Below are positions 1 to 64,000 of a DNA stretch of 64,000 nt, one piece after another; position 1 is the first letter of the stretch; the number at the start of each line of letters is the position of its first letter. The notes beneath the pieces were generated by a model. The model was not told where the DNA came from. It searched no databases and was given only the letters and a program-made list of their open reading frames with translations. The position numbers and the translations under genes are program-made. Source of the stretch: Darksidea phi (lineage: Eukaryota > Ascomycota > Dothideomycetes > Pleosporales > Lentitheciaceae). Location: assembly GCA_030770425.1 (NCBI GenBank), contig JASJFT010000113.1, positions 1-64,000 on the forward strand, written 5' to 3'.

Positions 1-1977
1 TCACGAAAAACACAGCCAGCCCAGGAGCCAACGTGACGTCACGCCGGGTAGTGGCCCAAGCTCCTGGGGGAGGGGAGCTTGCGAAGCATATCAGACGGTC
101 TGCGCAGTCTATTCTGGCCCGAGAAGTACCCAATTTATTATCAAGAACCTAACTCTCACTTCAAGCCCATGGGGATCGCTTCGTCAAGCTTTGTTCGTGA
201 AGGGCACGTTCGATTTTCCAGGTCGAGACAAGCGGAGTCATGACTAGAGAGTGATGGAGGAAGGAGTCTTGAATACTCAAGTTGAATCATCTGACCAACT
301 CCATATATCATACGATACGCTACCTGCCAGTCCGCTCACAGCCATTCCAATATAAAAAAAGGGATTTGCGAGTACATTGAAACGGGAAGAAGCCATTACA
401 AAAGCGAAGGAGGGATAGTATCGCTTGGGTATGTACTCCCAACAACACCTAGTCTAGTACTCTAACTAAACAGTATCCTACCCTACCGCACTCTACCAAA
501 TAGTATCCTAGGCCCATAACGTATAGGGATGACGACGAAGGGATCGAGCTAGAGTAAGCATACCGAGACTAAATACACTGTACGAGAATCGAAGGGTATC
601 GAGTAGCATCGAGTATTCCGATTGTCCTAGATCACAAAGGCCGTTACGACTTGTTAGCTAGAGCGCTACCTTAGCTAAGTGGTGCGGTGCGGAGGATCCG
701 AAGAACCGTAAACGCAACTCTCCCTAGTATTAGCGGATGCCCCTCGGGGAATTGAATCGAACCCCTAGTAAAGCCCTTGCAGCCGATTCTACTACTATAG
801 TAAGCTACAGGTACAAAACTGCAGTGCCGTAGCTAGCTATAGGTCGGTTGAGACATGTCGGAAGGGTCCAACCTCTTTATATGCCATGTACCTAGTATAG
901 GTCGACATGGGATCAACATAACGTAAAGGAGAGCGATGGGAGATGATTTCGATGCGTTGATGGGCCTCTGGATAGCTGTTGGTGACACCATCAAGGTGTG
1001 GATGGTAAGGTATACCGGGAGCTCCTGGTGAAGAAACATGTCGCAGCACAGGCGTAGTGGACAATGAGGATGGGATATCGAATCGAGAAGGCGAAAAGAT
1101 TGAGGCTGTGAGAAAGATGGGAGATGAGGGCGGAGGATGGAAGATGGAAGTTGCAGGATGAAGAGATTGACCCTGCGATGAGGCTTGTTTGTTCATTGCG
1201 ATGTTAGGAACACAGTCGCGACGTGGTGGTTTCCCATCGAAGCAGGAGCAGCCCACAGTTTTCTGCATGACTGGCGTAACGTGAATGCGATGATTTTCTC
1301 CCGTTCGCAAGCTGCACGCCACGAAGGCTGAAAGAGTTGAACACTTAGCTGGTAACATTTTCAGGCAAAAAGGCATATCTGTTTACAGTGTGAAACGGAC
1401 GAGGAGTATGTTCGAGCATTCTAGTCTGGCTGGCCATCCAGCGATCAAGAAGAAGGTAATGAAAGATTGACAATGTGCTTTCCTAAGTTAAGAGACGCAC
1501 CATCTCGCGAGACGCTTAGACCTCTAGGGCCATTCCTTTCTACTATTAAGATTCAGCATTAGACTATTGAGCGGATATTAGACAGCAAAATTACTGAATA
1601 CAGATTATAAACATTGCTAATTTACCAATTACGGTATTACGACAGATGGCGAGTCGGAAAGGCAAGCCTCCTCTCACTTTACCAACTAGCGAAATGCCCC
1701 TTAAAAATTATTAGTAAACGGTGCTAAATTAGCAAGCTGCTAAGCTTAATCACAATTAGCTCCCGCTATCCCGTACCTGTGCTTATAGCTACAAATAGAA
1801 TTAAAAAACCACCTAATAGGCCTAGTATTACTAGAGTTATTAAAGAAATTGCTTTGAGCCACTCGCCTGTGTGAGCCATTCGCTTGTAGAATACGTTATA
1901 CGCAATTCAATATTACGAGGTGAATTTGTGGGTATCTAAATTTTCTCGCTTCGTAGATTTGATTTTGTCCGTAATCG
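1..1977. other. Left flank, no supported gene
   Basis: I see no gene I can support here. The longest reading frame is on the minus strand at 837-1376 (179 codons). It has several cysteines near its start but no domain, no clear signal peptide and no splice context, so it may be chance. From about 1560 to 1900 the sequence becomes AT-rich with many TA steps and few CA/TG, like a small RIP-affected remnant. Confidence 0.5.
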
Positions 1978-3540
1978 TCACGCGTGCTCGACCGGGTCCG
2001 ACGACCTTGACCGGCCTGACCGCATTTCGATGTCGCTCGCGTTGTCCTCGCTCGTCTTACCGCGTCGTGTCCATAAAGTCTCCAACCCAGATAATATAGG
2101 CCTGCTGTCCGTGTCCTCGTATGCGATGTTGACCGTATGGTCCACGCAGGTGCGCGGCCTGTTCATGTTTTTGGACCCTAACGTTCGTGACGACGACACC
2201 GTGTGGCTCTTTGATTTTGACGATGCTCCGCTCAGACCAATGCGAGAAAGCACTCCTTTCCCATCGTGCGAGCGAAATAATTTCTGCACCGTAGGAAGAC
2301 AGGCTACGAATATAGCCACGCCGAGTTCTACCATACCCCAGTACAATGTTGATGACAAACTCGCTGTTAGATTTCCGTCAGATGAATGCCTAAGGCGGTC
2401 TGCGCGTCATGATTATGAACGAACCGGATCTTTGTTCAAACGTCAAGGGCGGGCCTTGTTTCGTTGAGAAAACACGAGGGGCCAGGAAGGAGAGCCGAAG
2501 CACAGAGGCTACAACCGTGCTTTCCACAAAATTTAGCATCCATCAGCAGCCAGTCAGGTTTTCGTGGGTCTAAGAAACATCGACGTACGCAGAGCCTACA
2601 AGGAAGACGGACATTACACCGATCTTCTTCGTGGTGTTCAGTTTCAACTTCCAAATCTGCAAGCACACGCTCGGTCAGTTTCGCGTTTCGCGTTTGGCGA
2701 GGAAGACGAGAACGAGCGGGACGTACAAATGGCATAGGCAGGATAAGGATGTAAACGTCAAGGATGGCGCTAGTGAGGAAGTTCAGAAACAATATCCACA
2801 GCGTGTCGGGGCAATGCGCCGCGAAAAGCTTAACTGAGCCCCAATTAGAGTTGAAGTGTGTGCCGCACTGGAAGAGCTCGGCGAAGAAGAACGACACGGT
2901 CCATGCCGCGACGATGTATATGGACACGGTGATAAGCTTGCGGGCTTTGTTGACGGAGAAGATGCGCAGGTATAGAAAGAGGAAACTGCATCTAACCAAA
3001 CCCACAGCCAGCGGGTGCAGGAAGAGAAAGGGATATTGGATCTAGTCAGAGTGCCCGTCCATCGTCAGTCACGATCAACCTGAAAGCCTTTCACCAAGTC
3101 TCGATAGACATACCTTTCTTCCCAGTGTCAATTGGGCCATTTCCAGCTCAGCACGGCCATCGGCCCCAGGAGGAATCTTAATCGACCCTCCGAGGGCGCC
3201 CTCAGAAGCGCCATAAGTGAGCATGGAGCCGATGCCTATGGACAAGATCTGCGGTATGTCAGTTCCCACCGAAGGCCGCCACGATGGTCAACAACAGAGA
3301 CACTGACACTGAGGATGACCACGTAGGCCAAGCGAGGCGTCGTGGTTGAAACATCGTCTGCGTGGACGGAGTATTGGTACGTACCGTTGCAGGCACCAAG
3401 AGCCAGTCGTCGGCCATCAGAGGCTGCTTCAAGCTGAGGCGCACCCAAAATTTCGTCGCCACAGTGATGACGTCCACCACTGCTAGAGAGATGCTCGCGG
3501 CGGTGAGGTGTTTACCTGTCTCGAAGTAAACGGAAGCCAT
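1978..3540 (-). CDS. SAT4/PTH11-like rhodopsin-fold integral membrane protein
   Basis: This is a multi-pass membrane protein of the fungal SAT4/rhodopsin family, whose members are mostly uncharacterised and include PTH11-like surface receptors. I read six exons on the minus strand: 3540-3385, 3248-3114, 3041-2727, 2656-2589, 2519-2425 and 2363-1978. Together they give 1155 nt and 384 aa with every junction in phase. Family hallmarks are MADDWLL after the second helix, the FLYLRIF helix end, ILDVYILILPMPF followed by IWKLKLN, VGSATVVASVLRLSFL, and YWGMVELGVAIFVACLPT near the last helix. The tail is polar and serine-rich. Donors are mostly GTACGT or GTATGT; the last one (GTTCGT) is weaker. It lies next to the M20 peptidase and could belong to the peptide cluster or simply flank it. 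Confidence 0.85.
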
Positions 3541-4656
3541 GGTGAAGCGGCTGGAAGAGGAGCTGCAGTATCGTGTGTAATTGCAGCTAGTTTAGCAGTT
3601 CTCCAATAGGCTACAGCCCGTGTTATAGGGCGACTGGAATCCTCTGGGGGCTTTATCCCGGAGACTGCGGTATTGCCCAGCTTACTGTGGTTGCAGGGCG
3701 AGAGGACGTTGCAAGGATCACCACGGAGGTTCTAATACCTCCTAGGACCTGTTTCCTGTTCTGAATTTATCGTTATGGTTTAGTTTGTAAGGAAAATAAG
3801 AATTCTCCTATGTATCGCGGTACGTTTTTAACTACTCTTTACCTAAGTTGGCTGAGTTCTGTGCTTCTGACACTGAGTTTTGGTATATAAGTTACAAAAC
3901 AGCGCCGCCCGAGGTTCAAAGCTTTTAGTAGCAACTCCTCCATGCACCTATCACAGTGTGAATATTTTCCCCTGCAACTACAGTACACAGGATCTGCCAT
4001 GGCCGTTCTAGATGCCTTTTGGCGCCCGGATGTCCGTTGTGTTCTCTGTTAGGTTACATTACTTTCAGGTAACCATGGGGTCGAAAAAGCTCGGTGCAGC
4101 CTTGGCGACTGCTGAATTTTTCAAAAACAATACAAGGTTCTTTGCGCTTGTCAACCAAGTGAAAGATCGGTCAGGAGGAGGATGCTCCGGACGAAAAGAG
4201 ATAGTGCATGAATTGTCAGTCTCCGATTGCGCCTCCACGAAATATCTGCCTTCCATTTCCAGCGTTAGATCATTCTTATCTGGCTATAGTTATTTCGAAA
4301 TTCATGTCCATTGGCGGTTATGGCATAAGCTGACTCTAGGCGTTTCTGAAGGGGGTCGATGCAGGATGGCCCGCTCGAGCCGTGCCGAGCCGCTACAATA
4401 TGCGCGGCGAATACGAGTGCAGTAGGTATCTATGAGTGCGCGGAGATGAACAGGATTATTTACGAGCTCAGTCTAGGATTGGTACTTGGCTGCGTCGGGG
4501 TACTTAAACAGTCGAGATTACCCGACCAATTCTCGTCTCACCTTCCCCACCCGTCCATATTACGTCCAGGGTGCCATTCTACCACGTGGACCTGTGAGAC
4601 AATCGTTATCTATCCAGAAGCCGGAAACGCGCATTATTTTTTCCTTGTTACCCACC
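3541..4656. other. Intergenic, shared upstream region
   Basis: This 1.1-kb stretch separates two divergently transcribed genes and should hold both promoters. I see no convincing coding sequence. The plus frame at 4012-4425 has no recognisable domain. Confidence 0.5.
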
Positions 4657-5911
4657 ATGAAGCAGGCAAACCTATCGGCGCTGCTCTTCTCCTGCAGCTT
4701 TGCGGTGGTCGCCGTAAGCGCGCAAAGTGCCCCTTCGTACCGCGACAAGCTCCTCTCTCTCCACCAATCGATCGTCGAGATTCCCTCGATATCCGGAACT
4801 GAGGCCGCTGTCGGGAACTTCCTGATTGACTACCTCACAGAGCAGGGTCTTGCCACGGAGCGCCTGTTCCTACCGTCGTCAGAGCGATTCAACGTTCTCG
4901 CATGGCCAGAACGGCGCGCGTCCAATCGGTCTCGCATCATTTTGACGACGCACATTGACGTCGTACCACCATACTTGCCATACTCACGCTCAGGGCCTGA
5001 GCCGCCAACGGCCGAGACGGTCATCGCCGGCCGCGGTACCTCTGACGCAAAGGGCTCTGTGGCCGCGCAGACGCTGGCGGTGCTGGAGCTCATGACTGCC
5101 GGCTCTATTAACGGCGACGATGTGATGCTCGTCTTCGTTGTCGGCGAGGAAGTAAATGGCGATGGCATGATTCACTTCTCGGACGTTATGACAAAGCGCG
5201 GCACCCGGCCCAGCGTCGCCATCTTTGGCGAGCCTACCAACAGTACCTTGGCCTGCGGTCACAAGGGAGGCATGGCCTGTAACATCCTCGCAAAGGGCCT
5301 ATCTGGTCACAGCGGTTACCCTAAGTCTGGGAAGAGCGCCAACGAGGTGCTCATGCGTGCCCTTGTGAAGGCCATCGACGCTGACCTCGGCAACAGCGAG
5401 CTCTACGGCAACACCACTGTCAACGTGGGCTTGATGGCAGGCGGCGTCGCCCCCAATGTCATCCCTGATGCAGCAAACGCTTCGCTCGCAATTCGCGTCG
5501 CCTTAGGACCCCAAGAAACCGGCCACGTCACCGTGAGGGACCGGCTCCAGGAAATCCTGATTGGCGTTGATTCAGAGGCTTTCACACTTGAGTGCCCCTT
5601 TGGCTTTGGAGTCGTCGATACCAAATGTGACGTGGATGGTACGTTTTTGCCGCCGCTCATGCGGAATGGATCTAGAAAAAGAGAAAAGTACTGACCGCTC
5701 ACCAGGTTTTAAGACCGACGTGATGGCATATGGTACAGATATTCCCAGACTGCAGGGTAATCACACACGATACCTTTACGGGCCTGGGGATATTCTGAAA
5801 GCCCACACTGCCGATGAGTCAATCACTCTAGGGGAACTAGAGAGTGCAGTCGAAGGCTACAAGAAGCTTATCATGAATGAAATTGAGCCTAAGGAGCCTA
5901 ATAAGTGTTGA
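4657..5911 (+). CDS. Secreted M20-family metallopeptidase (carboxypeptidase PM20D1-like)
   Basis: Predicted zinc-dependent exopeptidase of the M20 family, which trims peptides or N-acyl amino acids using a two-metal site. Two exons, 4657-5638 and 5706-5911, are joined across a 67-nt intron (donor GTACGT) and give 395 aa. The start is chosen because it gives a signal peptide (residues 1-22, ending VSA before QSAPS); the frame is open upstream of it but uninformative. Metal-site motifs are intact: HIDVVPP (His99), GRGTSDAKG (Asp130), GEEVNGDG (Glu164-Glu165), GEPTN, GHKGG, and SGHSGYP in the lid domain. The C-terminal GPGD segment is also present. It lies 340 bp tail-to-tail from the UstYa-family gene. 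Peptidases are regular members of dikaritin clusters, so trimming of the peptide product is a reasonable inference; a general nutritional role is the alternative. Confidence 0.9.
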
Positions 5912-6251
5912 AAATGGACCATTAGGTGGTCTTGTATACCTCCGTATCTCGGGGAGAACAGAGATTTCTGAACTCAGTTTTAATGTAGTAGTCCTTAGAT
6001 TTTGAACCTTTTACATTATAACATAAGAGTCTACTAGTAATGATCTGTATGGCCAGATGTCTTTGGAATAGAGCTAAAAACTAGCCATGAATTTAACTAA
6101 TATAATAGTAATTAAAATGGTCTTAGAGCGTTACTGAGTAAAGGAGTTCTTTGTTTCATTTTAATAGACTATGCATATAACCCTAGACCTCCGCTGATGA
6201 ACGAACGATTTAGCCCGTCTGCGCTTAGAGACCAGATAGTTAGATTAGCCT
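5912..6251. other. Convergent intergenic spacer
   Basis: AT-rich spacer between the convergent M20 and UstYa-family genes. It should contain both 3' untranslated regions; nothing else is visible. Confidence 0.5.
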
Positions 6252-7306
6252 TCATCCATCCTGATTCAAGATGCTATAATCCGACACATCAACCATGCGG
6301 GACTCCGCGAACGCACGCAATTTGTCCCATTTCACACACTCGTTCGTAGTATCCCTTTTTGATTTCGGAATACCGTCGTCCCACGTGAAGAAGGCCAGTG
6401 TTGGGTCTCCCCGGCACATAGCCGCCTCACGGAAATACTCCAAGCAGTGGTCTAGCCCGTCGGTCAGTCGGTCAGTTCCTGCACATCTCGCTGAGAATCT
6501 CTGCATGAGTCAACATACCTACGTGGCCCCTTTCAAATTCCAATTCATATTCATTCATGTTGCGGAAATCCATAGTCAAATGCTCGCGAAGGTGTTTCTG
6601 TTACCATGTGAGCTTTCTTGTTGTAAATTGGTGCTTTCAGTGGGGAGAGGTACGTACCACGCAGTGGAGCTCATGGAACACAGTCATTTCAGCCAGATAA
6701 CCTGATCCATCCCTGAAAGAGATGGATGTCTCTCCCAGTCGCTCAAGCTCGTCCTTCGATATCTTCAATGCCATTGCTATGAAACACAGTGAGCATCGGC
6801 TTAAGTGTTAACCAACAGAAGGGGCGCTTCTGTAACAAAAGTACATACGCTTGATGAGTTCAGCCCAGGCCTCGTCCATCGCCTTGGTACGCTTGCCAGC
6901 AAACACATTCTCCGACTCGATTGACCTGTTCAAGACCACCCTCTCATATTCAATGGCCGCAGTACCCGGTGCTACGTTGGGGTTAGTGTTTCTGTCTCTG
7001 CAAACCGCGAGCCGATGCCCGTCCACCGTTTGTCTTACACCATACAAGCTGGGGCCGAACGCAAGAAGAGCCTGATTCCTGTGCGCCCCTACTGTTGATA
7101 CTGGCCCACCAGGCACCATTTGAGAGAAAAATGAGTGCAAGGAGCACAATGTTCAGAGGGCTGGGAAAACACCTTCGAACTGATGATGGTGGGCCTCGGA
7201 TATCCCCTACAGATATTTCCGATCCCTTCTCGTCATCCACGAGAAATGGGGCTTCCTCATAGGCCGCATCGCCTTTCAGATCTCCACGTGAGAAATCCAA
7301 ATTCAT
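6252..7306 (-). CDS. UstYa-family oxidase (DUF3328), candidate RiPP cyclase
   Basis: UstYa-family proteins are membrane-anchored oxidases that install the side-chain cross-links of fungal RiPPs such as ustiloxin, asperipin and phomopsin; some act in other pathways. Five minus-strand exons, 7306-7039, 6971-6849, 6776-6658, 6597-6519 and 6451-6252, sum to 789 nt (262 aa) in perfect phase. The acidic N-terminus is followed by one membrane helix at about residues 50-69. Next come WSPGTAAIEYE, the KRTKAMDEAWAELIK segment, FRDGSGYLAEMTVFHELHCV with the first HxxHC (165-169), and GHVDHCLEYFREAAMC with the second (195-199). This order and spacing match the family. No frame in a single exon shows the second motif completely, because the 67-nt intron 6452-6518 splits it. 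The gene is 1.25 kb from the precursor peptide gene and transcribed away from it. Confidence 0.92.
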
Positions 7307-7439
7307 TGTGAATGGAGGGAAGGGCTGGGGAATAACCAGAAAACTCCGGCAAATGGAATATGTAGTCGTGGTTCTAGACAGTTCTGGGCCTAGGGATACT
7401 TGGTTGTCGAGAAAAGGATTCACCATAAACCTCAGCTCA

Positions 7440-8334
7440 ACGATGTTGGGGTTATTAGTCCGGCGGTCGCAATGCAGTTGACTAGCGCCGCTCGGCTACT
7501 ACTGCATAGAACCTCACATGATGTTTCCAAAAAGGCAGCACGAGTAACTTGCGCGCTCTGTAGCACCCACGGGCCATCTCCACCCAGTAGTGGCACATGC
7601 ATGTTATTCACAATGCCAAGAGTATTAATATCGACCTTGTAAAGACGGGATTAAGCGCATACGGGGAAGATATTGTTGCCCTTCCACGAAACGCAGCGTA
7701 GACAAGACGCCCTATTAGTTTCGATGCAGTCATGCTAAAATTGGGAAGGAGGTTGCAGGGGCTATGGGACGAGACTTATGCAGCTATTTGCCAAGTCCCC
7801 GATGCATATGCAAGGTCGGTGTTTATCGATATCAGGTTCAGCCTTATCGGATCCAACCTCATCGAATCCAACCCCATCAGATTCAATCTCATCATCGTCT
7901 CAGTTGAAACTCAGACAGCAGAGCCTTCCAAGCTGGAATAAGATAGGGTACAGGGTCGGCGTCTAAGCTGACTAAGATGACCTCGTCAGACTCGACTAGC
8001 AGCAACAGATATTACCTTGTAAAGGCACTCGCCAACAATACTTAGAGCGCAAATCAGATGATAATTTGCATACTTGGCATGTACCCAAAGGAACCTTGTC
8101 CGCGAATGTGCATATGCAATACAACACGATTGCAACCCCACTAATTCTTAGAATCAGAGAAACTATTCTATCTCGCGTGAGACCGCTTCTTTCTCCATTT
8201 TTTTTGTCCCGGGGGGTTTGACGGCTTACCTTTAACTGGTCACTCTCTTGGTCACTGGTCAGACCCCTCATGCTAAGACGGAAAAATCTCCATGTTGGTA
8301 CAAAAGACACTGCGGGGACTAAGATCGAAAGCAT
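7440..8334 (-). CDS. Possible single-pass membrane protein, unresolved or decayed
   Basis: The minus strand has an open frame at 8334-7996 with a short basic stretch and one convincing membrane helix (ILRISGVAIVLYCICTF), followed by a cysteine-rich patch. A GTAATA donor after VPLQ can join to an open segment that ends soon after LLSEFQLRR. A separate minus-strand open segment of about 60 codons lies at 7440-7630. I do not recognise the protein and could not join all pieces. An N-terminal helix followed by a lumenal domain is the UstYa layout, so a decayed UstYa paralogue is one possibility, but no HxxHC motif was found. Confidence 0.25.
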
Positions 8335-8556
8335 GAAACTTTAGCACGTGCCTGATTCGGAAGGGCTAATTGTCTGAAATCAAGCGTGAGCATTCCAATG
8401 CCTCGTTGATACATATGTATCTCGTCGCGACCGCCTATACTTGAAAAATTACTGAACAAGAATTTGCTTCCATAAGCTACACAGCCCACAACAGCAGTCA
8501 CTATTATCTTGAATACAAGCAACCAATCCTGCCTTTGCAAGTTGTCTCTATACAAT

Positions 8557-8865
8557 ATGAAGCTCTCTTTGGTCCTTCTTAGCGTGGCGGCGGGCGCTCT
8601 GGCTGTACCACTGATGAAGAGTAAGTGCATTCGACGCATTAAAGATCGTACTGTGAGCTCTGGTCACATCTAATGAACTGCATCAGATAGCCCGCAAGAC
8701 GTTGACGAGATGGTCGGGAACCTCTGGCATGCGAAGGACGATCACAAGAGGAGCGGCTCTGATGAGGTCGTTGGGAATCTCTGGCATACAAAGGACGATC
8801 ATAAGAGGGGCGATTCTGATGAGGTCGTTGGGAACCTTTGGCATGCAAAAGACGATAGCAATTAA
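8557..8865 (+). CDS. RiPP precursor: signal peptide plus three Kex2-bounded 19-aa repeats
   Basis: Candidate precursor of a ribosomally made, modified peptide (dikaritin-like). Two exons, 8557-8620 and 8687-8865, flank a 66-nt intron (GTAAGT donor, TCTAATG branch, CAG acceptor) and encode 80 aa. Residues 1-16 are a signal peptide (MKLSLVLLSVAAGALA). The rest is three repeats of 19-residue period with an invariant VGNLWH core followed by [A/T]KDD. Repeats one and two end in HKR, a Kex2 site; the last ends DDSN at the C-terminus. The region before each core is acidic (DEM or DEV). Signal peptide, tandem near-identical repeats and KR cleavage define fungal precursors such as UstA, PhomA and kexin-processed repeat proteins. 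The adjacent UstYa-family gene, peptidase and transporter make the RiPP reading the best one. The exact core boundary is not known; GNLWH is the invariant segment. Confidence 0.88.
8704..8862 (+). repeat. 57-bp coding repeats of the precursor (3 copies)
   Basis: Three in-frame copies start at 8704, 8761 and 8818; the third is truncated at the stop. Copies differ at few bases, mostly silent changes (for example AAC/AAT and CTC/CTT within the GNLWH codons), while GNLWH is unchanged. This suggests duplication followed by selection on the peptide. Confidence 0.95.
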
Positions 8866-9709
8866 AGCGATGGCAACTTGCGATGTGAGTGAATTATGCA
8901 GAACTCAGCGTAGGAAGAAAGTTAGGCCGCGGAGAGCGATGATGACGATGTTGAATCTAAAGCTGCCAGTTTCCACTGTAGATCGAAAACTTGACATCGG
9001 GTGCAGCCTAGGCAGTGAGGAGATGGTATTTGATGTTTGAGATGATTTTATATACGGTTTTGCCCTCCTATAATCTGTCTGCCATCTTGATTGCCAAACT
9101 TGACTCTTGATATTGCTAGACGCTCGGTAGTCTATTCGGAGCCTACTTGTATGTTTAGGCCAGATCAACACTAGCGGGGGCTTAAAATTACGCCGTATTA
9201 CTGCCGAAACGTAGCCACATCTCTTTTGAACTATCTCAGACGGAGACGGAGGCCCCACCGAACAGGCCCTAATTAGCCGGGATGACATGCGCTGTGCCAC
9301 ATCTTAAAAAAGTCCCCCAATTGACATAATAAAAGCGTGCCCACCGGTGAGTCTAGGACAATAAACTCATTTGTCACATGTCCATCACCGGAAATGCAAA
9401 GATATGAGCTCCGGAACGCTGAACGCATGCCCTTAGGACCTATGCAGGTCTTGATTTAGTCCTCTCAAAGACAACCCACTGCCAAGGCCTACGCCGTAGC
9501 ATTGCATCACAATATCGCCACGGACACAATATTGCATTCTTACCGCTGGGTATTACTACCACGTCCCTAATTCATCCCCTTACTTACTTGATATACAGCT
9601 CCTATCGCAAGAACGGTACGTATTAGTGGTCAATCCGCATCACGGAGATATTTAACGAATCAACATTAGAGTTTCTTAACGACACACGCACATTTGATCT
9701 ATAACACCG

Positions 9710-11489
9710 ATGGCAGTCATAGATTCCACAGCCAAGTCACTGTCTGCAGATGCTCTAAATCCATCTCCGCTGATTTCATCCTCGGAGACAAATGGTGAAT
9801 TGGAAAAACAGCCAGGAAGGTCCAACGACAAGCAAGGACAAGGAGCGCCTGAGCCAAATGACAACGTGGAGGCTGGGGAATCCGTTGCTGACAATCCTAC
9901 ACTGGCTGCCGGAAAGTTGTCAACGGCACGAAGAGTCTCCATTATTGCTATACTAGCAAGTCTATATGTGATAAACACCTTTGGCACTGGCATTCTTGTA
10001 GCCGCTCTCCCGCGCGTGGCCCTTGATGTCCACCTCTCCGAAGCCTTGATTCTCTGGCCTATCGCCGTCTACAATCTCGCCGCAGGATGTTTGCTATTGC
10101 TATTCGGCGCCGTCGCTGACATCATCGGCACCAAGCTCATGTGGCTGACCGGTACCTACCTGTATATCGTGTTCACCCTGGCCGTCGGTTTCTCTCGTTC
10201 TGGCATCCAAATCATCATGTTCCGCACGTTCCAGGGTGCTTCCATTGCCATGAGCCTCCCCACCACCGTGAGTTTCATCGCCAATACCTTTCCCAAGGGG
10301 AACTGGCGTAATGTCGCTTTCGCCATTGTTGGCATTGGATCCCCACTGGGCTTCGCTCTAGGCCTCGTTCTTGGTGGTGTCTTCACTGACACAGTCGGTT
10401 GGAGATGGGCTTATTACATTACCGCTATAATTAACTTTCTAATATCAACTTCAGCTGTGTGGTTGCTGCCAAACGTTGACCACGCCTACCACTCCGATTC
10501 CCGCATCCGTCGCCTCACCCGGGACATTGACTGGGTTGGTACAATCATCATAAGCGCTGGCCTGGGTCTGCTACTCTACATCCTGGCTGCAATCACCTCC
10601 AGCTTGCGCATCCGGGACCCTCAAGCCATCGTATTGCTCCTGCTGTCTGGTTCTCTCATTCTTCTGTTCCCCTTCTGGATGAGACATCAGACACGGAGAA
10701 ATCGACCGGCTCTTATTCCAAACAGACTGTGGCGTAATGCTGTCTTCTCTTCCATCTGCGCTTGCGTGTTCCTTAGCTGGGCTGCCATGAACTGCATCCA
10801 ATACTTGACTACACTATAGTAAGCTTGCCAACCACATCACCCCCAAATCCCCCAGGATATCTGACAGGACTCGTTCAGCTTTCAACAGATACAGAAGACC
10901 TCAGCGCTTGAGAGCTCGCTGAGGTTCATTCCCCATGTGTGTTCAGGCGTCTTCATCAATGTGTTGACAGGCTACCTTGTCTCGCGGGTCCACATTCAGA
11001 AGCTCGCCGTCATATCTGCCATAGTGACGGCGGCGTCTCCTGCGTTGATGGCCACTATGCCTATCAACTCTAACTACTGGTTCGCACCCTTCTGGGCCCT
11101 GGTGCTGTCGCCCATCAATCCAGATAGTCAGTGTGTCCCAAGCAGTATGTTCCATCCTATTTTGCTAACAGAAAATGGCAGCACTGTTCACAATTTCGAA
11201 CCTTGTAATTTCGGACGCATTCCCTTCTGACCTTCAGTCGCTTGCTGGTGGGGTCTTCAGCGAGATCGGCCAATTTGGGAACTCTGTTGGCCTGGCCATA
11301 ATCGCCGTTATCGCTAGGTCCGTCTCGGAGCAGTCAGATGCCACCACACACGAGGCCTGGCTCATGGTGGGCTTCAGGGCCGCCTTCTGGACAATCTTTG
11401 CCGGCTGTGTGGTTGTCATCCCTTTGAGCTTCTTTGGACTGCGAAAGGGGGGCCTAATCGGAAAGAAAAACCCCGAAGTGAGCCGGTGA
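9710..11489 (+). CDS. MFS drug:H+ antiporter-type exporter
   Basis: Major facilitator superfamily exporter at the plasma membrane, similar in layout to toxin and multidrug efflux pumps of the DHA2 group. Three exons, 9710-10818, 10879-11126 and 11182-11489, give 1665 nt (554 aa), in phase. A polar N-terminus of about 75 residues is followed by about 14 hydrophobic segments. Visible motifs include the motif-A-like GAVADIIGTKLMW loop and motif C-like GIGSPLGFALGLVLGG in the fifth helix, then WRWAYYITAI. Later segments are SSLRFIPHV and SPINPDTLFTISNLVISDAFP. The first acceptor (TTCAG at 10878) is chosen because nearer acceptors create a stop at the junction. It is transcribed in the same direction as the precursor, about 0.85 kb downstream, and is the obvious candidate to export the peptide product. 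Confidence 0.9.
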
Positions 11490-12990
11490 AGAGGAGACAT
11501 ATCCTAGAGTAGATCAGATAATAGTCCCGGAGGCTCTACAGGGGTTAGATGACCATAACAAATCGAATTAGCCTTATAATACGTATAGCTATTATGAGGT
11601 ACGATAGAATAGGTATAGGAACGCTGAGGTAAGCTAGCCTATAGGGTTTCCGCGCACCCTACCAAAGTCGGGCCGGCCTTAGGAAAGACGCCAGAATCAG
11701 CCGCGCTCTATTATAATTACCAATTTATACACATGGACTCGAAGCTAGGGATGTTAGCTACCCCTCTACTATTTTATATAGTATTTTACTATAATAGATT
11801 TAAAGGCCTAGGTAGCTCTTATAAATATTAGAATTAATATTGTAGATAGCTAATTATATAGTATACTTTTTTTTTTCCTGCGGAAAAGCTGCATTGCGCA
11901 ACTATGCTATTGTAGGGGAGTTTTCTACTCAATGATAAACTGCATACATCTGAAGACCAGCACTGAAATTTCAACTGCACATGAAAAGAGTGGAACGCTT
12001 GACGTCGGCCCTGCATCCTATTAGCTTGTTGTTACCCAACAGCAAGGGATAGTATACTTATAGGTATACATATTCAACATCATGGCACGCGCTACGCCCT
12101 CTCTATGAGGCTCAGAACGTTGCGCCACGGCACGCGCCACGCCCTCTTTCATGAGGCTCGGGCCGTTGCCCTCGCAGTCATGCCGTGACGTGAGCCTCAG
12201 GCAATCACAGGCAATGGCTGCAACCAACAACCTTCTTGCGTTTCAAGGTATTCGGGACGAAATGCCTTTTTGTGTCACCTTTTTAGGTTATTCCGCGACT
12301 TTGACGACGCGATGGCTGCTACTCATTCGATAGGTATATATATTAGAAAGTATAGCTAAGAGTTCTCGCAGAGATAGCTAATTTGGGCCGGAAACCTCCG
12401 CCTCTAGCTTAACCTATCCCAGTATTTGTAGGGGTATTCAATTTTAGCGGACCCAAATACATATTGCTACGCTCGTTCCTCGCTCCGCAATTATGGTTGT
12501 TTTAAAAGGTTTTAATAGACGTTGAACTTGGTAGGGTGCTTGACGAAATATACAAACGTTGGTGCGACGCCGGTCTCCACTTAGCGCCGCCCGTGGCGTC
12601 AAACTCGGCCCAATCCTCTTATTAGGATGATCAATAACCATTCCTCCGATAAACTCGCCTCCAAAAGAATGGCAACCAACCCAGACTCTTTAGGGCTGAG
12701 ACTCACTCTATATCGCAGGGCGGGACTGGGATTGAAACGTCTTCTTTCGATGCTTCAGCTCTATGTGCGCATTGGTGCGCACGGATGCGCTAGCGGGCTT
12801 TCAGGAATTTTGGATAGAGTTTGGTTTAGAAAGTCAAATCAGATCATGCCGCCTTGGCTTAAGGAGGATATCGGCCCGTAAAGAAGCACTGGTTAAGGGC
12901 AACAAAAGGCCACGCGCGAGGTGTTCAAATTAGCCGACCTTCCTTCAACCTCCTGCCTTCGATTTAGAGTGGGTTAACGGGCACAGGCTG
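11490..12990. other. AT-rich intergenic region
   Basis: No gene is supported. The part at 11530-11880 is AT-rich and TA-rich with few CA/TG, like a RIP remnant. It ends in a T run near 11868-11878. GC content recovers after 12050. Confidence 0.5.
12084..12170. repeat. Two imperfect direct repeats of about 41 bp
   Basis: The segment beginning GGCACGCGCTACGCCCTCT at 12084 recurs at 12129 as GGCACGCGCCACGCCCTCT. Both continue through ATGAGGCTC and end in CGTTGC. The few differences are mostly transitions. Function unknown. Confidence 0.7.
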
Positions 12991-14518
12991 ATGGCGCCTG
13001 CCCCGCTACCGGTTCCTGCACTCTTCCCTCCGGGGGATGGAGCGAATCACACCTGGCCAGCACCGAACTTCGTCAATCCAGAGACTCGGAGTTGGACGGC
13101 GCCAGTATGCATCATGATACTCTTTATTATTTCGTCGGTGGTCTTCGCCGCTCGCATTTGGGCAAGGTTCCGCATCACGGGGACGCGGGGCTTAGATGAT
13201 TGGCTTATTATCGCGTCGATGGTGCGTTATTCCCCATCAAAATCTACATCGGCGCTGATGCAGCTCCAGCCTGGGTTGCTTGGTCTAACGCTATCGACTG
13301 TTCTTGGGCTCCGTGTGTATGGCTTCCAGCTTCACATCTACGACCAAACACCAAGGACCAACATCACAATTCGCCAGGTAACTTTGAGATCCACAACTCG
13401 AGAAATACTACATTGACCTCACGGCTGCAGATCACGCTCGCAATGGAAACCATATACCTAGGTACAACAACCCTTACCAAAATCTCCATCCTGACGTTCT
13501 ATCGGCGCATCGCCTCATCGCTCATTTCTCGGCCTATCATGATATTCATCTGGGCTTCAATCATCTTCGGTAAATCTTCCCGCTCTCTTCACCCCACTGG
13601 ACCAGGCTGATACAGATGTAGTTGCGGCATATGGCATCTCGTCCATTTCGGTTATCATATTCACTTGCTGGCCAGTCGAGGCGTACTGGTACCGCTTCAG
13701 CACATGGTGGCTGGAGACACATACTTACAAATGCCATGACGAGCTTACAACTCTCGTCGTAGTAATCAGCATCAGCACGGCTCAAGATTTCATTGCATGC
13801 ATCCTTCCCATATTCGCTATCCGTAAACTCCGCCTTCCACGCCGGCAGAAGTGGGCTTTGGCCGCTGTTTTTGGTATGGGTTTCCTGTAAGTTATCCACA
13901 ACTTAAATTGCTAGAAGTGGATGCTGAGAGGAGAACTCATTTAGCACCTGCGCAACCGGAGCCCTCCGCGTCCACTATGCCCATCGCGTATACCATTACG
14001 TCCACTCGGGATCTCTAACATATGACATCTCGTGGGAAGCATTTGGTGCATGGATCGCCACGGCCGTTGAAGCTAATCTGGCTGTCATATGCGCTTCCGC
14101 TCCAGCCCTCAAAGTTTACTGTAGTTGCTTCGACTCAACGCGCCAAGAAGTTCGATCGTTTGGGTGGTACAATGACCGATCGCGTCCGATTTCGGCCTCC
14201 ACGTGCTGGAGCAAAGGCGAAGGCTCAGTTAGATTGAAAAAATTGTTTTGCTGCTTCATAGAAGACGCCAGTGACAGAAGTTGTGGAAAGAGAACGGGGG
14301 CTTCAAACAAGACGAATGATTCGGGTATGGCTTTGGGATCGCGGACTATATTTGAGCGAGAGGATGAGCCTCAATATTGCGAATTCAATTCCGGGCGTAG
14401 AAAAGCTGGGAGCCCTGAAGACATTGAGTTACAGAGTCGAGACCAACAGATGCGGAGGGATAGGACGCCGTTAGCGATGAATCAGCCTGACCAGGTCCAG
14501 TTACTACGGCAATCTTAA
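12991..14518 (+). CDS. SAT4/PTH11-like rhodopsin-fold integral membrane protein
   Basis: Second member of the SAT4/rhodopsin family in the window, clearly different in sequence from the one at 1978-3540. Exons 12991-13377, 13431-13569, 13616-13886 and 13945-14518 give 456 aa. An optional in-frame 42-nt intron at 13222-13263 would make it 442 aa, and I cannot decide between them. Hallmarks: GTRGLDDWLIIASM, TVLGLRVYGFQLH, METIYLGTTTLTKISILTFYRRIA, IFTCWPVEAYWYRF with Cys and Trp near the third loop, ACILPIFAIRKLRLP, CATGALRVHYAHRVY, and EAFGAWIATAVEANLAVICASAPAL before the last helix end. A hydrophilic cytoplasmic tail of about 120 residues follows. It could sense host or peptide signals, but nothing in the sequence fixes a ligand. 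Confidence 0.88.
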
Positions 14519-14959
14519 TAATGGAAAGGGGAGTTCGACCGCAAGTTCGGGCTCACCTCTGCCTAGTGAAAAGAGGTCCCATTAAATTCTACGATATGAA
14601 GAAAGTATTCACCAAGCCTATAAATTTCTCACGTGATCAAATTAAGATGGAAGCGAGGTTAATACATGGATAATAAGGCTTCGTCCCCTATTATTATATA
14701 ACTTATATCGGTCTATATTAACTACTTTTACTCTCATTAAATATATCTTTAAAGGGGTTACTAGTTAATTTTGGAGGCGTGGTCAGACCCCGGCTGATCA
14801 AGAACCCTGTGCGCTAGCTTACGTGCGAATCCTCGCAGGCAGCCATCATCCGATGAACACACGTCATGTTGTCAGGCAACAACATCTTGCACATACCAGC
14901 ATTGGAAATTTTCAACCTTCGACAGACCCAAAAGATACTTTGTGAACAAGCAAGCTACT
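14519..14959. other. Intergenic spacer
   Basis: AT-rich spacer between two plus-strand genes, with a TA-rich patch at 14640-14770. No gene is seen. Confidence 0.5.
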
Positions 14960-16425
14960 ATGAAGTTCTTTAATGCATTGGCTGCCCTCCCACTTTCAGT
15001 TCCGCTTAGCCAGGCCTTCTGGACCCGCCTCTACAGCCGAATCCAGCTGCAAGCCCCTGCCTGGTTGCGAATTCCTACTAGGACAAATCTGCCTTTGTTC
15101 ATACACGATCTTCGTCACCCATGGATTGAACACAACATTCGGTGGCTGGAACGACGTCCAGACCCGATGAACGACCTTTGCGATCCAGACTCTGCTCTGC
15201 GTAATGGAGATGTAGAAGGCCGCGCCATACCCTCCGACCTCTTTTCTCGCCTGGACATTGACAATAATCGATATGGTATCAATCGAGAAGGATGGCCCAA
15301 TATGCGAGATCGATTAGCAGAAATCCTTGCATGTCCGGCCGCTTTGCAACAAGTCACATATCTGTACATTGACGTCTATGTTTCAGATGGAGAATGGATG
15401 AATCCTGGTGAGAAGATTATAGAATCAATGGCTAACGCTCTCTCTGCAATGACAAATTTGAGGGTTCTACGCTGGGGGATTCCTTCTCTAGCCAACGAAT
15501 ATTTCAGCGAGGTCTTCGCACGACGAGGCCTCCAGTTACCTTCCATCGAGCACCTTGTCGTAGGCGCCTACGCCCAGCATATGGTCTCTGTCTGTCCACA
15601 TCTGAAAAAGCTCGAAGGCGGAGGCTACGAGCATCACTGGAGTTGGGCTAATGGCCCTTTGGATCGGGATCATAATCCCGCGAAACTCTTGCTGCAAGAA
15701 GCATCGCGCGCACCCAGCATAACCAGCCTTTCTTTTCAGGATAGACGCCGTCATTGGGACAAGCAGCTTGTCCGCGGTAAGACTTAGTGGGCTTTCCGTT
15801 TTCCCAAGCTGACGGTATCCCAGATGTCATCGAAGCAATTCCAAATCTCACCAATTTGTCCATGCTGGGCGAGATCGCAAACAATAGATACGAGAGTAAC
15901 CTCAGGGACGACTATCTCGATGATGGGTTCGGAATTATGGACGACAAAACCGAGATGTCCTCTTTTCCTTTAGTGCAGAGCACGCCGCCAGATTTCAAAG
16001 TAAGATTGTTCGTGAAGATTCTCTTATCAATTGCGACTCAGACCCTACAGACCCTATTACGAGAGCTCAAGGCAGCGCCCCATCTATCCCACCTCCGCGT
16101 TCCAGAAGCCTCGGAACTTGGTCTAGGCTTCGACGGCGGTGCCTGGTGCGGCAACGCATATTTTGGTCCTGGAGGTCGAGAGTACGGGCGGCAGGTTGAG
16201 AAAAGGGGTATCGAGGCTATTGAAAAGGCTGCTAAAATTGTGTTCGAGATACTACCTCATCTTCAAAGTTTGGAGGTTGGTGGAACTTCACCGCTAAGTA
16301 TTATAAGAGATGAAGCGGGTAATTTGATAGATCTAAAGTGGGCGTGGACAGATAGGATGCAGGAATATCTGTATGAGGTTTGGCCGGAGCCGAAAAAGGG
16401 GACGTGGGAATACGACCATCACTGA
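14960..16425 (+). CDS. Leucine-rich hypothetical protein (F-box/LRR-like orphan)
   Basis: I do not recognise a named family. Exons 14960-15776 and 15824-16425 join across a 47-nt intron (GTAAGA..CCCAG) to give 472 aa in phase. The start is the ATG at 14960, because the frame upstream opens only with GTG. The protein has spaced leucine-rich segments such as MTNLRVLRW, PSIEHLVVGAY, CPHLKKLEGG, IPNLTNLSMLGEI and LPHLQSLEVGG. These resemble the irregular leucine-rich repeats of the many F-box-associated orphan proteins in Pleosporales genomes. A clear F-box is not visible at the N-terminus. A cytosolic substrate-binding role is only a guess. Confidence 0.7.
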
Positions 16426-17917
16426 GCGGCATAGGGAGTATTCCGCATTGAGAGTGAAGGCTCCAATTACGCTCTAGATGGACGTGAAATGCTGACGAAG
16501 CTATCCCCTCAACTCTTTAAACTCTTTACGTTTTCTTCATAGTCTTTTCTGTCCGCGATATTATGTTTAGCTCCGATATGAATCTTGAAACTCCCTGCAA
16601 GCAGCTAGGCTGTATCGTTCTATTCGAGAAGAATCATAAAAGATAAAGTTCTTAGTTGAAGCAATGTATGCAGTATAAGCACAGACTGTGTTGTGTATTA
16701 TCCTTGATTCTAGAATGATTGATGTACTCTGCTCATAGCGGCAATGGGCTAAGGCCTGCGTAGCCTATATAATATGTCACCGCAGTGACTTCTAATAGAT
16801 AATCAACGAGAGACAGGTTTATTTTACGTAGGCTAAATGTACAACGGGCTTTTACTACTAGGACTGGCAGAGCATTTACCTTAAACAGCACCGATATATA
16901 GGTACTACTAGATATAGTGTATCGTCTTAACGATTCGAACGCGAAGGCTGTTACTAGTATCACTTGACCCTTATTATCTACTATCACTAATTATCGTATC
17001 ATGTACAAGGTGTGAGTATAGCAGCTTGTAAGATGCTTGACGCCGAGACTTTGGCTTGAAGAGTAGTCCAATTCTGAGTCCTTGGTTTCCTTCCTCAACT
17101 GGGTTGTTGTTCTTGCCTCTCTGAGGTCCCGTGTTTGCTTCATTGCTATTCTTCTTCTTCTTCTTCTTCTTCTTCTTCTTCTTCTTCTCAATCGGCCAGC
17201 GATGTACTTCAATGCCGCCATCCCCCTTTAACCAAAGAATACAGTTTCCAAAGCCCCAGAACCTGCCATAATCGTTTTCTAGATATTCAGTGTTGCCGTC
17301 ATTGACGCCTGAATTTTCCCCGTCAACAAAGTTATAATAGCTTGATCGGCCATGTCCTGCAGCGGTCCAGCATCTGTATTTGGCGTTGGTAAGCTAAAGA
17401 AAGCCGAATGGGGTGGGTCTACCTGGCCTCGACTCCGACTAACGATGTGCGGCTAATGGTGAGGCCGTGTCAGAAGTCAGTCTTAGCTGACTCGTGCGAG
17501 TTTAGGAACGATGCTTAGGACGCTCTTGGATAGATTTGCTTTGTAAGGCTTCTTTTATCCGTCGTGGTTAATGGCGGAATGCGGTACTCTCCTGTGGAGC
17601 AATATCATGTATGTATGTAGCAATTTCTTTTCGCTTCCTGAAAAGTAAGTAAAATATCCTTATATAGCAATCTGTTGCAGCATGTGGTATAAAACGGCCC
17701 CGCTTACTCGATCTGCGTCTCTCGTCTTTACTCCGCGTTCAATAAGCTGGGACACAAGGATGCAACGCTCAAATATCATCCGCGATAAAATTAGGGTCCA
17801 GCAAAACCTATATAGAAACATCACGCCCAGAGATTAAGGGATAAGTTACGGAAACGGCTGAAAAACTACCGACGAAAGGCGAATGATCTATGGACCAAGA
17901 ACCTTCCCACTCAACAC
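16426..17917. other. Intergenic region with microsatellite and RIP-like patch
   Basis: No gene is supported. The segment 16730-17000 is TA-rich and low in CA/TG. A TTC microsatellite lies at 17149-17187. Minus-strand frames through it are poly-arginine artefacts. Confidence 0.5.
17149..17187. repeat. (TTC)13 microsatellite
   Basis: Thirteen uninterrupted TTC units, noncoding as far as I can tell. Confidence 0.97.
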
Positions 17918-19939
17918 CTACAATCTGCCAGCGCCCCGCCTCGAGCCACCCGAGCTCCTTCGCGACGAAGCAGAGCTCTTCCTATTCCCATGGCCCTTCC
18001 GATCGGGGTCAGGCACCCCAGCCAATGTCCTAAACTCCACAAACCCAGGATGCTTCCAAGCAGAGCCATGCACTCTCGGATCATCCGCCGGCTTCCCCTC
18101 CACAAACTTCCTCGCCCTACCCCAGCGACAGTACACCCATCCATGAACAAGAACTCTTGCCCTGATGCCCCTCTCTTCGTCATGATTCCCAGCATAAACA
18201 GGGTCCCAGATATCCGAGTCCCTTGTTTCCCATCCACCCTTGCGGTACGCAGTAATGCCGTCAAGAAGAGTGATCTGCGTCAATGGCTCGTCGCCTTTCG
18301 CTCTCTTCTTCTCAGTCTCTGTCGTTCCTTCCGGCCACACTGTGGCCTCTTCCCTTGGATGCATCGCCATCATCTCCCTCTTGTTGAACGCCTCCATGTA
18401 CTTGCTCTGGAAGGTGTCTTCCTTGAACATGGGCGTGTGGTAGTACACAGTATGTGGGTCGAGACGCATTTGCAGGGAGAGGATGCCGGCTGTTGTGACG
18501 ATGGAGGTTAGAGCTTCGAAGAAGGCGGTTGTTGGTATGAATATGTTGGTGAGGGTGAGGGGAAAGACGTGTGTGTAAATGGTGCTGATGATGGTTGATA
18601 CGTGGAGTTTGAAGTTGGGCGGGAGATGCAGTGTATTACTGGGGGAGAGGAGGTGGTACTTGAGGTATTCTGCGTAGGCGGCATTGCGCGCGAAACCTTT
18701 GGTTAGGTTAGTTTGTCGTTCGACTTTTGTAAGAGGAGAATTGGTGGACCTACCATCTTCGTCCTGCATCTCCTCCTGAATTGCCCTCAGTTCCATCAAC
18801 AGCTCATCATCCGCGCCAAAACAGGCATGCTGAAAGACTTGCTCCACCAACACGTTTCCAATGACTGCACATACCAAGGCCCTGCGTTTCTGCTCATCCC
18901 AGAACAACTCCCTCCATCCGTCCTCTCCTCCGGGGCCGCCACTTGCTACACAGCCAATCACCCTTGTCGTCTCTGGCTCCATTACACTGAAGACCTTTTG
19001 TAGCTCTCTCTTGTTACGAATAGCCTCATAGCTGAAGTGATTTCTGGCGAACCGCTCCATCTTGTCCATGATCCGCCACATGGTATCACGGATCTCAATG
19101 TCGCGGTATGCGTACTCTGGCTCCCCGAGCTCGGCTCTGATTTGGGAGGCTGCATCTTCAAGACTGGGCGTATCACGAACGATGCGGCGTGCCCGTACGT
19201 TTGGGGTTTCAGTCCAGGCTGAGTCGTTGGAGGTGCGACGGGAGGAGGGCACCGACGCTGGCGTGGGCATATATTCCAGGTCATACTCTGGTGCAGGGCT
19301 TGTTTGGTGTTCTTGGATGTGTTGCGATGAGGATGCATGATGCTCGATCTGGGCCTGGACTTCTTCGACATCGTCCCTTGCATGCTCTAGATCTATCCTC
19401 GCATGTTCGAGAATAGAAGTCGCTCCGGGAAAGGCACCTGTCATATCCACCTTGTCGGTTTTTTGGATAGCTTCCTGCAAGCCTCCCACAACATCACCCA
19501 ACTGTTCTCCCAGTTTGTCCAGGAATATCAGCCTTCCAGCCCTCACTCTCTCCGGGCTTGCCGGCTTCGCTGGACTACCTCTTCTCACTGGCGCCTTCTT
19601 TTTATTAAACGTAGAGAAACGGCGTTGTGGTTCGGGTTCGAACTCCGAATCAGCATCGGAGTCTAGGACGAGAGTGTTTGCGCCCGCGCCGAGAAGTCCC
19701 GCTTTGGAGGTCCGTCGCTCTGCTGCGCCCTCCCAAAAGTCAGAGCTTGCATAGTCTTCTGGGGTGAAGTAAGGTCGTGGTGGCTCAGAGTAGCGGCGGG
19801 CTTTGGATGTGCGGTGGAGCTCCTCGCTCGCCTTGCGCTTTCCGCGGAGGTTGGTGGGAATATAGTCATCCCCATCAGTGTCTTCTATGCCTATGAGGTT
19901 ATCGCGAATTTGGCGGAAGGTGCGGAACACGGTATCCAT
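17918..19939 (-). CDS. Conserved fungal protein with nuclear-protein character
   Basis: A long open frame on the minus strand. The start is set at 19939 (MDTVFRTFRQIRDNLIG), because the 88 codons upstream look like 5' leader and the sequence becomes protein-like there. An in-frame 57-nt segment, 18697-18753 (donor GTAGGT, acceptor AAAG, CTAAC branch), is probably an intron; with it removed the protein is 654 aa. The N-terminal third is basic and Ser/Pro-rich (LRGKRKASEELHRTSKARR looks like a nuclear localisation signal), with a short helical stretch near LEHARIDLEHARDDVEEVQ. The C-terminal half is folded-looking, with YEAIRNKRELQKVFSVM, a WRELFWDEQKRRALVCAVIGNVL helix region and a Gly/Ser/Arg tail. 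I do not recognise the family. It may be a chromatin or RNA-associated factor, but that rests on composition only. Confidence 0.8.
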   Translation of the reverse strand: MDTVFRTFRQIRDNLIGIEDTDGDDYIPTNLRGKRKASEELHRTSKARRYSEPPRPYFTPEDYASSDFWEGAAERRTSKAGLLGAGANTLVLDSDADSEFEPEPQRRFSTFNKKKAPVRRGSPAKPASPERVRAGRLIFLDKLGEQLGDVVGGLQEAIQKTDKVDMTGAFPGATSILEHARIDLEHARDDVEEVQAQIEHHASSSQHIQEHQTSPAPEYDLEYMPTPASVPSSRRTSNDSAWTETPNVRARRIVRDTPSLEDAASQIRAELGEPEYAYRDIEIRDTMWRIMDKMERFARNHFSYEAIRNKRELQKVFSVMEPETTRVIGCVASGGPGGEDGWRELFWDEQKRRALVCAVIGNVLVEQVFQHACFGADDELLMELRAIQEEMQDEDGRSTNSPLTKVERQTNLTKGFARNAAYAEYLKYHLLSPSNTLHLPPNFKLHVSTIISTIYTHVFPLTLTNIFIPTTAFFEALTSIVTTAGILSLQMRLDPHTVYYHTPMFKEDTFQSKYMEAFNKREMMAMHPREEATVWPEGTTETEKKRAKGDEPLTQITLLDGITAYRKGGWETRDSDIWDPVYAGNHDEERGIRARVLVHGWVYCRWGRARKFVEGKPADDPRVHGSAWKHPGFVEFRTLAGVPDPDRKGHGNRKSSASSRRSSGGSRRGAGRL

Positions 19940-20722
19940 GGCTGATAGCTGTGTATGAGGCACTGTTTGTAGCGAGGAAAATTGGCGGCCTTGAAATGTA
20001 AACGACGGTCGTGAAAATCTCAATGCTTGAGATATGAGGAATGCAAACAGGGGCTTCGGAAGTCTTCTCAGACAAATTATCTTGCTTTGAAAGATTTTTG
20101 TGTTTGATTCGGTTTTTAGACTGCTTTGTCCATAGCTGCCGCATGCGGCGATGTGCATGAGTGACCGGAACGGGTATGTTTGCAAACGAACGAACGGAAG
20201 CAAGGCATCGCAAAAGAGAAAAGAAAATCAAACCCAATACAAGAAGTTTTCCTATGCTAATACATAGAGGACAATACAATAGCTCGATAAGTGCATTCCA
20301 TACCATATGACTAAGCACCATGTGCGACCTTAACGCAAGTGCACATACAGCCTATCGTAACGCTATCTGGTTGTATATAAGCCAAGTCAGGTGGCATCAA
20401 AGGTTTGGGATATATAGAGGTGCGATCAGCCTAGAAAGCTGATCGCGAGGCCAAACGATGTAGGAGAGGATAGCACCGGAATATAACATTAGCGTTCGTA
20501 GGAGGGGCATATACCATCGCAAGCAACATCCACACGAATTAGTCGCCCAAGTCCGCTGACTGCGGCACGATAATTGCTGATCCCGAAACGCTTTCAGACC
20601 CCATCGGTGTCCCCGGGGACGAGCCTAATGGAGGTAATCAAACGCGCGAAAGTGACCCCTCAGCTGCGACTTGTATCGCCAATCAGATAGCCTTCACCGC
20701 CTGCTACGTCCTTGAGAGTCGG
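19940..20722. other. Intergenic spacer upstream of the 654-aa gene
   Basis: Holds the promoter and leader of the gene at 17918-19939 and the 3' end of the HET gene. The minus frame is open to 20203 but reads as leader. No separate gene is seen. Confidence 0.5.
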
Positions 20723-23046
20723 TCAAGCAAGGTAAATCTGCGTCGTTGCTTGATCCCCAAACCAAGGCTCAACGGTGGTAATCACGCCCATGCCTAGTCG
20801 TTGGAACCTACCCAGATCGTCCTCTGACCCTGGTACTAACAACACCCACTCTCGATAGAGCCTTCTGCTCACGGCTTCTATCGTATTCCTCTTTGATAGC
20901 GTCTTTTTCATGAGTAGTATGCAGCGTAAGCCAATATTGGGGGTGTCAGGTTCGTCGAGGAGCGCCCAACCAATCACTGCGCCGTCTTCGCCGCGTATGT
21001 AACGCTTTTGGTTATCGGGTGGGGTTCCATGAAGCACCTTTAGAGGTGCAAGTACTTCTTCTGATGTAGCATTCTTCCACTCTTGTTGCTCCGTAAATGG
21101 TGCGAGTTTTGGTATCCGTTTGAGAGCGCCACCAATAACCAAGGTCTTGCTGCCCTCATCAAAGTGGAGTTTAATACATGGCTTAGGTTCACCGGTAATA
21201 CCGCTAATGTTGTTAAAGAGAATGCTGCACATGGTGCTCGCCCACGTCCAGGTCGGGGGGTTTATTCCACTCTTCGCTCGCTGTGCAGGCTTGAGACAAT
21301 ACCAAAGCAAATGCATGGGCATGTCATGATTCCACAGCCCAAGGCAGTATACACTACCTTCCCTTTGCTTACCAACCTCCGAACGGACGCCTTCTAGAGC
21401 GGTAAGTCGGTCGCTAGGCTTGGTAAATAGGCGAGCTGCATGCTTTTCAACAATGACTCTCCATCGGGGATTTCGGCATGTGGTGTGGAACGAACTGCCT
21501 GTCTCGCGTTGATTGATTTTTCTGCATGACCAGATAAGGTTGCTGGGCGTGTAGAAGATGATTCGGCGGGACATCAGTAACTCCTCGGTCGCATTAGCAT
21601 GAGATGCAAGCGGGCTATGTTCGGGCAGGACCCGAAATTTATCGTTAGGTTCGAAGCCCGCAAATATAGAGCCTTCGGGCTCGCCGGTGCGAGAAACGTG
21701 CTTGAGCTCGATGTCTGGTGGCAACTCTGGACGCTGGTAGAAACAAGGCTCGCTGGTATTGGTCGCATGAGAGGCGGCAATGGCAAGGCGGGCACTTTGA
21801 AACACAGCACCCTTGCGCGATAATTCGTGGAGACAATCAGCATCAGAGTCTTGAACAATACATAGCGAATCGATCCAGATGTATTCAAAACCAAGACGAT
21901 GTGTGGCGGAGATGGCGTCTTGATAGGTTTTTGGTAATGCCTCCCAGGGAATGCCGGCAATGTAACTCTTCAGCGTGGTCTGGGTCGTCATAAGCGGAGG
22001 ACTATCGGCGGGATTTCCCCAGCAATGGCTCAACGCCACATAATGCCCAGTCTCGCCATTGGTTTCAATAAGACGCGGGCATATTGCCTCATTGGGACTA
22101 CCGATGTGGATGATACGTGTAGGCAAAATTGGAGGCGAGGATTCGTCGATTTCGGCCTTGGAAAGAGCCTTTTTGCAGGCATCATGCTTAGCCAGACAAT
22201 CACTCATCCACCTGTTGATGAGGCTATAAGCCTCCGGCGAGTCCGAGGATGGTAAAGGTGGACGACCGATGATATCGCAGCTGAGAGCGGCTGGGGTACC
22301 TAGTAAGTCAAGTTAGTACTGCGTGTGGGGTCGGGATTGGCCTCTATGTCTCATTGAACAGTCTCTAGTGAGTATGGGGGCTTTTAAGGCTGCTAGGCTG
22401 AGCATTCTCCCGAAGACATCACCCCACTTTGCTGTTGGACGTGAGAAAGGATGCAAACAATACCTGGTAGAGCGAATAGTCTGACATGGCCTAACATGAA
22501 ACCGTGCTCGATAGGCACTAATACCCTGATGCCGTATACGTAGGCGGCCTCCGCTACTTCTTCCCCCGGAAACGCCGGTGGGCCATCGCGCGGAACGGAT
22601 GGCCGCAGGTAGATTGGATCGTCGATTAGGTGTTGCTGGAGCTGAGCTATATCTCGCTCGCGAAGTACGTCGGACATGCCTGCAGATGTATAGCGTTGTG
22701 GCGATCCTCTCGATAGGTCTTCCTGGGTCGCTGTCCGGCGTGCTGGGCTGTCATCTCCACGCTGGGCAACATGTGGCGGTGTGTGGCTACCACACCCTTC
22801 CAAAATGGCGTATAGAATCAGCCGGCACATGGAGCAACTCGCAGCTGATTGTGGTAGCGCTCTGGCGTCAGGGAGGTGTACCATGCCTCTGGGTTTTGAC
22901 TGGCCATTACTCTGTCCCCACCAATCTGGGAGAACGTCCAGTTCGCATGTTAGATTCGGTATATTGATCGTCTGACAAGCCGAGCAGAGGGCCGTCGTGG
23001 TAGGGGTAGTGGCGTCGCTTTCGCCGAATCCGGGTGGTGAAGCCAT
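20723..23046 (-). CDS. HET-domain protein (heterokaryon incompatibility type)
   Basis: HET-domain proteins act in non-self recognition and can trigger cell death after hyphal fusion. Exons 23046-22464 and 22299-20723 join over a 164-nt intron and give 719 aa in phase. The start is the ATG at 23046 (MASPPGFGES); the frame above it opens only with TTG. The N-terminal 190 residues contain two CxxC pairs (CSACQTIN and CSMCRLI), a common prefix of HET proteins. The HET domain follows with GHYVALSHCWG, LPKTYQDAISATHRLGFEYI, WIDSLCIVQDSDADC and KGAVFQSARLAIAASHA, the three conserved blocks in order. WRVIVEKHAARLFTKPSDRLTAL and a C-terminal TWTWAS also fit. No attached NACHT, WD or ankyrin domain is present. 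Confidence 0.92.
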
Positions 23047-24501
23047 AGTCTCGGTATGTGGTCTTACAAAGCCCGACAACGTTCAGGGGTGAGTACGTCG
23101 AAGCGGAGGTCCCGAGTCATGGATTTCCGGCGTGGATGGATGGGGTTTCATTTTGCTAGCTGCCTATAGCTGAGCGCCCTTTAGTTGACCATAGTTGTGG
23201 CCCGTGCGGAAATTGGCCAATCACAGTCCAGTGCCGGGTTTAGTGAACTCTCAAGAAGGAGCTCTACCACTGCCCCTATGCCAGCCCCCACACCCGCGCA
23301 GAGGTTCACCGTCGTTCTTCGGCCATTGTATGGATCACCTATTCGGTTTGCCTTCAAGGGGTGGCACCTAGTAGCCGTTTCCATGGGTAGCGAAGGGCGG
23401 CGAGGAAGCGGGTTGCAGCAGAGGCTGCGGTGCTGCCCCGACCGGTGGTAGGAGCCAGACTGAAACGAGGGGCTCTCATTCGGCTGCAGAAAATTATGAT
23501 ATCTCCACCAGCCGCTGGGCAGGATCCAGGGCACTGGATGGGTGCGGCGCCTTGCACGACCGAACTGCTTTCTGGAAGGGACGTCGATTGCAGACGGACT
23601 CTGGGCGAGCGTGAGGCAGCGATTCCGGTAGACGTCGAAGGCTGTGGAGTGTCAGTAAGGCGCTGGTAGAGACATGCCAACGCGAGATGCTTACGTGGTC
23701 TTATTGGCCGGCGTCCGCCACAGCATGGAGCAGCCTATTCCCACCATTCCCAGCGCTCCCACGGCCGCGGACCAGCCCCGAACTTGGTGGTGCTCGAGCG
23801 CAGGGCGGCATCACAGGCTGAAGCTGGGGGTGAGCTGCTCAGGGGACAGCCCTTGTGTCGGCCATGTGTGTTGGGGCGTCGCAGGCAATAGAAGCGAGCG
23901 TGGGCAGGGCCGGATGCGAGTGGTTGCAGGCGGCGCGGCATGATGACGATCATCTCCCCCGGGTCGACGCTTCGATGCTTCTAGCGGCTGGGCAAGGCCT
24001 GCGAGCGGCGATTCAGCCTGGAGATTTGCCGCGGCCGTGCTCTGCGGTGATCACCCCAGGTGCTGGCTGCTGGGTACCGTGTGCATCGGCGGGCGAGCAG
24101 CGATGCGGCGGTGGATGAAAAGACCACGGCGGAGCGCCTGACGAGAACCGTCTCAACACGCCAGCGCCGGCATGGAGTGTCTTCCAAGGCGGAGCAACGA
24201 GAGGACGCCCAAAACCGCCACCATGACAAGGCGCGCTGCTGAGTGGCCGGCTCTTTGCGCAGCTCCCCAAGCGTCGTCGCCGCTTTGCCCCCTTGGGCCC
24301 CAAAGCCGGCGTCAGTGTTCCTACCAGCGCCTTGGAACGCAGCCATCGCGCGCCCGTTCTGCCCGTGCATGCGAGACGGCGGCCTGTGCGCTGGCCGGCC
24401 TTATAGTATCGAGGGCCCGCATCTGGGAGCGTCGTCTCAGGCCAGCTCAGCACCACCGTCGGATAGCCATCATCGTTGCAGACGAGCTCTTAGCTGCTGC
24501 C
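23047..24501. other. GC-rich intergenic region
   Basis: About 1.45 kb of GC-rich sequence between the HET gene and the gene at 24502, both reading away from it. Several open frames occur on both strands, as expected in GC-rich DNA, but none has a domain or coherent splicing. Part is likely a long leader of the downstream gene. Confidence 0.45.
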
Positions 24502-25140
24502 ATGGACTTCAGTCATTTTTCTTTCGATGCAGCGTCCCGGCGTGCCGTCGAGCATGACGCCGACCGTGCTGCCATGGACGTCTCGCCCACGTCCACCCGC
24601 CTTCCGCCTCTACCTGCACGACTGCCAACACCACCGCCTTGCTCCATGGGCGATCTGGCACAGATACTTGACCAACAAAGCCTACGCATCGCCGTCGTCC
24701 CCGCGCACAAGCCCGCCGACGAGCCGCTCACGCCGCCGGGCGACGACGTTACGTTTGCCACCGCACTACCAGAGCCGCGTCCGCAGCTATCGCTCTCGAC
24801 CTCACGCCTGAACTCTGCAACGCTCAGGATGCAACGCCAGGCCAACGTGCGCATGCAGAGCTCGTCGTCCCACATCAAAGACATCTCCGCATTGGTAGTG
24901 AAGATGATCGAGGCCGAGGACCAGTGCAACATCTGCGAGCAGAAGCCCTCGATGCCGCCCTCTCCCGTATCAGAAGACGAAGGCATCAGCATGGACTACA
25001 CCGCTGCGAACCCAAAGGCAGCACTACGCTCAACACTGGCATTCCACCGCGCCGGCGACCGCCTCGACGGCTGCACGAGGGTAGCGAAGCACACGCGGAT
25101 GCGAAGACGAACGCAGATGACGAAGAGCCTGTCCAAGTAA
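24502..25140 (+). CDS. Conserved small fungal protein of unknown function
   Basis: A 212-aa frame begins at MDFSHFSFDAASRR. The most conserved-looking part is LRMQRQANVRMQSSSSH followed by IKDISALVVKMIEAEDQCNIC. This resembles a widespread but unnamed ascomycete family with an RMQRQ...SH..DI.ALV..M pattern. An acidic segment (SEDEGISMDY) and a basic tail (RMRRRTQMTKSLSK) follow. The frame continues upstream without a stop, but the segment before 24502 does not look like this family. No catalytic motif is visible. Confidence 0.7.
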   Translation: MDFSHFSFDAASRRAVEHDADRAAMDVSPTSTRLPPLPARLPTPPPCSMGDLAQILDQQSLRIAVVPAHKPADEPLTPPGDDVTFATALPEPRPQLSLSTSRLNSATLRMQRQANVRMQSSSSHIKDISALVVKMIEAEDQCNICEQKPSMPPSPVSEDEGISMDYTAANPKAALRSTLAFHRAGDRLDGCTRVAKHTRMRRRTQMTKSLSK

Positions 25141-25647
25141 TCTACCTACACACATTTAATATCTAATAGCATTGCGAGGGCGTTTGGGCGGCTGGACTGG
25201 TCCTGTTATATACCACTGCTTTACTGGGGACCGACGCGGTCTAGACAACAAAATGGGACACATGGGAGATATCGGATTGGGGACATGGATGCATCTCGGT
25301 TGGGTCGGTAGATGTCGAGTCTGTCTCTAGAAGCGCTCCCTCTATGGTAGAGCCTGGCATCGGGTGCGAGAAGCCTCATCGCTCTCGCAGCCATCACTGT
25401 ATAGTTGCTAATACAAAATGCAACGCGCTTTACGAGCACTACAAGCTTAATTTGCCCTGATCCGTGACCAACGCGATAGCTGTCATGGTGAGCTGACATC
25501 GGATGGATCAACCTTGAGTCCTGAGCGACGTGTCACCCACGTGACCGCGTTCCGCGACCCTGGCCCCGGGATCCCCGGGACCCGCGTCGGACTTTTTGCA
25601 TCCCCAAGTGTTTCCCGCTCCATCTCACCACCACATACAACCTCGCC
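25141..25647. other. Intergenic spacer
   Basis: Spacer between two plus-strand genes. A GC-rich palindrome-like stretch (CCCCGGGATCCCCGGGA) occurs near 25563. No gene is seen. Confidence 0.5.
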
Positions 25648-26579
25648 ATGTCCATCCGACGCGCCTCCACGCAGCTCCTAGCGCAGCGCTCCGTCCACAT
25701 CCGCATTGTACCCCGCCCCGCCAACATCGGCGAGAGCCGCGAGATCTTCCGCATCTTGCAGCGCTTCGGCGAGATGACAATGTACAAGCACCTTCGGGTT
25801 GGTGTCCCCAGCCCCCGCATACCAAACTCGCCGGCCGCCTGCCCCAACTCCGACACCGATACCGTCATCCGAGTAAGATTCTCAATGGGACTATGTTGCT
25901 GATAGGTCGGTAGTACGAATATCACAACCCCGCCGACAACATTGCGCTCGCTATCTATCGAGAGACGGAGTCGGCTCAACAAGCGATCAAGAATTCGCCG
26001 TTGCGGTTCTCGATTGATATACTAGTAAAAGGGAATGAGGGAGAGGGGCAGATGGCAGAGGAAGTGGAAGAGGCAGACCCGATCGTACCGCAGACACCCA
26101 GCAAAGACGGCATCGACGAGATCCTCCGACCCAGCGCCCTCATGAACCGCACCCCCACCAGCGCTCCCGCCGACCCCTTCTCCGCCGCACCCAAGCCAAC
26201 AAACCCTCTCCACCCAACACCCACCTCCCCCCCACCGATGCCATTCGCTCCCAACTCCGCCACAAACCCCCACACAACCTACAAGAAGTACTTCCAAGTT
26301 ACCATTGACCGCTCGCGCGTCATTCACCAAGACTTCGTCGAACGTCAACCCTTTTGGAAAGATTTCACTCCCATGAAGAGCATGGCGCAAGAGGATTTGG
26401 CCAAAAAAGTACCGCATATAGGATTGAGCGATGTGAGCAAGAGACCGCCGCATGCGCATCGCACGCCGAACCGAGTGCTGAAAAAGATGAGCTATGATGT
26501 GGAGAATACGATGCCGAGACTCGTAGAAATGTGGGAGGAGGCGGGGAGGGAGAAGACGGAGGGAGATAGGTTGCCCTAG
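25648..26579 (+). CDS. Conserved fungal protein, possible RRM-like fold, maybe mitochondrial
   Basis: Two exons, 25648-25872 and 25914-26579, flank a 41-nt intron (GTAAGA..GTAG) and encode 296 aa. The N-terminus is basic and free of acidic residues for about 25 positions (MSIRRASTQLLAQRSVHIRI), which could be a mitochondrial presequence. Then comes PANIGESREIFRILQRFGEM and YEYHNPADNIALAIYRETESAQQAI, which reads like the beta-alpha-beta pattern of a degenerate RRM. A proline-rich linker precedes a C-terminal block (YKKYFQVTIDRSRVIHQDFV, then ERQPFWKDFTPMKS). I do not recognise a named gene. Confidence 0.78.
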
Positions 26580-29500
26580 GTGGGGTGGATGTTGGCCATT
26601 AGATTCAAGAAGGGAAGATTTGGCTTACAGTCTACAGGCGTCTTCATGAGCCGCCACTCTCAGCGTCGCCCGCATGGTTACCAATGTGTGGGGTTGTCCG
26701 GCCAGCCGCCCAACTCACTCTCTGCTCGAAGTGAAGTATCTGCTCGCCAAAGCGATGTATCATGCTGGCTTGTTGGTGTACTGCCTCAAAGCATATGCCG
26801 GGACCCGTCACGCCACGGTTTTCCGAAGTTGTGGAGGACTTCCCACAGGTGAAAGCTTCAAAAACATGAGGAACAGCACATTCAAGAGAGTTGCAAGACG
26901 CATATATGTCAATGGCTGCAGGCGATTATACCCTTTCGCAAGTTGGTGTAGCCATATCTAAGAAGGGGTTGTGCGTCGGTAAACTCCAAGACAACGGCCA
27001 TTTTCCGATTCGAACATATCTAAACGCTCCAAATACTAGACGTTCCTCGAGTCTCGGGAGGGTGTGGATAAGTTCGACCATGTACCGGGGAGAAAGTATC
27101 TCTACAACAAGTCTTCTCAACAACTTTTCGTCTCACACCACTCTATATGCTTCTAGCTAGAATGGGTTCATATCGCTTGTCTACCAATTCGTAAAAGCGA
27201 CTACAAATTCAGTTTGTACATACTTGATATTATATATCACCTTCAAAGGACCTCATTTCTTATTCTTCAAAAATGCATATACTGTTCAATGAGTCACCGT
27301 ATAAACCGGACCAATTTCCATCTACTCCATCCACCTCGTCGAGGACCGGAAGCTAAGCGGAAGGCCCCTGAGGAACTCGTACCATTCTCCCTGCACTTCG
27401 TCTATAGGGATGACTTCATTGCGTGGAAGGCGATTTCGTTCTATGGCTGGAGGCCGAACGGAAGAATAGGGCTCGTTCGCCAGCGGCCGAGTGGGAACGG
27501 TCTTGGTAACAGGTGATTGCATAGACGGCAAGGGGGAGCTAGCTACGGATCGGATTCGCTTTGGTGAGGAAGGACGAGCTGGGTGCGAGGGTGTTTGTTT
27601 TCGTGGTCGCTACTAGCCATCGATTTGCTTTCTTCAGCGAGTGGAGAAACTATTGGAGGAAGAGTAGAAGGCTCTGAGTATCTAGCTAGAGATGCAGAGA
27701 TGTACCATTCCTCTATCGTCTGAGCCGTAGCGATGTTGCAATGCGGAGTCGAAGATTGCGCGGCATTTGGGTGGTGGTGGTGGGTAAGTTTTGTTAACGA
27801 GTTGGTGCGGTAGAGCAAGGTTGAGGTGTTGGTGGGGTACTGGGGCTTCTGCTTAGACATATACATATACATATATATTGGAGGTCTTTCGTTGTCGTTA
27901 ACTGTACCGGTCGTTGTTGTCGTGTCTGACTTGTTGTGACGGCAAGCGCCCCTCCATTTCGTCTCGTACGTATTGTAGCTATTTTTTTGCGGGGCTTTCG
28001 TGAGCGTCTTTTTTTAGGGGGTGTTATTGATGGTTGTTGGTATGTGCATCAAGCTAGGAACCAGCCGGCTGTGACGCTGCCTTCACACTCTACAATGCAA
28101 GTATGCTAGATTTTGCTGATATATGCTTCGTCATATGGATTAAAAGGAAAGTGGTCTTGTCCCAAAGGGCGAATTATTTAGTATAGCTAGAAGCCCATTT
28201 TAAATACAGCAGGTCAGCAACATCGACAGAATGGATATGAAACGAAGCGCGCCTACACTCTCGGAGGATAGCAACATGCACGCTGCATTTTATGTTGCTT
28301 ACTATCAGCTCAGAAGATTCAAGGCCTCGATCTCTAAACACCTTGAACACTGTGTTAAAAGCTGGAGTCGGTGCAATCGGACCAACGATGGGCCCGGTGC
28401 CGAATAGCTGTTCAGCAAGGAGCATGCGTAGCAGCATCCTTTAGAGTTCCGCTAGCTGCCCATTCGTTGCCAGTCCTATGCTTATCATCATGTCTACCTA
28501 GGTGTCGAACTATTACGCCTCCAAGCCACTATCGCATCTCCATGCGCCGCCACGAGATATGAGCACCTTGCAGCAATGTGCAATACGAGCGGTTTAGAAG
28601 ATAGTGAGGGTATAGGCTTTGAATGCGATGTTTAGCGCGCAGGATTGCAGAGATTCTGATACGCCGGAATACACGCTAAGAGCAATGCAGCTTTTCACCG
28701 CTATTGTTCCCCGTGGAAATAGAAAAATATCAGAGCTTCTGAAATGTACATGAAGAGCAGGTGCAACCAGTCTTTGGCTTTTCGTCCTGATGCTAAAAAG
28801 AGGAGGGAGTGGATGCATCCACCTCTACGAGAGAAAGCCTAGCGGCGAAGTGTGTGGAAATTAAAGGGTTAGCGAGGGAGGAGACTTCGCCTGCTCAGAC
28901 GACGATGAGGTAGCTTAGCTGTTGCTTGAAAATGATCAGGTGGTATTTGCCTGTACAGATTCATGCGATGGTTTACCTTAGATCGGTCGGAGTCGGTCTT
29001 AGATTCTGCGAGTTCGTCTTGAAGGTTGTGGCATGGTGTGGATATGAAAGGTTGCACGGTGGGTGAAGTGTGGCTAATGTATGAGCCTCCGTGCTTCGTA
29101 GCATCTCGATTTTACACTGTTACACTGCTACCTCTTTTTGGGCCTGATGACTTAATCAAATCGGGTCTAGATATCCCGATATCCGTTTGCATGCCTTTCA
29201 TGGAGTTCTTGCAGTAGTGTGTTCAGTGCAAGCCACAAGCTGGCCAGCCAATCCAGCACAACGATTGTAGGAGGGAAAAAGAAAATCGGGCGTACCAGCC
29301 CTGCAGGGACGGTAACTAACTGCGTTTCGATTGCCGACTGCGAACAAGTGTATGTACGAGCCTTCGAAATTGGTGTGGAAAGGAAATGAAGCTGGGAGAT
29401 GGCTTTGCCATGCTCCCCCCCTTTCCAATGCACCATGGGTCATGCATATGCGTCGTAAACAACTTGGGGGCTGGCACCTCCTTCTGGACCGCACCTTTGT

Positions 29501-30591
29501 TCTGGGCATTTGCGGCGCCTAGCATTTTAAACAACACCCCTCCGTTTGCTGCCCCATGTTTGAGTCTGGCTTGCTTCGAGTTGTACAACCCGCTATCCAT
29601 GCTTGTCCAGCGCTTCGCCTTTGAATCTAAGGCGCAAGGCAAAACGACGTCAAATACGTCCTGAATCATCATCGGCAACCGAGTAGTGCCGACGATGTCC
29701 GGCTCGGCGCAAAGGATGCCCTGCCCTTCCATGAACGTTGGTCGTTCCTCGGAGGCAGCCCGTAGTCAGCGATTGAGCTAGACACCAGTATTCGCTGTCG
29801 ATCAAATGATCGCCTATGAACTGCAAGGCACGACTCGTTGAGAAATGCTTGTGGGGAACTTTTCCGGTCACTATTAATAGTTTACCGGTTTTCGTTGACA
29901 TGATTAATATCGCTATTACAGGGATTATGCGCTTGCCTTGCCGCTGTCTTCAGCCTTAATACCTCGTACGCCTACTTGTTGAATATAATGCTATCAAATG
30001 ATAGAAGACTTCTGTGCGAAATAGTCGTAGAGGATACATCTATGAAGCTCCTACTTCACTATGAGTCGAATGCAATATTATCGCAGCTTGGAGTTGGAGT
30101 GTTCACGAGAGCGCTCAGCCTTGTTATCTCCCCCGCGCTACATGCACTTAATATTGGCCCCAACCTACATTAGCGGATTAGAGTCGTTTCGGACTTCACG
30201 CGAAAGCGTCTGATTGGGTCAGTTCAGTTCCGTACCCTGCCTACTTCCCTTGGCGCCGCCGATCCACTCGCGTTCCTCGTGTTCTGGACCGAAACTGCCA
30301 ACGACTGCGTAAACATTCATGCCGTACTCTGCAAGTTTTACGAGTGGCTTGCAGTTACGAATCTTACTGGTGAATTACGTGAGATCATATATTGCTCTAT
30401 GATTCACAACAGCAGGCGGAAATTTGGGACGGCTGGTAAAGGAAGAATCCTGGTAGCGGACGGTGCATGGCCGCGCCTGTATATCTTTCCTTCGCCTCTC
30501 TGGAATTTCAAGAGCACCATTCACCTGTTTCCACTGCGGATATTCGTGCCTAAGACCCCTCACTCGTTCTGATTTGGAAAGTCTCGCAACA
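26580..30591. other. 4-kb stretch without a convincing gene
   Basis: Several short frames occur, but none carries a domain. The best is on the minus strand at 27322-27872. There the frame starting MSKQKPQYPTNTS and a basic proline-rich frame (SHPARPSSPKRIRSVASSP) followed by IPIDEVQGEWYEFLRG could be two exons of a small gene, but I could not find a junction that keeps phase. A second weak candidate is the minus frame at 29316-29732. A short (CATATA)n run lies near 27860-27880. Confidence 0.4.
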
Positions 30592-31417
30592 ATGTCACCT
30601 TCGTTCTTCTCCATGCGTTCCATCCTACTTCTCGGTGCTCTTTGGAGCTCGGTTTCTGTTGAAGCAGCTCATTCTCTTGGGAAAAGAGACGCACTCTCCC
30701 CGCGTCAAGCCTGCCTGAATCCTTCATGGATCTCAGTGTGCCCAGGTTGGTCTTCAATGAGTAGTATCCTATAAACAAGTCTAAATTATACTACCAGGGG
30801 CCTTCCCTTGCATTCCTCCCGGGGGTATCTGCTGCTCGGACGACACCTACGTCATGCCCCCATATACGTGCTCTGATGGAACCGATCCCATCGCGACGGC
30901 GATCGTCTCTGATACCGCCTCCACGACGACAGAGATAGATATCACAACTACTGCGGCCGTTACGACCCTTCCGTCCGAGGTCGACTACGTCTGGTTCACC
31001 TGGACCATCACGTACTATTACTACTATTACTACTACACATACTTCGATCTCTCGGCCGAACTGACATCCACGAGAACGACCTCTTACACCACCGTTTCTC
31101 TCACTGCAACGGATGAGGTGGAGGCCAGCTCTTTGTATCTTTCTCTGAGCTCGTCGCTCTCCCACTTCACCCCAACACAGACGAGCACGCCTACTTCCGG
31201 CTCAGAGCCTGTCGCGCCTTCGACGACAGCCATCTCCGCCTACCCAACGGCTCCTACGGGAAACTCTACTCTCCCTACGAGCAGCGCTCCCCCCGTTCCC
31301 TTCACCGGAGCTGCCACTAGCCTCCGCGCCGGCACATCGTCATATTTCGGCAACGTCTTCGTCTTTGCGATGGGAGCCTTTATGGTGGTACCGGGCCTGT
31401 TGATGCTCTGGCTTTGA
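30592..31417 (+). CDS. GPI-anchored, Ser/Thr-rich cell-surface protein with small Cys-rich domain
   Basis: Predicted secreted wall or plasma-membrane protein. Exons 30592-30745 and 30798-31417 join over a 52-nt intron and give 257 aa in phase. Residues 1-25 form a signal peptide, followed by a KR site at 31-32. A compact cysteine-rich module spans the intron: CLNPSWISVCPG, then FPCIPPGGICCSDD and YTCSDGT, with seven cysteines in about 35 residues, a pattern common in small secreted Pleosporales proteins. A Thr/Ser-rich region follows, containing WTITYYYYYYYYTY. The C-terminus ends in a small-residue stretch and a hydrophobic tail (FVFAMGAFMVVPGLLMLWL), the usual GPI signal. The function is unknown; a wall or host-contact role is inferred from layout only. 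Confidence 0.85.
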
Positions 31418-32281
31418 GCGTGATGACGGGAAGCATGCTCTACTTGCAGTGCCTGGTACAGTGTCATAATCGGGAGTCAAAAGTGCTCGTATGGTTGGAA
31501 TCTTCAGGACCAATTAATTGTAATTCGATTTGCTTCACCCGCTGATATAGTAATACAATACAACTTGCACTTATGCTATGTGCGATATCATTAACTATCC
31601 GTCCTGCTGATATCTTGCAATTATTTCGGATATGAGCTTTCTCTTTTTTTTATTTCTCTCTTCAATTATTTACTTCCCTTGCTCCCTCGTTCAGTCCTAT
31701 AAAGACATCCTTCTTAGGCTCCTTTCACAAATGCTCACGTAGATGTATCCTTGTCCGTCATATTTAAGGTTATACAGATATCTAACCTTTCCTATTTTGG
31801 TACAGCTCTTGAACCTGTACGCGTATCTCTAGATCGAGCAATTGGTTTCGGCGTCAGGAAGTTACAATTCGAAACATCCTAGGCGCACTGATGGTCGCAA
31901 CGACTACGGAAGGGCACAACTAGCTGCCGAGATATGCCGGAGGAGGTCTGGTTCTCAGTCGGCACACTTTCACTCGCATTTTATACGTTTCGCACTCGGT
32001 GTCCTTATTGGTTGCGTTTTGTATGAAGATATAATGTGTTAGTCCACGTCAACTCCCCCACAACATCACCATTCTCCCGTTTGCATACAGATATGTTCTA
32101 GCTAAACTACCAGACGCGAGCATTCAAATAACTAGGTTACTAATGACTACAATGTTTGTGTTAACTCTGTTGCGAGGTCCAGTTTGAACTCTGAATCCAT
32201 ATGTTCCCTCTTCCTCAATCTAGCTCAGAATTATGCGGCATGTTTGCTCCCTAGGTCTAGCAAGCAAGGAACGCCGAACTC
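31418..32281. other. Intergenic spacer
   Basis: AT-rich convergent spacer with pyrimidine-rich runs near 31640-31700. No gene is supported. Confidence 0.5.
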
Positions 32282-34002
32282 CTAGAAGTTCATAGTGCCG
32301 CCAGCATTGTTGAAATTCCCTTGGAGTGATTTGCCTCCACTCTGCGTCTGTATGTTCCCATTGAACACGTTGGCACCTTGATAGACACTCGAACCGTGTG
32401 GGCTATGGTCCTCCACCCTAGGTGGTTCCTCGATGTATCGCGGCTCTGGTGGTGGAGGCGGTCTAGGGTATCGCATTCCCTGTTCATATGGTGAATATCG
32501 GGGTGTGTAAGAGCCTGGGGGCGGAGACACTAGTACCCCGTCTGGTGCATACTGTGCGGGCCATGGCGGTGACGATGCGTACTGTCCGGAGAAACTAGGC
32601 GGCGCATGGCCATACTGATTCGGAGCTGTTGTGTATGGCGCAGGGCTTGTGCTATGAGAGATCGCGGGGTAGGGTGTTGCTTCATAGCGAGCGTGCATGC
32701 TGTACGCATTCCTTGGGTCCGCAGCATGATTGCCCGAGTAGGCTCCCGTAAGCGGATAGATCGGTGGTTCGTTTGGATTGGTCGCCGGTTCTGGACGTAT
32801 TCTGAGCAGAATCAGCATGTGGATACTTTACTGCTAGGAGGTGACAAACCCTGCCGCGTTGTGGCGCTTCTGAATTGTTTTGACCCAACGTCGAAGCTCG
32901 CCACTGACTGAGCGGTAGCCGGGGTCCGTAGCGCTGCTGAACTTGGTCATCTGAAATTAAAGGCACATACTTAGTGAAGCTCTATGGAGTATTGATCCTG
33001 AACTACGACTCCGTAGCAAGCATCAGGTGTTGAAATACTCACATCCATATGATTCGCGTGGATACCAATATAATTATATGATGGGAGGATAGCGGAATGT
33101 TTTGGGACGATCTGTATGTAGTTTCAGCAATATTGAGTCAGATATCATTGATATGAAACTTACCTCGCCCACTCCTCTGACAGGCAGCTCCTCGTAGAAA
33201 CAAGTGATATCCAATGATTTTCTGGTTTCTCTGGCCAAATTTCTAAGCATTCCATGGAACTCGCGTTGAACTCGAGCAAGGACCTCGGAGTTAGGCCGGA
33301 GTACATTGACGAGGTCCACATTGGCGGTTTTGACAGCATTGATCAGGCTTCCAGCAATTCCTCCCCACTGCGCAAGATCAGAGCCGCAGTGTGGCGTTCC
33401 AAGGAAACATATTCCAACCACGCTGTGAATGACATCCTGCAAATGAAGCTCTGGGCTGTTCTTCGAGTAGAGAAGCGCATCCTGATCAGTTAGAGGTACA
33501 AGGTCAGCGCGGCTCTCCACAGTAAAAACAAAGAAGAATTATAATATGTAACCACGGCCTAATATGGGAACCACACTACTATCGCTTTGTGGTTGGTTAC
33601 AAGCTGGGCATCTTAGGGACATACCTCAGTCACTAGTCCTCCCAGACTGTGAGCCACGAACACGATGGGTCGGCCCTCTGTGTCTGTTCGCTCTCGGATT
33701 TGTGTGAGAGCATTAATGAGATTTGCTGCGTGCTCTCCAATGCGATTTTGCGATGCCATAGCCCAGAAATGAGCAATGTCTGCGTCATAGCCATAGGTAA
33801 AGATTCTGGTGTGTGGGAGGTCGCTGGGTAGGAGGTCTTCAGGCCAAAACGTATTGCTGGATTTGGACGTCCATGTCGTGCTGCGGTTCCCAGTAAGGCC
33901 GTGTACAAAAACAACGCTAGAAAAGCTCGTAAGTAGTAGTCCTTCAGCTTTGGGCTCATAGCAAATATGGTCTCGCCCGTCAATGTCGAAGTACCATCTC
34001 AT
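32282..34002 (-). CDS. SesB-like alpha/beta hydrolase (lipase-type cell-death effector) with C-terminal amyloid motif
   Basis: Five minus-strand exons, 34002-33625, 33481-33164, 33111-33043, 32950-32850 and 32801-32282, give 1386 nt (461 aa), all in phase. The N-terminal half is a SERAC1/SesB-type serine hydrolase: VVFVHGLTGNRSTTW for the oxyanion region, FVAHSLGGLV with nucleophile Ser119, GICFLGTPHCGSDLA, and a late His (IHANHMD, His250/His253) completing the triad. A linker of about 130 residues, rich in Pro, Tyr and Ser, leads to a final 29-residue motif (433-461) that contains NVFNGNIQ and GNFNNAGGTMNF. Pfam describes this kind of tail as the SesB domain of fungal death-pathway proteins, the receiver of a sigma amyloid signal. 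The divergent neighbour NLR carries the matching motif. Expected role: a membrane-damaging or lipid-cleaving effector of regulated cell death. Confidence 0.88.
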
Positions 34003-35081
34003 CGGACGCTACACGTGATCGACAGTACTGTGAACAGCTATACAGCTCTATTATCGTGTATAAGGCGTGGGTAGCACCTCTAGTGGTAAAAACTCCTACC
34101 GTGTTTCGTGCGAACCTTAAAAAGAGACTCCTACCATACAGTCCAAAGAAATAGGAATAGGGTCAAATGGTAGTGGGATTGATAGAGCTCTGCAAAGCTC
34201 TATAGGAACTGGTAGAAGGGGATTTGTGTAGGACTTGAGATGTGGGAGAAGGGTTGCGCTGGACGTACTCTGCTATAGCCTGATCAGTATCGTGGCAGAT
34301 CTCTAGACCGTACACGCCCTTGGTAGTAAAGTTTTCATCAGTCTCATTTGGAGCTGACTGTGCTTGAACGGTGCTCCAAGGCCAGTGGGACATTATGGTC
34401 AAACAATCTTCAGAAACAAAGGCAAAAAACAGAAACTTTAGGGACGAAGAAGACAAACGGCGCATCAGCTGAGAAGATGATTCCTCGCTCGCTACGGGTT
34501 TAGCCTAGACTTTGGGTAATGCGCCACCGTATTATTACGCCCAGTCCCTAGAGAAGGCTGAGTTTTCGATTCGACAACCAATAATACGGCCCCCCCCCCC
34601 CCCTACAAATTTCTTTTCAAGAAGAATAGAGTCACAATACCGGATTATGAGGTTATTTAAAAAAAAATCTGTTTTCCGGAGTGGGTCCCTGTTTTGAAAA
34701 GCGTCTACCTCTATTACGCTCAGTCTAAAACTACTATAGACCCTATTCTCTGAAATGTACACTGGGCGTGACCCAGAGTATGTGGTATTGCTTTTAGGGT
34801 TAAAATACGTGGCTGAAACGGAAACCTGCTTTTGGCGACGCCGACATGTCGGCTAATTACCTTATGCATTATGATTCGCCAGCCTTGCATCACACCCTGT
34901 ATTCTGTAACACCTCCCTCCTCAGCTGTTCCAAATTTATCGAGGGTTAACTCTGAAGATTTTGGACATACCCCGCGAGTACAGCCCATTGCCCATCGGCT
35001 CCGCCGTCGCCTTGTCACCTTTTCAAATTCATGTCCAGAGAGCGCAACTCTTTCGAAGCTTTCCCCCGATAATAACCGAAT
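34003..35081. other. Shared upstream region of the effector/NLR pair
   Basis: About 1.1 kb between two divergent genes. It contains a 14-nt poly-C run (34590-34603). A minus-strand open frame at 34163-34465 has no known domain. An AT-rich patch lies at 34500-34760. The region should hold both promoters. Confidence 0.5.
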
Positions 35082-38000
35082 ATGGCTTCGTCGGCGAAGC
35101 ACTACCTCCAGCAGGCAGGCAACATATTTCATGGTTCGATGCAGGGCGGTGATGGCGGCGTCCTGTTCGCCGGCAACGTGAACAACCATGGCGGTACCAT
35201 GAATATCCGTAAGCGCACACACTGTTTCAATGCTGTATGTTTCCACGTCGGAGTGTAACTGTAGGGTTTCCTTTGAGCAGGGTTATTATCCTGTTCTCTG
35301 CCTATATCTGCTTTGAGGACCCCTGATTTTACCCTCAGACGTGGTAACTTACAAAAGAGATGTATCTCGAATGGCTTGACCTAACGATATTTAGAAACAT
35401 ACATGAAAAGTCTGGAAGAGCGTTTGAGGGAATGTCGCACGGCACTGCACCTCGGCTGGACGGATCCCTACGAAGATCGTGCCAAGATCATCTCTGTCAA
35501 AACTAAAAGAGGGCGGATTATTACGGCCCACTGCGAATGGATTATCAGCCATCCATTGTACAAAGCATGGGAGAATACTCGCACTCCTTCTCAGCTGCTC
35601 TGGATTACCAGCACGGAGGAACGCGGCAAGACCATGATGGCGATCCATCTCAGTAAGGAGCTGGAAAAGCTTGCCAGAACTACCACAGCGACTACGGTTC
35701 TTTACTTCTTCATTGAAAGACAAGACAAAAAGGGTACAGCGGTAGACGTGCTCATGGGTCTTATCAGGCGTTTCACAGAGGTGCATGCAGACCTAATCAA
35801 CCACTTATTTGAGGTTTACGACTTGCAGAAGGACCAGCTGTTCGGTGCGAATGGCATCGAGGCTCTTTGGCGGATCTTCATGAAAATGGTCAGTGACACG
35901 ATAGCAGGCCAAGTGTACTGTATCATCGATGGTCTGGACTACTGCTCCGATGATTCCCTTCGACGGCTAGTAGGGCTAATAACGAACTTCTTCCTTGATG
36001 AATCACAAACCGTTGTAGACGAAAACACGAATGCGGACCTGTACAGCCAGGGGCCCTCCGGCAGCTACGCATCACCATACAATCAAGCGAGTCCTTATCC
36101 ACACGGAGCGCCTCCCGGCTATCCTCAAACCAGCCAAGCAAGTCCCTATCCAGAGAGTCCGTATCCTCAAAGGACGCCTTCCGGTCCTAGCAGCGCACAG
36201 AGACGTTACGGACCAAAACGTGGTGCTGGGCTAAAGATGATCCTTGTTAGTCGACAGAAACCTGAATGGATGGTAGATCAGCTCTCTGAATTTCCGCGCA
36301 TAGACATTGGTGTTCGCGGAAGAAAGAATGGCGCTATCAGTGGGTCAGCAGCTCCGAAGCCTGGGAGAAGAGCACCAACACTGGCGGATGTTGCTACTAC
36401 AGTGATGCGAAGGCAGACACAAAATAAAGGAAATAGCAGTGCCTCTGCGGAGTCTCAGATATTGTCGACACACACGCAGGTCTCCACGCCGAATCCACTC
36501 CCACCGCTAGAGCCAGGGAGCTCTTCGCACGCGATATCCCAACCACCCCACGCAATCTCGTCAATACAGACGCCCTCTGTGCAAACATCAATTTCCACAG
36601 CGAACGCACTCCTTTATCCAAAACAAAACGGCAGTTCTATAGGACAGCTGTCAAACACACAGACCCAGAATTCAATAATTCCCTCATCTCCACCTACCTG
36701 GCAGGACAACTCGAGCACTATCCCTTCTGCTAGGCCGATTTCACCTCCTGCCACTCCAGCCCCTGCTCCTAGACCGTCTCTGCCTACCACCCAACCATAT
36801 CAGCAGGACGCACCACCCGCTCAGCCACAGGTTTTCGAACTTGATCCCTCTCCTGCCATCAAGTACAGTAGTGCCTATCTATCAACCTCTGTAGCATCAG
36901 TCCTTGATGAATCTCAGTACACGGAAGAGCCACCCCAGTACGCTCAAGAGGAAACTAGTACGGCATACGGCGACGATAAGAAGGATGAGAATGGTAGCGT
37001 AGGTGTTGACATGGACTTCGAGGATCCAGCACTCCGACTCTACATCGAAGCCAAACTGGAAGAACTGGCAGTCGAGCGACAATACCCGACAGAGATACAG
37101 TCATACATCATTACCGCCCTTGAACACCGAGGAGACGACACTTTCCTCTGGGTCGATTTCGCTATTGAGGAGATCCGAAAAGTCGACCTTGCCCACATCG
37201 AAGCTGTCTTGAACTCCATTCCACCAACGCTAACTGAGATGTACATATACATACTCTTGAACATCCCGCCGGGGCTCTTAGACCTTGTAGCTGGACTACT
37301 ACGCTGGACAGTTTGCGCGAAGCGACCCTTAGACCTCTTGGAGTTGACTTTCGCGTTGAATTTGTCGCATTATCATGCTAATGATGCGACGAACTACCTT
37401 CTCAATGCGATATATGCATGCGGCAACATGTTAACAGTTAGTTCAGAAGATGGAACGGTCAACATTGTCCACAGCTCACTCGTTGACTTCTTGAGTGGAG
37501 CATCTTCGCCGATTCTTGCGGATCCTCGGCTCTCTAGATTCGTCATACGTCCTACACAAGCCGACAGTGACATTGCCAATTTCTGCATTTCTTATTTGGA
37601 GGCTGGTTGCTGCAAAGAAGGTCCGATCTGTCTAGCCGAGAACGAAGTGCACTACAACCAACGTGTCGCCCAGTTTCCCTTCATGCCCTACGCAGCCAGC
37701 TTCTGGGCGGAACATCTCCGAAACGCAGTGGTTTCATATCTCAATCTTTCTTCACCGTTCTTCCAACCCAAGTCAGCGATCCGGAAGAACTGGTGGCAGA
37801 CATATTGGGCTTTCTCCACGGGAAAGGGGACCGGGTTAGCACCCATGAACTTCACACTTTTGCATCTTGCGGCGTATCTAGACCTTGTTCCACTTGCGCA
37901 GCATATGATGCAGAAGGGGGATCTGCCCTCCAGATTGGACAAGAGAGACTCACATGGCTATTCCCCAATAGACTACGCTGTAACCCGCGGCCATTCAGCC

Positions 38001-40253
38001 ATGTTCCAATATCTCATCCGCGCAGGGGCCAGCCAGAAAGGCAACGGCGAATCCTTGTTAGAGCTTGCGTGTCGGAAAGGGCAGCGAGAAATCGTATCCT
38101 TACTGATTGATATGGGCTACAACGTCAACATGCGTGCCAGAGGTATAACAGTCAAGGAAACCATGTACTTTATGACGAAATGGCTTCCTGGTGTTATAAG
38201 CGAAGGCCTAGAATACGACCGCGATGCCTGGAGTTTGATGTTTCGAGACGTCGGAATAGATGAGTTGACACCATTAGGCCAGGCGGCTATATTCGGACAC
38301 AGTGCCGTTATTGAGTTGTTACTCAATCGAGGCGCGATTGTAGATGCCGGTACTACTAAAGGATTTACGCCTTTACATACTGCGTCGTATACTGGGCAGA
38401 TGGAATGCGTTCGGCTTCTCATTGACCGGGGAGCTACAATAATGGTACGGACGGTAGATCAATGGCTCCCTCTTCATTTCGCGGCTTTGAGAGGAAAACT
38501 TGCGGTTGTGGAATTTTTCCTTAACCGGGGTGTTCCGATTGAGTCGATAACGGTCAAGTTGAAAAGTGCACTTCATTTTTCTGCTTATGCGGGTCATGCA
38601 GATGTAGTACGCCTTCTTATCGAGCGAGGCGCAAACGTCGAGCTGAAATCTCACAAAGGGGAAACGCCGCTCCATCTTGCTACAAGGAATCTGAAGCCAC
38701 AGGTCGTCGAGCTCTTGCTCTCGTTCGGCGCGAACCGGGCTGCTGTTACCAATGAGGGAAAGACTGCTCTCGATCTTGTGCAGACGTCAACGACTATTCT
38801 TGGACAAGAGTGTAAGAGAATACTGCAGACGTTCGGATCCCAAGGATATACGCCATGGACGCCGCCGCAAGCTCCCGGTGCAGCAACAGCAACTGGAACC
38901 ACAACTGCAGCCGGGACAGAAACAGCGTCTACGAGTAGTACTTCTACTGAAACACGACAAGGCCCAATGGAGCCAATGTCGGTGCAGAGATTTACGCCTG
39001 CACAAGCTCCGAAGTCTTGGCCCATTCAAGGATTCCAAGCCAATGTCTCTTTGCATCGGGAGTTTTTACCAGCTCAACCTACACCAGAGAACACATATGC
39101 TGCAGGGGCCCATGCAATGCAACAACCAATAAACACAGGACATCCTTCAAATTCTCAGCCGAATTTCCATCAGACCCAGCCGCAACCTGTACAAGGACAA
39201 TCAAAATTCACTTACGATGCTCAGGCGACCTTGCAACAACAGTTTACAGAGTCGCAGTACGCTACGCCTTTCGACTCGCCATCGGGGCCTCCTCCACCAT
39301 ACACACCGCCTGCCGCGGGCAGTAACGTGTACAATTCTTCGAATTTCCCGGAAAAGTCACCCTCTGCAACCATGTCGACGAGTACATCAAGTGCAAATCT
39401 ACGGCAAACACCGGATGTGCAGTCAGCTATTCCAGCTCACCAAAGATCAATGGACACTCCCCAGAATAACGCCACCGCCCCAGCAACAGTATCTCAACAG
39501 TCTACTGGGCAATTGGGTATGATTCAGATGATGAATGCGATGCCAATATCTAATAGAGCATCTACATCGACGCAGCCGTCAGCAGTACCGAATCCTTCTC
39601 AGCCATCGTTCACGCCGCCTTTTACTCACTCTCAATCATACCCATCACCAAATCCTCCAAATCGGTCGGCATCAATGACTTCGGCGTATTACCCATCTCC
39701 CGTTCCAACTATCCAAACACCCGTATCTCCCTTGACCGTCCCTCCACAGCCCGCAACCGCACCACCCATATCATCCTACCAACCCCCCTCCTCTCCAGTA
39801 TCGCCTATGCAATCCTATCAGCAACAATATCAACCCTCTCCTCAAGTTCCCCAGGCGCAAAACACCCGTAGTCATTCTGTTAACACGAATCCCTATACAC
39901 CATCGCCAACCTCGCAGTTCCTTAACCCAAGCCCAACGCCACCGTATTCACATCAGCAGCCACAACCAACACAATCTCCTCAATTTGCAGGGAATACGAC
40001 TGCAAGTACGTATAACTCGTCGTTCGAGTACAGTGCGCCAGCGGTTGTGGCACCGTACAATCCGAACATTGGACAAATACCAATGGGAGGACCAGCAAAT
40101 GGCGGTGGATATTGGCAAGGGCAAGTTCAAGGACAGCAGATGAGTAATCAAGGAGGGCACGGAATGGGAAATGGAATGTTATTTGCGCCACCGCCTACCA
40201 CACCGGTGCTGCAGAAGAAGAAAAGTTTTCTTGGAGGTTTGAGGGGTGGATAA
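35082..40253 (+). CDS. NLR: sigma amyloid motif - NACHT - ankyrin repeats - disordered tail
   Basis: Large STAND-type receptor of 1661 aa. Exon 1 (35082-35208) is joined by a 186-nt intron to 35395-40253, in phase. Exon 1 encodes an N-terminal amyloid signalling motif (residues 14-42, with NIFHGSMQ and GNVNNHGGTMNI) like the Pfam NACHT_sigma domain. The NACHT part follows: QLLWITSTEERGKTMMA, with GKT at 120-122, where Ser replaces the first P-loop glycine. Then come VYCIIDGLDYC as Walker B (216-225), LKMILVSRQKPEW as the sensor strand, and TFLWVDFAIEEIRKVD through a winged-helix-like region. Low-complexity insertions interrupt NACHT at about 250-320 and 350-585. Ankyrin repeats occupy about 861-1184 (for example DELTPLGQAAIFGHSAVIE and GETPLHLATRNLKPQVVELL). 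A Pro/Gln/Ser/Thr-rich tail fills 1185-1661. Ligand binding by the repeats should trigger oligomerisation and amyloid templating of the adjacent SesB-like lipase. Confidence 0.9.
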
Positions 40254-40469
40254 GAGTGAAAATATGAGAAACAAGTCCTGAACGCTCTTTTTGGGTAGCT
40301 TTGAGAGGAGTGGTGGACAATATCATATCTCAGTGACATTGGTTTTACGTGGTGGAAGGTTGGCGCGATCGTGCAATACTGCCGCCAAATCAATTTCATT
40401 TTACGTAGTTTCTTTGGTAAATATGCTTTGAATATTGATTTCGCTATTCACTCCAGAAACCCAAGCTAA

Positions 40470-40973
40470 CTATCTGGTTTTGGAATCAATGTCCCACACA
40501 ACATAAATCTGCCCAAACAAGTCCGTTACATCGATAAAGAGCAATAGGGCTTCCAACATCTTTCCTTTCAAGCCGGCCTTTCTCAGCTGTGCGAGTGCAA
40601 CCTCCATGCACTGGCGCTCAAACCGAGCAAGCTCCATCAAATCTTCCTTAGCCTTTGCGTCGCGCACGTCTCTGTTTCTTCGATCTGAGTTATCCCAGCC
40701 GCAGTTCTATTTTCTGTCTCCGACCGTTTAGCGCATTGTTTGGCCTCCGTCTCTTCATCCCAGGCTCTCTTCTCGTGCTTTCCAACATTATCTCCCGAAC
40801 TCATGCCATCCATATCAGGCGCATAATTTCGCTCAAGCCGAGAGTCCGTGCCGCAGCACCGAACCCACCGCATCCATGCAAGCTATCGCACGATACATGG
40901 CCTTAGAGCTCTTCAGTCCCATCCCATGACCGAAGTAGGTTAGATAATCACACCTTGCTAGGAAGTTCGTCAT
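40470..40973 (-). pseudogene. Partial minus-strand gene (C-terminal part), family uncertain
   Basis: The segment 40680-40470 reads DAKAKEDLMELARFERQCME and continues to ALLLFIDVTDLFGQIYVVWD before the stop, which is clearly protein-like. It can start after an AATAG acceptor near 40713. Upstream an open stretch, 40973-40831, reads FGHGMGLKSSKAMYRAIACM and then MDAVGSVLRHGLSA, and a hydrophilic frame lies between. The whole resembles the end of a larger enzyme. The DVTDLFGQIYV ending faintly recalls aba3-type terpene synthases of abscisic-acid clusters, but I hold that only as a guess. The 5' end would run into the P450 gene, so the copy is probably truncated. Confidence 0.4.
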
Positions 40974-42535
40974 GATTTACCTTGTAGGACTAACTGTCGT
41001 CACCCTCGTACGTATTAACCAAGCAGTACATTCAGATTACTAATACTTAGTACTTTGCCCACTCCTTCATATACAACCTATACTTCCACCCTCTGGCAAA
41101 CATCCCCGGTCCCCTCTTTTGGCGGTCTTCGCGCCCGGGTTTCATATGGTCTATGGTACGGGGGAATCTAGCTCGAGATATCCGCAAAATTCACGAGCAA
41201 TATGGCGACATTGTGCGTACTGCACCTGACGAGGTCTCGTTCGCTCGTAAGGAGGCATGGTTAGAGATATTTGGACAGCCAACCGGCGGAGCATTGCCAT
41301 TTTACAAGAACCCCATTTTCTTCAAGAGTCCGCCTGGTCAACCAGAGAACCTTGTCACTACTATCAATCTGCAGGAGAACCAGCGCATGCTACTCGCGTT
41401 CACTGAACGAGCATTGCGCGTGCAGGAGTCGGTCATCATCAAGTATTCGATATTCTTGATGGATAAACTACAAGCAATGGCGACCATACCAGAAACGGTT
41501 GATAAAGGTGCGGACGTCAACATGAATGACTGGGCCAACTTCTTTGCATTTGATCTTATCGGAGATTTAGCCATGGGCGAAAACTTTGGGTGTATGGAAG
41601 GCAGTTCCTACCATCCGTGGGTGAAGATGCTATATGCCTATCTCAAAGGTGATGTGTCCCTCTTTGCTCAATCATTAAGGCTTATGAAGTATAGTCATGG
41701 TAATGCTCGCGGCAACTCGCTACTACCCGCTACTCGAGAAGATCCTCATGGCTCTCATCCCCTCGAGCATGAGGAAGATTCAACGACGAATGAACTCAGA
41801 GAAGTCTCGCGACGACTTCATGACTTCTCCAAGATGAGCCGTGAAGAAGTAGAATCCACGTATCAGATGCTTATCATCGCGGGCAGTGAGACCACAGCTA
41901 CAGTGCTCGTCGGCACCATCAGCCATCTTGCCCAAAACCCAGACAAGAAGAAGAAGAAGCTTGGAGATGAGATTCACGGAAAATTCACTACTTCCAACGA
42001 CATCAACGTAGCCTCCACCAAGGACTTGACGTATCTGACCGCTTGCATTGAAGAAGGGCTCAGACTTTGCAATCCTATTCCTGCTGGTTTACCACGATGC
42101 GTACCATCCACTGGGGCGACTGTTTGCGGACATTGGCTTCCAGTACATGTAAGCACCTTTTCGTCATACACTGGGCAGTGGCTGGCCTCATCATAGACGA
42201 ACGTTATTGTGAGCCCCACGGATATTGCGCATAACCCGAAGAACTTCCAAAGAGCTGCCGAGTTTATTCCCGAACGGTGGCTCCCTGCTGAAACATGCCC
42301 ATCGGAATTCCTCAATGATGCGCTCGACAGTCAGTTCCCTTTTGGTACTGGTCCCCGTCATTGCCCTGGAAAGCTGTTGGCATGGTCCGAGATTAAGATC
42401 GTACTTGCAAAGCTGCTGTTCCAGTTCGATGTTAACGTTGTGCCGGATAAGCTACTGGTTTGGGAAGATCTGGGGACTTTCATTGTCGTTGAAAAAGAGC
42501 CCATTTACATAAACATCAAGCCAAGGGTGATTTAG
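40972..42535 (+). CDS. Cytochrome P450, with a locally frame-shifted segment
   Basis: Membrane-bound haem monooxygenase resembling fungal CYPs of secondary metabolism. Exons 40972-41007, 41051-42148 and 42197-42535 keep one open frame of 490 aa. The short N-terminal helix leads into FIYNLYFHPLANIPGP and IHEQYGDIVRTAPDEVSF. I-helix AGSETTAT, ExxR (EEGLR), PERW (FIPERW) and the haem loop FGTGPRHCPG are all intact. Between about 41690 and 41825 the open frame reads nonsense, while the +1 frame reads ATRYYPLLEKILMALIPSSM and then MRKIQRRMNSEKSRDDFM, the expected P450 sequence. So two compensating frame changes enclose about 45 residues. Either the gene is damaged, a very short intron is involved, or the sequence has indel errors. 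A KKKKK run (AAG repeat near 41946) sits after the I-helix. Confidence 0.8.
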
Positions 42536-42844
42536 ACCGTTTGTAAATCAAATCCAGATACCGGTATGGACGGCCCGAAGACGGCTCATCATGTCCGTTG
42601 TAGAAACAAGGCGAGAGTTGGTTCTTCAGCAAGCGGCCGTATTTTCCAATTATTATATGAGCTCAAGCAACAATTTAGAAAAGCCGTTTCCGTACTACTA
42701 TATCCACCTTTCTCAAATCCCATATAGCGCAATGGATGCATCCACCTAGAGCAAGAAAGCACGTAGGTTCACGGTAGGTACCATTATACATAGTCAAGAC
42801 TAAGTATCAGACTTCACTATGGCGGCGAACATCCGGCTTGACGT
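42536..42844. other. Convergent intergenic spacer
   Basis: Short spacer between the 3' ends of the P450 and GH43 genes. Nothing notable seen. Confidence 0.5.
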
Positions 42845-44552
42845 TCATATAGCGCTGTTCATCATAGTTCCGTCAATAGTGAAGCTGCGCAGCGTGACGC
42901 TCCCGCCGCGGGCCTTGGAAGCAAAATTGAAGACGCCGTATCGCCAGCCCATGAAGAAGACCTTATTGTTCACAATTGTCACGTTGTTGCCGAGGTTGGT
43001 GAATGTGGTGCCATCCGTACTGTACTGGAATCTGCCCTGGTCTGTGCCGGGCAGCACGTTGACCATTGTGCGCAGCCAGATGCGCCCGCCGCTGATGTTG
43101 GCGCTGGCCACCTGCGAGCCCGCGTTGCTCGGTTTCCAGCCGCTGTCGGCGAGCGCCACCCCGTTCCACATCGACACCCGGAACGAGCTGCCGTCACGGA
43201 TCACGCCAATCCAGCCGGCAGTGTACTGTAAAACCAGAAATATACCAGTCAGCTTTCTATTAAGAGGTCGCATACTGACGTTGACAGAGATATACTCCCG
43301 CACAACGCCCACAACGGAAAATGAGGACAGGGATGATGAAATAGGAGATACATACGTCAAAGAGCACCAGACCGGCACGGTCACCATCTGCCATCTTCGA
43401 GTAGTCCAGCTGGATGGTCAACGTCGAGGAAGGTCCCAGGATGCGATGTGTCAGAGTGTTACGTGCCGAGAAGAAGTTGTCCGTGACCGTGACCGTGCGC
43501 AGCTGCAAGCCACTGTCCGTGAATGAGTAGGCCGAAGGGTCCGGGTTGTGATTCCACTCATATTGTGGACCGAGCGTAGTGCCATTGAAGGTATCCGTAC
43601 CAACAACCGACTTGACAGCATGCGGAGTCAGCGGATACGGGTATTGCTTGGCCCACTGGCCGTTGACAAGCCGCGCTGACGGCCAGCCGTCGGATGACCA
43701 GTCAACTGGGGCGAGCGCAGGGAGGCGACCGCCCGGATAGGCGTCGATAAAGGCCATGTGGTACCAGGTGCCGTTGGGCAGATCGACCAGTCCTCCCTGC
43801 CTGGGCACTCTGGCGCCGGGAAGGAGGGCACCACCGTTCCGAACCAGCCACTTCCACGTGTAGGGTCCCCAGGGACTGCTGCCCTTGAGGATGATGTTGC
43901 CGTCCATCGGGTGCACTCCGAGGATGTAGTACTGGCCGCCGCGCTTGTACATGCGCCAGCCCTCCACGTAGCTCAGCGAGCTCTCCGTCGTCCAGACCTG
44001 CTGCCTCTTCAATTCTTTGCCCTCTGGCGAGAGCTGCACCACATAGAGATTTTTGGTATTCCAGCTAGTCAGGAAGACGACGTACATAGTGCCGTCATCA
44101 TCGACGAGCATGCCGCAGTCGTAGTAACACGAGTTAATGACATTGATCTTGGACCAAGGTCCCTCTGGCGAACTGGCCTTGTATATATGTGTCTTGTAGT
44201 CGTTGGTAATGCAACCGCCCCAGTACCAGGATTTAAGCTTGGCGTTGTAGTTCAAGAAGGATGCGTATATACCGGCATTGTAGGCCGTGCCGCCCGACAT
44301 GTTGTACGAGTTTCCTGGGCTGAAGTCGAGCCACGGCACCGAGTGTGAAAAGTACTCCCAGTTGACTAGGTCATACGACCGAAGGATCGGAGCGCCTGGG
44401 GAGAAGTGCATGGTACTGGCGGAGTAGTAGAAGGTGTCGCCTTGCCGCATAATGTCAACATCGGCAAGATCCTGATAGAGAACCGGGTTGTTAAAGAGTT
44501 TTTGAGCCGAAGCTCCGAGAAGCAAGGCGCTGAGCACCACGAACCCGTGCAT
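42845..44552 (-). CDS. Secreted GH43 glycosidase (beta-xylosidase/arabinofuranosidase type)
   Basis: Extracellular five-bladed beta-propeller glycosidase acting on arabinose- or xylose-containing plant polysaccharides. Exons 44552-43356 and 43225-42845 join over a 130-nt intron in phase and give 525 aa. The start is the ATG at 44552, giving signal peptide MHGFVVLSALLLGASA; the frame above opens only with TTG. Catalytic features: ADVDIMRQGDTFYY with the general base Asp31, YDCGMLVDDDGTMYVVF with the pKa-modulating Asp, and YVEGWRMYKRGGQYYILG with the general acid Glu. From about residue 325 a concanavalin-like C-terminal domain follows (YEWNHNPDP, LTIQLDYSKMADGDRAGLVL, WIGVIRDGSSF, FNFASKARGG), as in GH43 enzymes with a C2-type accessory domain. 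Its presence suits a plant-associated or saprotrophic lifestyle. Confidence 0.92.
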
Positions 44553-46854
44553 TGCAAGCAACTTCGCCGTCTGACTCCAGGGTTATTGTTTGCTCTATGA
44601 CCTCGGGGTCTAAGGCTTCGCCGTCGGCGACTCTCTGGTCAGTTCACTCGTTACGGTTCTCATAAAAAAATAAGAAACTAACTAGAAAAAACAAAATGAA
44701 AAAGGATAACGGCTTTATCTTCATTATTAAATATCATTCCCAGCCTCTGGGGTAGTGGCCAAGGTAATAGCACGCGCATACCCTATAAATAATAAGGGAA
44801 TTCCGGTCTTGCATTCTCCGCCAGTCATAGAATCGTAGAAGAACGGTGGGGTGCGCGGATATAATAACGAAGCTGCGTCTCCGTTACTTGGTATGTAAAC
44901 CTCCCATGTTAATCTAAAGGAGTCCGGATGTGATTGGATGGGGAAGATATAATGTTCGGCTAATCCACACCAGATATTGGTCCCCAGGGCGTCTTTGAAT
45001 CAGGCGTTAGGTCAATATGCGTCGGTATTCCTTTTTTTCCGGCGGGAGTAGCGAAGCCTAACTTAAGTTGACTGCTGCGTTGCGAATCAGTTCCTAGCAC
45101 TCCAACATTGGGGACAGCCGCACGTATTATTGATATTGGGAAATCTAATTTATTTCTAAAGAGTAACGTACGACGGGCTCCGGCGGTTAGCAGACAAATC
45201 GGCTTGATTGATGGGATTCGGGCGTCTAAATTAAACTTAATAAAAGCTAGTAGATTATTAGGTTTAAACTAAAGTTATATTAGCAGTATTATAGTCCACT
45301 ACGATAAATAAAGGCGTTACGTCTTTTGGCTTATTAGAGAACGAGTTTTTAATCAATAGCTAGAGATAATAAGAGGTACATTACTAGGTAGTAATATTAC
45401 TAGAATAATATTAGAGAATTAAAGAAAGGAGATAAGAAGAAGGTCGACTAATAGAAGGATAAGCATTTTGTAAAGATTTAGAAATAGAGGGTGGATTACG
45501 TAAGGGACGATACCCGATATGGATAAGCGAGGGCCCATACTAAACCCGAAGGGAATAGAGATTACCTCGTTTCTTTTACTTGTTTCGGATTAGTAGGAGT
45601 CTCTTTTGTAAGGTCGGCACGAAATATAGTAGGAGTTTGTACATAGTAGAGGTGCTATACCTATACCTTATACATGATAATAGAGCTTTAGAGCTGTATA
45701 TAGTACTATCGATCGTGAGCGACGAGGCAATATTTCGAATGTCAAATATTGACGCGGTTGGAAGACCAGCAGCGGTAGCGATAAGTTAGCACACCTATAC
45801 TACCGCCCATAGTATAAAAATTACCTACGATGATATCAGCATCCCACTCACATCCATCTCTTATCCTTAGCTAGCTTCGTCACTACATATTCTTAGTCTT
45901 CTAGTGACGGCGAGAGCAGCAGTGCCCATATACTCTCTTCCTCAAACTTACTATCAATATCCACCGATTACATCATTTCTTTGCCAACGATCGTTCGCCG
46001 AATCCTTTAGAAGAACCTCGTTTCTTTTACAATTGCTTCCTGCGTACCAAAAGTAGTTAGCACACACTACTAGTGCACCGTTGCCTGCAGGGAAAAACTA
46101 ATTCGGGTCCAGACAAGGGCTTGCGTGTTTCTCTGCCATCGCAATGCTTTAAGGATGATAGGAAGTCAAATGAGGGGACTAGACGTAACTCTCGTACGAA
46201 TTATAGCATGTGAAAATCTTGCCTGCAAAGTTCAATTCCGCGAACCCTGGCAACGATGCACTCTAGATTCATAACCCAAGTCCCCTTAGTCACCCTAAGA
46301 ACCATTCGTTGGTGAAGCCTGTGGGGATCGATCCCGCCTAGTGGGTGCGACAATGACGGTCAAGTCCTGCCATGCGAAGCGCCTCTTGACTTCCTAACTT
46401 GGACGGATGCACGTTTAATCAATTCTCGGATTGTACAAGAACGATCAACATGCACTTCGATGCTGGTCGACTTGCTCGTACAGGACTTGATGAAATTTAG
46501 AGTATAACAAATCTTAGGCTGATGATCTACAATTCGGCACTCCGAGTATGCTGGCACCACGGACAACGATGTAGACATTGTTGCAAGACATACTTCTTTG
46601 ACTTCGCTGCCAGCATCTGCATGTGGCGAAACATGCGACATGCAGGGACAGCGCACACAAATGTACTGCCGGTGAATGAAGAAGGTGCCGGACTAGCAAT
46701 CGACCTCCCTATTGAACGCCGCCTCTCACTTGGGGGCTGTTTGATGCGGTATATCTTGCGAAGTTACTGCACCACCTACGCCTAATATCAGCCATCCTCG
46801 ATTCCTTCAGGATCTTTCCCCTCATTTGAATTAGATTCTAGCGCTTCGTTCCCC
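44553..46854. other. Intergenic region with RIP-affected island
   Basis: No intact gene. From about 45130 to 45760 the sequence is TA-rich with very few CA/TG dinucleotides, the signature of RIP on a repeat fragment too degraded to name. The rest (45830-46850) has normal composition and only short frames. A tRNA-like T-arm near 46330 was considered and dropped. Confidence 0.5.
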
Positions 46855-47090
46855 ATGGCGTCCGCAGTACTCACCCCCGAGCAAATTGCGTATCAGCTGG
46901 CACATACGCACGAGACGAAGCAACCCATGATCTATGGGGTTTGTGTGCTGTATGTAGTCGTAGACACGGTTGCTGTGGGTTTGAGAGTGTATGCAAGGAG
47001 AGTATCAAAGAACAAGTTACTGGGGATGATTGTCTTATATTCGCCGCTCTGGTGAGCGCCTGGTGTCAAAAGTAGCAAATTTTAGCTCAA
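46855..47090 (+). pseudogene. Truncated first exon of a SAT4/rhodopsin-family gene
   Basis: The frame MASAVLTPEQIAYQLAHTHE continues with YGVCVLYVVVDTVAVGLRVY and ARRVSKNK, the start and first helix of a SAT4-family protein. The expected DDW-like block is then found one base out of frame (GDDCLIFAAL followed by GTGAGC, a donor). After that the sequence enters repeats and no further exon is visible. So the copy has a frameshift and has lost the remaining helices, probably through insertion or rearrangement at the repeat boundary. Confidence 0.7.
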
Positions 47091-47177
47091 GAAGCAGTCA
47101 CTATGGTACCATGCCCTTGTCCTTGACGAGGGCGCCCCTATCTTTGATTAGGACAGCCTTGTTAAGAATCGGGGTAT

Positions 47178-47237
47178 AGTATCAGGCTCAGTATCAGACT
47201 CAGTATCAGGCACAGTATTAGGTACAGTATTAGGCTC
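47178..47237. repeat. Five 12-bp tandem repeats
   Basis: Five tandem units follow AGTAT[C/T]AGG[C/T][T/A]C with point changes. It directly follows the broken SAT4 exon and may mark the rearrangement border. Confidence 0.85.
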
Positions 47238-47901
47238 AGTAACTAGCTAATATCGAGCTCAGCGGCTGGCCTATATCGAGCCTAGAAGGGTACCTTACTT
47301 AGTCGTATAAGCTATATAGTTCTTATTATATTACTACGAAGGAGGAGCGAGAGGGTAAGTATAAGAAGGTAAGTATAGTATTAAGGTTGTTGAGTATATG
47401 ACGTAGAAATTTTCACGTGCTAGCATGTAAATACCCGCGAACACCCGCGCGCCCCTAATATTACCCAACGACCCTCCACGATCTAATTTATATAAGAAAC
47501 CTTAACGTACATCCCTTTGTAACGGAACAACCGTCGTAACGGACAAAATTGGAGGTACTTAGACTTTGCAGTAATATTAGAGTGTATAGGCGCCTCAGTA
47601 TCTTAAAATCTTCCCTTAACTGTAGAAAAAGATACCTCTTGAGTCTATACATATGTATCTATACTAAAATTATAGTGGCGTAGACACCTTTCCTCCCGCT
47701 CTGCGAAGATAGCCTCTTAATCACGATTACGAACCTTATATAATACAGGACCGCTACTATCATTTCTGTCCGTCGTAACACATGTGTAGCTTCTGAAGAA
47801 CTCTAGGAACCCAACGAGATCGTCCATACTGCTGAGAAGCTGTGAGGGCTGATAGGCGGACTGATTCATAGGCGATCGCCATTTAGTCTAGTACTTTGGT
47901 A
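47238..47901. other. AT-rich spacer, RIP-like
   Basis: TA-rich DNA with no gene. Composition varies, with a few CA/TG-containing patches between 47400 and 47850. Confidence 0.5.
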
Positions 47902-48513
47902 ACGTGTTCTACTAGTAAGCTGTGCACCCCAGCACCCTGCGCAGCCCAAAAACCACCAAAAACCAGAGAGACCGCGCCTTGATATCTTAACAACGACTTA
48001 ATACAATAACCTAAAACTCTATATTTAGGCTTTACTACCTATTTGAAGCGTCTAATTAAAGTCTTAGAGTAGTAGGCCTAGCTATTATTAAGATTTATTA
48101 AGATATCGCGTTTTTGTGAGGGCACTAGCTCTACACCACTAGCCCGACCAGCAAAAGGATGTACTTAGTATCGGAATCGATACTAAGGGTAGTGTAGAAT
48201 AATATATATACTAATACGAAGGTAGTGGGGTAGGCTCGCTTAGCCCACCAGGCTAAGCGAGGTGCACAACCAATATCGGCGTGACAGTTTTGGCCCCTAA
48301 TTTTAAGCTAAATTGCTACATCTCTGGAACCACTTTAATAGAATACTTCTAGAGTCTAATAGTAGTTATAACATAGATATAAAAGCCTAAGTAGAGAGTT
48401 TTGGATTATTTTATTAAGTCGTTGTTGAGATATCAAGGCGCGGTTTTTCCGATTTTTGGTGGTTTTTGGGCTGCGCAGGGTGCTGGGGTGCGCAGCTTGC
48501 TGGTGGCACACGT
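47902..48513. mobile_element. 612-bp non-autonomous DNA element with long inverted repeats and TA flanks
   Basis: The left end (ACGTGTTCTACTAGTAAGCT) and the reverse complement of the right end (ACGTGTGCCACCAGCAAGCT) match with mainly C/T differences. The match continues through CAGCACCCTGCGCAGCCC, CCGCGCCTTGATATCT and AACAACGACTTAATA for more than 100 bp. Both ends sit beside TA (47900-47901 and 48514-48515), the target duplicated by Tc1/mariner/pogo elements. The interior is RIP-scarred and noncoding, with a small hairpin near 48230-48255. This fits a MITE or fold-back derivative. Confidence 0.75.
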
Positions 48514-48719
48514 TAACAGGCCCGCCAATCAAAAGTGCTGACATAATCTTGATCCCTAAATGCTACTGGCTGCAGCTCAGCCAGGCTAGCCCTGACGCTC
48601 AGCCTCCTACAGTACTAGGCCAAAAGTCTCGCAAACGAACGCCTATTCCGAATTCGGCAGCCGATCAGCCCCCATCAACAACCCCCCCACTATAGTGAAC
48701 TATATAGTAAATACATGGC

Positions 48720-49190
48720 TTTTTCGTGTTTTCCAGGGTAACTGAAGCTCAATATTTCGTCTGATACCCACGCGCGCGCTAGTAGGCCTGAATTCTTCGC
48801 TTCATACTTATAATGAGGGTACGAATCTATTTTGTAGGAATCCTACGCTAATAGTCCTTCAACGCCTCATAGAACTAATTCCACTCCTCCTAGCCGCGCC
48901 TACGATTCGATAGATAAGGGTAGTACTTCTGGAGTAGCTATTTAAGCGCCTACTAGAGGTATTCGATAGGGTTAAGGTCTAGTAAATAGGGTAGGAAATC
49001 GATAGTCTAGATCCCGTAATTCTCTAGGAACTCTACCGTACTCTACGTAGTATAGATACGCGCGTTATCCTATATAAATCGATCTCCTACCTAATAACTA
49101 GGTAGAAGGCCTTCCTCGAGGGCGCTAATATAGCTATTTACTAAATAACCTCTACGCGGGGCGTTAGGGTCCCTCTCTATAATAATTGTT
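48720..49190 (-). mobile_element. RIP-inactivated Tc1/mariner-type transposase remnant
   Basis: On the minus strand the region read from 49086 downward gives, with stops, a DDE transposase pattern: a DNAR block corresponding to the usual QDNAxxH, then ENYGI, then DFLPYLLDLNPIEYL, corresponding to the family's PPYSPDLNPIE signature. Sense codons such as CAG and TGG appear as stops, as expected from C-to-T and G-to-A changes. It may be the remains of the autonomous partner of the neighbouring TA-flanked element. Confidence 0.65.
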
Positions 49191-51660
49191 ACAACCCCAC
49201 GCGAACCACAGGATGCGGGGCATCCCGAGAAGGTTGGAAGCCAAGACAAGGGCTTAGTCAGTGATCCAACATCACGTGACAATGATCTACTTGATCTGTG
49301 TCTTAGCGAACAGAGCAAATAGAGCATGACCAAGAATAATCTACTTAATCTATATCTTGGCGGATAGAGTAAGTAGAGTAAGGTAAAGTAGGACAGATAT
49401 AAGAAAGTAGAGGATCTCCTAGGTTTTCTATCTTAATTCTTTATAGTTAATCTTTAGTTCTTTACCTAATACTTACGAACTAGATTAGATCTTTTCCTAA
49501 GTAGTTATTCTAGTAATAGAATTCGTTAACTTAATCTTAATCTATTAGAAACTAATAGTATAATAAACGTTCTATTAGTCCTAATCTAGATTCTATATAA
49601 AGGTACGTATAACGTATAATATATTAACTACTCTAAACTAAGATTATATTAATATAGTAACTCTATCTAGCTTATATAATACCTCTAGAGAGAGTATAGC
49701 TAGGGCTCTAGTAACGAACCTAGCGGTTCTAATCTAGTAATAAGTAGCTTAGATAGTCGAGTTATAATAGACTATAATATTACTATAAGGATCGCTATAA
49801 TAGGTATAGATAGGACTTAAGATAAAGTTAAAGATCCTAATACTAGAAAAATATAATAGTAGAAAGGAAGGCTTAAGGCCGTTTCTTATATAGTTAGACC
49901 TATACTATTAGTTTAACTCTACTACGTTTACTAGCGACTAGGATAAGATCCTTACTATAGGTATATATATAATAGAAAAGGTAGTTATATAAATATAGCC
50001 TCTAATTAATAATTATATAGTTAATAAAGATTTCTTATTAAAACGATACGACGAAATAAAAGTAGTATTTAAAGATTAGAATTCGTTTAAGGAATAAATA
50101 CGTATAGTCTTTAAAGATATTAATAAGGTCTAGTAAGCTAAACGCTAGATCTAAAGACTAAAATAGACTAAGTTAATAAGTATATATACTATTAAATTTA
50201 AATAGCTATAGTATAAGATCGATTAGAACGATATATCTCTTATAGTTATATACTATAATAAACTTAAAAAGCTAATTAAGAATAAGTTAGTTCGACTTAA
50301 GAAATTAGACGACCTAGTAGAACTAATTAAGATAACTATTTATATTAATAACCGACTATATAAATAAGCGCTCGAGAAACGAGATACTATAGAACTAGTA
50401 AGAGTCTATAGAAAAAAGTAGATAATTCGAAAGTACGGGTTCTATAAGAGTTATAACGAAATAGATATTAGTATAGTCTAGGAAAAGAAATATTTAAAGA
50501 ATAAGAAATATAAGTAAGATAAAAAGTTATAAAAAGTCCTAGTAGATAAGATAAAATAATATTAAGATAAAAAAGTATATCTATACTACGGTATATAGGA
50601 ATACTTCGCTAAAAAATATAATAAAGAAAAGAAAAATATAGAGAGCTAGAACGGCGCTAGGTATATAAATATAATTAAGTATAGTAAAGAAAAAGAAACT
50701 AAGTCTAACTTAATACCCGAGATATAGTATAATACTAGCGGGTAGAACGAGGTCGAAGAAATTACTCGATAATAAGACGATTTAAAGCTTAAGATAAGAG
50801 AACTAAAACTCGACGGGCTAGATAAGATTAGTATAGAAGATATTTTTAAACGGCTAGTATATAATAAGTATTAGAAATATAAGACTAACTAGTATATCGT
50901 TAAATATTATACTAACGCGAAGAAGCTAATATACATTATAGGAGATTAAGATTAGTAGATAATAGGCTAGGTCTTAAGACTCTAAGAACTAGAAGATTAT
51001 AAGGTAATCTAAAACTATAATAATATAGGTTATAACGCGCTACTATAGACGAACTATATAGAAAATTATAAATACTATACCTAATAGAAGAAGAAAACTA
51101 TAATACTTCTAGGAAGTAGTCTATATATATATCTTTAAAACGTAGAATACCTAATAGTAGAATACTATATCTACGACTATAATAACTAGACCTAGGCTTA
51201 TAAGGAGTAAGGATAACTAGAATAGATTAATTACTACGATAATAAATATAATAAGTACTTCTTAATAAAATACGCTATAGGATAATAGCTACGTAGACTA
51301 ATTTAAGTAGATATTAAAAGATATAAATAAGATATTAACTATAGGATTATATACTAGAAACCCGATTACGAGGTCGTATATTAGATATACTATAATTAAT
51401 TATATATTCTATACCTAGTATAATAAGAGTTTACGGCTAGAAGAAAAAAAGATATCTTCTACTAAAATTTTAAAAAGAAGGAATATCTTATTAAACGATA
51501 TAAATTATATAGGTATCTAGTATAGAACTAAAATAGTTTAAAGAATCTAGAGATTAGTAGATAGCTAAGAGCTCTAGGTATATAGTAGGGATATTATAAT
51601 ATCTAGAATAATAAAAATAAGGTAGAATCTATTAATTAGGATATACTATTACTAAAAGGT
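49187..51660 (+). mobile_element. RIP-degraded LTR-retroelement fragment (gag-like)
   Basis: It begins with a GC-normal segment (TGTTACAACCCCACGCG at 49187), which could be an LTR start, then becomes extremely AT-rich from about 49380. CA and TG dinucleotides are nearly absent while CG persists, typical of RIP. With stops ignored, the plus strand around 50080-50380 has the helical pattern of a Ty3-type gag, and an acidic/basic frame continues to about 51655. No intact frame remains, and LTR pairs were not resolved. Confidence 0.6.
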
Positions 51661-53150
51661 GTCATGGACGGTAGTGCATGGCGTGGCTGGCCTGTGGCGC
51701 TAGCCTGTGTGGCTAGGGCTATGTGGCTAGGGCGGTGTGGCTGAAGGCTATATAGTAGCCCTCTAGGCCTAGTTAGTTAGTCAACGAATACATGATCCAT
51801 TCAAAAGACGGCACCCATTGCAGGTGAGCCTAACATATGGTAGCTTCGAAGCGGCACGAATCATAGGCCCTCCGAGAGAGCCACGACGCCAAACCCGAGC
51901 GTACGAGCAACCAGACGGCCCTACCGCCACCAAAATCCCACACCGCTGCCATACTCACAGCAACCACAAAAGCCATCAGCAGCGAGACTTTTTCAAGGCC
52001 AAGCACCAGCTCAGCACTCTCGAGGCATCACGTTGGCATAGATCCAGCATCTTCAAGACATCGAATCGCCGCCAAACCGATCGAATACGGCGGAGACTTA
52101 CACACACAATATACTGGCAGGGTCGTGTACCCGGACAGAGTCAGACAGACAGCGAGCCCTCTGAGAGCGCTACAACCTACAGTAGGCCGCCATTAACGCC
52201 CGAGTTGGCGGACACCAACGGTCATACGCACGCCCAAGGACATCCTCTACTAGGATTTCGACACATTCCAGTTTGGCAGGAACGCCTGTTTACATCCGCC
52301 AGAGCCCTTACCACTAGCGGACGAGCTCCTTTCCGATACATCAAGTGTTGACTGCCATCACGAACATAAGGCAGCCACCATTGACGTCATTGTTTGCTGA
52401 CCGCCTGGCACCGGTCAATACTTTCATTGGCATTACTCCCACTCAGTACTCCCACTCTCACACCATCACTCTGCCACACTCTTTCATGCTGGCACTTCTC
52501 TACAGTACATCGCCCGGCATTCCAACCTACATCCACCAATAGACCAGGAAACATTTCATCGCCAGCCCCACGACATTCAAACTGGCGGCTGCCTCCAGGG
52601 ACAGCACACCGTCGGTGATCGACGAGGCGGCAACCTACCCACTCCCAGAGCTGCCCCCATCGGCGGTGCAACTAGCCTACCAGCTCGCCTGGTTCGCCAA
52701 TCACAACCTCGAACACAGAAGGATATTTACCAAGACAGCGTGGGAGCGTGTCCGCGCTGTTGCTGAACTCTATCCCCCGCCGTCTCCATCATCATTGGCG
52801 GACCGCCCACCTAGTGACGAAGACGCCCCAGGACTCAACTATCCATTTCGATGGTCGCTCCAAGTCAATAAGACATTGGGTAAGAAAGCCGTCAAGACCA
52901 GCGCTAACTAGTTAGTAGAGAGCACTAGCCCTCTCGCCCGCCACTAGCTGTTTCGACGGTGGAGACAAGGACACCTGGTCGGAATCAACAAACTAATTCT
53001 AGACCTGACCGTTCTAATCCTAGAAGCCCTAGAGGAGCTATCTGTTCGAAGGACGCGTTTACAGTCCCCAGTCAAACGACCACAACGTAGAGATCCCGGA
53101 ACTATACCCGAGCCTCGTCTATAGGAAGAGGCCCCGCTACCAGGCTGCGT
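51661..53150 (+). mobile_element. GC-normal 5' part of an LTR retroelement (candidate LTR and leader/gag start)
   Basis: An abrupt change at 51661 (TGTCATGGACGG, preceded by ACTAAAAGG) begins a segment of ordinary composition. The first 160 bp, running to CCATTGCA at about 51822, have TG...CA ends and GTGGCTAGGG-like tandem motifs, fitting an LTR. GGTGAGCCTAACA follows as a possible primer-binding region. Open frames at 51818-52351 and 52615-52911 (PELPPSAVQLAYQLAWFANH, then KTAWERVRAVAELYPPP) have no named domain but could be gag. From about 53000 stops and TA-rich sequence begin. Confidence 0.5.
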
Positions 53151-56100
53151 CTCGATTAGGCTAAGCGATTCGACGGAAACCGTGGTACCAGATTAGCCAA
53201 ACTAACTAGGTATGGCGGATTACCCCCTAACAAACCCATCGCAGGAAGGCTCCGCCCTAGGGACCTAATAATCTACTATCGAAGAGGTTGCGCGATCCGT
53301 CAGCCCAGACTAACTATCTCCGGCGGACCAGTCTTTTAGGTAATAAAGGGCTACCTTCGTAACTAATACTAATCCTTTTACCTTATACCCTACCTTACGA
53401 CTAACCTCCGCGCTCTCTCGATAAAGGGTAAGCGAAAACCCTATAATACGAAGCGTCCCTAGCCTGTATCCTGCAAACACGCAGGACAAGTCGAAAAAGC
53501 TATCGATAATAAGGATTGGATAGCCTATTCCGCTACAAGCTATATATATGGCTGACCGCGTAGAAGAAGAACGACGGCTATACGATAACTCTGAGGAAGA
53601 AGTAGAGGTACCCTAGATACAACAGTCCACCCACCGTAACATGCTAGGATTATTTGAAGACTCGGGCCTCCTGGTATAGAATACCTAAGGGAGGCCTCGC
53701 AGCGAGCCACATGCCGAGCCATCAGCGGAACCAGTCTAGCACGCCCAGCGCGCCTAGCCTACACTAGATGATATTCGTGATAGCGTTGAAACATTTAAAG
53801 ACATTTAAAGAAGGCGAGAACTGGAAAGGGCCCGCTAAGGTAAATAGGCTATAGCGGACGAACGCGCTGCGGCCAACATATCTAGGCCTGAGTCATACCT
53901 ACAGACAGTTCACGAGAGGGCGTTATTATTAGCCAGGAACCCCGCTGAACGGCGGCGACGAAGAGCTGAACGAGCTATAGCGCAAGATCTCGTATAGCTC
54001 GAACTTACTAGCTTTATAGATACCTAGGTAAAGACTCTACAGGATCTTATAAATAGTATTAGATTAATACTAGAAAAGAAGATTGATGGCCTTACAAGGA
54101 ATATGCTGACTGCCCTAAATGCTCGAAGGGAAGATACCGCATCGAGGCTAGTACCTGCGCTACCAACGTTACAGGCGCCGCCCTCTTACTAGGCGCCCCC
54201 GACGGCCCCTATCTACAACGAGCTAGCCTATAATTTTCTCTTATATGCCCCTTATTAGTATAATACACGCCAGATAGAACTAACTAATTTAGAAAGGGAA
54301 GTAAGCGAATTACGAAGGACAGTAGTACAGCTTAAGGAGGCGTAGATAAGGAATGAGTAAATGAGGCCTATAGGATTATATAGAGAATAGGGTATAGTAA
54401 ATAATCTATAGCCTAGGTATATACTACGTAGATCGAACGCTACGACTATAGGCTCCTTAAACCTCGCTGTACTATTACTAAGTAAAGTCGCGAGAGTAGT
54501 GTCAGCTCTACTAGTTTAATAATAAACGGCGGCTAATAAGTAACGTAAACGAGAGTAATTGCTAGATTTACTCCGAATAATAGGTTTTCTATAGTAAACC
54601 TTATAACTATTATAAGACTCCCCCCGTTAGGAAAATATAGGATTAGCCGCTGTACCTCCGTTATATAGCGGCGGTATGTCTCCGCCAATAAATATATAGT
54701 AGGGACAAGGGTATAGCCGCGTAGCCTTATAAAACGGGTTTCGATATTTAAACTAACCTGGGTAACTAACTTAGGCGTAATAGTAGTAGTAGCAATAACC
54801 CGTTATAATACTACGCGAAAATAACGACCTACTATATTTACGAGCTACGGCGGATCGACTAGCTATAGTATAAATGCCCCCGTAGATAGCGAGACTATAG
54901 AACGCGTAGACCCCGTATATACTATACGGGTATCTAGAGCGAGCCCCGCCTTAGTAGTAGTTATAGGAACGAACTACGGCGGGTCTAGATATTCCTCTAC
55001 GTAGTTAGTATAGAATACCGGGCTAGAGATATAGAATAGTACCTAGAGTAGAAGGAACGGCCCTAGGTATAAGAGGAACGCTAGTAGTATATAGTAATAG
55101 CTTCTATACTATATTCCTAATAGAAGAAGAGATAAATAAGTAAGCTAACCGTATTAAGACTATAGGCGGAGATATCTGTTTCCGAGACGTAGATATCGGG
55201 TACTTCGATCCCGAACTACGGAATATAGATAGTAATAGTATATATATTAACTAGGGAAAGACTACGTATAAAAACGTCCGCTATTTTATAAACGTAGTTT
55301 AAGCTATAACTACGATATATCCTAACTACGTCGTAAGAGTATATCTCTAGAAATATCTAAGAGGTAGTACGTAAACCTAGTATAATAGTATCCTTATAGA
55401 CGGCGCGCGTACTTATCTTCGTAGTAGATACGACGTAGATAATTAGATAACTCTACTTAACCGCGAGTTTAAGCGTAATATAGTAGATATCTATATAGAT
55501 CTAGAGAGCCGTAAGTATACTATACGAGATATTACTATAGGAAATTCTATTAGAACCTTTATAATAAATATTATATATAACTTATAGGATACCGGCTATA
55601 ACTAGCTAGAACGAGATAAGTATAAGTAGATTTAAACTATCTTCTATAAACTCGATTCTAATATCTAGCTCTCTATACCGGATCCCGCTAATAACCCTAC
55701 TATATATTTTAAAATCTTCCTTTAATAGCTCGAGGATCGAACGAGAGTTTAGTAACGAAAAGTTAAGGATAAATTAGGTTTATATATCCTAAATTACTCG
55801 TTTAACCGATTTATATCTAACTCTATAAGAATACTATACTAAACTTAATACTAGCCGTTAGCCGGATATTAAAGCTATAGCGGTAACTCCGGAGTAGGGT
55901 AATAGAATTAGAACTATTAAGGTTTTAGACCCGTATAGTTTAATAAGCCTAATACGAATACTTAGTAATTATTATAAGCTATACGAACGGTAGCTTAAGG
56001 AAGAGGAAATGGATAATATACTAGGTAGAGAACCTCTTACTACTAGCTAGAGTAGTAGACTAGTTAGCCGAACTAGTAAGGAGGCGGCGGAAACTTTATC

Positions 56101-59100
56101 CCTAGAAACCGTACATTTAATATTAACGCCGAATAGAATAAGTAATAAGAAGGGGATAAATAATAGGGCCTATATAACGACGAGTAGCTAGAAGGTAAGT
56201 TAAATAGTAGACCGGAGGAAGAACCTACGCTTAAGTTTGGAATATCCTAGTAAGAGGAGGAACCTAAACCTTTCTACCTCCCGGATTATAATTCTAAGGT
56301 AGTAAACCCTTCTATATACGCTTATATAGTATTTATAAAACCTAAATTTATTAGCTTTAAGAGAGAGTATTAGCCGCTACTTCGTATATACTATAGCTAT
56401 TAGACTATATTTATATTTAATAATTAGCTATATAAATACTTACGAGATACTAGGTATTTCGTATTAGTTAGAGAATTTAACGACGGCGGAGTACCTAAGA
56501 TAAAAAACGAAAGGATTTCGTAGATATAAGTAAGCCCTAAAGGTAGAAAGGGACTATATTAGTATATATAGTATCGAACTAGAAACGCTAGGTCGATAGC
56601 CCCTCTACTAGTAATTAAGCGACCGCTAATACTAATAATATATAGTAAACGACTAATATCCCTATTATATAATTATTAATATATAATTATCCGACGAATC
56701 TAAATAGATAACGACGCTAGTAATATCTTAAGACGAAAGTAATATTTTACCCTAATAGGAATATAGCTACTATTACTCTAGATATAGGAGTATCGATTAT
56801 ACTTATTAATAAGACGTTCTAGAAATATTTTCTACTATATATAATAGTTAGGCTTTTCGATAAACTACTTTTATTAAAAGGACTCGACGAAGAATAGTAT
56901 AAATTAAGGTTATATATATACGAAAAAGTATATCTATCTACTATTAATATAAAAGAGGTAGATATTCTAGTAACTATTAATATTACTATACGTATAGTAA
57001 AGAGTTTAGAACTAGGGCTTCTAATAGGTATAGATATCCTAGGGTCTAAGTAAGTTACTATCGATATAAATATAGGAGAAATAATTTTTCTAAATTATTA
57101 GTAAGCTAAAGTTCTAATCTAGTTTATATTTAAGAAATCTTCGTCTAGAATATATAAGATTTTATATACCGAGAATACTATTATACCTACGTTTTTAGTA
57201 TAATATATTAAGATTAAGTTAAGAGGATTACTAAAGAACTACGACCTAGACTTCTAACCCTAGCGTATAGCCTCTTACTATATAACTAGTTACTAAGGTA
57301 TATTAAATTCTAAATTAACGTATATTCTTTTCTAAAATAATATCTATAAACTTATTACTATCTAGTATAATACGCGTCTAGACTATACTATACTATTAGA
57401 TATAGACGAATACTATTACGTTAACGAAAAGTTAGGGGTCGGTACTACTTTCGCTAGGATAGAAGTACTAAACTAGTAGCTACGAAACTTATCTATAGCG
57501 GAAATCTATCTAGTAGAAATAGTAAAGATAAACCTAGACGACTCTACTATATATACTAAACTATAGTTATTAACGAATATAGAGACGATACTCCTAAATA
57601 GTATTACTATCTTCGGAGTAGAATACTTAGATAATATAAGAACCCTAGCGCCCGTCTATAAATAATTTCCTATACTATTTACTAATAGAGCTTCTATAGT
57701 AGATATCTCGAAAGAAAATTATATAAGAATCCTACTTATACCTAGATAGAAAAATATAAAGTTTAATATTCGTCTATATAACCTAACGTCTAAGGAATAA
57801 TTATTAGTAGATAAATTATTTAATAAGCTTTATTAAGATAGAAAAATATCCTAGATAACCTAAGGTACGTATTTTAGTTATCTAGTATTTATTATTTAGA
57901 AAACTATAGTTAATAAGAATAGGAAAGTTTCGTATAAAGGATACCCTATAGTTAATCTACGAGTATTAAATAAGGTAGTAGTAAAAGACTCTTACCTACT
58001 ACGAAAGTAATCTAATATTATTTAAGATCTTAAAGGCGCCTCTTATATTAGTATTATTAACGGTATTAGTTTTTTCTATTAATAGTTAATAGCTAAGGAA
58101 GATCGCTATAAGCTAGCTATTAATAGCTATTAAGATTAAGAACTATTATATATCGCTATTATAGGCTATATTAACTCTATTTAATATATTTAATACTAAA
58201 TAGAAGGTATTATACGAGATTTCCTATTTATCTAAGTCTATATTAATAATTTTATTATTTTCTTAAATAGCTTAAAAGAATACTAATTATACCTATACTA
58301 AGTATTTACTAGACTAGATCGTCTCCGTTTCTCGCTCTTAGCTAAAAAGTACTATATTAGGTACCTAATAGTTATAATTTTAAACTAGAAGGTTAATATA
58401 TTCGGACTTTTAACTATAGATAAAAGAATTACTACTTTTCGAGACCTAAAGTTTCCTAAAAATACTACCTAATTAGAAACCTATATAGGCTTAGCTAGTT
58501 ACTTAAGAGATAAATATCCTTATTATACCTAGCTATTAGGCCCGCTATAGGACCTTAAAATAGAACTTCTCTATTTCGCGCCTTAGGGTAAGTTCTAGCG
58601 TAAAAAATTTAGAGAATAAATTCCGATTAAAGACGACCTAGATCTATAGATAGTATTCGATATATTATAACGTAAGTTTACTAAAAATATTAAGCTATTC
58701 TATACTAATTCTAATTATTCTTTATATATTAACGTTAATATATTTAAGGAATAGGGCTTTAGCGTATTTATATACTATATAGTTAGTAACCCGGAACCTA
58801 ATATAGAAGTAATCTCTACTCTACTAGGATTCGAAGGTATAGATAATAGACCTATAGTATAATTAAAAAAGGTAAAAGATTTCTCTAAAGGCTCTATTTA
58901 ACTAATTATATTCCTATTAAAACGACTCTTAATAGCTAAGAAGAATTACTAGCTAATAGAGCTAAAAATATTAGTAGTAGTATAGATAGTAAAAAAGCTC
59001 TACTATACTATTTTAGGAGCGCGGAAATATTATATATTTACGGATTATTTAGTAGTAATTATAATATCCTATTAAAAGTTACTTATATCGATATCCGTCG

Positions 59101-61300
59101 ACCGATTAAACCTATAGCTAATACGTTATACTTAATATCTTTAATAATTTCTAAATATTAAGGTACGATATTAGTCTAGCCGAATATATTATATACCGGA
59201 CGCCCTTAGCCGCCTATAAGGTAAGGTAGTAGAAGTAGACCTAAAAATAGATATAATTAAGGACCTAGAATACGTATATAGCGCTAGTACTAGCCGTTAG
59301 TTAATAGAAGTATAGTAGATAAAAGTAAAACCTAATTTATAATCGAGTATTTAATAGATATTATAATAGGTATTATAATAGGTATTCTAGTAGGTATTCT
59401 AATAGTAAAATAATAAGTACGACCTCTATAGACTTATTACCTAGGATATAGCCTATTCCTTAGATAGACGGGTAATAAGTAATATATATATTTTTAACGT
59501 TACCCTTGTAGATATAACTAATAACTTTAAAGAGTATTTAAAGAAAGTATATAATAAGAATATATATTAGTAGAAGGTTCTAAAAGTTATCGATAGAGAG
59601 CCCGACGATCCTAAGGAATAAGATCGGCCTCTAAAAGGATTAACTTTTATTAAAAAAGTAGACTTACTATATTATTAGGACTAGATAGACTATATAGAAC
59701 GACTCTATATTCCTAAAGCTATAGCTAAGGAAGTATTCGAGTAAGTATATAACTAGTATTTTTACTTAGGTTACTACCGGACCTATAAAAGACTACGCGG
59801 AGTAGTCTTTATTAGAAAAATAGCTAAACTTCTAAAAATCTATATTAAGTATTACCCGGTTTATATTTAGAATAGAACGGAATATTATAAGCTATATAGT
59901 AGTCTAGAACTAATACTAAGTCCGGGATAACTATATCTTATTATTACTATAGATATCGTAACTAGGTTACTAGCTAGTACTATAGTCTTTAATACTCTAA
60001 TAACTACTATCTATAAGGAATCTAAGCGGATCCTATTCGTACTAGAAATAATCGACTAGATAGTAGGAGAATAGGGTATAGCCCTAATTAGAACTCTTAT
60101 TAATTAAGAATAGGGTTTTCTATAAGAAATTATATCTAATAGGAACTAACGTTTTCTAAATAAGCTATAAAAGTATATACTTAAGTCTATTAGAGTAATA
60201 TTCTTATCTAGTATAGTATAGTACCCGTAGACTAATAGCTAATCCGAGAGAACGAATTAAATAGTAGAGGTAGTACTCCGATATTTCTATATAGCTAATC
60301 CCGATAAGGACTAAGTTAGTACCTTACTATTTATTAAGTTCGCGATAAATAGTATACCTAATATATCTACTAGTATTTTATCTATAGAACGAATCTAAGG
60401 CTTTAATACCCGTAATCTATTAATAGTACTAGCGGACCTACCCCTAGTAGACTATACTAACCTTCGTCTTTAATATCGAGATATATTATACGAGGTATTA
60501 GCTTTCGCTAATATTAATATAAAGTATTAGTACGATAAACGATATAAAGCCCTCTAGCTAAAGGTTAGAGACTAGATAATATTAAAACTTTACTATAGAT
60601 ATTATATATATAGATATCTAAATAGAAAACTCGATATCTAATAAACGGGACTACTTAAGATTATTATAAAGATTAGTAAGAATACCTATAAGCTAGAGCT
60701 ACCCGAATATATAAGAATCTATTTAGTAGTTTTAGTTATATAAATCGAACTATTACTACCTAGGATAGACCCCTTTAGTAGGAAAATCGAGATCTACTAA
60801 GAACTAGTAGCCGCAGCGGACGAAGAGTTCCTAGAATATAAAATCGAGCGATTTCTTACCCGACGAGTAGATAAGTATATAGGACGAGTACGATATCTAG
60901 TCTAATAGAAAGGATAGAATAGTATATATAACTAATAGTATAATATTAAAGATCTATAGAACGTAAAAGAACTAATAGTAGAATACGATACTATATATCT
61001 AGAGATACCTAAGAAAAAGATAATTTAGACTACCCTATAAAAAAAGCTAGGATAGTACTTAATAGTAGAAACGAATACTTAGAGGTCTAAGAGACTTAAC
61101 CTAGATAAAGCGCCGTAGATACTAGAACTAGTAGCTACTATATCTAAAGAAGAGCCTTAGTAAAACTAATATAGAGAACGTCTATAGTAGATATATCTAC
61201 TACTAAATAAAATAGTAGTAGAAACTAGGAGATAATAGTACCTAGATATATTATCTTACTAGTAGTATTATATTAAGGTATCGTAACCCTAACGAAGATA
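53150..61300 (+). mobile_element. RIP-destroyed Ty3/Gypsy chromovirus-like retrotransposon
   Basis: Plus-strand translation ignoring stops shows, in order: a gag-like region, a possible protease near 56760, and reverse transcriptase at about 57940-58420 in which the usual YxDD reads YINN. RNase H follows, ending with the intact motif IPDALSRL at about 59190, then integrase at about 59750-60420 with a SERTN-like motif near 60240. A chromodomain lies at about 60840-61010 (RVRYLVQQKGQN). This order is diagnostic of Ty3/Gypsy elements with a chromodomain. Hundreds of TAG/TAA stops and the lack of CA/TG show it is dead. LTR ends were not identified. Confidence 0.8.
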
Positions 61301-64000
61301 ACTTATACGAGTATAAGTTTTACCTCGCTAGCTAAACTAATTTTTATATATATATCCCTTTTTAGCGCTATTATTTTAAGTAATTTAGTAATATTTACTT
61401 TTTAACGTTTCTAAGCGAGTTTCTTAGCGATAATAATATACCTTAATAGTATAGTTAAAAGTAATAGTATAGTACTATATACTTAGAATTTATCTTATAT
61501 AATAAATATTAACTACTCGTCTACTATTAATTAATATAATAGTAGTACTAGAACTCGATAGGCGAAAGCCGTAACTTATATTAGTATTATATAGGAAAAG
61601 TATATATATATATCTATATACTACCCCTATTATAAATAATACGAGATAGTATAATACTCTTATCTTAAAAAATACCTAATAACTATTACGTTATACGAAT
61701 AGCTATAGACTATTAAATATTATACCGCTTACGGATAATTTACCTTTACTATATATTATAGTAAGTAACGTATAAATTACTATATATAAACCTATATAAG
61801 CCTATAATACCTATAATATTAATACTATTAAACTATAACCCGGCTTTATTTAGAATACCTAGAATAGAGTATCTACCTACGACGACGTCTATATAGAAAA
61901 TAAACTAGTTATAAATCGCGAATATTATAGATACTAATAACCTAGAGCCTAAATAATCTAGAGGAATAGAGATAAACGCGCCTTCGGGAATAAAAGTAAT
62001 AGAAGAGTAATATCCGTAATTAATATAATAAGACGCTAATAATACTAGCGAAATAAGTAATACGGATATAACGATTTACGTCGATAAAACGAACGACGCT
62101 AATAGAATAAATAATATTATTAAGGACGTAATAAGTACGCCGGAGCTAGAATAGTAGCTAGTAATCTAAAAGGCGGCGGTCGACCTTACTATAGTAACCT
62201 CGATAACGATAACCGAGACTCTACCTATAACTATACCGGCCAAGTTAATAGAAAAGCCCGATATCGAAAAAGAGAAAGTAAAAGAGTTAGAAGAAAAGAT
62301 AGAGGAACTTAAAGAGAAAATAAAGAAGCTAGAAGATAAACTAGATACTATTAAATAGAAATAAAAGTAGGTAGAGCGCGAACTAGTACGACTATATAAT
62401 ACGTTCGATAGTCTTATAAGTATAGTAATATAGTATATTAAAGTAGCGGGAGCGATATAGCTATACGCCCTTAGGGATATAAGCCCTAGTACTATTATAG
62501 TTAAAGACGCTATAGGTAATAAATCGATACTATAACTACTAGGTAAGATTAGTCTATACGACGTCGGTTAACTAATATAGATTATTATTAAGTCCTCGCT
62601 TAATATACTATAAGAGGTAGTATATAGAGCTATCTATAAGGAATTTTAACCTTACTATATATTACTATTTACTATAACTATAGCTATAGAAATAAAACCT
62701 ATAAAAGATAAGATTAGATAACTAGGCCTATATAATAAGATAATAAACGTTACCTTTAATATAAGCGACGAGCTAGATAATAAAATTAAGACTCTACCCG
62801 TTAATCTTTAAGCTATTTAGTAGAGTACCGCCCGAACGAAAGTTATAACTAGAGTTCGTCTTTACTATAATATACTAGAAGAAAAGCTACTAACTAAGAT
62901 ATTTATCTACCTAGACTATCTACTACTAGTAGAAGTTAAGAAAATTAAGACCTTAAAGAAAAGTTCGGTAGCTAAAGAAATAGCCCTATTAGAAAAATTA
63001 GTAATAAAGATTTTTAAAACGCGTAAGAGTACGGTTAAAGTAATAATTAAAGGAAGAATAATTAATAAGCTATACTTACTACGTACTACTACTAGCTACG
63101 CGTTAGCCTTCTAAGGAAAGATTAGACCTCTAATAGTAGTAGACCTTATAGTATATCGACTAGCTCGAACGTACGTAAACGAGTATTCTATAGGTTTCGA
63201 CTTTATTATATCGAATAAATGTAAATATTATATTAAGTATTAATATAATAGGATATAGGACCTCGACTATAGACTACCACCCGGGATATAGATCTTAATA
63301 CTAAAGCTAGGGTATTAAATAAACGAGGACGGTAAGGTTCTTAATTTAGAAGGGATTACGATAATAGAGCCTAATAATATCTAAGCCTATAGCCTTATAG
63401 ATAATATCGAAGTATAGAAGCTAGGGGAGGTATATATAAAGCTAACTACTTTCGACTTATAGATAATAAAACTAGGTAAGAACTAAGCTAAATTAAAAAA
63501 GAAGATTACGTAGTTAGAGAAGAATAGCGTTTATAAAGGAATACGACTAAAATTAGGTCTTAAGGGCTAATTAACGATTAAGCTAAAGTTCGATCTATAC
63601 TCGCGTATAGCTACTATAGTAGTAAAGGACAAGTACCGGAACGTAAAGTCGAATTAGATTAAAGACCTATTTAAGCTATACTAGAGTAGGTTTAAGTAGT
63701 TTTTTAATCTATTAGACGTCGACTACGTAGAGCTAATATTTAAAGTAGTACTAGAAGACTTCCTCAAGGCTTTCCGGGAGTACTAGTAGAACGACTTAAG
63801 GGCTAAGAAGTTTAATATAAAATGTTATTAGCTCTTACCTAAGGATATTATATAGTAGAGGAAGGCGAAGTCTTTCTAGACTCTACTATATAAATACGGC
63901 GCGAATATCGATCCGAAGATTAGTGCTAGACTCGACGCCGAGCGCCGTAACGATAAAACTTAAGGTAAGAAAGCCGCCACGAAGAAGACAAAAGGTGGAA
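61301..64000 (+). mobile_element. RIP-degraded repeat with coiled-coil frame, cut by window end
   Basis: Same TA-rich, CA/TG-poor composition. The plus strand from about 62260 to 62360 encodes a strongly heptad-patterned stretch (EKEKVKELEEKIEELKEKI). A long stop-riddled frame continues to the end, where less damaged sequence reads KKAATKKTKGG. I cannot assign it: gag of another element or a non-LTR ORF1 are both possible. Confidence 0.5.

Follow-up and report, generated by a model that had tools for sequence, protein, structure and literature searches.

The four genes at positions 4657-11489 of the Darksidea phi DNA studied here are best read as a small dikaritin-type fungal RiPP cluster, a reading to which we give a probability of about 0.78. 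The window, i.e., the whole stretch of 64,000 nucleotides that was analysed, is the first part of the 146 kb contig C17 (the genome comprises 51.35 Mb in 477 contigs). The gene order is an M20 peptidase (plus strand), a UstYa protein (minus strand), a repeat precursor (plus strand) and an MFS transporter (plus strand). A preliminary description had placed these genes within 7 kb, and all four are indeed located at the positions it gave, with gene models coding for complete proteins and with eight out of eight introns (55-72 bases each) having the GT...AG form. The observation of a four-gene group with a repeat precursor is confirmed. According to protein database searches, the closest named relatives of the cluster genes belong to Pleosporales, as does the victorin producer Cochliobolus victoriae.

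Dikaritins are defined as RiPPs that derive from KEPs (Kex2-processed repeat proteins) and undergo cyclisation by homologues of UstYa (PMC10512285). At the gene level the locus agrees with this definition, while the cyclised product is putative. The precursor combines a predicted signal peptide with three repeats parted by two Kex2-type KR sites, it is adjoined by a UstYa gene with two HxxHC motifs, and both genes occur together in two out of three other species, as judged by equal-sized contigs. The dikaritin-type assignment made in the preliminary description thus appears well supported at the level of genes, namely by an intact UstYa gene, a repeat precursor and their linkage in two of three species.

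The precursor gene (8557..8865, plus strand; exons 8557-8620 and 8687-8865) encodes a protein of 80 aa, which had no family match in a Pfam scan and has homologues with E values of 3e-25, 2.7e-19 and 2.3e-18. The protein starts with MKLSLVLLSVAAGALAVP; its hydrophobic N-terminus ends with ALAVP and was called a signal peptide by inspection by eye and a hydropathy window. The remainder consists of the units DEMVGNLWHAKDDHKR, DEVVGNLWHTKDDHKR and DEVVGNLWHAKDDSN with two KR sites between them. The repeats themselves are DEMVGNLWHAKDDH (8704..8745), DEVVGNLWHTKDDH (8761..8802) and DEVVGNLWHAKDDSN (8818..8862), all on the plus strand and with the consensus DE[VM]VGNLWH[AT]KDD (n=3). The Kex2-type sites are located at 8746..8751 and 8803..8808 (plus strand), and the third repeat terminates the protein. 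Therefore, of the 80-aa secreted precursor with three KR-bounded repeats reported earlier, the length and the number of repeats stand, but only two KR sites are present and the third repeat lacks one.

The repeat pattern is far above the chance level. A six-frame scan of the 64 kb window for repeats beside dibasic sites found a single frame, with 10/11 identity, and none of 100 second-order Markov control sequences reached 7/11 (the best value being 6). Three pairwise comparisons between the repeats covered the 13 codons of DE[MV]VGNLWH[AT]KDD, with 11 differences being synonymous and 4 non-synonymous; for the GNLWH codons the respective figures are 4 and 0. These counts are small and the three comparisons are mutually dependent. 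A search of the genome located a single precursor locus, with no second copy found.

Of 5.77 billion proteins searched, 76 became candidates and three were homologues at E 1 or better: those of Lentithecium fluviatile (61 aa), P. nodorum (61 aa) and Massariosphaeria phaeospora (62 aa), all from Pleosporales and each with two repeats. The G, N, L, W and H residues are invariant in all nine repeats of the four species (window included). The same is true for one D before GNLWH and for K and the last D after it, while several other flanking positions are variable. GNLWH is embedded in this longer conserved block, apart from the KR site, and conservation alone does not define the limits of the core. 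The earlier proposal of GNLWH as the repeat core holds insofar as this motif is identical in every repeat, but conservation extends beyond it.

A conserved block exceeding GNLWH would also be in place in a linear ligand. The precursor could encode a linear Kex2-processed secreted peptide (a signal, an effector or an antimicrobial), with UstYa being a conserved neighbour that acts on another substrate. The lack of Tyr in the precursor fits such a peptide, and so does the survey in which 6120 of 7878 KEPs had no DUF3328 gene nearby (PMC7329392). As for a pheromone, the motif PYG[L/M]P[I/V]G given for Pleosporales alpha-pheromones (PMC6339444) is absent from the repeats, so this identity was rejected, which also speaks against a linear product. 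Together with the linkage data given below, this makes a linear peptide unlikely. Even more improbable, in our opinion, is a secreted metal-binding peptide (e.g., for copper or zinc), in which Trp-His and the Asp/His-rich flanks would serve as ligands and modification by UstYa would be secondary. His and Asp are invariant in 9/9 repeats, as such ligands might be, but acidic flanks may be plain spacers, and no metal-transport family was found among the 10 window ORFs scanned against Pfam.

Tyr is absent from all four precursors (that of the window and its three homologues). The window's precursor has no aromatic residues other than Trp and His, which are the likeliest sites of modification, and it cannot undergo the Tyr-ether reaction known from ustiloxin, phomopsin and asperipin. 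The lack of Tyr argues against the dikaritin reading, as Tyr is present in 65.6% of DUF3328-linked KEP repeats (PMC7329392).

The UstYa (DUF3328) oxidase gene (6252..7306, minus strand) is separated from the precursor gene by a gap of 1.25 kb. Its model has five exons (7306-7039, 6971-6849, 6776-6658, 6597-6519 and 6451-6252) and codes for 262 aa with a hydrophobic N-terminal helix and a PF11807 match (E 5e-44). The first HxxHC motif, HELHC (6661..6675, minus strand), is located near the end of exon 3, and the second one, HVDHC (6444..6525, minus strand), is split by the intron 6518-6452. The UstYa-family protein with both motifs noted in the preliminary description is therefore encoded by an intact gene. 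H, H and C of both motifs are invariant in 22/22 aligned homologues, and in the modelled L. fluviatile relative a single long N-terminal helix (residues 50-77) covers the hydrophobic stretch. A copper-dependent DUF3328 macrocyclase was reportedly described in 2025.

The UstYa protein has 25 matches, including those of L. fluviatile (91%), P. nodorum (85%), M. phaeospora (82%), Corynespora cassiicola (81%) and Periconia digitata (64%). For the remaining 20, the values range from 41 to 60%, with the exception of a metagenome fragment with 75% over 32% of the query; many of these proteins come from Xylariales. A UstYa relative of at least 82% is thus present in all three other species with a detected precursor, which is not readily expected if the precursor is a linear peptide unrelated to UstYa. 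In C. cassiicola and P. digitata, which have a UstYa relative, no precursor was found by the protein search at E 1, which counts against the dikaritin reading; it may be unannotated, diverged or absent.

In what follows, genes are said to share a contig when the search listings give an equal longest-contig size, gene distances being outside those listings. M20 and MFS relatives were taken from the best 120 of 1245 matches, obtained from 7998 best-sharing candidates. In L. fluviatile, the precursor (P0001), UstYa (P0004), M20 (P0029) and MFS (P0031) are each on a contig of 407,925 bases. In M. phaeospora, the precursor (P0003), UstYa (P0007) and M20 (P0030) are each on a contig of 301,046 bases, while the MFS gene, among the matches listed, is on a different one (128,830). 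Precursor and UstYa are therefore on equal-sized contigs in two of the three species with a precursor homologue, and the P. nodorum genome contains both. The co-occurrence that the preliminary description had proposed to look for is thereby found, and the equal-sized contigs in L. fluviatile and M. phaeospora are a further point against a linear peptide with an unrelated UstYa neighbour. In L. fluviatile, a single stretch of DNA appears to hold counterparts of all four genes. By rough arithmetic, the chance of three genes joining the fourth on its 408 kb contig is about one in a million, supposing that this contig makes up less than 1% of a genome sized like that of the window.

The M20 gene (4657..5911, plus strand; exons 4657-5638 and 5706-5911) codes for a putative secreted M20-family exopeptidase/amidohydrolase of 395 aa, with catalytic and dimerisation domains above the cut-off (PF01546, E 1.4e-15; PF07687, E 5.6e-16). 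Among proteins of solved structure, those closest to it in sequence are ArgE/DapE-type deacylases. The MFS transporter gene (9710..11489, plus strand; exons 9710-10818, 10879-11126 and 11182-11489) codes for 554 aa, and its first exon matches PF07690 (E 2e-28). These complete models and family matches agree with the secreted M20 peptidase and MFS exporter proposed earlier. Among the matches listed, M20 relatives of L. fluviatile (91%) and M. phaeospora (88%) are each on a contig equal in size to that of the precursor, and the MFS relative in L. fluviatile has 91% over the query piece. The latter protein matches TIGR00711 efflux_EmrB (DHA2) below the cut-off of that model. When the genome was queried with the M. 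phaeospora M20 and MFS proteins, C17 matched at 86% and 88%, respectively, the next places being at 44% (M20) and 43-48% (MFS), and the window's M20 and MFS genes appear to be the cluster-type copies in their own genome.

The membership of these two genes is less certain than that of the firm pair of UstYa and precursor. Only the pair may be linked, with M20 and MFS as bystanders; this would be compatible with the dikaritin reading, as a two-gene cluster, and we consider it rather doubtful. Some of the linkage data fit it: among the matches listed, the M. phaeospora MFS gene and the M20 gene of Xylariaceae sp. AK1471 are on other contigs, the latter species having UstYa and MFS on 1,289,270 and no detected precursor. 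M20 relatives are also found, among the matches listed, in species without a UstYa match (Aaosphaeria arxii, 85%; Periconia macrospinosa, 73%), and the contig counts for P. nodorum, again among the matches listed, are 136 for M20, far above those for the precursor (4), UstYa (8) and MFS (12). These observations suggest that M20 may live independently of the firm pair. The grouping of all four genes in L. fluviatile points the other way, as do M20 and MFS sharing a metagenome contig of 121,444 and, weakly because this contig is chromosome-sized, UstYa, MFS and M20 of P. digitata, each on 4,988,348. UstYa and MFS share another metagenome contig (187,211), and the precursor was not detected in the metagenome; this pairing, like that of UstYa and MFS in AK1471, adds to the support for linkage. 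M20 and MFS relatives of C. cassiicola are not among the best 120 of 1245 matches.

A profile search of the genome with PF11807 gave 31 exon matches, which merge to at least 24 places distributed over 22 contigs. For 30 of 31 matches, the repeat scan covered the matched exon with about 1.5 kb of flanking sequence at either end, and three other loci of 8-10 kb were included as well. Within this limited reach, a repeat precursor with dibasic sites was found at two UstYa places, the window's locus and C452. The scan undercounts, as the window's precursor, 1.8 kb from the nearest matched UstYa exon, was caught only via the window and L001/L002. Three VLNSRFAKYQAE-type units containing Tyr, along with EAEP spacers, are present in the C452 protein; no similarity to the window's precursor was detected by sequence comparison, and it is a useful Tyr-type comparator inside the same genome. 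Other repeats turned up at L006, L030/L040 and L041. Tyrosinase had no match on contig C17 and at least 27 in the genome (six-frame search), in line with the earlier remark that the cluster has no visible tyrosinase.

If the locus is a dikaritin-type cluster, the precursor would pass into the ER and membrane-bound UstYa would oxidise one of the side chains of the GNLWH block. As no Tyr is available, the oxidation would most likely be a cross-link or a C-H oxidation at Trp and/or His. Kex2 cleavage after the KR sites would give units of ~18-25 residues; a gene for a Kex2-type P-domain protease is present in the genome (PF01483, one match). The flanks could be trimmed by Kex1-type enzymes and perhaps also by the secreted M20 exopeptidase, whose role in peptide trimming is only putative since its nearest solved relatives are deacylases. 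The MFS carrier would export the product or shield the producer. Computed [M+H]+ values for the linear forms and for those minus 2H are 626.3045 and 624.2889 (GNLWH), 796.4100 and 794.3944 (VGNLWHA), and 1895.8518 and 1893.8362 (SGSDEVVGNLWHTKDDH).

We speculate, at somewhat less than even odds, that UstYa forms a cross-link via Trp and/or His, e.g., Trp-His or Trp/His to Leu, Asn or Val, and that this is the first low-repeat precursor group of the kind filtered out by surveys. To our knowledge, such side-chain chemistry is known for no characterised UstYa product. In plant moroidin-type burpitides, a copper enzyme with paired His forms cross-links between Leu and Trp and between Trp and His. 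If a Trp/His cross-link is indeed formed, the UstYa enzyme would resemble the BURP cyclases of plants in linking the side chains of Leu, Trp and His, by analogy only, as the BURP-domain family of moroidin enzymes is distinct from UstYa. Titles and abstract openings of the literature on UstYa/DUF3328 and tryptophan describe no fungal UstYa product joined through Trp. GNLWH, VGNLWHAK and NLWHAKDD do not occur in the paper texts searched; supplementary lists are outside that search, so an earlier listing is possible.

The precursor shares its architecture with the KEPs of published surveys, in which W-containing KEPs with DUF3328 neighbours were counted. W-containing repeats make up 20.5% with DUF3328 and 24.5% without, i.e., they are not enriched, which also argues against the dikaritin reading. 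DUF3328 genes are commonest immediately beside KEP genes, which favours it (PMC7329392, section 7). The surveys required at least three repeats (PMC7329392, section 13) or at least four fragments (PMC6339444, section 24). By these stated criteria two-repeat homologues would be dropped from both, and the window's precursor, with three fragments, from the latter. Since the three homologues, with two repeats each, are below both thresholds, similar precursors with few repeats may have gone unnoticed next to orphan UstYa genes. A UstYa partner conserved together with a Tyr-free Trp-His core offers a small testable system for the reach of UstYa chemistry.

Five dikaritins in total were counted in a 2022 review (PMC10512285), and those described in the papers cited here are joined via Tyr or, in victorin, via Phe (PMC7329392, PMC9233826, PMC6514808). 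The original five-gene description of dikaritins includes a methyltransferase (PMC12048977), and later work admits clusters without one. That the product may belong to a new class, as first proposed, is favoured by a Tyr-free core unlike the characterised ones, but W repeats near DUF3328 genes have already been counted and victorin is closed via Phe.

Ustiloxin and phomopsin clusters share the signal peptide, repeated cores, KR sites and UstYa proteins with the locus studied here. They have a Y-x-I core, tyrosinase, S41 peptidases and two and five UstYa genes, respectively (PMC7329392, PMC6514808), in contrast to the present locus, which has one UstYa gene, a Tyr-free precursor and a contig without a tyrosinase match. 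This subtype was rejected, as there is no Tyr for the Y-x-I Tyr ether and no tyrosinase match on C17. Victorin of Cochliobolus victoriae has a multi-core Kex2-type precursor and cluster peptidases as well, and its ring is made without Tyr, which the core described here also lacks; compared by gene descriptions only, it is chlorinated and closes on Phe and Leu, whereas Trp/His would be used here (PMC9233826). The asperipin-2a cluster of Aspergillus flavus consists, like the present one, of a precursor gene, one UstYa homologue, a transporter gene and a fourth enzyme gene, the latter being of the isoflavone-reductase type rather than an M20 peptidase, and its core FYYTGY carries Tyr ethers (PMC6514808). 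The asperipin-2a subtype was rejected as well, the locus having a Tyr-free precursor instead of the FYYTGY core and an M20 peptidase in place of the reductase. Overall, judging by gene content, the four-gene layout appears closest to that of asperipin-2a.

The window's own genome holds a second Kex2-type repeat precursor, on contig C452, where a protein of 90 aa (positions 2717-2989 of L032, the locus cut from that contig) carries three VLNSRFAKYQAE-type units with Tyr present and with EAEP spacers. It is unrelated to the GNLWH precursor of the window. Another UstYa gene adjoins it, the UstYa match lying about 1 kb away, and the locus is probably a dikaritin locus of the Tyr type. On contig C426 (locus L043, 227500-235500) lies a further sequence of UstYa-like character, akin to L. 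fluviatile P0018; it looks degraded, with frames that, as judged by eye, are broken around the motifs.

In P. nodorum, the M20 peptidase (P0032) was found on 136 contigs vs 12 for the MFS transporter (P0044), eight for UstYa (P0005) and four for the precursor homologue (P0002). These uneven counts may reflect either presence/absence variation between isolates or a database effect.

Outside the cluster lie a fragmentary, Pth11-like gene with a fungal-rhodopsin domain (within 2436-3540, minus strand; PF20684, E 1.2e-14 over 2436-3005) and a plus-strand frame at 12991-13416 that resembles it by eye and gave no match in the Pfam scan. The domain scan also located a cytochrome P450 frame (41153-42196, plus strand) and, on the minus strand, a GH43 frame that also carries GH43_C2 (43260-44561), both about 30 kb from the cluster, as well as a HET-domain frame (20723-22207, minus strand) and a 1616-aa NPHP3_N-ankyrin frame of NLR-like architecture (35403-40253, plus strand). 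The HET-domain and NPHP3_N-ankyrin (NLR-like) families are tied to self/non-self recognition in fungi.
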